A stretch of DNA of 35,058 nucleotides from a virus. The translations under genes and the position numbers were made by a program. The notes beneath the pieces are model-generated. The model saw nothing but the letters and a program-made list of their open reading frames with translations. It was not told the origin of the DNA and searched no databases. Positions 1 through 35,058 of this stretch are shown here, one piece after another (the first letter of the stretch is position 1; the number at the start of each line of letters is the position of its first letter). Where the stretch lies: positions 1 to 35,058 of the IMG/VR virus record IMGVR_UViG_3300044624_000956; one strand, written 5' to 3'.

Positions 1-1
1 C

Positions 2-64
2 AATGACAGTCAATTACGCGGTATTCGTGCTATGAGTAATGATGGCTTTATGAGTGCTGGTTAA
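2..64 (+). CDS. C-terminal end of upstream structural gene, probably tail tube gp19 (partial)
   Basis: An open frame enters the window at base 2 and stops at TAA 62-64; its last 20 residues end in RAMSNDGFMSAG. Only the tail end is visible, so family membership cannot be read from motifs. In T4-like phages the gene directly before portal gene 20 is gene 19 (tail tube), so gp19 is inferred from synteny alone. The 72 bases between this stop and the portal start hold no convincing gene or promoter. Confidence 0.5.
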   Translation, partial: NDSQLRGIRAMSNDGFMSAG

Positions 65-136
65 TTGCGTATTGAAACATGGCAACAGAACTGCGTTTGA
101 TTGTGCCTTAACAATTACATTTTGGAAATTTGATCC

Positions 137-1834
137 ATGTCATGGAAAAAGTATTTTACACCAGTTAAGTTAGACAATCAAATGGGTTCGTCTAGTCCAA
201 TCTCTGGTGGTGGCCGTCCAGGTCCTGCTCGTGCTAATTATTCTAGCTATCTTCCTGATGTCTATGCAGGCACCCCTAATCGTATTGAACGTTATATGCA
301 GTATGACACCATGGATATGGATTCAGAAGTCAACGCCGCCCTAGATATTCTAGCAGAGTTCTGCACACAGAAAGACAAAGAAAATGCCACTCCTTTTCAA
401 ACTTTCTATAGAGGCAATCCCACTAGTACTGAAGTTAAACTCATAAAAGAAAGTCTTCAGAAATGGACCAAACAACAACAATTTGAAACTAGAATTTTTC
501 GCATAGTTAGAAACGCTTTCAAGTATGGCGACGTATTTTTTATCCGTGATCCTGAAACCAAAAAATGGTTGTTTGTGGATGCAGCCAAGGTCACTAAAAT
601 TATTGTTAACGAATCAGAAGGCAAAATTCCAGAACAATATGTAGTCAAAGACATTAATTTTAATTTTAAAAATTTAATTGCAGTTACTCCACACGGCACA
701 ACAAATACCAGTCCAAGTGGAACATCAACAAGCTATTCAGGCGGTAGTCAAGGTAGAGGCATGGTAGGCAATGTTAGTCAACCTCCAGGAACTAGATTTC
801 ACAATCAAACCAACGAAGTCACAGTTGATGCCAAAAACGTAATTCATATCAGTTTATCAGAAGGACTAGATGCAAACTATCCTTTTGGTAATTCATTATT
901 AGAATCAGTATTCAAAGTCTACAAGCAGAAAGAATTGCTTGAAGATGCTATTATTATCTATCGTGTACAACGTGCTCCTGAAAGACGTATATTCTATATT
1001 GACGTTGGAAATATGCCTGCACACATGGCCATGAGCTTTGTAGAACGTGTTAAAAACGAAATTCAACAAAGACGTATTCCGTCATCAACAGGTGGCGGCA
1101 ATAATGTTATTGATGCCAGCTACAATCCTCTAAGTGCTTCAGAAGACTACTTCTTTCCACAGACCGCTGAAGGACGTGGATCAAAAGTTGACACACTAGC
1201 AGGCGGTACAAATCTTGGTGAGATCACAGATCTACGCTTTTTTACCAACAAGTTATTCCGTGCTTTGAGAATACCGGCAGCCTACTTGCCCACAGGAATT
1301 GAAGAAGCTTCAAACACGGTTGCTGACGGAAAGGTAGGCACAGCTTATATTCAAGAATTACGTTTTAACAAATATTGCGAACGTTTACAAAACAGTATTG
1401 TGGAAACATTTGATTTGGAATTCAAGTTATGGATGGAAAGCAATGGTGTAAACATTGACCCAAGTCTATTTGAATTAAAGTTTAACCCTCCACAAAACTT
1501 TGCGGCCTATCGTCAAAGTGAACTAGATACTGCCCGTGCAGCTACATTTGCACAGCTACAAGAAATTCCACATCTCAGCAAACGGTTTGCTATGAAACGA
1601 TTCTTGGGCATGACTCAAGAAGAGATTACAGAAAACGAACGCATGTGGAGAGAAGAACAAGGCGGCAATCTAAAACCAGTGCTAGATGCCGGCGGCCAAA
1701 TGAGATCTGTGGGAATTACTCCTGCAGGAACACAGGCAGATCTAGCAAGTCAGGCAGAAGAAGCGCCAGAAGAAGCACCAGTAGACACAGGCGCAGAAGG
1801 CGAAGCTGCGCCAGCAGAAGCACCGGCCCAGTGA
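137..1834 (+). CDS. 20: Portal vertex protein gp20
   Basis: 565 residues against 524 in T4. The portal dodecamer sits at one capsid vertex, initiates prohead assembly and forms the channel for DNA packaging and tail attachment. The core conserved in T4-type portals is visible: GDVFFIRDP near 131-139, YPFGNSLLESVFK near 248-260, YRVQRAPERRIFYIDVGNMP at 275-294, and a block with GRGSKVDTLAGGTNLGEI at 346-363. A low-complexity Ser/Gly/Thr/Gln stretch at about 187-228 and an Ala/Glu/Pro-rich C-terminal tail (about 535-565) look like lineage-specific additions. The ATG has a weak GGAA about 9 bases upstream and the N-terminus MSWKKYF fits the family. It heads the head-gene module. The assignment rests on these motifs plus the following gp21-gp22-gp23 order. 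Confidence 0.95.
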   Translation: MSWKKYFTPVKLDNQMGSSSPISGGGRPGPARANYSSYLPDVYAGTPNRIERYMQYDTMDMDSEVNAALDILAEFCTQKDKENATPFQTFYRGNPTSTEVKLIKESLQKWTKQQQFETRIFRIVRNAFKYGDVFFIRDPETKKWLFVDAAKVTKIIVNESEGKIPEQYVVKDINFNFKNLIAVTPHGTTNTSPSGTSTSYSGGSQGRGMVGNVSQPPGTRFHNQTNEVTVDAKNVIHISLSEGLDANYPFGNSLLESVFKVYKQKELLEDAIIIYRVQRAPERRIFYIDVGNMPAHMAMSFVERVKNEIQQRRIPSSTGGGNNVIDASYNPLSASEDYFFPQTAEGRGSKVDTLAGGTNLGEITDLRFFTNKLFRALRIPAAYLPTGIEEASNTVADGKVGTAYIQELRFNKYCERLQNSIVETFDLEFKLWMESNGVNIDPSLFELKFNPPQNFAAYRQSELDTARAATFAQLQEIPHLSKRFAMKRFLGMTQEEITENERMWREEQGGNLKPVLDAGGQMRSVGITPAGTQADLASQAEEAPEEAPVDTGAEGEAAPAEAPAQ

Positions 1835-1840
1835 TAAATA
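1833..1840 (+). promoter_or_regulatory. T4-type late promoter GATAAATA
   Basis: GATAAATA matches the T4 late-promoter core TATAAATA (recognised by gp55-type sigma) at 7 of 8 positions and overlaps the gp20 stop codon. With T4 spacing, transcription would start about 6 bases after the box, at about 1846, essentially at the ATG of the next gene. Confidence 0.65.
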
Positions 1841-1844
1841 TCAT

Positions 1845-2096
1845 ATGCTCCTACTAGAATTCCTTTATTTCAATGACAACAACAACGACTTTGCAGTTGA
1901 TCGTCGTTATGAAAATAACAAAGACAGCTCTGTGCTCAAAAGAAGTGACACTAGAAAAACTCGTCTAACACTAAGACAAATCAATAGACTGCGCATGCAG
2001 GCAGAAGCACACGACTATGAGCGTGATTCTGAATTAGAATTTGTAAGACAGATGTATGGAGCACCAGCAGGTGAAGCAGAGCAACCAGCAGAATAA
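1845..2096 (+). CDS. Small conserved T4-like protein between gp20 and gp21 (unknown function)
   Basis: 83 residues, charged. The basic centre reads RKTRLTLRQINRLR at about 37-50, followed by a helical, acidic EAHDYERDSELEFVRQMYG. A protein of this size and pattern commonly sits between the portal and the core/protease genes in marine T4-like phages; in T4 this position is held by the small prohead core proteins gp67/gp68. A role in the prohead core is therefore plausible, but inferred from position. There is no Shine-Dalgarno before the ATG, which lies 4 bases after a late promoter, so a leaderless mRNA is possible. Its 3' end overlaps the start of the next gene. Confidence 0.75.
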   Translation: MLLLEFLYFNDNNNDFAVDRRYENNKDSSVLKRSDTRKTRLTLRQINRLRMQAEAHDYERDSELEFVRQMYGAPAGEAEQPAE

Positions 2097-2712
2097 CGTT
2101 GCATTTGTACTAGGCAACGGCACCAGCAGGCGCAGTTTAAACCATAACAGCTTACTAGATAAGGGCATAGTCTACGCCTGTAATGCCATGTACAGAGAAT
2201 TTGAACCGCACTATCTCATAGCTGTAGATGTTAAAATGGTCAATGAAATAGTAGCATCTGGTTATAACAAAACACATGCTGTATGGACCAATCCCAACAA
2301 AGGCATTAGTACCAAGCATCATCTCAATCTATTCAATCCACACAAGGGGTGGAGCAGTGGTCCTACAGCTCTTTGGTTTGCCAGCGAGCAGGGACATAGA
2401 GACATTTATATTTTTGGATTCGATTTTCAAGGTCTGCAGGGTAGATTCAACAATATGTACGCAGATACCTACAACTATAAAAAAACCAGCGACACAGCCA
2501 CCTTCCATGGCAATTGGCTAAGTCAGACCGAAAGAACTATCAAAGATTTTAGACATACTCAATATTATCGTGTAATCAATCCAGGAGACTTTGTACCCGA
2601 TCAACTGGGCATACAGATCAAAAACATCAAGCACATCACCTATGACGACTTCAACAGTCGTTTTCCTGGCTGTACTTATACAGCAGAAACTGTTCAAAAA
2701 ACTACCATTTAA
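2056..2712 (+). CDS. DUF115/'norphogenetic'-type protein, possible glycosyltransferase-like enzyme
   Basis: 218 residues from ATG 2056. GTG 2071 is a credible alternative start because GGAG (2058-2061) lies 9 bases before it, giving MKQSNQQNNVAFVLGNG. The N-terminal Rossmann-like motif VAFVLGNGTSRRSL (15-28), then YACNAMYREFEPHYLIAVD (40-58), and later SSGPTALWFASEQGHRDIYI plus FGFDF (100-124) resemble proteins annotated in marine phages as 'norphogenetic protein' and, more distantly, DUF115/MptE-like or sialyltransferase-like proteins that begin with GNGPS and contain a DxK/GxDF pattern. The substrate is unknown. It is embedded among head genes, overlapping the preceding gene by about 40 bases, so it is expressed with them. 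It is not a T4 head gene; whether it acts on virion proteins or host glycans cannot be told from sequence. Confidence 0.7.
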   Translation: MEHQQVKQSNQQNNVAFVLGNGTSRRSLNHNSLLDKGIVYACNAMYREFEPHYLIAVDVKMVNEIVASGYNKTHAVWTNPNKGISTKHHLNLFNPHKGWSSGPTALWFASEQGHRDIYIFGFDFQGLQGRFNNMYADTYNYKKTSDTATFHGNWLSQTERTIKDFRHTQYYRVINPGDFVPDQLGIQIKNIKHITYDDFNSRFPGCTYTAETVQKTTI

Positions 2713-2732
2713 CCCCAGATTGTAATCATAGT

Positions 2733-2740
2733 GTTAAATA
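2733..2740 (+). promoter_or_regulatory. T4-type late promoter GTTAAATA
   Basis: GTTAAATA keeps the TAAATA core of T4 late promoters. It lies in the 64-base gap before the acidic core gene, 36 bases upstream of its ATG and ahead of a strong AAGGAGAA ribosome binding site (2763-2770). It would drive the core-gp21-gp22-gp23 unit that ends at the terminator at 6662. Confidence 0.65.
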
Positions 2741-2776
2741 AAAGCACAGCCTAACCATCTTGAAGGAGAATATAAC

Positions 2777-3691
2777 ATGGCAGAAAAATCACTACTTGAG
2801 CAGATGCTCGAGCGTTTGGTCAATGACGATCAAGCTAAAGCAGAAGAATTATTCCACGAGTACGTAGTTGGAAAATCTCGTGAGATCTACGAAAATCTAA
2901 TCGAAGCTGAAATGGCTGACGATGAAGAAACAGATCCAGAAGATCCAGAAGTCAAAGAAGAATCAGAAGTCGATGAAGAAAACGACTTGGACGAAGAATT
3001 TGAAGAAATTGCCTACGAAGGCGACGACGAAGTTGGCGGCCCAGCAGGTGACATGGGTGATGACCTAGCAGGCGAACTAGGCCCTGAAGAAGAGGGTGAT
3101 GAAGACCTAAGCGCAAACAGCGAAGAAGAATTATTCCAAGACCTAGACAGCATTGTAGACGAACTACAAGCACGTTTTGACAAGCTAGGCGGTGGCGAAG
3201 AAGGTGGTATGGACGGCATGGACGGAATGGACGGCAAAATGAAAGATGATTTCGATCTAGCCACAGTACGTGAATATGTTGAAAAAGTTCCAGGCGGCCA
3301 CGGCGCAGAAAAGAAAGGTCAAGGTGAAGGAGCACTGTCAGGCACAGGCAAACTAAGCCAAGGTTCTAGCACAAATGCCAAGTCTATTGTTGCAGGAAAA
3401 AATGACATGGGTGGTACAACAGCCAACATTCTAGGTAGCAAAGAAGAAGCAGCCAAGTATGTGGGTTCAGGTGGCGGCCAACTAGGCGGATCTAGCCTAT
3501 TCAAAGGTACACCAAAAGAAGATAATGCAGGTAATATCAATGTTCCAGGCGGCAAGGCAGGTGGTGCTTTTTCAACGAAAGAGCCAGGTCATGGTGCAGA
3601 GAAGAAAGGTGAAGCTGAAGGCAAATTTAGCGGCACAGGTGGTTCTTCCGGTTCAGTTGATAAAGCAAGCCTTTTCCGTGGTCGTAGGTAA
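2777..3691 (+). CDS. Acidic prohead core protein (gp67/gp68-like position)
   Basis: 304 residues. Residues 1-45 are helical (KSLLEQMLERLVNDDQ). Residues 46-120 are extremely acidic (runs of D and E), followed by a helix at 113-136 and a Gly/Ser/Lys-rich low-complexity C-terminal half. A GHGAEKKG block appears at about 174-181 and again at 271-278, each followed by a S/FSGTG motif, and SLF(K/R)G occurs at 240-244 and 298-302. Its place just before gp21 and its acidity match T4 prohead core proteins gp67/gp68, which are internal scaffold components cleaved by gp21; it is much longer than either. A possible gp21 site (hydrophobic-x-Glu then Ala) is LIE/A at 41-44. Function is inferred from position and composition. 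Strong ribosome binding site AAGGAGAA. Confidence 0.75.
   Translation: MAEKSLLEQMLERLVNDDQAKAEELFHEYVVGKSREIYENLIEAEMADDEETDPEDPEVKEESEVDEENDLDEEFEEIAYEGDDEVGGPAGDMGDDLAGELGPEEEGDEDLSANSEEELFQDLDSIVDELQARFDKLGGGEEGGMDGMDGMDGKMKDDFDLATVREYVEKVPGGHGAEKKGQGEGALSGTGKLSQGSSTNAKSIVAGKNDMGGTTANILGSKEEAAKYVGSGGGQLGGSSLFKGTPKEDNAGNINVPGGKAGGAFSTKEPGHGAEKKGEAEGKFSGTGGSSGSVDKASLFRGRR
3209..3235 (+). repeat. Three tandem 9-bp units encoding Met-Asp-Gly
   Basis: ATGGACGGC, ATGGACGGA and ATGGACGGC follow one another in frame inside the acidic core gene, giving MDGMDGMDG. Near-identity of the units suggests recent slippage expansion in the linker before the Gly/Ser-rich half. Confidence 0.85.
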
Positions 3692-3700
3692 TAGGACATA

Positions 3701-4330
3701 ATGGTGAAAACTAACCTTAGCGAACAATTGAGTTTCGATCAGGCTAAGATTGTCTTGGAGAGCGAAGAAGAGAACGGTAAGAAATCGCTGCACTTGAACG
3801 GTATCTGCATTCAAGGAGATATCCGTAATCAGAATCAGCGAATTTATTCTTCTCAAGAGATTGGCAAGGCTGTCAAAACGCTCAACGAACAGATCTCTGG
3901 CGGATATTCTGTTTGCGGAGAGTTAGATCATCCTCAGGATTTAAAAATCAATCTAGATCGTGTTAGTCATATGATTACCAAGATGTGGATGGATGGTCCT
4001 AACGGCTACGGAAAACTTAAAATTATCCCAACTCCAATGGGTCAGTTAGTTCAGACCATGTTGGAGTCGGGAGTAAAGTTGGGTGTATCGAGTAGAGGTT
4101 CCGGTGAAGTAGATGGCAGTGGTAATGTTCAAGGTTTTGAAATTATCACAGTTGATATTGTAGCACAACCTAGCGCCCCGGGAGCTTACCCAACTCCAGT
4201 ATACGAACATTTAATGAATACATTAGGTGGAAATCAGGCATTTAAAATAGCACAAGAAGTCAAAGGCGACCCAAAGGCACAGAAATACATAGCAGAGAGT
4301 CTGGTGAAGATCATCAGAGGTCTCAAATAA
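3701..4330 (+). CDS. 21: Prohead maturation protease gp21
   Basis: 209 residues, close to T4 gp21 (212). This is the serine protease (MEROPS U9/S80-type, herpes-assemblin-like fold) that digests the prohead core and trims gp23 before packaging. Visible motifs: GGYSVCGELDHP with candidate catalytic His77, GVKLGVSSRGSGEVDG with candidate Ser130/131, and IITVDIVAQPSAPGAYP with Asp152, which is the expected order H-S-D. The N-terminal ICIQGDIRNQNQRIYS is the usual strand/loop of the family. Start at ATG 3701, 9 bases after the stop of the core gene; the ribosome binding site is weak (AGGA). The next gene is its scaffold substrate gp22. Confidence 0.93.
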   Translation: MVKTNLSEQLSFDQAKIVLESEEENGKKSLHLNGICIQGDIRNQNQRIYSSQEIGKAVKTLNEQISGGYSVCGELDHPQDLKINLDRVSHMITKMWMDGPNGYGKLKIIPTPMGQLVQTMLESGVKLGVSSRGSGEVDGSGNVQGFEIITVDIVAQPSAPGAYPTPVYEHLMNTLGGNQAFKIAQEVKGDPKAQKYIAESLVKIIRGLK

Positions 4331-4345
4331 CAGTAGGAGAATCAC

Positions 4346-5443
4346 ATGCTAGATTTCGTTAAACAGTTGTTTGAAAACAATGTGATTTCCGAAGAACTTA
4401 AATCGGAAATTGAATCAGCTTGGCAAAGCAGAATTCAAGAAAATCGTGACCAAGTCACTGCCACACTTCGTGAAGAATTTGCACAGAAGTACGAGCACGA
4501 CAAGACCGCGATGGTAGAAGCCGTTGAAACAATGTTAGCAGACCGCCTACAGGCAGAGCTATCAGAGTTGGCTGAAGACCGTCAAGGACTTATCGATGCA
4601 CGTACAAAATACACACAAAAAATGAAATCAGATGCTACAGCAATGGAAGCATTTGTATTGAATAATTTGCGCAAAGAACTTGCAGAATTACACGAAGATC
4701 GTAAAGCAGTTGCTAACAACGTTGGTAAATTAGAATCTTTTATCGTGGATGCACTAGCGAAAGAAATCGCGGAATTCCATGCAGATAAGAAAGACTTAGC
4801 TGAAACTAAAGTAAAACTGGTGCGCGAAAGCAAAGCCAAGTTTGAACAGATCAAGAAAGATTTTATTGCTCGCTCATCAACTATCATTCAAGAAACAGTC
4901 TCTAAAGGACTCAAAGCTGAAATGGTACAGTTGCGCGAGGACATTGACGCTGCCCGCAGAAATGATTTTGGCCGCAGAATTTTTGAAAGTTTTGCCAGCG
5001 AGTACGCTGCCAGTCATCTCAATGAGAAGTCTGAAACAGCTAAACTTCTAAGAGTAGTTGCTGCAAAAGAGCAAGAACTTGAAGAAGCAGCAAAAATTGT
5101 TGCAGAAACACAAAAATTAGTAGAAAGTCGTGAACAACAGCTACGTATTGCACAAAACACAATGGATCGCAAAGAAGTTATGAGCGAATTGCTTGGCCCA
5201 TTAGGTGGAGACAAACGTGAAGTGATGAAAGAATTACTTGAGTCAGTTCAGACAGAAAAACTATACACCGCTTATGACAAGTACCTACCTTCAGTAATGA
5301 ATGGTGGCAATGCTCCAGTCAAGAAAGCGTTGACCGAAGGCAAAGAAATTACAGGCGATAAAAATCAGGCACAATCTTTTGGCAGAGAAGAAAAATCTGC
5401 TGAAATTTTTGACATCCGCAGGCTTGCGGGACTAAAAGTTTAA
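4346..5443 (+). CDS. 22: Prohead core scaffolding protein gp22
   Basis: 365 residues, long and mostly helical, with heptad patterning throughout 10-300. This is the main internal scaffold around which gp23 assembles; it is degraded by gp21. An internal motif of the form E(L/I/M)x(E/Q)(L/F)xxD recurs at about 71 (ELSELAEDRQ), 111 (ELAELHEDRK), 140 (EIAEFHADKK) and 192 (EMVQLREDID), suggesting a coiled coil built by duplication. A second repeat, KEVMSELLG (276-284) and REVMKELLE (291-299), follows. The C-terminal 50 residues (TAYDKYLPSVMNG onwards) contain the IRRLAGL motif near the end seen in marine T4-like gp22. AGGAG ribosome binding site at 4334-4338. Identification is from position between gp21 and gp23, helicity and C-terminal pattern. 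Confidence 0.92.
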   Translation: MLDFVKQLFENNVISEELKSEIESAWQSRIQENRDQVTATLREEFAQKYEHDKTAMVEAVETMLADRLQAELSELAEDRQGLIDARTKYTQKMKSDATAMEAFVLNNLRKELAELHEDRKAVANNVGKLESFIVDALAKEIAEFHADKKDLAETKVKLVRESKAKFEQIKKDFIARSSTIIQETVSKGLKAEMVQLREDIDAARRNDFGRRIFESFASEYAASHLNEKSETAKLLRVVAAKEQELEEAAKIVAETQKLVESREQQLRIAQNTMDRKEVMSELLGPLGGDKREVMKELLESVQTEKLYTAYDKYLPSVMNGGNAPVKKALTEGKEITGDKNQAQSFGREEKSAEIFDIRRLAGLKV

Positions 5444-5454
5444 GGAGAACTATA

Positions 5455-6630
5455 ATGTCACAATTACTCGAGTCACGCTGGTCGGAGACCAAAGAAGCTC
5501 TTTTAGAAGGTCTTCAAGGTAACAAGCGTTCAGTAATGGCAACTACTCTAGAAAATACTCGCAAGTATCTAGCTGAAAGTGCTACTGCTGGAGCTACATC
5601 CGCTGGCAACGTTGCAACCCTAAATCGTGTGATCCTTCCAGTGATCAGACGTGTACTACCTACCGTTATTGCTAACGAATTAGTCGGCGTACAACCAATG
5701 ACTGGCCCAGTTGGTCAAATTCATACACTACGTGTTCGCTACTCAGATAGCTTCACAGGTGCTACAGGTGGATCTACAACAGCTGGTGAAGAAGCACTAA
5801 GCCCGTTCAAGATTGCTGAAGGCTATTCTGGTAATACCAACGGTGTAGCTGATGCAACAGCTGCCAAAGAAGGTGTTGCTGGTAACAAACTAAGCATTCA
5901 AATCTTGAAGCAGACAGTTGAAGCCAAGACACGTAAGTTGTCAGCTCGCTGGACATTCGAAGCAGCTCAAGATGCACAAGCCCAACAAGGTATTGACATC
6001 GAAGCTGAGATCATGGCAGCTCTTGCACAAGAGATCACTGCTGAGATCGACCAAGAAGTTCTACGTAGCCTAGGTACTTTGGCTGCTGGCGCAGGCAATA
6101 CAGTAGCGTATGATCAGACAGGTGTGTCTGGTACAGCTACATTCGTTGGTGACGAGCATGCTGCATTGGCAGTTGCTATCAACCGTGTTGCTAACGTGAT
6201 CGCTCAGCGTACACGTCGCGGTGCTGGTAACTGGGCTGTTGTTAGCCCACAAGCATTGACAATTCTTCAAAGTGCTACAACTTCTGCGTTCGCAAGAACA
6301 ACAGAAGGTACATTCGAAGCACCTACAAACACTAAGTTTGTTGGTACATTGAATAGCGCAATGAAAGTGTATGTTAACACATACGCTGCTGATGACAGCG
6401 CAATTGTTGTTGGTTATAAAGGTTCTAGCGAATCTGATGCAGCAGCATTCTATTGCCCATACATTCCATTGATGAGCAGTGGTGTTGTTCTAGACCCAAG
6501 CACATTTGAGCCAGTTGTTTCTTTCATGACCAGATATGGTTATGTTGAGTTAACAAATACTGCTTCATCTCTTGGTAATGCAGCAGACTACCTAGGTCGT
6601 GTAACAATCGCTGGTGTTTCTTATACCTAA
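5455..6630 (+). CDS. 23: Major capsid protein gp23 (HK97 fold, short form)
   Basis: 391 residues against 521 in T4. It forms the capsid hexamers. Conserved blocks: ELVGVQPMTGPVGQIHTLRV (75-94), LKQTVEAKTRKLSARWTFEA (151-170, N-arm/spine helix region), QRTRRGAGNWAVVSPQ (251-266), YKGSSESDAAAFYCPYIPL (321-339) and FEPVVSFMTRYGYVE (351-365). The 60-odd residues before Ser42 are the helical delta-like region; gp21 probably cuts at YLAE/SATAG after Glu41, by analogy with T4's FLTE/A site. The T4 insertion domain, which should lie between about 100 and 148, is reduced to a short Gly/Ala/Thr-rich stretch. AAGGAGA ribosome binding site; the gene is followed by a strong terminator. Confidence 0.96.
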   Translation: MSQLLESRWSETKEALLEGLQGNKRSVMATTLENTRKYLAESATAGATSAGNVATLNRVILPVIRRVLPTVIANELVGVQPMTGPVGQIHTLRVRYSDSFTGATGGSTTAGEEALSPFKIAEGYSGNTNGVADATAAKEGVAGNKLSIQILKQTVEAKTRKLSARWTFEAAQDAQAQQGIDIEAEIMAALAQEITAEIDQEVLRSLGTLAAGAGNTVAYDQTGVSGTATFVGDEHAALAVAINRVANVIAQRTRRGAGNWAVVSPQALTILQSATTSAFARTTEGTFEAPTNTKFVGTLNSAMKVYVNTYAADDSAIVVGYKGSSESDAAAFYCPYIPLMSSGVVLDPSTFEPVVSFMTRYGYVELTNTASSLGNAADYLGRVTIAGVSYT

Positions 6631-6660
6631 TCCGTATTAGCAATTACTACGACAAGTTCA

Positions 6661-6687
6661 AAAAGGCTCTTCGGAGCCTTTTTGTTT
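6661..6687 (+). terminator. Rho-independent terminator after gp23
   Basis: The stem AAAGGCTC / GAGCCTTT (6662-6669 with 6674-6681) closes a C-TTCG-G tetraloop and runs into a T-rich tail. A perfect 8-bp stem with an exceptionally stable UUCG loop, placed right after the capsid gene, fits an intrinsic terminator. Confidence 0.93.
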
Positions 6688-6689
6688 GA

Positions 6690-6697
6690 CTTAAATA
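6690..6697 (+). promoter_or_regulatory. T4-type late promoter CTTAAATA
   Basis: The TAAATA core comes immediately after the gp23 terminator. The predicted start, 6 bases past the box, coincides with the ATG at 6703. Confidence 0.6.
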
Positions 6698-6702
6698 TCG
6701 GT

Positions 6703-6972
6703 ATGAAAGTAGAAAGCGATCAAGATTTTAAAAAATTACAAAATCAATTTAGCTTATGGCGCACACGCTTTCCTATGTTTAGACACGATGTACAACAAAT
6801 AGAACGTATGATAAACATGCACATACAAGAGCATAGTAAAATTATGGTTGCTCACAGGCAAACTCACAGCAGAAGCCATTTAGAACGAGCTCAAAAAGAA
6901 ATAGATTCTATCAATCAGATTATAGCCACAGTAGAAAAATTAGAGTTAATGGCTATGCTGAGTCGCGGATAA
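6703..6972 (+). CDS. Small helical protein downstream of gp23, unknown function
   Basis: 89 residues from ATG 6703. An in-frame TTG at 6682 lies inside the terminator tail and upstream of the promoter, so it is unlikely to be the start. The protein is predicted all-helical and rich in charged and polar residues (RFPMFRHDVQQIERMINMHI, then HSRSHLERAQKEIDSINQII), with heptad-like spacing suggesting a coiled coil. No enzyme motif or membrane segment is visible. In other T4-like phages this slot holds various small genes such as gp3 or uvsY; the sequence does not clearly match either. No Shine-Dalgarno is present, and translation from a leaderless transcript is possible. Confidence 0.7.
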   Translation: MKVESDQDFKKLQNQFSLWRTRFPMFRHDVQQIERMINMHIQEHSKIMVAHRQTHSRSHLERAQKEIDSINQIIATVEKLELMAMLSRG

Positions 6973-6975
6973 ATA
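6968..6975 (+). promoter_or_regulatory. T4-type late promoter GATAAATA
   Basis: It overlaps the stop codon of the preceding small gene. The predicted start at about 6981 gives a leader of about 64 bases ahead of the gene at 7045. Confidence 0.65.
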
Positions 6976-6980
6976 AAGTA

Positions 6981-7044
6981 TCTAGAAAAGATTGTGCGGA
7001 GCCACCGTGCATGACCTAGAACGTCACTCAAAGGAGAAAATCAA
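6981..7044 (+). promoter_or_regulatory. Structured 5' leader with terminal stem-loop
   Basis: From the predicted first base, TCTAG (6981-6985) can pair with CTAGA (7016-7020), and inside it GTGCGG (6994-6999) can pair with CCGTGC (7005-7010, two wobble pairs) around a 5-base loop. The ribosome binding site AAGGAGAA (7031-7038) is left outside the structure. This may protect the 5' end of a highly expressed late mRNA. Confidence 0.4.
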
Positions 7045-7578
7045 ATGGCAAATAAAGTAAATAACCGATATTTCGGACAAACAGGTGTAGCCGCTACACC
7101 AACACTACCAGTTAGAGTATATAACGGTTCTGCAAAAGAAGGCTATATTGTAAATCAAGTTGGAGCACGTAGATTTAAATGTGCAGACGATACCACAACT
7201 TATACCGATGGAACAAATGCATTAACAGTTGGCAGTCAATATGTTATTGTATCTGTTGGCGATTCAAACTTTGCTGAAATCGGTGCAAGAGCAAATGCAG
7301 CAGGAATTGTTTTTACAGCTACAGCTACAGCAACTACTGGTGGAACTACAGGCACAGTCTACGAAGTAATTACAGCTAAATTAGTGCAAGGTACTGCTAG
7401 CGATCCTACCGCAGCTAATACAGCCACACTAGTTGGTATTGTAGCGGGTGCGGGCCAACGTCCTGTTACACTAAAGAAAATTAATTACAGAACAGCAGTT
7501 GACTTTAGCGGAAACCGTTATAAGTGGTCATTAAGTGATGACTCTACACAGACCTTGTTAATTTTAACCGCTATTTAA
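7045..7578 (+). CDS. Probable virion structural protein (beta-rich), unknown role
   Basis: 177 residues, no signal peptide or membrane segment. The N-terminus has RYFGQTGVAATPTLPVRVYN, then EGYIVNQVGARRFKCADDT, a pattern seen in small structural proteins of marine T4-like phages that begin with an FGQTG-type motif and a 'Y-I-V-x-Q-x-G-x-R-R-F' strand. The middle (90-130) is Ala/Thr/Gly-rich. The end, GNRYKWSLSDDSTQTLLILT, looks like closing beta strands. The strong AAGGAGAA site and its own late promoter imply high late expression, consistent with a virion or decoration protein. The exact role is not recognisable. Confidence 0.75.
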   Translation: MANKVNNRYFGQTGVAATPTLPVRVYNGSAKEGYIVNQVGARRFKCADDTTTYTDGTNALTVGSQYVIVSVGDSNFAEIGARANAAGIVFTATATATTGGTTGTVYEVITAKLVQGTASDPTAANTATLVGIVAGAGQRPVTLKKINYRTAVDFSGNRYKWSLSDDSTQTLLILTAI

Positions 7579-7592
7579 TCTAGGAAGTAAAC

Positions 7593-8582
7593 ATGGGACA
7601 GTTTGTACAAGTAAGTGGTGATTACAATATCAAATCCGGTGAAGGCGCTGTTATCACGCTGGATACTGGTGCTGGTGTTGGCACCACTCGCGTTACTGGA
7701 AATTTAATCGTTGAAGGTGATACACTAAATGTCTCTGTTGAAAACTTAAATGTACAAGATAACATCATTACCCTAAACTACGGTGAAACAGGTAATGGTG
7801 TTAGTTTAAGATATTCGGGGATCGAAGTTGATCGAGGACTTGCAACTAATGTTTCTTTATTGTGGGATGAAAACGACGACTCTTGGAATTTAAAAGAAGG
7901 CGGCGGATATAATACCAGCAAACTTAGATTAAAAGAAATTTTAACTAACAGTGATACTGATAGCGGTGATTTAACTTTAATTGGTACAGGCACAGGTGTT
8001 GTCAAAGTAGCAGGAACCACGGCCTATGAACTACAGGTCACCGATGATGACGACGTACCCAACAAGAAATATGTAGATGATGCAATTCAAACCAATCCTA
8101 CTTTCCAAATTCTAAGAGGAGACACCAGAGCCGCAGCATTTGACATTGGCAATCCCATTGATCCTGGTTTATTTCCTATCGGACCGTTTTTCACACAACC
8201 ACCAGAAAGTGTTATAGGATTTGCTGTAGATGATAATATTGTGGCGCAATTTTTCCGTAACAGAGTGCAGCTTGCAGGCATCAATTTCTTTCTAGAAGAC
8301 CCCACACCCGATGCTCCCGGCATCCCCGATGCCACCGTGCTACAAACAGTCAACACCAACGGCAATATCAAATTAGAAACCAATGGCACTGGCAAAGTTC
8401 AAATAACCTATGCTCTGCAGTTGGATAATCCTGGCGCAACTCCGGCAGCAGTTTCAAATGCCAGCTTGGTCTACGGTGGATCGATTGGTACTGGTAGTAC
8501 AGGTGTTTATTTTAGAAACACTGTTAATAATGACGAATTAATAAGCAAGAGCAAGGCTCTTGTTTTCAGCATGATATTTTAA
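7593..8582 (+). CDS. Tail-fibre-like virion protein
   Basis: 329 residues, beta-rich. The N-terminal half holds the repeated fibre pattern TTRVTGNLIVEGDTLNVSVE and then NLNVQDNIITLNYGETGNGV (roughly 28-70), typical of marine phage fibre proteins in which short strand repeats describe a triple-stranded shaft. Further on come GTGTGVVKVAGTTAYEL (about 130-146) and VPNKKYVDDAI (155-165), the latter a motif widespread in phage fibre proteins. The protein ends in a hydrophobic tail, SKALVFSMIF, similar to the ends of the fibre proteins at 9494 and 11224. AGGAAG ribosome binding site at 7582-7587. A receptor-binding or baseplate-fibre role is inferred from composition and neighbourhood. Confidence 0.75.
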   Translation: MGQFVQVSGDYNIKSGEGAVITLDTGAGVGTTRVTGNLIVEGDTLNVSVENLNVQDNIITLNYGETGNGVSLRYSGIEVDRGLATNVSLLWDENDDSWNLKEGGGYNTSKLRLKEILTNSDTDSGDLTLIGTGTGVVKVAGTTAYELQVTDDDDVPNKKYVDDAIQTNPTFQILRGDTRAAAFDIGNPIDPGLFPIGPFFTQPPESVIGFAVDDNIVAQFFRNRVQLAGINFFLEDPTPDAPGIPDATVLQTVNTNGNIKLETNGTGKVQITYALQLDNPGATPAAVSNASLVYGGSIGTGSTGVYFRNTVNNDELISKSKALVFSMIF

Positions 8583-8594
8583 GAGATAATAAAA

Positions 8595-8978
8595 ATGATA
8601 TACAGCACACGACTAACAACTTCAGGAGATACGCTAGTGTTTACCAGCACTAGTACAGGAGCCCCAGTTGGTGGCGCGGTGGTTGCGCAAGATAATGCTA
8701 TTACAAATATTATAGTTTGTAATACAGGAACACCAAACTTAACTGACGAAACTGTTAACAGTTGTACTCTTACATTGAACCTAGTAGCAGCAGGTGGAGT
8801 AAGTTCTGATACCAATACTATTGTTAAAAATCTAATTGTACCTGCAGGAGAAACTGTGTTTTTCAGCGATGAAAGAATAGTATTAAGAGGAGCCAGCAGT
8901 TACGGTAACGATCAAATACGTGCTACAGCCAGTGTGGGCAATCTGTTAAGCATCACAGTGAGCGCACTACCAGTATGA
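8595..8978 (+). CDS. Short beta-sandwich-like virion protein
   Basis: 127 residues with alternating hydrophobic strands: TNIIVCNTGTPNL, CTLTLNLVAAGG, then IVPAGETVFFSDERIVLRGA and a final DQIRATASVGNLLSITVSAL. The layout (nucleotide-free, 'I..CN', then 'vPa.e.v.f..e..vL..g..i.a.a') is the same as in the short proteins at 12281 and 26965, so all three are probably distant paralogs that accompany fibre genes. The ribosome binding site is weak (AAGAGA). The stop overlaps the next start (ATGA), implying translational coupling. Function unknown; an adaptor or decoration protein is plausible. Confidence 0.7.
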   Translation: MIYSTRLTTSGDTLVFTSTSTGAPVGGAVVAQDNAITNIIVCNTGTPNLTDETVNSCTLTLNLVAAGGVSSDTNTIVKNLIVPAGETVFFSDERIVLRGASSYGNDQIRATASVGNLLSITVSALPV

Positions 8979-9475
8979 GATTCCTAAAACAAAAAACTCT
9001 CAGCAAGTACAGTCCCAGTGATCAATCACTGTTTACCAACCATTTTGGTCGTGCAGTCATGCAGCTCACTGGAGGACTTAGATTACCCAAAGGAACCACA
9101 GCACAACGTCCACAACTCAGCGGTGTTAGAACCACAGGTGCTGCCAATGGATTTATGAGATACAATACCACCACCAATTCCATTGAAGCCTATATTGATG
9201 GAGTGTGGGAAGTGGTTAGAGCTCCAGGAGCCACTGCTATTACCAAGCAGACTCTAGGTCCCGGTGATAATGTAGAAACTACATTTGGTCCTTTAACAAA
9301 AATACCAAACAGTGACAACAACATTTTGGTATTTGTGGAAAACGTATTTCAAATTTCCACAACCAACTACAATCTTGTAAACAACTATCTTGGATCAGGC
9401 AATACCCATATTGTTTTTACCAGTTCAGTGCCTTTAGACAAATATATAACCATATACTTTGGCTACGCTGACTAA
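8975..9475 (+). CDS. Tail-fibre-like protein with GTT..RP / RYNT..W module
   Basis: 166 residues. Residues about 33-82 carry a module that recurs in the fibre proteins at 9494 and 11224: LRLPKGTTAQRP, then GFMRYNTTTNSIEAYIDGVW, where a Gly-Thr-Thr-x-x-x-Arg-Pro turn is followed by a strand pair ending in a Trp. The C-terminal half (TLGPGDNVETTFGPL to NTHIVFTSSVPLDKYITIYF) is beta-rich and resembles fibre-attached domains that bind partners. Start overlaps the previous stop by 4 bases. No catalytic motif. Probably a short fibre or fibre-tip protein. Confidence 0.75.
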   Translation: MRFLKQKTLSKYSPSDQSLFTNHFGRAVMQLTGGLRLPKGTTAQRPQLSGVRTTGAANGFMRYNTTTNSIEAYIDGVWEVVRAPGATAITKQTLGPGDNVETTFGPLTKIPNSDNNILVFVENVFQISTTNYNLVNNYLGSGNTHIVFTSSVPLDKYITIYFGYAD

Positions 9476-9493
9476 TATTACTGGAGCGAGTCA

Positions 9494-11089
9494 ATGTCAG
9501 AACCGTTTGTAGCACAACTTGGTAGAATCAGCGGCAAGCTGCTGTCAGACAACCTTGTTAGAAACGGCACGCCTCTAACTTTTAGAAACGGTCCAGTAGA
9601 TGCCGATCTGTTATATCTAGATGTCAACAATGCAAGAATTGGTATCAATACCAATCCTCCTACAGAAGCCTTAGATATCACTGGATCGTCTAGAATTGGC
9701 ACAAATGTGCTGGTAACTGGTACTGCTGCAACCATAGACAACATAATTTTAAATACTTCCGGTACTGTGACGTCCACTGTGGGTCCTATTATTATTTCAC
9801 CTACTGGGGCGGATGCTTATGTTCAATATGGAAAAGTGTTAACTCCTGAATTTGAAATTAAAGATAATCGAATTAGAGGATTAGATACTAATTCAGATAT
9901 CACATTAGATACCAGTGGTACAGGCAAGGTTGATATTTTAGCCAGCACAGATATTGCCGGCAACCTAGCAGTTACTGGAAATATACAATCAACTGGCAAT
10001 GTTAGATTAGATGGTCAATTTATCATAGGTGATAGTCCTTTAGATACAATTGCTATTGCTCCTGATTTTACACAAAGTATTTTGCCTGGACTAACAGATA
10101 CCTACGATTTAGGTACAGCAGTTAAGAGATGGAGAGACCTTCACCTCTATGATATGAACGGTGCTGATGCAGTTACCACACAAAATTTATTCATTAGCGA
10201 ACAAGTACAATTTAGTAACACTAATACTATTTCAACACTGCAAAGCAACGATAATTTAATTGTGTCTTCTGCTAGCGGTGTTGTTAGAATAGATGATATT
10301 TCTATAACAAAAACGTCAACAATTGGCCTATCAAGAAAAAAATATGCAGGAGATGCTGATCTAGATTCACAGTGGTTTGCTGGAAAAACTCCAGTTGAAA
10401 CAACGGTTCTTACAGCAGGCATTATCCAAGGTGTCGACAATTTTACAAGTCCTGGTAGCTTAACTCCTTTTAGTTTTTTGTATACTGGATTCTTTCTAGC
10501 ACCAACTACTGCCACATATACATTCACAATATTTGCCGACGAGAAAGCATACATTTGGTTGGGCAACTATGCCACAGCAGGATATACAAATGCAAATGCC
10601 AATGCCTACAGTGATTACTTTACTTCGCATACTGGCACTTTTTCTGTTCCGCTAACAGCAGGACAATTTTATCCAATAAGGCTGCAATGGTCAAATTTAG
10701 GCGGTCCTGGAGATCTTACAACGTTCACGTGGGCAAATGATGCAGGCCAAGCAACCACAGCAGATTTTACAGGTAGAGTTTTCACAGAACCATCAGCCGC
10801 AGGTGTTCAAGCCAACACAATTACCAACCTAACAAATGGTGCGCTTACTCTAAGTCATACAGGTCAAGGCTATCTAACCATCAACGATACCAATGCTTTT
10901 AGAATTCCATTCGGAACCACTGCTGAACGCACTGCCTATGAAGTTGGTGCAACTCGTTGGAACAGCGAAATAGGCTATATGGAATGTTTCGACGGCGGAG
11001 TTTGGCAAGTGGCTACTGGTGGTGGTATTGTTATTACTGCACCTATCATGGAAGAACTTGGCCACGTTTACACTCTCATCTTCGGCTAA
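9494..11089 (+). CDS. Tail fibre protein with inserted GLEYA/PA14-like adhesin domain
   Basis: 531 residues. The N-terminus GRISGKLLSDNLVRNGTPLT, then LLYLDVNNARIGINTNPPTE, and the shaft repeats (SGTGKVDILASTDIAGNLAV; TYDLGTAVKRWRDLHLY) match the 350-residue neighbour at 11224. Between residue about 272 and 440 an extra block is present: YAGDADLDSQWF, FLYTGFFLAPTTATYTFTIF (328-347), ADEKAYIWLGNYATAGY (348-364), VPLTAGQFYPIRLQWSNLGG (385-404) and PGDLTTFTW (405-413). This is the recognisable GLEYA/PA14 pattern (tissue-type adhesin, usually glycan-binding, with an acidic Ca2+-binding 'ADD/ADE' loop). The C-terminus returns to the shared GTTAERT/RWNS/W module and a hydrophobic end, GHVYTLIFG. 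Good GGAG ribosome binding site. Confidence 0.85.
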   Translation: MSEPFVAQLGRISGKLLSDNLVRNGTPLTFRNGPVDADLLYLDVNNARIGINTNPPTEALDITGSSRIGTNVLVTGTAATIDNIILNTSGTVTSTVGPIIISPTGADAYVQYGKVLTPEFEIKDNRIRGLDTNSDITLDTSGTGKVDILASTDIAGNLAVTGNIQSTGNVRLDGQFIIGDSPLDTIAIAPDFTQSILPGLTDTYDLGTAVKRWRDLHLYDMNGADAVTTQNLFISEQVQFSNTNTISTLQSNDNLIVSSASGVVRIDDISITKTSTIGLSRKKYAGDADLDSQWFAGKTPVETTVLTAGIIQGVDNFTSPGSLTPFSFLYTGFFLAPTTATYTFTIFADEKAYIWLGNYATAGYTNANANAYSDYFTSHTGTFSVPLTAGQFYPIRLQWSNLGGPGDLTTFTWANDAGQATTADFTGRVFTEPSAAGVQANTITNLTNGALTLSHTGQGYLTINDTNAFRIPFGTTAERTAYEVGATRWNSEIGYMECFDGGVWQVATGGGIVITAPIMEELGHVYTLIFG

Positions 11090-11101
11090 TTAGCCAATTG
11101 A

Positions 11102-11109
11102 ACTAAATA
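11102..11109 (+). promoter_or_regulatory. T4-type late promoter ACTAAATA
   Basis: TAAATA core in the 134-base gap between the two tandem fibre paralogs. The predicted start at about 11115 leaves a leader of about 109 bases before ATG 11224. Confidence 0.6.
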
Positions 11110-11114
11110 CTTGT

Positions 11115-11223
11115 AATTGCAGCTAACGACCAATTTGCTGCAGGATTCGACTGTGGTAAACCAGCAGAGAGCGCAAGCTGAAAATTTGGTTATCGGTGAA
11201 ACACCGGGTATATAGGAGAGCAC
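11115..11223 (+). promoter_or_regulatory. Structured 5' leader, possible pseudoknot
   Basis: Stem 1: TTGCAGC (11117-11123) with GCTGCAG (11137-11143), with one wobble pair. Stem 2: CTGTGG (11151-11156) with CCAGCAG (11161-11167), with one bulged base. Stem 3: CGGTG (11194-11198) with CACCG (11202-11206). In addition the loop of stem 1 (11129-11136, ACCAATTT) can pair with AAATTTGGT (11182-11190) with one bulge, making a pseudoknot that encloses stem 2. The ribosome binding site GGAG follows stem 3. There is no ATG in the leader. Pairings were found by eye; no energy calculation was possible. Confidence 0.45.
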
Positions 11224-12276
11224 ATGGCTATTGGTCGTATTTCCGGTCCGCTCTTAAAGTCAAACTTGATTCGTGACGGAGTCAATTTGGCCTTTGAGAC
11301 GAACCTTCTTTATCTTGATGTTGTTAACTCTCGCATCGGTATCAACACGGCTGCTCCTCAATACCAATTAGACGTAGTCGGCACAGCCCGTACTACAGAT
11401 CTCGAAGTTCTAAATCAACTAGACATTGGAAATTTTACCATCACGGGTAACACTATTTCTAGTGATCTACCAACCATAAGTTTTGTTGCATCTGGTGGTG
11501 AAGCTACAGCCTATCATTCTAGACTGGTAGTCAACGACATAGAACTCAGCGGCAACAAGATTTCTACCACAGCATCCAATGCCAATCTAGAATTAGATCC
11601 TAGCGGCACAGGCAAGGTAGATATACAAAGTGCTACAGACATTACGGGTAATCTACTGGTAAACGGTAACATCACTGCAACTGGTGATATTACCATAGGT
11701 GGTAATCTTACTATTGGTGATGCATTAACTGATACCATCACTATCAACGCCAGCATACGCAGCAGCCTAATCCCAGAAACAGATAACACATATGACCTAG
11801 GCTCATCGTCATACAAGTGGAGAGCAATTTATACACAGGGTATTTTTGCCACAAATTTAAGTCTAAGCACTTTCGATATCGGTAACATACATTTAGAAAA
11901 TAATGCTATTACCACAACTGGTGGTACAGACCTTGTAATAGATCCTAGCGGAACCGGCAATTTAGTAATTGGTGATTTCCACATTAGAGGTAACTCAATT
12001 ACCAATGTGGCAAACAATAGTATTACAGAACTATCGCAACAGGGTAGTGGTTATTTTAAAATTGCAGGTACAAATGCTTTTGTTGTACCGCGTGGTACAA
12101 CAGGCGAGCGTCCAACTGCTTATGCTGTTGAAGGCATGACTCGTTATAACACTGATGCAAAAGCATTGGAAATTTGGGACGGCCTACAGTGGTCTAGTCC
12201 TGCAGGTACAATTGGTGCTGTATCAGAAAGTACAGCCAACGACATTGCAATTAGATTTGCATTGACACTAGGATAA
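11224..12276 (+). CDS. Tail fibre protein, paralog of the 9494 protein without the adhesin insert
   Basis: 350 residues. The same architecture as the preceding fibre: N-terminal GRISGPLLKSNLIRDGVNL, then LLYLDVVNSRIGINTAAPQY; shaft repeats with DPSGTGKVDIQSATDITGN (about 122-140) and DPSGTGNLVIGD; the DTYDLGSS(S)YKWRAIY-type module near 190-205; and the C-terminal VPRGTTGERPTAY / MTRYNTDAKALEIWDGLQW module followed by the hydrophobic end AIRFALTLG. The paralog's region NTITNLTNG aligns with NSITNVANN here, which shows that the adhesin domain was inserted (or lost) cleanly between shaft modules. It has its own late promoter and leader. No enzymatic domain. Confidence 0.82.
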   Translation: MAIGRISGPLLKSNLIRDGVNLAFETNLLYLDVVNSRIGINTAAPQYQLDVVGTARTTDLEVLNQLDIGNFTITGNTISSDLPTISFVASGGEATAYHSRLVVNDIELSGNKISTTASNANLELDPSGTGKVDIQSATDITGNLLVNGNITATGDITIGGNLTIGDALTDTITINASIRSSLIPETDNTYDLGSSSYKWRAIYTQGIFATNLSLSTFDIGNIHLENNAITTTGGTDLVIDPSGTGNLVIGDFHIRGNSITNVANNSITELSQQGSGYFKIAGTNAFVVPRGTTGERPTAYAVEGMTRYNTDAKALEIWDGLQWSSPAGTIGAVSESTANDIAIRFALTLG

Positions 12277-12280
12277 CACA

Positions 12281-12613
12281 ATGCCAACCACATTCAAACA
12301 CGCAGTCAACTCAGGCATAGGAACAACACCAGTAGATGTGTTGCAGATTCCTGTGGGATTTAGAGCAACAGTAATCGGATGCAATATTGCAAACTCAACA
12401 GAATACGACACAGTCAGCGTTGATGTCTATGTAGTCAGTGATGATAGCACTCCGGCATATTATGTTAGGGGTTTAGCAATACCGCCAAACTCAGCAGTAA
12501 AAATTATTACCAATGGTGAAAAATTAATTTTACCAGAAACATCAGGATTGAGAATTGTCAGCGATACCGCAAACGGTGTTGACACAGTGATCAGTTATGT
12601 GGAATTATCTTAA
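12281..12613 (+). CDS. Short beta-sandwich-like virion protein
   Basis: 110 residues, predicted all-beta: VDVLQIPVGFRATVIGCNIA, YDTVSVDVYVVSDDS, YVRGLAIPPNSAVKIITNGE, KLILPETSGLRIVS, TVISYVEL. The pattern of a 'vP.gf.a.v..c.ia' strand, a 'vsV.vyv' strand, an 'iPpns.v' turn, an 'L.l..t..l.i' strand and a final strand is shared with the proteins at 26965 and, more loosely, 8595. It starts 4 bases after the fibre stop, with only a weak AGGA upstream. Its place between fibre genes suggests a virion accessory protein; the precise function is unknown. Confidence 0.72.
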   Translation: MPTTFKHAVNSGIGTTPVDVLQIPVGFRATVIGCNIANSTEYDTVSVDVYVVSDDSTPAYYVRGLAIPPNSAVKIITNGEKLILPETSGLRIVSDTANGVDTVISYVELS

Positions 12614-12623
12614 GGACTAAATT

Positions 12624-12992
12624 ATGGCAAACAACTATTATCTAGGTAATGATCCGCAAACTGCACTGGGAGCTACTCCAAGATTTTTTTACGGACTGAG
12701 AAAAAATGAAAACGGCAGCTTGTTCCTAGAGCGCAGTGATCAAACCAAGGGCAATGATTCAATTCAACTAAACAGTCCTGGACTAGAAGAAGAAAACTAC
12801 ACAGATTTTGAAGTAGGAGTTGATTTTTTTGAAGGCATTGATGTCAATCACAATCCAGTCTATGATAATTTAAGATATCAGCAATATAGATGGGATGATA
12901 GAGCATTGTTCTATTTTATCAACGACGACGGTGAATTGGTAGTAAGAATAGGCAGCGGTCATACCTACGACAACAGCGCATCAGAGGGTTAA
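12624..12992 (+). CDS. Small virion-associated protein of unknown function
   Basis: 122 residues, acidic and rich in Tyr, Asn and Asp. N-terminus MANNYYLGNDPQTALGATPR, then FFYGLRKNENGSLFLERSDQ. The middle is TDFEVGVDFFEGIDVNHNPV and the end has RALFYFINDDGELVVRIG. It resembles small structural proteins placed next to the giant fibre genes in marine T4-like phages. No motif gives a function. AAGGA ribosome binding site 7-8 bases before the ATG; the next gene follows after 8 bases, so the two are likely co-translated. Confidence 0.7.
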   Translation: MANNYYLGNDPQTALGATPRFFYGLRKNENGSLFLERSDQTKGNDSIQLNSPGLEEENYTDFEVGVDFFEGIDVNHNPVYDNLRYQQYRWDDRALFYFINDDGELVVRIGSGHTYDNSASEG

Positions 12993-13000
12993 TGTAAATC

Positions 13001-16000
13001 ATGGCAGAATTCAAACTTAGTAGATTCAAATATACATGGCACGGAGAATGGACTCCGGGTGCTAGATACAATCCCGACTATGTGGTCAGCTACGGCGGCA
13101 AAGTATATGTCAGCTTAGAAACACATAATTCCAACACCAACTTCTATGCTGATCTAGACTACTACAACAACGACAGTCCACCCCTGTTGGTTCCTAAATG
13201 GGAATTAATAGCAGACGGAGTTAGCTGGCTGGGAGATTGGACCAACAGCACATACTTCAAACGAGGTGACACGGTCAAATACGGCGGAGTGGTATATCTC
13301 TGTGTAACAGGGCATACTTCAAGTCCAGCCATTATATACGATGCCGAGGGAAATGTAGTATCTTCTCCAGGTTTAGCAGCCTTTGCTAGCGATACTGTAA
13401 ACTGGACAGTGCAGGTTAGTTCACAAGACTGGAAAATCGATTGGGCTGTCAATACCTACTACAAGATCAATGATGTTGTGAGATATGGAGGTATTGTATA
13501 CCGTTGCGTAGACTCACACCTGTCAGCAGCTGACCTTGCTGGAGGACTTGAGGGTAGTCAAGCACAGTGGGCGGTGGTATCACTGTCAGACGATTGGCGC
13601 GGCGACTGGACCATAGACACACGATTCAAGGTCAATGACGTTGTAAAATACGGCGGCAATGTCTATAAATGTCAGTTAGCACATACATCTGCATCTAATG
13701 CTGCTGACGGGCTACCGGCCGATCAAGCTAAGTGGGCGTCATTGCATGTTGGAGTGGAATACAAAGGTTCCTGGACCGCATCACAAATATACAAGTTAAA
13801 TGATGTGGTAAAATATGGATCATATCTATATGTGGCCACAGTCTTTCACACAAGCGGATTAGATTTTGATTCTATACATTGGAGCGTGTATTGTCCAGGA
13901 CAAGAATATGATGTTGTATGGACAACAACCACAGTATACCAAGCAGGCGATATTGTCAGCTACGGTGGAAATCTTTATGCAGCCATAGAGGCAAACACTA
14001 ATCAAAATCCAGCTGTCATACTGTCAGCTTGGGAATTGCTATTTGAGAATTCAAGAATTAGAGGCGATTGGACACAGATTGAATCTTATAAAATTGGAGA
14101 TGTTGTCAGAAGAGGCGGGAATGTCTATCTTGCACATCAAGACAGCGTAAATCAAGATCCCGATTTTTTAAATGATGACAGTACCACCAATGAGGACTAT
14201 TGGGATCTAGTGATTCCCGGTGTAAGATGGCGAGGTGTTTGGAGCCAAGATCAAATTTATCTTGCAGGCGACACCGTGGTATGGGTGGCCAGTTCATATC
14301 GTTGCCTGGACAAACACCTATCAAGCCAAACTAATAGACCAGATGATGACGGTGAAGTGGGTTCTACTCTAGAAGGTAGATATTGGGCAAAAATTACCGA
14401 CGGCAACAAGATCAACCGCATGAAAAACATAGGTGATCTAAGAACATTTGGCCCCACAGATGACGGCAGCACAGTGGGCTACAAGGCTTTAGAAATTGGC
14501 ACACAGGGATTGACTTTGGGTGTAATTAACGGTGAACCTCAGTGGGATCCTTTGGCCAGCACAGAAAAAGTATACTATGTGGCAGAATTCGGCGAGGATC
14601 TACCAACTGCCGGCACTAGCCCTCAAAATCCATGGCGTACAGTGAGATATGCCTGTGAGAATATCACAGGCTATGCTACAGTATTTGTTAGAACCGGAGT
14701 ATTTGATGAGATACTTCCGATTCGAGTTCCTGCATTTGTGGCCATAGTAGGAGATGAACTTCGCAGTACTGTGATTCAACCTGCCAACACAGTGCTGACC
14801 AATGACTACATATTGAGAATACTGGCTGCTGCAGATTATGTCAAGACCATGTTGAATTGGATTATTAGAGAATTACCTGTAGGCGATCCAGTGTTGGCTA
14901 TCGGGTCTGTTGTACGCGGCACTATTGCGCAGGATTTTTCAGGCACACCTGCCACATCCAACGAAGTGTTGATCACAACTTCATTGTTGGATCAATTTGA
15001 AACAAGACTAGAAACAAGTAATCCGGCCAGCATCAATGGTACCAACGCTATTACGGCAGATGCGGCACGACTTGCGGCTAGAGCACAGATAGTAGCCAAC
15101 AAAAATTTTATAAAAAATGAAACTACATTATATATTGATGCAGAATTTGATGATTCAACAGGAGCATTGGGCACTGAATCTCCAAGATGGAGCACAGATC
15201 TAGACAGGATATTAGATGCGGTGATCTATGACATAGCCTATGTTGGCAATTATAAAACCATAGAAGCTGCTAATTATTTTTTATGTGCCAGCGACTATGA
15301 TGTCAACAAAGTTCAAAACATGTTCTTGATGCGTGATGGAACAGGACTAAGAAACTGCACACTAAGAGGTCTTAGTGGAACACTTGGTGCACAAAGCATA
15401 CTTGGTACTCGCAGACCAACTGCCGGAGCATATGTTTCATTGGATCCAGGTTGGGGAGTAGCAGACTCTACAGCTTGGGTAGGAACAAAATCACCGTATG
15501 TACAAAACGTATCAACATTTGGCACAGGCTGTATTGGCTTTAAAATTGACGGCGACCTACATGCCGGCGGCAATCAAACCATGGTTGCCAACGACTTCAC
15601 CCAGATTCTTTCGGACGGTATAGGAGTATGGTGTAACGGAACAGGTAAGTCAGAGTGTGTGTCAATTTTCACATACTACAATCACATAGGCTATCTCTGT
15701 ACCACTGGCGGAAAAATTAGAGGAACCAACGGCAACTGTTCATACGGAACATTTGGCGCAGTATCTGAAGGATTTGATTTGGCAGAAAGTCCAATCGAAG
15801 CCACAGTAAACAATCGATACTATGAAGCCTCTACCTATCAGACCTTGGTGGACAACAATGGCGGATTAATGAAATTGTTTTATTCACATGCTGGAAATGA
15901 ATATACCACAGCTACTGCATCAATTCTAGCAGCCGGCACGGGAGGTGAATTTGCATTTGACGATATCAGAGATGGAGCTGTATCAGAAATTAGAATTACC

Positions 16001-18538
16001 AATCTTGGTGACAGCTCAGCAGAAGGAGGCAGCAGTTATTTGTTTGCTACTAATACTGCTCAAAGTGGCACAAACAGAATTATTGTGCTTGCAGGATCTG
16101 ATGTTAATCTACGTACATCATATCTAGGTGTACGCATAGTTATTAGTTCTGGAACAGGCGTAGGGCAGTATGGTTATATAGCGGAATATGAATATGCTAG
16201 CAAAACAGTAACGGTTGGCCTAGAAAGACAGCCACAGGTGTCTGCCACACAGACATTTAGTATTGGCAATCTAATACAGTTGACCAGTGCTAGTCACCTA
16301 TCACTGGGCGATCCGATTGTCTTCGTAGGCACTAAGTATGGAAACATTGTGGACTACACAACATACTATGTTAAAACCATTGATACTGCCACAAATAGAA
16401 TCACAATTAGTGCATTGGCAGATATCAGCACCACATTTGGTTTGGTCAACGGGGTGCCAACTGGGGGCAACGACGCTATGGTTGTGCATTGTGTGGGTTG
16501 GCAGCATTTTGTAGAAGGCACTCCTATACTGGCATTGCTTGATACTTCTACTAACTATTTCATAGAACCGAGACTCACATTCAGCAGTCCAGGATTTTCT
16601 ACTTCTAGCTCAACCTTGCCCGCTAACAGACAATGGACCAGTATAGCTTCCAATGCCAACAGATATGTTGCAGTAGCTCTGGACACTGCCGCAACTGCCT
16701 ACTCGGCCAACGGCACAACATGGCTTGCAGGAGCTCTTCCTACTAGTGCGTTGTGGACCAAGATCAAATATGTTGGCGGAGTGTTCATGGCCTTTGCATC
16801 TGGCGGCCAAGCAGCTAGAAGCACTGATGGTATTTCATGGTCGGCAATGACAATGTCATCCACTGCAGAATGGCGAGATGTGGCCTATGGGGTTATAGGC
16901 TCCGTGGGCACATGGTTGGCCGTGGCTGGCGGTAGCAACAAAGCTGCTAAGTCAACTGACGGCATTAACTGGTCAGCCTTTAATCTTCCAGAGGGAGCAG
17001 ATTGGAATGCAGTAGTTTATGGCAAAGGCAAATTTGTTACCACTGCTGCCAGTGACTCCAGCGTAACCGGTGCTGCATTTGCCTATACCAATGCCGCAGC
17101 TACCGCTTGGACACAGGGTACGATTCCACAAGGCAGTTATTCATTGGCCTATGGAAATAATAGATTTGTAGCACTATCCGGAGGATATGCTGGAGCCACT
17201 GAAGTATCAGTGAGTTTTGACGGTATAACCTGGACAGAAGGAACCATACAAGCACAAGATTGGCGTGCAATTACCTATGCTCAAGGAGTATTCTTAGCAG
17301 TGGCCACAGGCACAGCGGTGGCTGCCACATCCATAGACGGTAAAATTTGGGAATATCAAACACTAGGTGCTTCAGGTCCTTGGTGCGCCATAGGATTCAG
17401 TAACATTACCAAGCCAGGCAAATTTATAGTAATAGGCGGCCTTACAGAAAATTCAGTAGCCGGTAGATTGATCAGCACAGGAAAAACTGCACAAGGCCGA
17501 GCACAAGTGGTAGCTGGTAGAATTTCATCCCTGTATCTTTTCGAACCTGGCAGCGGGTATACATCAGCCCCTGCATTGGTTTTCACAGATCCCAACAACA
17601 GCGCAGAAGTTTCCACAGCAGTGAGAATTTCAAACGGAGTTCTAGGGCCGCCCACCATTGTAACCGCTGGTACAGCCTATGAAACGTTGACTACTACCAC
17701 AACTATCACAGGCGACGGCTACAGAGATCAATATCAAACAGGCAGTTCATTGGTTATAGATGGATTAGATCGACTGCCAGGTCCTGGTGACAACGTCACT
17801 ATTCTTGGCATCAACGATTACACATACAAATTATTGACCACAGAGATACTGGCTGGCGCCTTTCCTAACGCCACAGCCAGATTGACCATAGCCAAAGATC
17901 TTGGAAGAGAAGAATCTCCTGACCACGGTACTGGAATTGAAATACGACAAAAGTACAGTCAGGTACGACTAACTGGACATGACTTCTTGGATGTGGGATT
18001 AGGTAATTTTGAGCAGACCAATTATCCAAATACACTGTTTCCAAATGGCACAGTACTAGCGCCGCAAGATGAAATTAGAGAAAGTGATGGTGGTCGGGTG
18101 TTCTATACATCAACTGATCAAGACGGTAACTTCCGAGTTGGTGAATTATTTGCGGTTGAACAAGCTACAGGTACAGTAACTCTAAATGCCCAGTTTTTTG
18201 CATTATCTGGTCTTGAAGAATTGCGACTAGGTGGAGTTACTGTAGGTGGATCTGGTGTGGTAATCCGTGAGTTTTCAACAGACAATACATTTACTGCTGA
18301 CTCCAACAACATCATTCCTACACAAAAAGCCATCAAGGCCTATCTACAAGGTAGAGTATCTGGTGGTGGCGCAGATGCGGTAACTAGCCAATTAACAGCA
18401 GGTGTTATAGTGATTGGTCCAGACTCATTGTCAACAACTACAGGCGAAGAAATAATTTTTAATGCAAAAGTGAATATAAATGCCGGATTCGAAGGTTCGT
18501 ATCTGGCACAGTTTTTGTTTTTATCAAGCGGGGCATAA
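13001..18538 (+). CDS. Giant modular tail fibre protein 1 (1845 aa)
   Basis: Modules in order. (a) Residues about 8-455: eight copies of a W-x-G-x-W...Y..gDvV.YGG.vY....HTS repeat, resembling the carbohydrate-binding ChtBD3/CBM5-12 pattern. (b) About 535-600: GTSPQNPWRTVRYACE, then LPIRVPAFVAIVGDELR, a pectate-lyase-like parallel beta-helix entrance. (c) About 687-763: one helical module ending in DAVIYDIAYVGNYKT. (d) About 775-930: GTGLRNCTLRGLSG, GAYVSLDPGWG, DGDLHAGGNQTMVANDFTQI, beta-helix-like. (e) About 1087-1166: small 'D-P-I-V-F-x-G-T...YYV' beta module. (f) About 1200-1493: seven propeller-like repeats with NGTTW/TDGISW turns. (g) About 1654-1790: YSQVRLTGHDFLDVG, FYTSTDQDGNFRVGELF, NNIIPTQKAIKAYL, a block strongly conserved in marine phages. 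No protease or hydrolase motif was recognised. It is a host-recognition fibre by architecture. Confidence 0.85.
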   Translation: MAEFKLSRFKYTWHGEWTPGARYNPDYVVSYGGKVYVSLETHNSNTNFYADLDYYNNDSPPLLVPKWELIADGVSWLGDWTNSTYFKRGDTVKYGGVVYLCVTGHTSSPAIIYDAEGNVVSSPGLAAFASDTVNWTVQVSSQDWKIDWAVNTYYKINDVVRYGGIVYRCVDSHLSAADLAGGLEGSQAQWAVVSLSDDWRGDWTIDTRFKVNDVVKYGGNVYKCQLAHTSASNAADGLPADQAKWASLHVGVEYKGSWTASQIYKLNDVVKYGSYLYVATVFHTSGLDFDSIHWSVYCPGQEYDVVWTTTTVYQAGDIVSYGGNLYAAIEANTNQNPAVILSAWELLFENSRIRGDWTQIESYKIGDVVRRGGNVYLAHQDSVNQDPDFLNDDSTTNEDYWDLVIPGVRWRGVWSQDQIYLAGDTVVWVASSYRCLDKHLSSQTNRPDDDGEVGSTLEGRYWAKITDGNKINRMKNIGDLRTFGPTDDGSTVGYKALEIGTQGLTLGVINGEPQWDPLASTEKVYYVAEFGEDLPTAGTSPQNPWRTVRYACENITGYATVFVRTGVFDEILPIRVPAFVAIVGDELRSTVIQPANTVLTNDYILRILAAADYVKTMLNWIIRELPVGDPVLAIGSVVRGTIAQDFSGTPATSNEVLITTSLLDQFETRLETSNPASINGTNAITADAARLAARAQIVANKNFIKNETTLYIDAEFDDSTGALGTESPRWSTDLDRILDAVIYDIAYVGNYKTIEAANYFLCASDYDVNKVQNMFLMRDGTGLRNCTLRGLSGTLGAQSILGTRRPTAGAYVSLDPGWGVADSTAWVGTKSPYVQNVSTFGTGCIGFKIDGDLHAGGNQTMVANDFTQILSDGIGVWCNGTGKSECVSIFTYYNHIGYLCTTGGKIRGTNGNCSYGTFGAVSEGFDLAESPIEATVNNRYYEASTYQTLVDNNGGLMKLFYSHAGNEYTTATASILAAGTGGEFAFDDIRDGAVSEIRITNLGDSSAEGGSSYLFATNTAQSGTNRIIVLAGSDVNLRTSYLGVRIVISSGTGVGQYGYIAEYEYASKTVTVGLERQPQVSATQTFSIGNLIQLTSASHLSLGDPIVFVGTKYGNIVDYTTYYVKTIDTATNRITISALADISTTFGLVNGVPTGGNDAMVVHCVGWQHFVEGTPILALLDTSTNYFIEPRLTFSSPGFSTSSSTLPANRQWTSIASNANRYVAVALDTAATAYSANGTTWLAGALPTSALWTKIKYVGGVFMAFASGGQAARSTDGISWSAMTMSSTAEWRDVAYGVIGSVGTWLAVAGGSNKAAKSTDGINWSAFNLPEGADWNAVVYGKGKFVTTAASDSSVTGAAFAYTNAAATAWTQGTIPQGSYSLAYGNNRFVALSGGYAGATEVSVSFDGITWTEGTIQAQDWRAITYAQGVFLAVATGTAVAATSIDGKIWEYQTLGASGPWCAIGFSNITKPGKFIVIGGLTENSVAGRLISTGKTAQGRAQVVAGRISSLYLFEPGSGYTSAPALVFTDPNNSAEVSTAVRISNGVLGPPTIVTAGTAYETLTTTTTITGDGYRDQYQTGSSLVIDGLDRLPGPGDNVTILGINDYTYKLLTTEILAGAFPNATARLTIAKDLGREESPDHGTGIEIRQKYSQVRLTGHDFLDVGLGNFEQTNYPNTLFPNGTVLAPQDEIRESDGGRVFYTSTDQDGNFRVGELFAVEQATGTVTLNAQFFALSGLEELRLGGVTVGGSGVVIREFSTDNTFTADSNNIIPTQKAIKAYLQGRVSGGGADAVTSQLTAGVIVIGPDSLSTTTGEEIIFNAKVNINAGFEGSYLAQFLFLSSGA
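17954..17979 (+). repeat. 26-bp exact match shared with the second giant fibre gene (copy at 26379-26404)
   Basis: The 26 bases encoding part of YSQVRLTGH are identical in both giant fibre genes although most flanking codons differ at third positions. This is consistent with local gene conversion or recombination between the paralogs' C-terminal blocks. Confidence 0.8.
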
Positions 18539-18556
18539 TACCACTTGTGGGATTTG

Positions 18557-18564
18557 AATAAATA
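18557..18564 (+). promoter_or_regulatory. T4-type late promoter AATAAATA
   Basis: AATAAATA lies in the 52-base gap between the giant fibre genes, 26 bases before ATG 18591 and ahead of a GGAG ribosome binding site at 18581-18584. Confidence 0.5.
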
Positions 18565-18590
18565 TAATATGCAAGAAAATGGAGCTATAA

Positions 18591-21500
18591 ATGGCTGAAT
18601 TTAAACTAGGTAGATTGAGATTTGTATGGAAGTCAGACTGGGTAACCGGCACTACATACTTCAAAGATGACATCGTTGCTTATGGTGGCAAAACATTCTT
18701 ATGCGTGGTGGGTCATACTGCTGCCGCTGATTTTTACACCAATTTAGATAATATTCCCACTAAGTGGAATCAATTCAGTGACGGCCAAGATTGGAAAGGC
18801 AACTGGGGATCTTCAACGCTGTATAAAATCAACGACATAGTGAAATATGGCGGATACCTGTACATCTGTAATGACGGTCATACTAGTTCAAGCACACTAG
18901 AAGCTAATCAAGGCGATTGGGATATATTTGCAGAATCGTTTGATTGGCAAAATGCTTGGTCCACTGGTTATGTCTACAAGGTAAATGATCTTGTAAAATA
19001 TGGTGGTTACGTTTACCTATGTAACACAGGTCATACTTCAGCTGCCACCGCAGCATCAGGTCTTGAAGCCGATCAAGCCAAATGGGATCTATTCAACAAA
19101 GGACTTGATTGGAAAGGTGTATGGAGTACTTCGGTACGATACAAGGTGGGAGATCTTGTAAAGTATGGCGGAAAAACCTATGTGTGTAATCTACATCACA
19201 CATCAAATGCCAGCGCAGCATCTGGTCTTGAAGCCGATCAAGCCAAATGGGACTATTTCAATGAAGGCATAGAATACAAAGGACAATGGGTAACAGCCAC
19301 TAGATACAAAATTAATGATGTGGTAAAAAATGGTGGCGGTACTTATATCTGTGTGATTGAACACACAGGCGCCGGCAATTTTACCACAGACTACAATGCC
19401 GCACGTTGGAATCAATTTGTTGAAGGCATAGAATTTGAAGGTGAATGGTCCGCAGGCCCTACCTATCAACCAGGTGATATTGTACGCTACGGCGGCAACA
19501 GCTATATCGCTAAAACTGCACATATTTCTTCAGGTGGATCTCCTCCAAGCACCAATACCACTGATTGGGACCTGTTTACTACAGGATTTAGATTGCAAGG
19601 AGATTGGAATTCAGGCACAGCCTACAAGATTGGAGAGATTGTTCGCCTTGGTGGATACACCTATGTGGCCACAGCGGACAATACCAATCAGTCTCCGCCT
19701 AATGCCAGTTACTGGAGTCTGCTGAATCAAGGTATAGATTGGGAAGGTGATTGGGTATTAGCATCTAGTTACGTGTTAGGTGATGCTGTGAAGTTTGGAG
19801 CCAACAGCTACATTGCTGTTCAAGCACACACATCTACTACCGGCCTAGATAGACCAGACAACGACACTATCGGTGCCTATTGGAATTTGTTGACAGCAGG
19901 TAATGAAGAATCTGCACTGTCGGCCACAGGTGATCTAGTATATTATTCAGGTGGCGGACCCACAAGACTACCAGTTGGCGACGAAGGACAAGTTTTAACT
20001 GTTGAAAACGGTTTGCCTACTTGGAATTACTTTGGTCAAGTGGCCAAGGTGTTTTATGTTGCGCCACACGGAGTAAATTCTCCTGCGCCAACATACGGAG
20101 TCACTGTGGACAAGCCATGGGCCAGCGTAAGGTATGCCTGTGAGCAGATCACTAATGGTACAGAATATCCTAATGCTGCCTATTTGCTCAAGCAGAACAG
20201 AACATTTATACAAAAAGAAATTGTAGAATATGTGAATTATCAAATCACCTATTACACAACCACAGTGCCTACACCGTCCAGCATTTGGTACAACTTTGTA
20301 AACGACAGTATTTCCGCATGCCAACGCGACATGGGATTAATTGTTGATGCCATTGTACATGATCTTACACATACTGGCAATGTTAAAACTCTTGAAGCCA
20401 CTGAATCTTATTTTTCAGCAGGTGTATTGATTGCAGCTATCAATGATGAAGAGTTTCAATTAATTGAGGCAGTGAACTACGGACTTGTATTAATATCTCG
20501 TATACTGGCTAATCTTGCTCCAGCTCAAAACTATCAAACACTTAATGGCATTGGCGCAGGCAGTAGAATCAAACAGATTATTGATGCTGCATATACTGCT
20601 GAAGCCACTGCTTACACTCAGTGCGAGTCGTTGGCAGGCATACTCACAGCAGCGTTGGCCGCAGGTGTAGACACCGGTCTTCCAGTGTTGAATACTCCCG
20701 GATATACCCTACAGGTCAAGACCGGACAATACTATGAAGTATTGCCAATTCCAGTTTTTCCAAACACAGCCGTTGTAGGTGATGAACTGCGTTCTACTAG
20801 AATTAGTCCTGCAGGCAGCTACACATCAGCCAATGACAAAGCCAAATCAATTGCTACTTTGCAAAGACTGCAATCCATCACAGATGAAATTATTACCAAT
20901 GCGGCAGTTACTCCTACAACAGGAAATATAGCCACACAGGACACCACATCACAAAAAGCAGGTAATGTAGGTAGTGCAACAGCAGTGTCTTCAGTGTCTG
21001 CAAACGCTGCTGAAATCAAAGACATTGTTACAAACAATACTCCAAATGCCTATGTAAAACCAACTCCAACAGGCGGAACTGGTAATGCATTTACCGCAGG
21101 ATACTTTGATGCTGCTCGTTTGATCAATGCTAACAAGGCGTTCTTGCAAGACGAAGTCAGCGAGTGGATACTGGCACAAATTGCTGCAAGTACCGTAGGA
21201 TTCGTTGGATTTACCTATACCGGCACACGTAGAACTAAATGTGAACGTGATGTAGGACTGATTGTTGATGCAGTGGTCTATGATTTGACCTACGGTGGAA
21301 ATCTAGCAACTCAAATTGCTGCTAGATCATACTACAGTCTTGGCGTATTCCTTGAGCCAGCAGCAGAACTAGCACCAGCATTGGCAGTACAATTACGTAT
21401 CAAAGATATCATTGACAATATTGCCACAGGCGATACTGCCGGTTGGACAAAAACTACAGCACTATCACAAGATGTTTCTGGTACAGCAGGATCAGCGCCA

Positions 21501-24500
21501 GCAGCTACCGCTGCTCAAGCACGTATTCAAGAAATATATGATACCATTAACACTGGTACTGAACCAACTACCATAGTACCAGATATCACTTGGCCAGCTG
21601 CTGCTTTGATCACTGCTAGAACAGCATTGAACACTGCTAGAACAACTATTCGCAGCAATGCCGTACAGCATGTGAAGAAATTATTTCCTACATTGAGTTT
21701 TGACGAAACACTGTGTTCACGTGATGTGGGATATATGGTAGACGCTCTAGGATTTGATCTAATGTTTGGATCAAACTTTTTGTCAATACAAAGTGGACTG
21801 TCATATCAAAGAGGCACTACATCAACACTGGTGGTTCTAAATTCACAACTAGCAGCGCAACAGGCTGTGATTGATTTTATATCTGTTGAAGCACAAAAAA
21901 TTGTGGCTACAGGAGCTGTGGTACTGGCTGACGGACTGTGGACTGATATCATCAACTATGCCAATACCGGCACAGTGCCGCTTACTGTTGGCACCAATAG
22001 TCCCACAGAAGATCTTGACAGAATTAACGGTGCAAAAATACTGCAACTAAACAAAGAATTTATGGTTGCAGAAGCCAATGCCTATATTGCTGACACATTC
22101 AAGGCCACAGTAACATCGTCAGACGCCGCTACTGATGTATTCACCTGCAGTTCACAGACATGGATGGTAGCTGGAGACACAGTGAGATTCACAGGCACTG
22201 TGTTTGGCGGAATTGCTATTAACACAACCTACTATGTTTTGTCAACAGGACTAACAGCAACAACATTTAAGGTTTCAACCAGCCTAAACGGCACAGCAGT
22301 TGATCTTGGTGCGGCATCAGGCTCAATGGTAGTCAAATGGTATTACAATTCTGCTAGCTGTGAAAATGATGTTCGCAACTATATTGAATCTATTGCCTAT
22401 GACATGGTATACACAGGCAACTACAAATCAGTTCTAGCTGCTAGATACTATAGAAATTCATTAACTGGATCTAAACTTGAAGATCTGTTCTACTTCAAGA
22501 ACGGATCAGGTCTACGCAATTGCACACTGACTGGACTCGACGGCAGTTCCGATGGTACCAATACAGGATATCAAAGTGCGTTGACTACTACGGCCAACGA
22601 ATACGGCACCTACAGACCACGTGCAGGAGCCTATGCATCACTAGATCCAGGCTGGGGTCCTAATGACACCAGTGCATGGGTAACCAACAAATCAACCTAT
22701 GTTCAAAACGTTACCACATTTGGTATCGGTTGCGTGGGTCAGAAAATTGATGGCAGCTTACACGCAGGCGGCAATGATTCTATCGTGTCCAACGACTTCA
22801 CCCAGGTATTGAGTGACGGTATTGGAGCATGGATTACCAATCTAGGTCGTGCAGAACTTGTGTCAGTGTTCTCTTATTACAACTACATCGGCTATCTAGC
22901 TGAAAATGGTGGTAAGATTCGTGCTACTAACGGTAACAACTCATACGGAACATTTGGTGCTGTAGCAGAATTCATAGATATTTCAGAAACACCTGTCACA
23001 GGTACAATCAACAACAGAGGCACAGAAGCCGATGTTCGCAGTGTGCTCACAGACGGCACTCAGATTCTACTGCATGAATTTGGCAATGCTGGTTCGGAAA
23101 ATTCATCTGCATCATTTACCATAAGCGGTACTGGAATTTCAGTGGCCACTGTGGCAGATGAATTTAGAGATGGAGCTGTATTTCAAGTAAGACTGACAGA
23201 TCCAGGAGATTCTACTGGTCCTGGCGGAGTTGGTTACATCACAGCTCAAAGTCTAGCACAGGCAGGAAACACAACTCAAATTACCCTGGCAGCTTCTGAT
23301 ATCAACAGTTCAGCAGCCTATGTTGGCATGAGCATTTACATGATTGGCGGCTTAGGAGCAGGTCAATACGGATACATAAACTCCTACTCCGCAGCCAGCA
23401 AAGTGGCCACAGTGTACAAAGAAAGCACAGGCACCCCAGGTTGGGATCATGTGATACCAGGTACACCTATTGTGGCTGCCATGGATCTTACTTCTAACTA
23501 TCAGATCACTCCTAGACTGCAATTTTCAGCACCACCCTTTACCAAAACCACTGCCGACTTGCCAAGCAGTCAAACATGGTCAGATGTGGTGTTCGGTGAT
23601 GGATATGCTGTTTATAGTGGTGTGGCTTCAACAGTATCAAGCGGCTCAGGTAGCTTGGCCACATTCAACGTCACTAGACGCTATGGCATCTACTCAGTAA
23701 CTATACAGGCCGGCGGAGTGTTGTATACGGTAGGAAATACCTTGACCGTTCTAGGATCAAGTCTAGGCGGCACATCTCCTGCCAATGATATCACAGTCAC
23801 AGTAGCCGCAGTTACTTCGCCTGGTGGCGCAATAACTAGATTTACCAGCAGCGGAACAGCAGTAACAGCCAAATTTGTAGCCATAGCAGGCGGTGTAAAT
23901 TCATCTACTAACGCAGCCGCTACCAGTCTAGACGGCATAACATGGACAGCAATGACCATGCCATCGTCACAGCAATGGTCAGCCATTGCCTACGGTGTGG
24001 TCAGCAATGTCAGCTATTATGTGGCAGTGGCTAGAGAAAGCTCAGTGGCTGCATATTCTAGAGATGGTGTAAATTGGACAGCTTCCAATCTAAATGAAGT
24101 TGCTGACTGGTGCGACATTGACTACGGCAACGGTGTATTTGTTGCTGTATCAGAAAGTGATTCTAGTTCAACATTCAGAGCATGGAGTTCAGACAACGGC
24201 ATTAATTGGAACACCACTACATTCGCATCGGGCGCCAAGGCCATTGCCTATGGTTTCAGCAGATTTGTTGTGGTAGAAGGCAACTTCTCCAACGCAGTGG
24301 CATATTCAACCAACGGTGCTACATGGACAGTGACCACATTGCCAAGCAATGATGACTCTACAGAATCAAACTGGGTAGACATTGCCTACGGTAATGGACG
24401 CTATGTTGCAATTTCAGATAGTTCTGCAATGGCAGCATACAGTTTCAACGGTGCCACATGGTACAAGAGCAACTTGCCTAGCATTGCTGAATGGAGTTCT

Positions 24501-26951
24501 ATCGGTTATGGTCAAGGCGTATTTTATGTTACCAGTGCAGGAGATGCAGCAGCAACTTCGCCAGACGGTGTCACTTGGACTCTAAGAGACGGTTCATATG
24601 CATCCTTTGATATCACAGAGACCGCACAGAACGTAAACACTGCCTATGCAGAGACAGCTACATTAACAAGTGGCACATGGAGTGATGTTATTTGGACCGG
24701 CACACAGTTTGTTGCTGTTGGTTACAGCGGTGCAGCTGGTCTAGTTGCAACCAGCACAACCGGTACATCATGGACTAATGCTACATTGCCCACAGTTAAC
24801 AGCACATATGAATATACCACAGTGGCCTATAACGGCTCAAACCAATATGTTGCAATCATTGGCGGAAACGGCGGCACTAGAAATATTGCTACATCTCCTG
24901 ATGCAGTGACCTGGACAGGAGCACTGAACGCTCTAACTACTGTTTCTTTTTGGAAAGACCTAGCCTACGGCAACGCAACTTATGTGGCCATAATGGGAGA
25001 TCTCAACAGGATCAACTATTCAGCCAACGGAACAACATGGACATCAGTAACGCTAGGCGGTGTAGCGTCGAGTGAGATGAGTGCTATAGCTTATGGTGCA
25101 ATCGGTGGAACTAACTACTTTGTTACCGTTGCTGGTTATTCAACAGGTAGTCAAGTATCTTCTTATTCTACAAATAACGGTGTTGCTTGGACTTCAGCTG
25201 CTTCACTACCTAGTTCAGACTTCTGGGCAGATGTGGCATTTGGCAACAGCAGATTTGTTACTGTTGCAGGCGGAACAGGTTCTACTTCAACCAAGGCAGC
25301 ATATTCAACCAACGGCACAAGTTGGACAGCAGCAACGCTACCAGGTGCAGCCACACGTTGGAACAAGATTGTCTACGGTGGCGGAGCATTTACTGCATTT
25401 GCTTACAACTCAAATAGAACTGCTTACTCAGTAGACGGTATTACTTGGGTTGAAGGAAATACACAAGCAGCCACTAGAAACTGGGGACCTGCAGCATACG
25501 GAAACACTAAAAACGTTGTATTAGCGACAGGCACAGCAATCGGATCTTACAACGACTTTGCATTGAATACCAACTATCTAACCACTTCAAGCACAACTAC
25601 CAAGTTAAACGTCAATGACAGAATTAGATTTATCAGCGATTCTGCAGGTTCTGAAATATTTGGTGGAGTTAGAGCTGACTCAGGTGGCCAGTTATGGTAT
25701 TATGTAACCAGCGTGGTTGACTCAACAAGATTTACACTGTCACAAACACTGGGTGGTGCTAATATTACACTGACCACAGGCAGCGGTTCTATGTTGGCTT
25801 TATCATCCAAGACCTATGTGGCCAGTGCGTTGGGCAACAACAACGGTACTCCAAATTGGGTGGTATTGGCGCAGAACAGCCAAGGAGTGCAAAATATTAG
25901 ACAAGGTGCTACAGCTCGTGCTCGTGCTTATGTGTTAGATGATGCACTAACAGAAATTTGGATACATGAGCCAGGATCGGGTTATGTGACTGCTCCAACA
26001 ATGACCATTACTGACCCTAATAACACAGGTGCAGATGCTCCTACTGTGGTACGTATTGGTAATGGTGCTATTGCACAGCCAACATATACCAATAGAGGCA
26101 CAAGTTACTCGGCTGCGGCTACTACTATAATTGGCAACGGTTATGCCGATAACTATCAGGTGGGAACTTTTGTGGGATTCACTGGTCTCAGTGGTATTCC
26201 AACAGCTGGTTCAAACGTGCAGATAGCTGGCATAGATGACATATGGTACAGACTGGTCAATGTTTCCAGCGTGTTGCCTTTGGCTGATGGCACCTACTCT
26301 GCTACTCTGCAGGTAAGCCCACCAGTTGGTGTTGCTGAAGCTCCAGAGCACTTGAGCGGCGGAATTATAAGACGTAGATACAGTCAGGTACGACTAACTG
26401 GACACGATTTCTTGGACATAGGTACAGGCAATCAAGTGAATACCAATTATCCAGGACTGCCAGTTACTGACCCGATTCCTGCCAATGAAACCATAGGCAG
26501 TGGTGGTGGTAGAGTATTCTACACTTCAACGGACCAGGACGGTAACTTTAGAGTTGGTGGATTGTTTAACGTTGAGCAATCAACGGGTGTTGCAACGCTG
26601 AATGCTGACGCTTTTAACATTGCAGGATTGAACGAGTTGAGTTTGGGCTCAGTGGCACTAGGCGGTTCAGGTGCAACAATTACTGAATTCTCAACAGACC
26701 CGTTCTTTACACAAGATTCCGACAATATTATACCTACACAGCGAGCAATTAAAGCCTACATTACCAGCCAAATTGGCGGCGGCGGGTCTAGTTTGAACGT
26801 AAATAGTCTTACAGCCGGTGTTATATTTGTGGCCGGACAAACTATTACTACAACTACAAATGTGGCAATAAACATAAATACTAAGGTGAATTTCAAAGGC
26901 GGTATTGCTGGTTTACCCCTTGTGTTAAATTACTTCTTACTAAACAATTGA
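18591..26951 (+). CDS. Giant modular tail fibre protein 2 (2786 aa)
   Basis: Paralog of the 13001 protein, with the same module order but expanded. Residues about 8-440: eight W/YGG repeats. About 500-520: VDKPWASVRYACEQI. Then four copies of a helical module with a C-x-R/N-D-x(6)-D-A/S-x-x-x-D-L/M signature (about 531-611, 840-918, 1003-1080 and 1142-1286); fibre 1 has one. The 4th copy is interrupted by a small GDTVRFTGTVFGG-type beta module (about 1173-1250). About 1295-1480: GSGLRNCTLTGLDG, GAYASLDPGWG, DGSLHAGGNDSIVSNDFTQV. About 1646-2430: 13-14 propeller-like repeats (NGATW, SPDGVTW, TNGTSW), twice fibre 1, with two beta insertions (about 1681-1759 and 2325-2408). The C-terminal block YSQVRLTGHDFLDIG / FYTSTDQDGNFRVGGLF is nearly identical to fibre 1. 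It starts with GGAG spaced 6 from ATG. No enzymatic motif was seen. Confidence 0.85.
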   Translation: MAEFKLGRLRFVWKSDWVTGTTYFKDDIVAYGGKTFLCVVGHTAAADFYTNLDNIPTKWNQFSDGQDWKGNWGSSTLYKINDIVKYGGYLYICNDGHTSSSTLEANQGDWDIFAESFDWQNAWSTGYVYKVNDLVKYGGYVYLCNTGHTSAATAASGLEADQAKWDLFNKGLDWKGVWSTSVRYKVGDLVKYGGKTYVCNLHHTSNASAASGLEADQAKWDYFNEGIEYKGQWVTATRYKINDVVKNGGGTYICVIEHTGAGNFTTDYNAARWNQFVEGIEFEGEWSAGPTYQPGDIVRYGGNSYIAKTAHISSGGSPPSTNTTDWDLFTTGFRLQGDWNSGTAYKIGEIVRLGGYTYVATADNTNQSPPNASYWSLLNQGIDWEGDWVLASSYVLGDAVKFGANSYIAVQAHTSTTGLDRPDNDTIGAYWNLLTAGNEESALSATGDLVYYSGGGPTRLPVGDEGQVLTVENGLPTWNYFGQVAKVFYVAPHGVNSPAPTYGVTVDKPWASVRYACEQITNGTEYPNAAYLLKQNRTFIQKEIVEYVNYQITYYTTTVPTPSSIWYNFVNDSISACQRDMGLIVDAIVHDLTHTGNVKTLEATESYFSAGVLIAAINDEEFQLIEAVNYGLVLISRILANLAPAQNYQTLNGIGAGSRIKQIIDAAYTAEATAYTQCESLAGILTAALAAGVDTGLPVLNTPGYTLQVKTGQYYEVLPIPVFPNTAVVGDELRSTRISPAGSYTSANDKAKSIATLQRLQSITDEIITNAAVTPTTGNIATQDTTSQKAGNVGSATAVSSVSANAAEIKDIVTNNTPNAYVKPTPTGGTGNAFTAGYFDAARLINANKAFLQDEVSEWILAQIAASTVGFVGFTYTGTRRTKCERDVGLIVDAVVYDLTYGGNLATQIAARSYYSLGVFLEPAAELAPALAVQLRIKDIIDNIATGDTAGWTKTTALSQDVSGTAGSAPAATAAQARIQEIYDTINTGTEPTTIVPDITWPAAALITARTALNTARTTIRSNAVQHVKKLFPTLSFDETLCSRDVGYMVDALGFDLMFGSNFLSIQSGLSYQRGTTSTLVVLNSQLAAQQAVIDFISVEAQKIVATGAVVLADGLWTDIINYANTGTVPLTVGTNSPTEDLDRINGAKILQLNKEFMVAEANAYIADTFKATVTSSDAATDVFTCSSQTWMVAGDTVRFTGTVFGGIAINTTYYVLSTGLTATTFKVSTSLNGTAVDLGAASGSMVVKWYYNSASCENDVRNYIESIAYDMVYTGNYKSVLAARYYRNSLTGSKLEDLFYFKNGSGLRNCTLTGLDGSSDGTNTGYQSALTTTANEYGTYRPRAGAYASLDPGWGPNDTSAWVTNKSTYVQNVTTFGIGCVGQKIDGSLHAGGNDSIVSNDFTQVLSDGIGAWITNLGRAELVSVFSYYNYIGYLAENGGKIRATNGNNSYGTFGAVAEFIDISETPVTGTINNRGTEADVRSVLTDGTQILLHEFGNAGSENSSASFTISGTGISVATVADEFRDGAVFQVRLTDPGDSTGPGGVGYITAQSLAQAGNTTQITLAASDINSSAAYVGMSIYMIGGLGAGQYGYINSYSAASKVATVYKESTGTPGWDHVIPGTPIVAAMDLTSNYQITPRLQFSAPPFTKTTADLPSSQTWSDVVFGDGYAVYSGVASTVSSGSGSLATFNVTRRYGIYSVTIQAGGVLYTVGNTLTVLGSSLGGTSPANDITVTVAAVTSPGGAITRFTSSGTAVTAKFVAIAGGVNSSTNAAATSLDGITWTAMTMPSSQQWSAIAYGVVSNVSYYVAVARESSVAAYSRDGVNWTASNLNEVADWCDIDYGNGVFVAVSESDSSSTFRAWSSDNGINWNTTTFASGAKAIAYGFSRFVVVEGNFSNAVAYSTNGATWTVTTLPSNDDSTESNWVDIAYGNGRYVAISDSSAMAAYSFNGATWYKSNLPSIAEWSSIGYGQGVFYVTSAGDAAATSPDGVTWTLRDGSYASFDITETAQNVNTAYAETATLTSGTWSDVIWTGTQFVAVGYSGAAGLVATSTTGTSWTNATLPTVNSTYEYTTVAYNGSNQYVAIIGGNGGTRNIATSPDAVTWTGALNALTTVSFWKDLAYGNATYVAIMGDLNRINYSANGTTWTSVTLGGVASSEMSAIAYGAIGGTNYFVTVAGYSTGSQVSSYSTNNGVAWTSAASLPSSDFWADVAFGNSRFVTVAGGTGSTSTKAAYSTNGTSWTAATLPGAATRWNKIVYGGGAFTAFAYNSNRTAYSVDGITWVEGNTQAATRNWGPAAYGNTKNVVLATGTAIGSYNDFALNTNYLTTSSTTTKLNVNDRIRFISDSAGSEIFGGVRADSGGQLWYYVTSVVDSTRFTLSQTLGGANITLTTGSGSMLALSSKTYVASALGNNNGTPNWVVLAQNSQGVQNIRQGATARARAYVLDDALTEIWIHEPGSGYVTAPTMTITDPNNTGADAPTVVRIGNGAIAQPTYTNRGTSYSAAATTIIGNGYADNYQVGTFVGFTGLSGIPTAGSNVQIAGIDDIWYRLVNVSSVLPLADGTYSATLQVSPPVGVAEAPEHLSGGIIRRRYSQVRLTGHDFLDIGTGNQVNTNYPGLPVTDPIPANETIGSGGGRVFYTSTDQDGNFRVGGLFNVEQSTGVATLNADAFNIAGLNELSLGSVALGGSGATITEFSTDPFFTQDSDNIIPTQRAIKAYITSQIGGGGSSLNVNSLTAGVIFVAGQTITTTTNVAININTKVNFKGGIAGLPLVLNYFLLNN
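19059..19252 (+). repeat. Pair of exact 29-bp repeats marking a recent module duplication
   Basis: The 29 bases at 19059-19087 recur exactly at 19224-19252, 165 bp (55 codons) away. They encode the linker GLEADQAKWD between successive W/YGG repeats in giant fibre 2, so a whole 55-residue unit was duplicated or converted recently. Confidence 0.85.
26873..26880 (+). promoter_or_regulatory. Possible late promoter CATAAATA inside the end of giant fibre 2
   Basis: CATAAATA matches the T4 core at 7 of 8 positions and lies 85 bases upstream of the next gene (26965), within the last codons of the fibre gene. It would allow the short downstream genes and the Cys-rich cluster to be transcribed independently of the 8.4-kb fibre gene. 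Confidence 0.4.
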
Positions 26952-26964
26952 TGGAGATCAGAGA

Positions 26965-27285
26965 ATGGCAACAGGATTATTAGGTCAAGCGGCACCGGCC
27001 GCAGCAACATACACTACACTGTACACAGTGCCTGCAACTACTTTTACAGTATTGGGCCTCAGTCTCTGTAATCGCGGAACAACCACAGTGTCAGTGAGAG
27101 TGGCGTTGGCCACATCAGCAACACCAACAAACTCAGAATTTATAGAATATAATGCTGAAATTGGTGCTAACGGAGTATTGGAAAGAACCGGTATCATGAT
27201 GAACGCAAACAAATTGCTGGTAATCTATGCTAGTAATGCAAACGTATCGGCCAGTGCCTTTGGCATTGAAACTTCAACATTATAA
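26965..27285 (+). CDS. Short beta-sandwich-like virion protein
   Basis: 106 residues. Strand pattern: TTLYTVPATTFTVLGLSLCN, TVSVRVALATSATPT, FIEYNAEIGANGVLERTGIM, NKLLVIYASNANVSASAFGI. This is the same plan as the 12281 protein (vP...t.l.lcn / vsVrv / i..ngvle / L.viasn..vs). Small proteins like this are frequent next to fibre genes in marine T4-like phages and are often found in virions; the role is not known. GGAG ribosome binding site 10 bases before ATG. No signal peptide, despite the Ala-rich N-terminus. Confidence 0.75.
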   Translation: MATGLLGQAAPAAATYTTLYTVPATTFTVLGLSLCNRGTTTVSVRVALATSATPTNSEFIEYNAEIGANGVLERTGIMMNANKLLVIYASNANVSASAFGIETSTL

Positions 27286-27306
27286 AATATTAGGAGATAA
27301 TATAAA

Positions 27307-27633
27307 ATGGGACGACAAGTATCATCCTTTGGAACAGATAGTGTAACAAACAGAACTGTGACAACATCACAGTCAGTGCTAGCCGGCGAACGCATATTTG
27401 CAAACGCCACATCAGCATCGTTTACTCTGACACTGCCTGCTTCACCTAGTGAAGGGGACACTATACAAATCATCGACGTGGCAGGAATTTTCGCAACAAA
27501 TCCTGTTACCGTTGCAAGAAACGGATTAAAAATCGCCAATCTTACAGAAGATTTGATTTTGAACCTCAACAACGCAGCAGTGACCTTGATATATTCCGGT
27601 GCAACATTTGGCTGGGTATTCATTGGACCATAA
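27307..27633 (+). CDS. Short tail-fibre-associated protein
   Basis: 108 residues. It carries a pattern common in phage fibre ends: SFTLTLPASPSEGDTIQIID (about 38-57), then NPVTVARNGLKIANLTEDLI and LNLNNAAVTLIYSGATFGWV. The 'lp..p..Gd.i.i.D......n.vtv.rng..i.g..edl.l......v.liy....gW' layout is found as a C-terminal domain of many phage fibre and appendage proteins; here it stands alone. AGGAG ribosome binding site. Probably a small structural protein or a cap on a fibre. Confidence 0.75.
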   Translation: MGRQVSSFGTDSVTNRTVTTSQSVLAGERIFANATSASFTLTLPASPSEGDTIQIIDVAGIFATNPVTVARNGLKIANLTEDLILNLNNAAVTLIYSGATFGWVFIGP

Positions 27634-27645
27634 TCGGAACTTATA

Positions 27646-28674
27646 ATGGCAAAACTATCTGACCTATTATCTACAAGAGAGATTACAGCCAACCAGAATA
27701 ATCTGGAAAAGGGCAAGGTCTGGGTCGTAAGTCCAACTGCAATGGCCACTTGTATTAGAAGTGACAACTTGTGGTGTTGGACATCTCCGGGTTGTGGAAC
27801 ACTCACTATTGAAATGTGGGGTGCTGCTGGTAGTGGCTCTCGCATGTGTTGCTGCGGCTTTGGACTACCTGGAAATGCACCTGGCTATACCAAAAAAACT
27901 CTAGCTGTATTTTGCGGATCAAACATTTGTGGCTGTCCAGGCCAGGCCTGCAATGCGCATGATCTTTGCTTCTCAGGATGTAGTCTACCCACATATTTGC
28001 AGTGGAAACAGGCTCGAGACCTATGCGGATACACCAGCGGTTGCATGTGCGCTCAAGGTGGTCGAGCAGGTACATCTATCTGTTCCACTGGTACCGGCCC
28101 CTACTGCTGTTTCCGTGCTGCAGGATTTTGCAATTCACAATTTACTTCTGGTGCTGCTGGTTGCGGTATTATCTGCAATCACTGCTCAGGAGGCTTCCTT
28201 GCTTGCGGTTATGGTGGCGACATCAACTGCTGCGGCTGTATTTCATACATGCACTGGATGTGCGACATCGGAAACGCAAGACCCTGTTATGTACACCAAT
28301 TTATTGCTTTTGCAGCAGGTATATTTGCTGAACAGGGTGGTATAATTGCATCCAAGCCCGACGAAGATCCAGAATACTCACAGTGGTCAGGTGCAGGATT
28401 CATGGAACACATGCATACTCTACATGCTACCAGTCGTTCGCCCACTGGCGGCGTTCCTTGGATGGGATGTTGGACCGGTGGTCAATTCTGCGGTTGCTAT
28501 GAAAACTCTGGCTGTGTGCCATATTCACCTTATGGTGTAGGCGGAGCTGCACCTATGCCTTGCGATGGTGTCAGAGATCACGGCAAACGTGGCGGCCACG
28601 GTGCCATACGATTAACATACAGAGGTTCGGGCGCCTTGAATCAAAACTGCGCAGTACTAGGAAGGGGAATATAA
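27646..28674 (+). CDS. Cysteine- and glycine-rich virion protein A (34 Cys in 342 aa)
   Basis: First of three tandem paralogs. N-terminus NNLEKGKVW, then TLTIEMWGAAGSGSRMCCCG and GFGLPGNAPGYTKK, which recall glycine-rich phage adhesin domains ('I.vWGaGGsG') with many glycine-loop positions replaced by Cys. Other shared blocks: LCFSGCS, GCMCAQGGRAGTSIC, GCGIICN, CGYGGDINCCG, FAEQGG, WSGAGF, CW...FCGCYENSGC, and C-terminal PCDGVRDHGKRGGHGAIRL. About one residue in ten is Cys, often as CC or CxC. It has no secretion signal and no known zinc-finger spacing. Unlike B and C it contains an EHMHTLH cluster near residue 263. Members of this family occur in marine T4-like phages without a known function; a disulfide-stabilised or metal-binding fibre tip is inferred. 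Ends 1 base before gene B's ATG. Confidence 0.8.
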   Translation: MAKLSDLLSTREITANQNNLEKGKVWVVSPTAMATCIRSDNLWCWTSPGCGTLTIEMWGAAGSGSRMCCCGFGLPGNAPGYTKKTLAVFCGSNICGCPGQACNAHDLCFSGCSLPTYLQWKQARDLCGYTSGCMCAQGGRAGTSICSTGTGPYCCFRAAGFCNSQFTSGAAGCGIICNHCSGGFLACGYGGDINCCGCISYMHWMCDIGNARPCYVHQFIAFAAGIFAEQGGIIASKPDEDPEYSQWSGAGFMEHMHTLHATSRSPTGGVPWMGCWTGGQFCGCYENSGCVPYSPYGVGGAAPMPCDGVRDHGKRGGHGAIRLTYRGSGALNQNCAVLGRGI

Positions 28675-28675
28675 A

Positions 28676-29914
28676 ATGGCACTACTCACACAATTATTAG
28701 GTAATCGCGAGCAGGCCTTCGAAGACAATCTTGAAAAAGGTAGAATTTGGGTCTATACAGACGGCAATATGTACACCTCATTCTGTAATGGCTTTTGCTG
28801 GCGTTCTCCGGGTACAGGATGTATAGTGATCGAATCCTGGGGTGCTGCTGGTTCAGGAGCACAGATGTGCTGCTGTGGTGCAGGCCTACCAGGAAATGCA
28901 CCTGCGTACACAAAAAAATGTCTTTGCGTGATTGCAGGCAACTATGTCTGCGGCTACATTGGACGTTCATGCAATAACTCATCAGCACTATGCTTTAGAG
29001 GTTGTTCAGAAGCCACCTGCGTTTGCTGGTTTGGATGTTCACCAAAAGCCCTATATGAAGGTGGCTACTATCCAGGTGACAGCGACAGCTTTAAGGGCAA
29101 CAATCCTTGGGGTTGGGGCTCAGGCGGCGGCGATCCATTGAGCTCAAATGAAGGCAACGTAAACTTTCAAAACGGCGGCAATTGCGGTATCACTGGCGGC
29201 AACACATTGAACGCTAGTGGCAACGGCAACTGCTGTTCGTGGACTCAATGTCGTGCAGCAGGTGCAACTAACGGCTGCATATGCGCACAAGGCGGCAAAG
29301 GCGGCATATCAATTTGCATAGATTCAATATCTGCATATACAGTCTTTAGATGTAATTATTTCTGTGGCAGCCCCCTTGGCCCAGGCAACTCGGGTTGTAA
29401 TACAGGATCACATTGCGGTATGATCTGCAACATTTGTCAAACAACGGATGCATCACTAGGATTTATTGGCTGTGGCTACGGTGGCGACGTCAACTGCTGC
29501 GGTGGTTGGTCATGCGTATCATTCCAGGGCTGCTGGCCAATTTGCCCATGTCTAACACAGTATCATGTGCCTGTAGCCGCAAATATTTTTGCAGAAGAAG
29601 GCGGACAGTTTTCGTACACAACAAATTCAGACGGACAAGGGCCGACTGAATGGTCAGGAGCTCCGACACTCAATCAAATTAATGCCTTGACTACCATGAG
29701 TAGACAGCCTGGTCCAAATGCCTACACTACATGTTGGCCTGGTGAGCGAGGTTGTGGCTGCTATGAAATGCAGGGCTGCATGAACTTTTTTCCATACGGT
29801 GTTCCGGGCGCAGCTCCCCATCCATGTCCAGGTGTGCGTGATCATGCCAGTCGTGGTGGTATGGGAGCTGTAAGAATTAAATATATTCCAGCAACAGGAG
29901 GCACATCGTACTAA
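28676..29914 (+). CDS. Cysteine- and glycine-rich virion protein B (40 Cys in 412 aa)
   Basis: Second paralog and the longest. Shared frame: DNLEKGRIW, ESWGAAGSGAQMCCCG, GLPGNAPAYTKKCLCVIAG, LCFRGCSEATCVCW, GCICAQGGKGGISIC, CGMICNIC, CGYGGDVNCCGGWSC, FAEEGG, WSGAP, RGCGCYEMQGC and HPCPGVRDHASRGGMGAVRI. Relative to A and C it has about 70 extra residues (about 123-195), rich in Gly/Asn/Ser/Trp (GNNPWGWGSGGGD, GNGNCCSWTQC), inserted between the CVCW block and GCICAQGG, probably an enlarged recognition loop. Spacing of 1 base from gene A and 1 base to gene C indicates translational coupling; AGGGGA precedes its ATG. Same family and same uncertainty as A. Confidence 0.8.
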   Translation: MALLTQLLGNREQAFEDNLEKGRIWVYTDGNMYTSFCNGFCWRSPGTGCIVIESWGAAGSGAQMCCCGAGLPGNAPAYTKKCLCVIAGNYVCGYIGRSCNNSSALCFRGCSEATCVCWFGCSPKALYEGGYYPGDSDSFKGNNPWGWGSGGGDPLSSNEGNVNFQNGGNCGITGGNTLNASGNGNCCSWTQCRAAGATNGCICAQGGKGGISICIDSISAYTVFRCNYFCGSPLGPGNSGCNTGSHCGMICNICQTTDASLGFIGCGYGGDVNCCGGWSCVSFQGCWPICPCLTQYHVPVAANIFAEEGGQFSYTTNSDGQGPTEWSGAPTLNQINALTTMSRQPGPNAYTTCWPGERGCGCYEMQGCMNFFPYGVPGAAPHPCPGVRDHASRGGMGAVRIKYIPATGGTSY

Positions 29915-29915
29915 C

Positions 29916-30908
29916 ATGGCAAACTTAAAAACACTTGTAGAAGCCAAACTTGATCAAATAGAGTTTGACGAAACAAATCTAGACAAGGGCAGAGTCTGGG
30001 CCTATAGCCCAGGTTCAGAATACACAAACTTTGTCAACGGATTTTGTTGGATTGCCTGTACCACAGGCAAGGTCATTTTGGATGTGTGGGGCGCTGGCGG
30101 CAGTGGTGCTAGAATGTGCTGCTGCGGACACGGTGTGCCAGGAAATCCAGGTGCATGGTCACGCAAATGTATTTGCGTAATAGCTGGCTGTTATATCTGT
30201 GGTCACGTGGGCAAAAGCTGCAACAATGCTGATGCACTGTGTTTCCGTGGGTGTTCCGAAGCATCATGTGTGTGCTGGTATGGCAGGAATCCTTCAACTG
30301 GCGCTGCCATAAACGGCTGCATGTGTTCACAAGGTGGACGTGGGGGTACAACCTATTGCAATCCATCGGGCGTAATTTTCTGCTGTTTCATCAGCGGCAA
30401 CTTCTGTAACACCAACTATTCCAACGGTACCTGCGGCATTATTTGCAATTACGGTTCGGGTACAGGATCATGCTGCGCAGAGTCCTACGGCGGCGATATA
30501 AATAAACGCGGTGGATTTAGCTGTGTGACATTCTGGACCTGTTATTCAAACTGCCCATGTTCAACACACTATCACACAGCCATTCCTCCAGGCATGTTTG
30601 CCTGTGATGGCGGCGTAGTCAGTACAGGTATGGATGACAACAACGGATTTTCCAACTGGTCAGGAATGGGATTCCATCAGTTCAGCCAAGGTATCAATGC
30701 CATGAGCCGCTCACCAAATCGAGGAATCCCATTTACTGCATGTTGGACCTCCAACAGAGCCTGTGGCTGCTATGACGTACAAGGATGTATGCCATTCTTT
30801 CCAGTAGGAGTAGGTGGTTTACCAGCTAATCCCTGCGGTGATGTTCGTGACAACGGATGGCGCGGCGGCCTAGGATTGGTTAGAATTAATTTTATTGCAA
30901 AGGATTAA
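29916..30908 (+). CDS. Cysteine- and glycine-rich virion protein C (34 Cys in 330 aa)
   Basis: Third paralog. TNLDKGRVWAYSP, DVWGAGGSGARMCCCG, GVPGNPGAWSRKCICVIAG, LCFRGCSEASCVCW, GCMCSQGGRGGTTYC, CGIICN, YGGDINKRGGFSC, FACDGG, WSGMGF, RACGCYDVQGCMPFFPVGVG and NPCGDVRDNGWRGGLGLVRI. It follows the B layout but without B's long insert. The CC pair that follows GGD(I/V)N in A and B is Lys-Arg here. An AGGAGG lies 14 bases upstream of its ATG, inside gene B. The N-terminus is slightly longer (KLDQIEFDETNLDKG), perhaps an attachment helix. Function as for A and B: probably an exposed virion protein, unproven. Confidence 0.8.
   Translation: MANLKTLVEAKLDQIEFDETNLDKGRVWAYSPGSEYTNFVNGFCWIACTTGKVILDVWGAGGSGARMCCCGHGVPGNPGAWSRKCICVIAGCYICGHVGKSCNNADALCFRGCSEASCVCWYGRNPSTGAAINGCMCSQGGRGGTTYCNPSGVIFCCFISGNFCNTNYSNGTCGIICNYGSGTGSCCAESYGGDINKRGGFSCVTFWTCYSNCPCSTHYHTAIPPGMFACDGGVVSTGMDDNNGFSNWSGMGFHQFSQGINAMSRSPNRGIPFTACWTSNRACGCYDVQGCMPFFPVGVGGLPANPCGDVRDNGWRGGLGLVRINFIAKD
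30497..30504 (+). promoter_or_regulatory. Perfect late-promoter box TATAAATA inside Cys-rich gene C
   Basis: An 8/8 match to the T4 late core, in the sense direction, about 400 bases before the gene at 30911. It lies exactly where paralogs A and B encode the Asn-Cys-Cys that is missing from C. It could be chance. Confidence 0.35.
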
Positions 30909-30910
30909 AA

Positions 30911-31555
30911 ATGAGAAAAGCGTTTACAACGGTTATGCCGGACGAACCATATAAAACAACCACCAAGAAAAATATCACAGTGGATTGCGTTTACATCGGT
31001 AAAAGATATCTGCTGGTTAGATTCAACAACGATGGCACCATATTTGCCTTGGAAAAACAAGGTGAAACACTGCCGGAAGTTGAGATGTACAAACTCACAG
31101 AGCAACAACTGGCAGCAGAAAAACAATTTCAGATTGTTATAGATGCAGAAGTCAATACATGGGAAGCTGCACATCTAACACACGATTATGAACACGGAGC
31201 AGTAGCTGACCCAACATTTACTCTAGCAGATGGCAGTACATGGACCTATCACTATGATGATTTTCATGGCGCATTGGATCAACCCTACTATACCAACGAC
31301 ATGAGGTACGATCGTGCTACTAATACTTTGATTCGTCCTAGATATCGTACTCATGCGGTAACCAAAGAAACGTTTTGGGCAAACATGAACGATCAACTCA
31401 AGGCCTTTGAACTTGCTGCCGGATCAACTAGCTATCTACCAGAAAGACTAACAGAAATTAGAGCACATAGAGATTGGTTAAAAACTGCTATTACAAAATA
31501 TGCAGGTGAAGATCACTGGAAAGTTCCGTTCCCAACTAGTACGCCTTCAATTTAA
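30911..31555 (+). CDS. Unassigned protein downstream of the Cys-rich cluster
   Basis: 214 residues, mixed alpha/beta, not Cys-rich. N-terminus MRKAFTTVMPDEPYKTTTKK, then VYIGKRYLLVRFNNDGTIFA. A helical segment follows (YKLTEQQLAAEKQFQIVIDA, about 60-79). The middle is TFTLADGSTWTYHYDDFHGA and the C-terminal helix is YLPERLTEIRAHRDWLKTAI. The last helix, with R..L..iR..RDwL, is reminiscent of tail-fibre assembly/chaperone proteins encoded next to fibres, so an assembly factor for the Cys-rich proteins is possible, but the similarity is only a pattern. AAAGGA ribosome binding site, 2 bases after the previous stop. It ends the structural block. Confidence 0.72.
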   Translation: MRKAFTTVMPDEPYKTTTKKNITVDCVYIGKRYLLVRFNNDGTIFALEKQGETLPEVEMYKLTEQQLAAEKQFQIVIDAEVNTWEAAHLTHDYEHGAVADPTFTLADGSTWTYHYDDFHGALDQPYYTNDMRYDRATNTLIRPRYRTHAVTKETFWANMNDQLKAFELAAGSTSYLPERLTEIRAHRDWLKTAITKYAGEDHWKVPFPTSTPSI

Positions 31556-31576
31556 ATAAATTAAAAGCCAAGAAAG

Positions 31577-31628
31577 GCCTTGCACTTGTATCCGAGAGGA
31601 TATATAATCTAAGTGCAAGGCTTATTTT
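31577..31628 (+). terminator. Long composite terminator hairpin
   Basis: GCCTTGCACTT (31577-31587) pairs perfectly with AAGTGCAAGGC (31611-31621), an 11-bp stem followed by TTATTTTTTT. The loop contains a second hairpin, TATCC-GAGA-GGATA (31589-31602). It closes the fibre/Cys-rich block. Confidence 0.9.
31580..31608 (+). promoter_or_regulatory. Candidate sigma70 (early/host) promoter embedded in the terminator
   Basis: TTGCAC (31580-31585), a 17-base spacer, then a perfect TATAAT (31603-31608), with a predicted start at about 31615. The -35 is a 3/6 match; spacing and -10 are ideal. It would transcribe the glycosyltransferase/carbamoyltransferase pair without the upstream half of the terminator stem. 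Confidence 0.5.
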
Positions 31629-31640
31629 TTTGGAGTTTAA

Positions 31641-32582
31641 ATGTCTAGATCGAAAGCATTTTTTATAAATGGCGGCGCTGGTAGAATGATTAGTTCTGTT
31701 CCAGCTTTTGAAAAATACCTAGAGGAATCAGATGATAAAGATTTTATCATTGTTTGCGAAGGTGGAACAGATGTCTTTAAAGGACATCCTAAACTAGATG
31801 ATCGTGCCTACGACATCTGGCACAAGGGTCTTTTCAAAGACTACTTGAAAAATCGTGAAATTGTCACAACAGAACCCTATAGAGTCTGGGAATACTACAA
31901 CCAACAATGTTCAATTGCACAGGCCTTTGACATACAGGTCAACAACAAAGGACTACGAGAACTGCCAAAACCTACACTTAGGTTGTCCAAAGATGAACTA
32001 CTGAATGGTAGATCAGTGGTCAGCGAAGTAAAGAAAAAACTTAAAAAAGAAAAACTAGTGGTATTTCAACCCTATGGCCGAGGTGTTGAATACATTGACG
32101 AAACCTTGCTTGACCGCACAGCACGAAGTTTTGAATTAAAAGACGTAAAAGCCATAGTGAAAAAGCTGCAACAAAATGACTATGCAGTGATAATGATGAG
32201 CGAGTTCAAAACAGATCTATCAGATGCTAAACTCAAAGAAGAAGTGGCCATGCCTGAAAATGTCAACATGCGAGTTTGGGCAGCAATAATCAAATATGCC
32301 GATCATTTCTTGGGTTGCGATAGTTTGGGACAACACCTTGCATATTCAATGGAAACTCCATCAACAATTATCACAGGAGCCACATATCCTATAAATGTGT
32401 CTTATCCGGATTGCGAGTATTTTGAAATACTAGACATGGGCGAAATACATAGAGAATACGATCCTATCAGAATTTTACCTGATGAGCGAGTGAACAGAAT
32501 AAATGAAAATATCATGTCAATGACAGACGACATAACTACACTAGTAGTAAATCACGTATTAGGAAAAAAAGATGACAGTTAA
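31641..32582 (+). CDS. GT9 (heptosyltransferase)-like glycosyltransferase
   Basis: 313 residues. N-terminal KAFFINGGAGRMISSVPAFE (5-24) is a glycine-rich loop after the first strand, as in the GT-B enzymes of family GT9 (ADP-heptose-LPS heptosyltransferases). The second Rossmann-like domain begins near KLVVFQPYGRG (138-148), continues with YAVIMMSEFK, and contains AIIKYADHFLGCDSLGQHLA (215-234) followed by METPSTIITGATYP. This matches the GT9 signature D-x-F-x-G-x-D-(S/T)-G-x-x-H-x-A-x-A-x-x-x-P, with a leucine within the D-S-L-G. It therefore probably transfers a sugar from an NDP-sugar; acceptor unknown. GGAG (31632-31635) before ATG; overlaps the next gene by 11 bases, so both act in one pathway. 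It is not a structural protein and is preceded by its own candidate promoter. Confidence 0.75.
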   Translation: MSRSKAFFINGGAGRMISSVPAFEKYLEESDDKDFIIVCEGGTDVFKGHPKLDDRAYDIWHKGLFKDYLKNREIVTTEPYRVWEYYNQQCSIAQAFDIQVNNKGLRELPKPTLRLSKDELLNGRSVVSEVKKKLKKEKLVVFQPYGRGVEYIDETLLDRTARSFELKDVKAIVKKLQQNDYAVIMMSEFKTDLSDAKLKEEVAMPENVNMRVWAAIIKYADHFLGCDSLGQHLAYSMETPSTIITGATYPINVSYPDCEYFEILDMGEIHREYDPIRILPDERVNRINENIMSMTDDITTLVVNHVLGKKDDS

Positions 32583-34401
32583 AACCATATCAGCAAAAAA
32601 ATCAAATAAACCCGTGTGGGTCGCAGCCATTGCTCGCGGACATAATGCAGGCATCTGTCTACTAAAAGACGGAGAGATTGTATTTTCTATCGAAGAAGAA
32701 AGATTGAGTCGTCAAAAGTATGACGGCGGTCCGCTTGCGTCAATGGTTAAGATTTTAGAATACACAGATAAGCTAGACTTTTTGGTTGTAGCACATACAC
32801 AGAGTCTTGCAGATTCTTCGGGAAAAATTGATTATACCGGCGACGATATGTACACTGGCCTAGCTCGAAAGTTAGGACTAATTGATAGAAAAGTAGCTAA
32901 CCTACACAAACATCCTCAGGTGATTGATCTCAGTTTCATGCATCACAAGCTGCATGCTGCCTGCGCATTTTATCGTTCAGGTTGGGAAGATGCAGTTTCT
33001 TTGATTGTTGATGGTGCAGGCACATTCTATCAAATGAGTTACAACGACCAACCACTGTGGGTATGGGAAGTTGAGTCTATTGTTGATTGTGCATATCCTG
33101 CAGATTTCAAAACTCTTTACAAAAATTACGGTGCAAGAGATCCTATTGTTGGAACATTTCAAGCTGAATTTCCTTCTGCAAATTTAGGCGAGGATGGCGA
33201 AACACACGAAGCATGGGTTAGTGATCGTGCAGGCATTGTCAAGGCCTACGAGGGAGTAACTGAATATTGTGGATTCTCAGCTATTGAAGCTGGAAAGACT
33301 ATGGGATTATTTCCATACGGAAAAGCCAACAATAAAATTCCTCCGTTGTTTGATACAACATCTAAAATTCCGTTAACAAATAGAAACTTATTGGTGCCAA
33401 AATATCCAATGAGTAGCATGGTTAATTCACAACTATTTGATTATATTGACGAATTTCCTGAAGATCCTAAAGGTGATGTTACCTACATGGACAATCGTAG
33501 AGATATGGCCTATGCTGTTCAGACACAGACGCAAGAACAGGTGGTAAGACTAATCAAATTAGCCGCAGAAAAAAGTGGAAAGAATCGTGTTGTTATTTCC
33601 GGAGGCTATGGATTAAACTGTGTTGCTAACTATCATTATCTAGAAGAATTAAAAGATAGCGGCATTGAAATTTATGTTGAACCTATCAGCAATGATGCAG
33701 GTACAGCAATGGGCGCAGGTCTGCTGTTCTATCATGGCATGTATGACGATACTACCATACGTAAATACGATACTTTGTATTATGGCCCTGTACACACTTA
33801 TACCAGTGAAGAAATTGCTGCAAAGGCAGAAGCTGCTAATGCAGAAGTTACAGATGCTACAGCTAAAGACATTGTCAAGCTGTTACGTGAAAAAAACATT
33901 GTGACTATCTTCCAAGGACGTTCAGAAAACGGACCACGTGCCCTAGGCAATCGTTCAGTGCTGTTTGATCCAACATTTGAAGACGGCAAAGACTATGTGA
34001 ATGCAGTCAAGCATCGTGAATACTTCCGCCCATTTGCGGGAAGTATTCTAGAAGAAGATGTACACGAGTGGTTTGATTTACGTGGAATGAAAAACAGTCC
34101 ATTCATGATGTACGCTGTAAACTGCCAGCCAGGAGTTGAAGAAAAGATTCCAAGCATTATTCACGAAGATCATACCTGCCGTATTCAAACAGTTAATCCT
34201 GAGCAGAACAAGCACTACTATGATTTGATCAAAGCATTCAAAGATGAAACAGGCGTTCCTATCCTGTTTAATACCAGCTTTAATCTAGGTGGCGAACCCC
34301 TAGTAGAAACACTAGATGATGCTATTTGGACATTACAAAAGTCAGAAATTGAATACCTGTACTTGCCCGAGTACAGTAAACTAATTAAAATTGCCAACTA
34401 A
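32572..34401 (+). CDS. Carbamoyltransferase of the NodU/CmcH/TobZ family
   Basis: 609 residues, full length for the family (about 550-600). It transfers a carbamoyl group from carbamoyl phosphate via carbamoyl-adenylate to a hydroxyl. The N-terminal Kae1-like domain shows ARGHNAGICLLKDGEIVFSI (21-40), EEERLSRQKYDGG, the metal-binding H-x-x-x-H at 124-128 (HHKLH), VDGAG with Asp147, GGYGLNCVANY (344-354) and NDAGTAMGAG (374-383). The C-terminal domain has FQGRSENGPRALGNRSVLFD (447-466), REYFRPFAGSILEED (482-496) and LFNTSFNLGGEPLV (565-578). All expected catalytic and metal ligands seem present. Relatives act on antibiotics and Nod factors; some phage members are reported to carbamoylate 5-hydroxymethylcytosine in DNA. 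The 11-bp overlap with the GT9-like gene suggests a glycan or glycosylated target instead, or both. A terminator follows directly. Confidence 0.93.
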   Translation: MTVKTISAKKSNKPVWVAAIARGHNAGICLLKDGEIVFSIEEERLSRQKYDGGPLASMVKILEYTDKLDFLVVAHTQSLADSSGKIDYTGDDMYTGLARKLGLIDRKVANLHKHPQVIDLSFMHHKLHAACAFYRSGWEDAVSLIVDGAGTFYQMSYNDQPLWVWEVESIVDCAYPADFKTLYKNYGARDPIVGTFQAEFPSANLGEDGETHEAWVSDRAGIVKAYEGVTEYCGFSAIEAGKTMGLFPYGKANNKIPPLFDTTSKIPLTNRNLLVPKYPMSSMVNSQLFDYIDEFPEDPKGDVTYMDNRRDMAYAVQTQTQEQVVRLIKLAAEKSGKNRVVISGGYGLNCVANYHYLEELKDSGIEIYVEPISNDAGTAMGAGLLFYHGMYDDTTIRKYDTLYYGPVHTYTSEEIAAKAEAANAEVTDATAKDIVKLLREKNIVTIFQGRSENGPRALGNRSVLFDPTFEDGKDYVNAVKHREYFRPFAGSILEEDVHEWFDLRGMKNSPFMMYAVNCQPGVEEKIPSIIHEDHTCRIQTVNPEQNKHYYDLIKAFKDETGVPILFNTSFNLGGEPLVETLDDAIWTLQKSEIEYLYLPEYSKLIKIAN

Positions 34402-34423
34402 AAAAGCCCGCAAGGGCTTTTTT
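34401..34423 (+). terminator. Rho-independent terminator after the carbamoyltransferase
   Basis: AAAAAGCCC (34401-34409) and GGGCTTTTT (34414-34422) form a 9-bp stem closed by a GCAA (GNRA) tetraloop, with a T-run. It starts within the stop codon. Confidence 0.92.
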
Positions 34424-34430
34424 GTTTTAT

Positions 34431-34438
34431 GATAAATA
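34431..34438 (+). promoter_or_regulatory. T4-type late promoter GATAAATA
   Basis: It follows the terminator directly. The predicted start at about 34444 is next to the ATG at 34446, again implying an almost leaderless mRNA. Confidence 0.6.
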
Positions 34439-34445
34439 CACTACT

Positions 34446-34883
34446 ATGATCAACTTCACAAAATATTTCTTTCAAGGAGTTAAAAACACTCTTAGAATTC
34501 AGAACGGAGTGCAATTTGCCTACAAGGGTCCTTGGCAAACAGTAACACCCAACACCATTATAGACGAATGGTATGTTGGTGATTTTATGGCTGCAGAATA
34601 CACAGTGGTAGTTGACGTGGGCAACACAAGAAAAGAAATAATCAAATGTCTAGTGGTAGCAGGCCCTGAAAATGCCAATCTTACCATTTATGGTCGTACC
34701 AATCTCAGCGAAAATCTAATAGATATCACAGCCACTGTTAATGCATCAAAAATGCAACTGGTGGCAAATCCGGCATCCAGCCCGGACGGATCAACCTATG
34801 ATAACAGCACGTTGTTATTGGGTAGCAAGATGATATTCAGTGCCACTTACTATCACACAATCAACGATCTTGCGATTACTTAA
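34446..34883 (+). CDS. Small virion structural protein
   Basis: 145 residues from ATG 34446. An in-frame TTG at 34422 lies in the terminator tail upstream of the promoter and is unlikely. N-terminus MINFTKYFFQGVKNTLRIQN, then FAYKGPWQTVTPNTIIDEWY, VGDFMAAEYTVVVDVGNTRK, EIIKCLVVAGPENANLTIYG, ITATVNASKMQLVANPASSP and MIFSATYYHTINDL. A protein with the same 'F-TKYFFQGVKNxL...PW..v...tviDEW.v.dF..AEYtv' layout is annotated as a virion structural protein in many marine T4-like phages. No Shine-Dalgarno. Followed by another late promoter. Function in the particle is unknown. Confidence 0.8.
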   Translation: MINFTKYFFQGVKNTLRIQNGVQFAYKGPWQTVTPNTIIDEWYVGDFMAAEYTVVVDVGNTRKEIIKCLVVAGPENANLTIYGRTNLSENLIDITATVNASKMQLVANPASSPDGSTYDNSTLLLGSKMIFSATYYHTINDLAIT

Positions 34884-34895
34884 AGGTTAACTCCG

Positions 34896-34903
34896 TATAA
34901 ATA
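34896..34903 (+). promoter_or_regulatory. T4-type late promoter TATAAATA (perfect)
   Basis: Exact match to the T4 late consensus in the 70-base gap before the last gene, 50 bases upstream of its ATG, with GGAG at 34944-34947 as ribosome binding site. Confidence 0.75.
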
Positions 34904-34953
34904 CACTAGCAATCTTTGTGGAAGTTGATGGTGGTGGAATAGCGGAGAACTAA

Positions 34954-35058
34954 ATGTCAGTAAATTACATACCTTTAGAATCAAAAAGCGGCTTTCGCAG
35001 CCCGGGCTTCTCAGTGGATGAATTGGGAAATTTAACGGTCACTGGTGCTGTATCTGTT
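34954..35058 (+). CDS. N-terminus of a tail-fibre-like protein (runs off the window)
   Basis: The first 35 residues are visible: MSVNYIPLESKSGFRSPGFS, then VDELGNLTVTGAVSV. The opening 'Y-I-P-L-E-S-K-x-G-F-x-S-P-G-F-x-V-D' followed by a G-N-L/V-T repeat is the usual start of fibre proteins in marine T4-like phages. The gene is open at the 3' edge; its length and further domains cannot be seen. Confidence 0.75.
   Translation, partial: MSVNYIPLESKSGFRSPGFSVDELGNLTVTGAVSV

Follow-up and report, generated by a model that had tools for sequence, protein, structure and literature searches.

Cysteine is usually scarce in virion proteins that are synthesized in the cytoplasm. The 35,058-nucleotide stretch of viral DNA analyzed here (the window), which comes from a jumbo T4-like phage of aquatic origin, contains three neighbouring genes, A, B and C (Table 1), whose products consist of about 10% Cys and 16–17% Gly, and the question is what such proteins do. 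The explanation that I favour, and regard as fairly likely, is that A, B and C are adhesins that recognise the host from the tips of tail fibres, where they may form a cysteine-linked, three-subunit tip.

Three cysteine-saturated paralogues and their family

Since the twenty other ORFs of the window contain 53 Cys in 9,727 residues (0.54%), about two would be expected in each of A, B and C, versus the 34–40 observed. CCC occurs once in each protein, CC pairs four times and CxC five or six times. Identity to A is 49% for B and 43% for C, and the IxxWGAAGSG block, the CCC and the CxC positions align among the three. On sequence grounds, their reading as true protein-coding genes can be taken as certain, because dN/dS is 0.07–0.18 (two relatives) and TGT is used as well as TGC in all 20 columns with at least 90% Cys among 59 relatives.

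Table 1. Features of the window discussed in the text
Feature	Coordinates	Strand	Remarks
A, Cys-saturated glycine-rich-domain protein	27646..28674	+	342 aa, 34 Cys; first paralogue of three; PHROG_4205, E 1.2e-11
B, second paralogue	28676..29914	+	412 aa, 40 Cys
C, third paralogue	29916..30908	+	330 aa, 34 Cys; PHROG_4205, 3.6e-10; modelled
CCC of A	27847..27855	+	Residues 68-70, first glycine-rich loop, WGAAGSGSRM-CCC-GFGLPGN
B-specific insert	29045..29251	+	About residues 124-192; Gly/Asn/Ser-rich; most variable part of B
Candidate fibre-assembly chaperone	30911..31555	+	214 aa, phrog_9740; beta-rich N-terminal part, two long C-terminal helices; pLDDT 95.1
Tail-fibre/tailspike-type module	27307..27633	+	108 aa; PHROG tail families; conserved just 5' of triplet in relatives
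Tail-fibre-type module	26965..27285	+	106 aa; phrog_11338 tail fiber, 1.5e-8; conserved upstream
Giant fibre protein	18591..26951	+	2786 aa; position and homology in relatives; putative function
Giant fibre protein	13001..18538	+	1845 aa; five CBM5/12 stretches, PF02839, 4.9e-36
Conserved cassette gene	31641..32582	+	313 aa; no Pfam match
NodU-type carbamoyltransferase	32572..34401	+	Conserved cassette gene; PF16861, 2.9e-58

The preliminary description of this DNA had counted 34, 40 and 34 Cys in three neighbouring paralogues, which proved exact when the ORFs were recounted. The ORF coordinates agree with the single base that it placed between A and B and between B and C, and the conservation that it ascribed to the CC, CCC and CxC positions is seen in the alignment of the CCC and CxC among the paralogues. 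The extra Gly/Asn/Ser stretch of about 70 residues that it had singled out in B is real and also occurs in B orthologues, where conservation across most of the insert (0.39–0.54) is the lowest in B. The A lineage (position 1 of the triplet) is maintained among relatives. By contrast, the EHMHTLH cluster, proposed to set A apart, is present in A but not kept in its orthologues, which have EHAHTLN, QHQYAQN, NQQYAIN and others at this position; the cluster is therefore no signature of A, and a metal site built on it was rejected.

By profile comparison, A, B and C belong to PHROG_4205, a widespread uncharacterised family. Its profile is matched by A (over residues 1–326), by C, and by 58 of the 59 relatives at 0.01, B not being among the matches listed. 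The family occurs in jumbo T4-like contigs and in the isolated cyanophages S-CAM1 (SXBG_00224–00226), S-CAM3 (gp156–158) and P-SSM2 (PSSM2_304, PSSM2_306); these are the marine-phage relatives of no assigned function to which the preliminary description had alluded. The cyanophage proteins are homologous to A, B and C from end to end (profile match 99.5%, E 1.2e-22, 285 columns) and contain 24–36 Cys each, and their loci hold the same cassette, comprising genes of the 106-aa and 108-aa types, the chaperone candidate and the carbamoyltransferase (49–52% identity between the window copy and those of S-CAM1, S-CAM3 and P-SSM2). They differ, however, in being only about 20% identical to the window family in the profile alignment, and the isolates infect marine cyanobacteria, whereas the window belongs to a jumbo phage. 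psbA, used as a host marker, is absent from 20 contigs, so nothing points to cyanobacteria as hosts of the window group. The scan of bacterial genomes gave a single match, a phage contig in a Euryarchaeota bin, which I do not take for a host. At 1e-5, direct tblastn with A and C as queries matched none of 50,697 phage records, and a relaxed search turned up S-CAM1. A search of PDB sequences with the family profile gave no match, and a literature search found no paper on proteins of this type.

Fold and gene neighbourhood

The AlphaFold2 model of C (pLDDT 81.8, pTM 0.81) comprises an N-terminal helix (residues 4–19), strands, extended glycine-rich loops and a final strand (321–328). Among PDB structures, Foldseek matched it to the fibre of cyanophage Pam3 (7ypx, 8.7e-6; 7yfw, 7.5e-4), and also to the Bxb1 tail tip and the glycine-rich domains of ALK/LTK. 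The comparison with the Pam3 fibre (probability 1.00, TM 0.37/0.46, rmsd 9.9 over 351 columns) places the modelled C in the same fold class, without close superposition. Matches in BFVD include proteins of S-CAM3 and P-SSM2, Syn9 gp38 and many phage proteins labelled 'glycine-rich domain'. The glycine-rich adhesin framework put forward in the preliminary description is thus borne out by the Pam3 and ALK/LTK matches, and the structure prediction that it had proposed, run on C, reveals neither a zinc-finger nor an enzyme fold. A, B and C have no Pfam match, metallothionein and zinc-finger profiles included, and contain one or two CxxC each. The cut-off of PF21722 (Gly_rich_2) is passed by the S-CAM1 and S-CAM3 members; the window proteins give no match, and the best scores among the 59 relatives are those of two proteins at 0.023. 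Neither the Gly content of Pam3 gp24 (39%) nor its GGGGxGG loops are found in A, B and C. Because comparison of a four-sequence low-Cys profile with the Cys-rich profile was too weak for alignment, the link to low-Cys glycine-rich proteins rests on Pfam and fold.

CBM5/12, PA14 and GLEYA domains are found in nearby fibre genes, and the 2786-residue protein is a candidate for carrying the tip. The product of gene 30911–31555 has the layout of a chaperone such as Pam3 gp25/Tfa (neighbouring gene, beta N-terminal domain, helical C-terminal domain), and homologues of it, a weak one in the case of P-SSM2, adjoin the Cys-rich genes of S-CAM1, S-CAM3 and P-SSM2. Its model has no PDB fold match under E 0.4 and its sequence no Pfam family; from its predicted structure, it is a candidate fibre chaperone. 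That the 313-residue cassette protein is glycosyltransferase-like is a guess. The fold match, the occurrence of Gly_rich_2 in the S-CAM members, the layout of gene 30911–31555 and the fibre genes nearby make A, B and C probable adhesins of tail-fibre tips and, as such, probable virion components.

Conservation and chemistry of the cysteines

Cysteine is the best conserved residue class of the family. Within orthologue groups its conservation is 0.92–0.95, versus 0.66–0.73 for residues other than Cys, Gly and Trp. Among the 59 relatives, 14 columns contain at least 95% Cys and a further 15 contain 50–95%; C69 and C70 (protein C numbering) are invariant (59/59) and position 68 is Cys in 55. The sites are spread over most of the chain, apart from a nearly Cys-free segment at about 216–275. 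A further 219 members, drawn from 75 loci, all contain at least 6.6% Cys. Cys saturation thus marks a large branch, which is a new point. The suggestion that Cys replaces Gly fared less simply. Column by column, Gly is under-represented among the alternatives at variable Cys columns (12% versus an 18% background) and Cys never occurs at conserved Gly columns (0/25), which leaves position-wise replacement within the branch unsupported; across a second, wider set of members, however, the Cys and Gly fractions are anticorrelated (r = -0.54), as replacement would have it.

Two observations hint at possible pairing in the alignment: positions 68 and 311 swap identities (C-R in 55 relatives, R-C in 2, A-C in 1, R-Q in 1; P 9.5e-5 for that pair, among about 1,000 pairs examined), and Cys is lost jointly at 120 and 203 in the A lineage. 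Paralogue ancestry is a confounder in most instances of cysteines being lost together. Even Cys counts are not in excess (27/59), so strict internal pairing of all cysteines is not indicated. No phage-encoded oxidising enzyme was seen, in a search whose sulfhydryl oxidase control gave no signal, and thioredoxin occurs in only 1 of 15 records.

I favour disulfides over metal binding or any other role of these residues. In the same adhesins, thiolate clusters could hold Cu, Zn, Fe or an Fe-S cluster, whether as structural sites or for the acquisition or sensing of metal at the host surface. The CCC, CC and CxC groupings look like metal sites built from thiolates, the cysteines are highly invariant and the lack of a parity signal is in keeping with this reading; yet the scarcity of CxxC, a common structural metal motif present just once or twice per protein, the sparse His (with A's cluster unconserved), the distribution of Cys along most of the chain and a fold that is that of an adhesin and not of a metallothionein make it unlikely. 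Alternatively, exchange between free thiols and the thiols or disulfides of the host surface might tether the virion by covalent bonds. Selection for a very high Cys density, again without parity, would fit, but the 14 columns with at least 95% Cys, many of them in the shared framework, suggest structure over surface chemistry, and I consider such a reactive adhesin very improbable.

A possible three-subunit tip and known fibre tips

Exactly three copies are found in 117 loci (58 non-redundant), where they are maintained as distinct lineages: position labels on the tree require 13 changes versus 84 when shuffled, and several separate clades each have their own triplet. Exceptions in copy number include P-SSM2, with two detectable copies, and one contig with four. 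Because 117 loci keep three distinct lineages and separate clades keep their own triplets, triplet retention suggests, at the sequence level, a three-subunit tip. This point is new, and the same three paralogues lend support to the hetero-complex that the preliminary description had considered possible. Taken as a whole, that earlier interpretation stands for the adhesin framework, the possible hetero-complex and the marine relatives, falls for the His cluster of A and is mixed for Cys in place of Gly. Since the known relative, Pam3 gp24, is a homotrimer, A, B and C may by analogy form a single heterotrimer, a proposal that I hold tentatively.

A sizeable chance, if somewhat under one half, also attaches to three independent homotrimeric tips of the same adhesins, carried by different fibres and having three receptor specificities. 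That A and B vary most in putative tip segments (the B insert and the segment after C215), that neighbouring fibres with CBM and PA14 domains point to multiple modes of binding and that two or four copies are possible all agree with such an arrangement, which should nevertheless let copy number vary, and yet three copies are kept in the 117 loci and several separate clades. As to A, B and C being decoration, other virion or secreted proteins, some relatives do sit in fibre arrays near a capsid gene (L034, L039), but the fold match to tail fibres and the position of the triplet, directly 3' of fibre modules with a chaperone-like gene alongside, make this distinctly improbable.

If the cysteine-linked tip is correct, A, B and C would be three different subunits made together, each docking through its N-terminal helix while the beta framework and glycine-rich loops end in a receptor-facing tip. 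The product of gene 30911–31555 would fold and register them, then leave. With about 30 mostly conserved Cys per protein distributed through the loops, they would fold reduced in the cytoplasm, and disulfides would cross-link the loops once the virion meets oxic water, a step whose chances I put at even. The rigid tip so produced would let the B insert and the segment at about 216–275 vary without unfolding. A bolder and rather doubtful version is that, in one lineage of aquatic phages that takes in cyanophages and jumbo T4-like phages, an obligate Cys-saturated heterotrimer supplants the homotrimeric glycine-rich tip, a chaperone of its own folding it in the reduced state before oxidation locks it after lysis, and that the need for three different subunits has led triplets to originate, or to be homogenised, repeatedly. 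Oxidative locking after release, if true, would yield a rigid adhesin by simple means and with no secretion pathway, and redox state should then govern host binding. PHROG_4205, present in the model cyanophage P-SSM2 with no function assigned, gains a concrete, testable role and a likely chaperone, and emerges as a large, Cys-defined family whose members are probably host-binding tips; the question raised is why there should be exactly three subunits.

The Pam3 fibre gp24 is a trimer, and its glycine-rich domain, with 39% Gly, is held to bind the host; gp24 has a chaperone, gp25, and was linked to gp38 of Salmonella phage S16 in a paper that mentions neither cysteine nor disulfide (PMC9608196). 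As the best PDB fold match of C (7YPX, 7YFW), it shares the N-terminal helix, beta framework and glycine-rich loops, but it is the homotrimeric product of a single gene, in contrast to three paralogues with 10% Cys and about 16% Gly. Its partner gp25 resembles the 30911–31555 product in having two domains, a beta N-terminus and a helical C-terminus, although the fold search with the latter's model gives no match to gp25. The PF21722 proteins (S-TIM4 ORF41, HTVC008M gp065, Syn9 gp36/gp38) have a GGxGGG-type loop and stand at the end of an array of fibre genes, as A, B and C do, and Syn9 gp38 matches the fold of the C model (7.3e-7); they differ in containing 22–35% Gly and 0–8 Cys. A glycine-rich loop sandwich is also common to the S16 gp38 polyglycine adhesin (PDB 6F45) and the ALK/LTK domains, but S16 gp38, a separate tip protein capping gp37, is absent among the fold matches listed, and ALK is a receptor kinase. 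Two features set A, B and C apart from the usual glycine-rich tips of fibres, their Cys load and their three different subunits.

Cysteine as the selected residue

In the preliminary description, the coordinates and cysteine counts of the adjacent paralogues A, B and C are correct on recount, and the one-base spacers, the CC/CCC/CxC pattern, the WGAAGSG block and the insert in B were all confirmed. Cysteine averages 0.54% in twenty other ORFs of the window.

Cys-rich genes and neighbouring features of the window
Feature	Position	Strand	Description
Fibre	9494-11089		GLEYA (2.2e-21) and PA14 (3.3e-11) domains
Fibre	13001-18538		1845 aa, five CBM5/12 carbohydrate-binding stretches (PF02839, 4.9e-36)
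A	27646-28674	+	342 residues, 34 Cys
B	28676-29914	+	412 residues, 40 Cys
C	29916-30908	+	330 residues, 34 Cys
ORF after C	30911-31555		214 aa, candidate fibre chaperone
313-aa gene, then carbamoyltransferase	31641-34401		no Pfam match; NodU-type

Cysteine is the best-conserved residue class within the orthologue groups (0.92-0.95); the least conserved parts are the segment C215-C276 in A (protein C numbering here and below), a stretch nearly devoid of cysteine in protein C, and the insert in B. Synonymous switching between TGT and TGC at 20 of 20 columns with at least 90% Cys, together with a dN/dS of 0.07-0.18 for the Cys-rich genes, shows that selection acts on cysteine itself in this family.

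In the relatives' alignment, C68 and R311 exchange identities: on three occasions C311 is gained where C68 is lost (P 9.5e-5 for that pair, about 1,000 pairs having been examined). Columns 109 and 145 vary alike. These alignment patterns suggest that particular cysteines may depend on each other. Cysteine totals are odd as often as even among 59 relatives, which counts against a fully paired protein; the cysteines may form metal sites. Oxidation of the cysteines would follow virion release. Replacement of glycine by cysteine, proposed earlier, was not seen position by position within the Cys-rich branch; over a wider set the Cys and Gly fractions anticorrelate.

Range of the family and the phage that carries it

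The profile built from 59 relatives contains 14 columns with at least 95% Cys and 15 further columns with 50-95%, and 58 of the 59 members match PHROG_4205 (function not assigned). The same cassette is found in the isolated phages S-CAM1 (Cys-rich proteins with 36, 31 and 25 Cys), S-CAM3 (36, 35 and 24) and P-SSM2 (two proteins of 36 each), and in the single-cell virus AG-345-F15 (33 and 27). Profile comparison makes the window branch and the S-CAM/P-SSM2 branch homologous across 285 columns (E 1.2e-22). A second scan, run with patterns that made no demand for Cys-rich stretches, gave 219 members in 75 loci, all with 6.6-12% Cys; among profile-detectable members, none was intermediate between this family and the glycine-rich but Cys-poor proteins of S-TIM4, HTVC008M and Syn9. 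Glycine-rich Syn9 gp39 (L099:9150-10328) reads like a duplicated, frame-disturbed copy of its neighbour gp38. PAOW01000006.1, a phage contig that carries the cassette together with two Cys-rich genes, lies inside a marine Euryarchaeota MAG, probably through mis-binning. Near the cassette, P-SSM2 (L101:17637-17993) and S-CAM3 (gp149) carry a 'cysteine dioxygenase' annotation, a doubtful name since in P-SSM2 the product is a small cupin (PF07883) with a weak lyxose-isomerase match.

The window, a 35 kb virus record, presents T4-type head genes (portal-like, gp23-like), then a long fibre array. Major capsid proteins of jumbo T4-like phages (matches: Sinorhizobium Phosso, 469 kb; Vibrio 2.275.O, 349 kb; PA5oct; GAP32; CBB) share 65-70% identity with its gp23-like one, relatives of the cassette occur on contigs of 353-364 kb, and psbA is absent from all 20 contigs searched for it. 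The window therefore resembles a jumbo phage more than a typical cyanophage; a cyanobacterial host is conceivable.

Three copies

Three copies are present in 17 of 20 contigs searched whole (the others being a 35 kb fragment with one, a contig with four and one with B scored as two pieces) and in 70 of the 75 second-scan loci; overall, 117 loci hold three full-length copies close together. In L034, L035 and L036 a distance of about 22 kb separates one copy from the remaining pair, and in L034 and L039 one copy belongs to a fibre array that shares a 17 kb stretch with the major capsid gene.

Over 58 non-redundant loci, the position label changes 13 times on the tree, against 84 after shuffling within loci. 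Window-type proteins form one clade with its own three positions (100/99), the three L176 copies another (100/100) and those of L166/L175 a further one (97/91), in a tree whose bootstrap is not fully settled and whose deep branches are weak. The triplet may have originated on several occasions, or gene conversion may keep the copies alike without changing their number from three. Both origins are compatible with a requirement for three subunits, and the known relative is trimeric. I infer an A-B-C heterotrimer, three separate homotrimers being a possible alternative.

Tail-fibre tip adhesins as the best reading

The model of C (pLDDT 81.8, pTM 0.81) matches the Pam3 fibre, the Bxb1 tail tip and ALK/LTK glycine-rich domains, as well as glycine-rich proteins of phages, Syn9 gp38 among them, with modest TM-scores that indicate fold class only. 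S-CAM homologues pass the Gly_rich_2 cut-off; A, B and C of the window fall below it. Fibre modules surround the triplet, along with one fibre that has CBM5/12 repeats and another that bears PA14 and GLEYA, the latter two domains being more familiar from yeast adhesins. W..G..Y..GD.V.YGG repeats resembling the CBM5/12 stretches open the 2786-aa fibre at 18591. In jumbo and cyanophage cassettes alike, the 313-aa gene and the carbamoyltransferase lie downstream of the triplet, with heptose genes next in the cyanophages; the pair possibly serves to decorate the virion, or else the host surface, with sugars.

Homologues of the ORF after C adjoin the Cys-rich genes in S-CAM1 and S-CAM3; that of P-SSM2, weakly scoring, sits between them. 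The ORF matched no known chaperone by sequence or by fold. Fold, Gly_rich_2 homologues, the chaperone-like ORF and the fibre surroundings therefore make tail-fibre tip adhesins the best reading of A, B and C, which would place them in the virion, on the tail. The fibre of cyanophage Pam3, gp24, is trimeric and comprises an N-terminal helix for docking, a TNF-like domain and a glycine-rich domain whose variable distal tip is the proposed host binder; its chaperone gp25 holds the fibre by an N-terminal beta-sandwich and has a C-terminal helical trimerisation domain (PMC9608196). The predicted model of the ORF after C (pLDDT 95.1) has the two-domain layout of gp25, consistent with a putative fibre chaperone.
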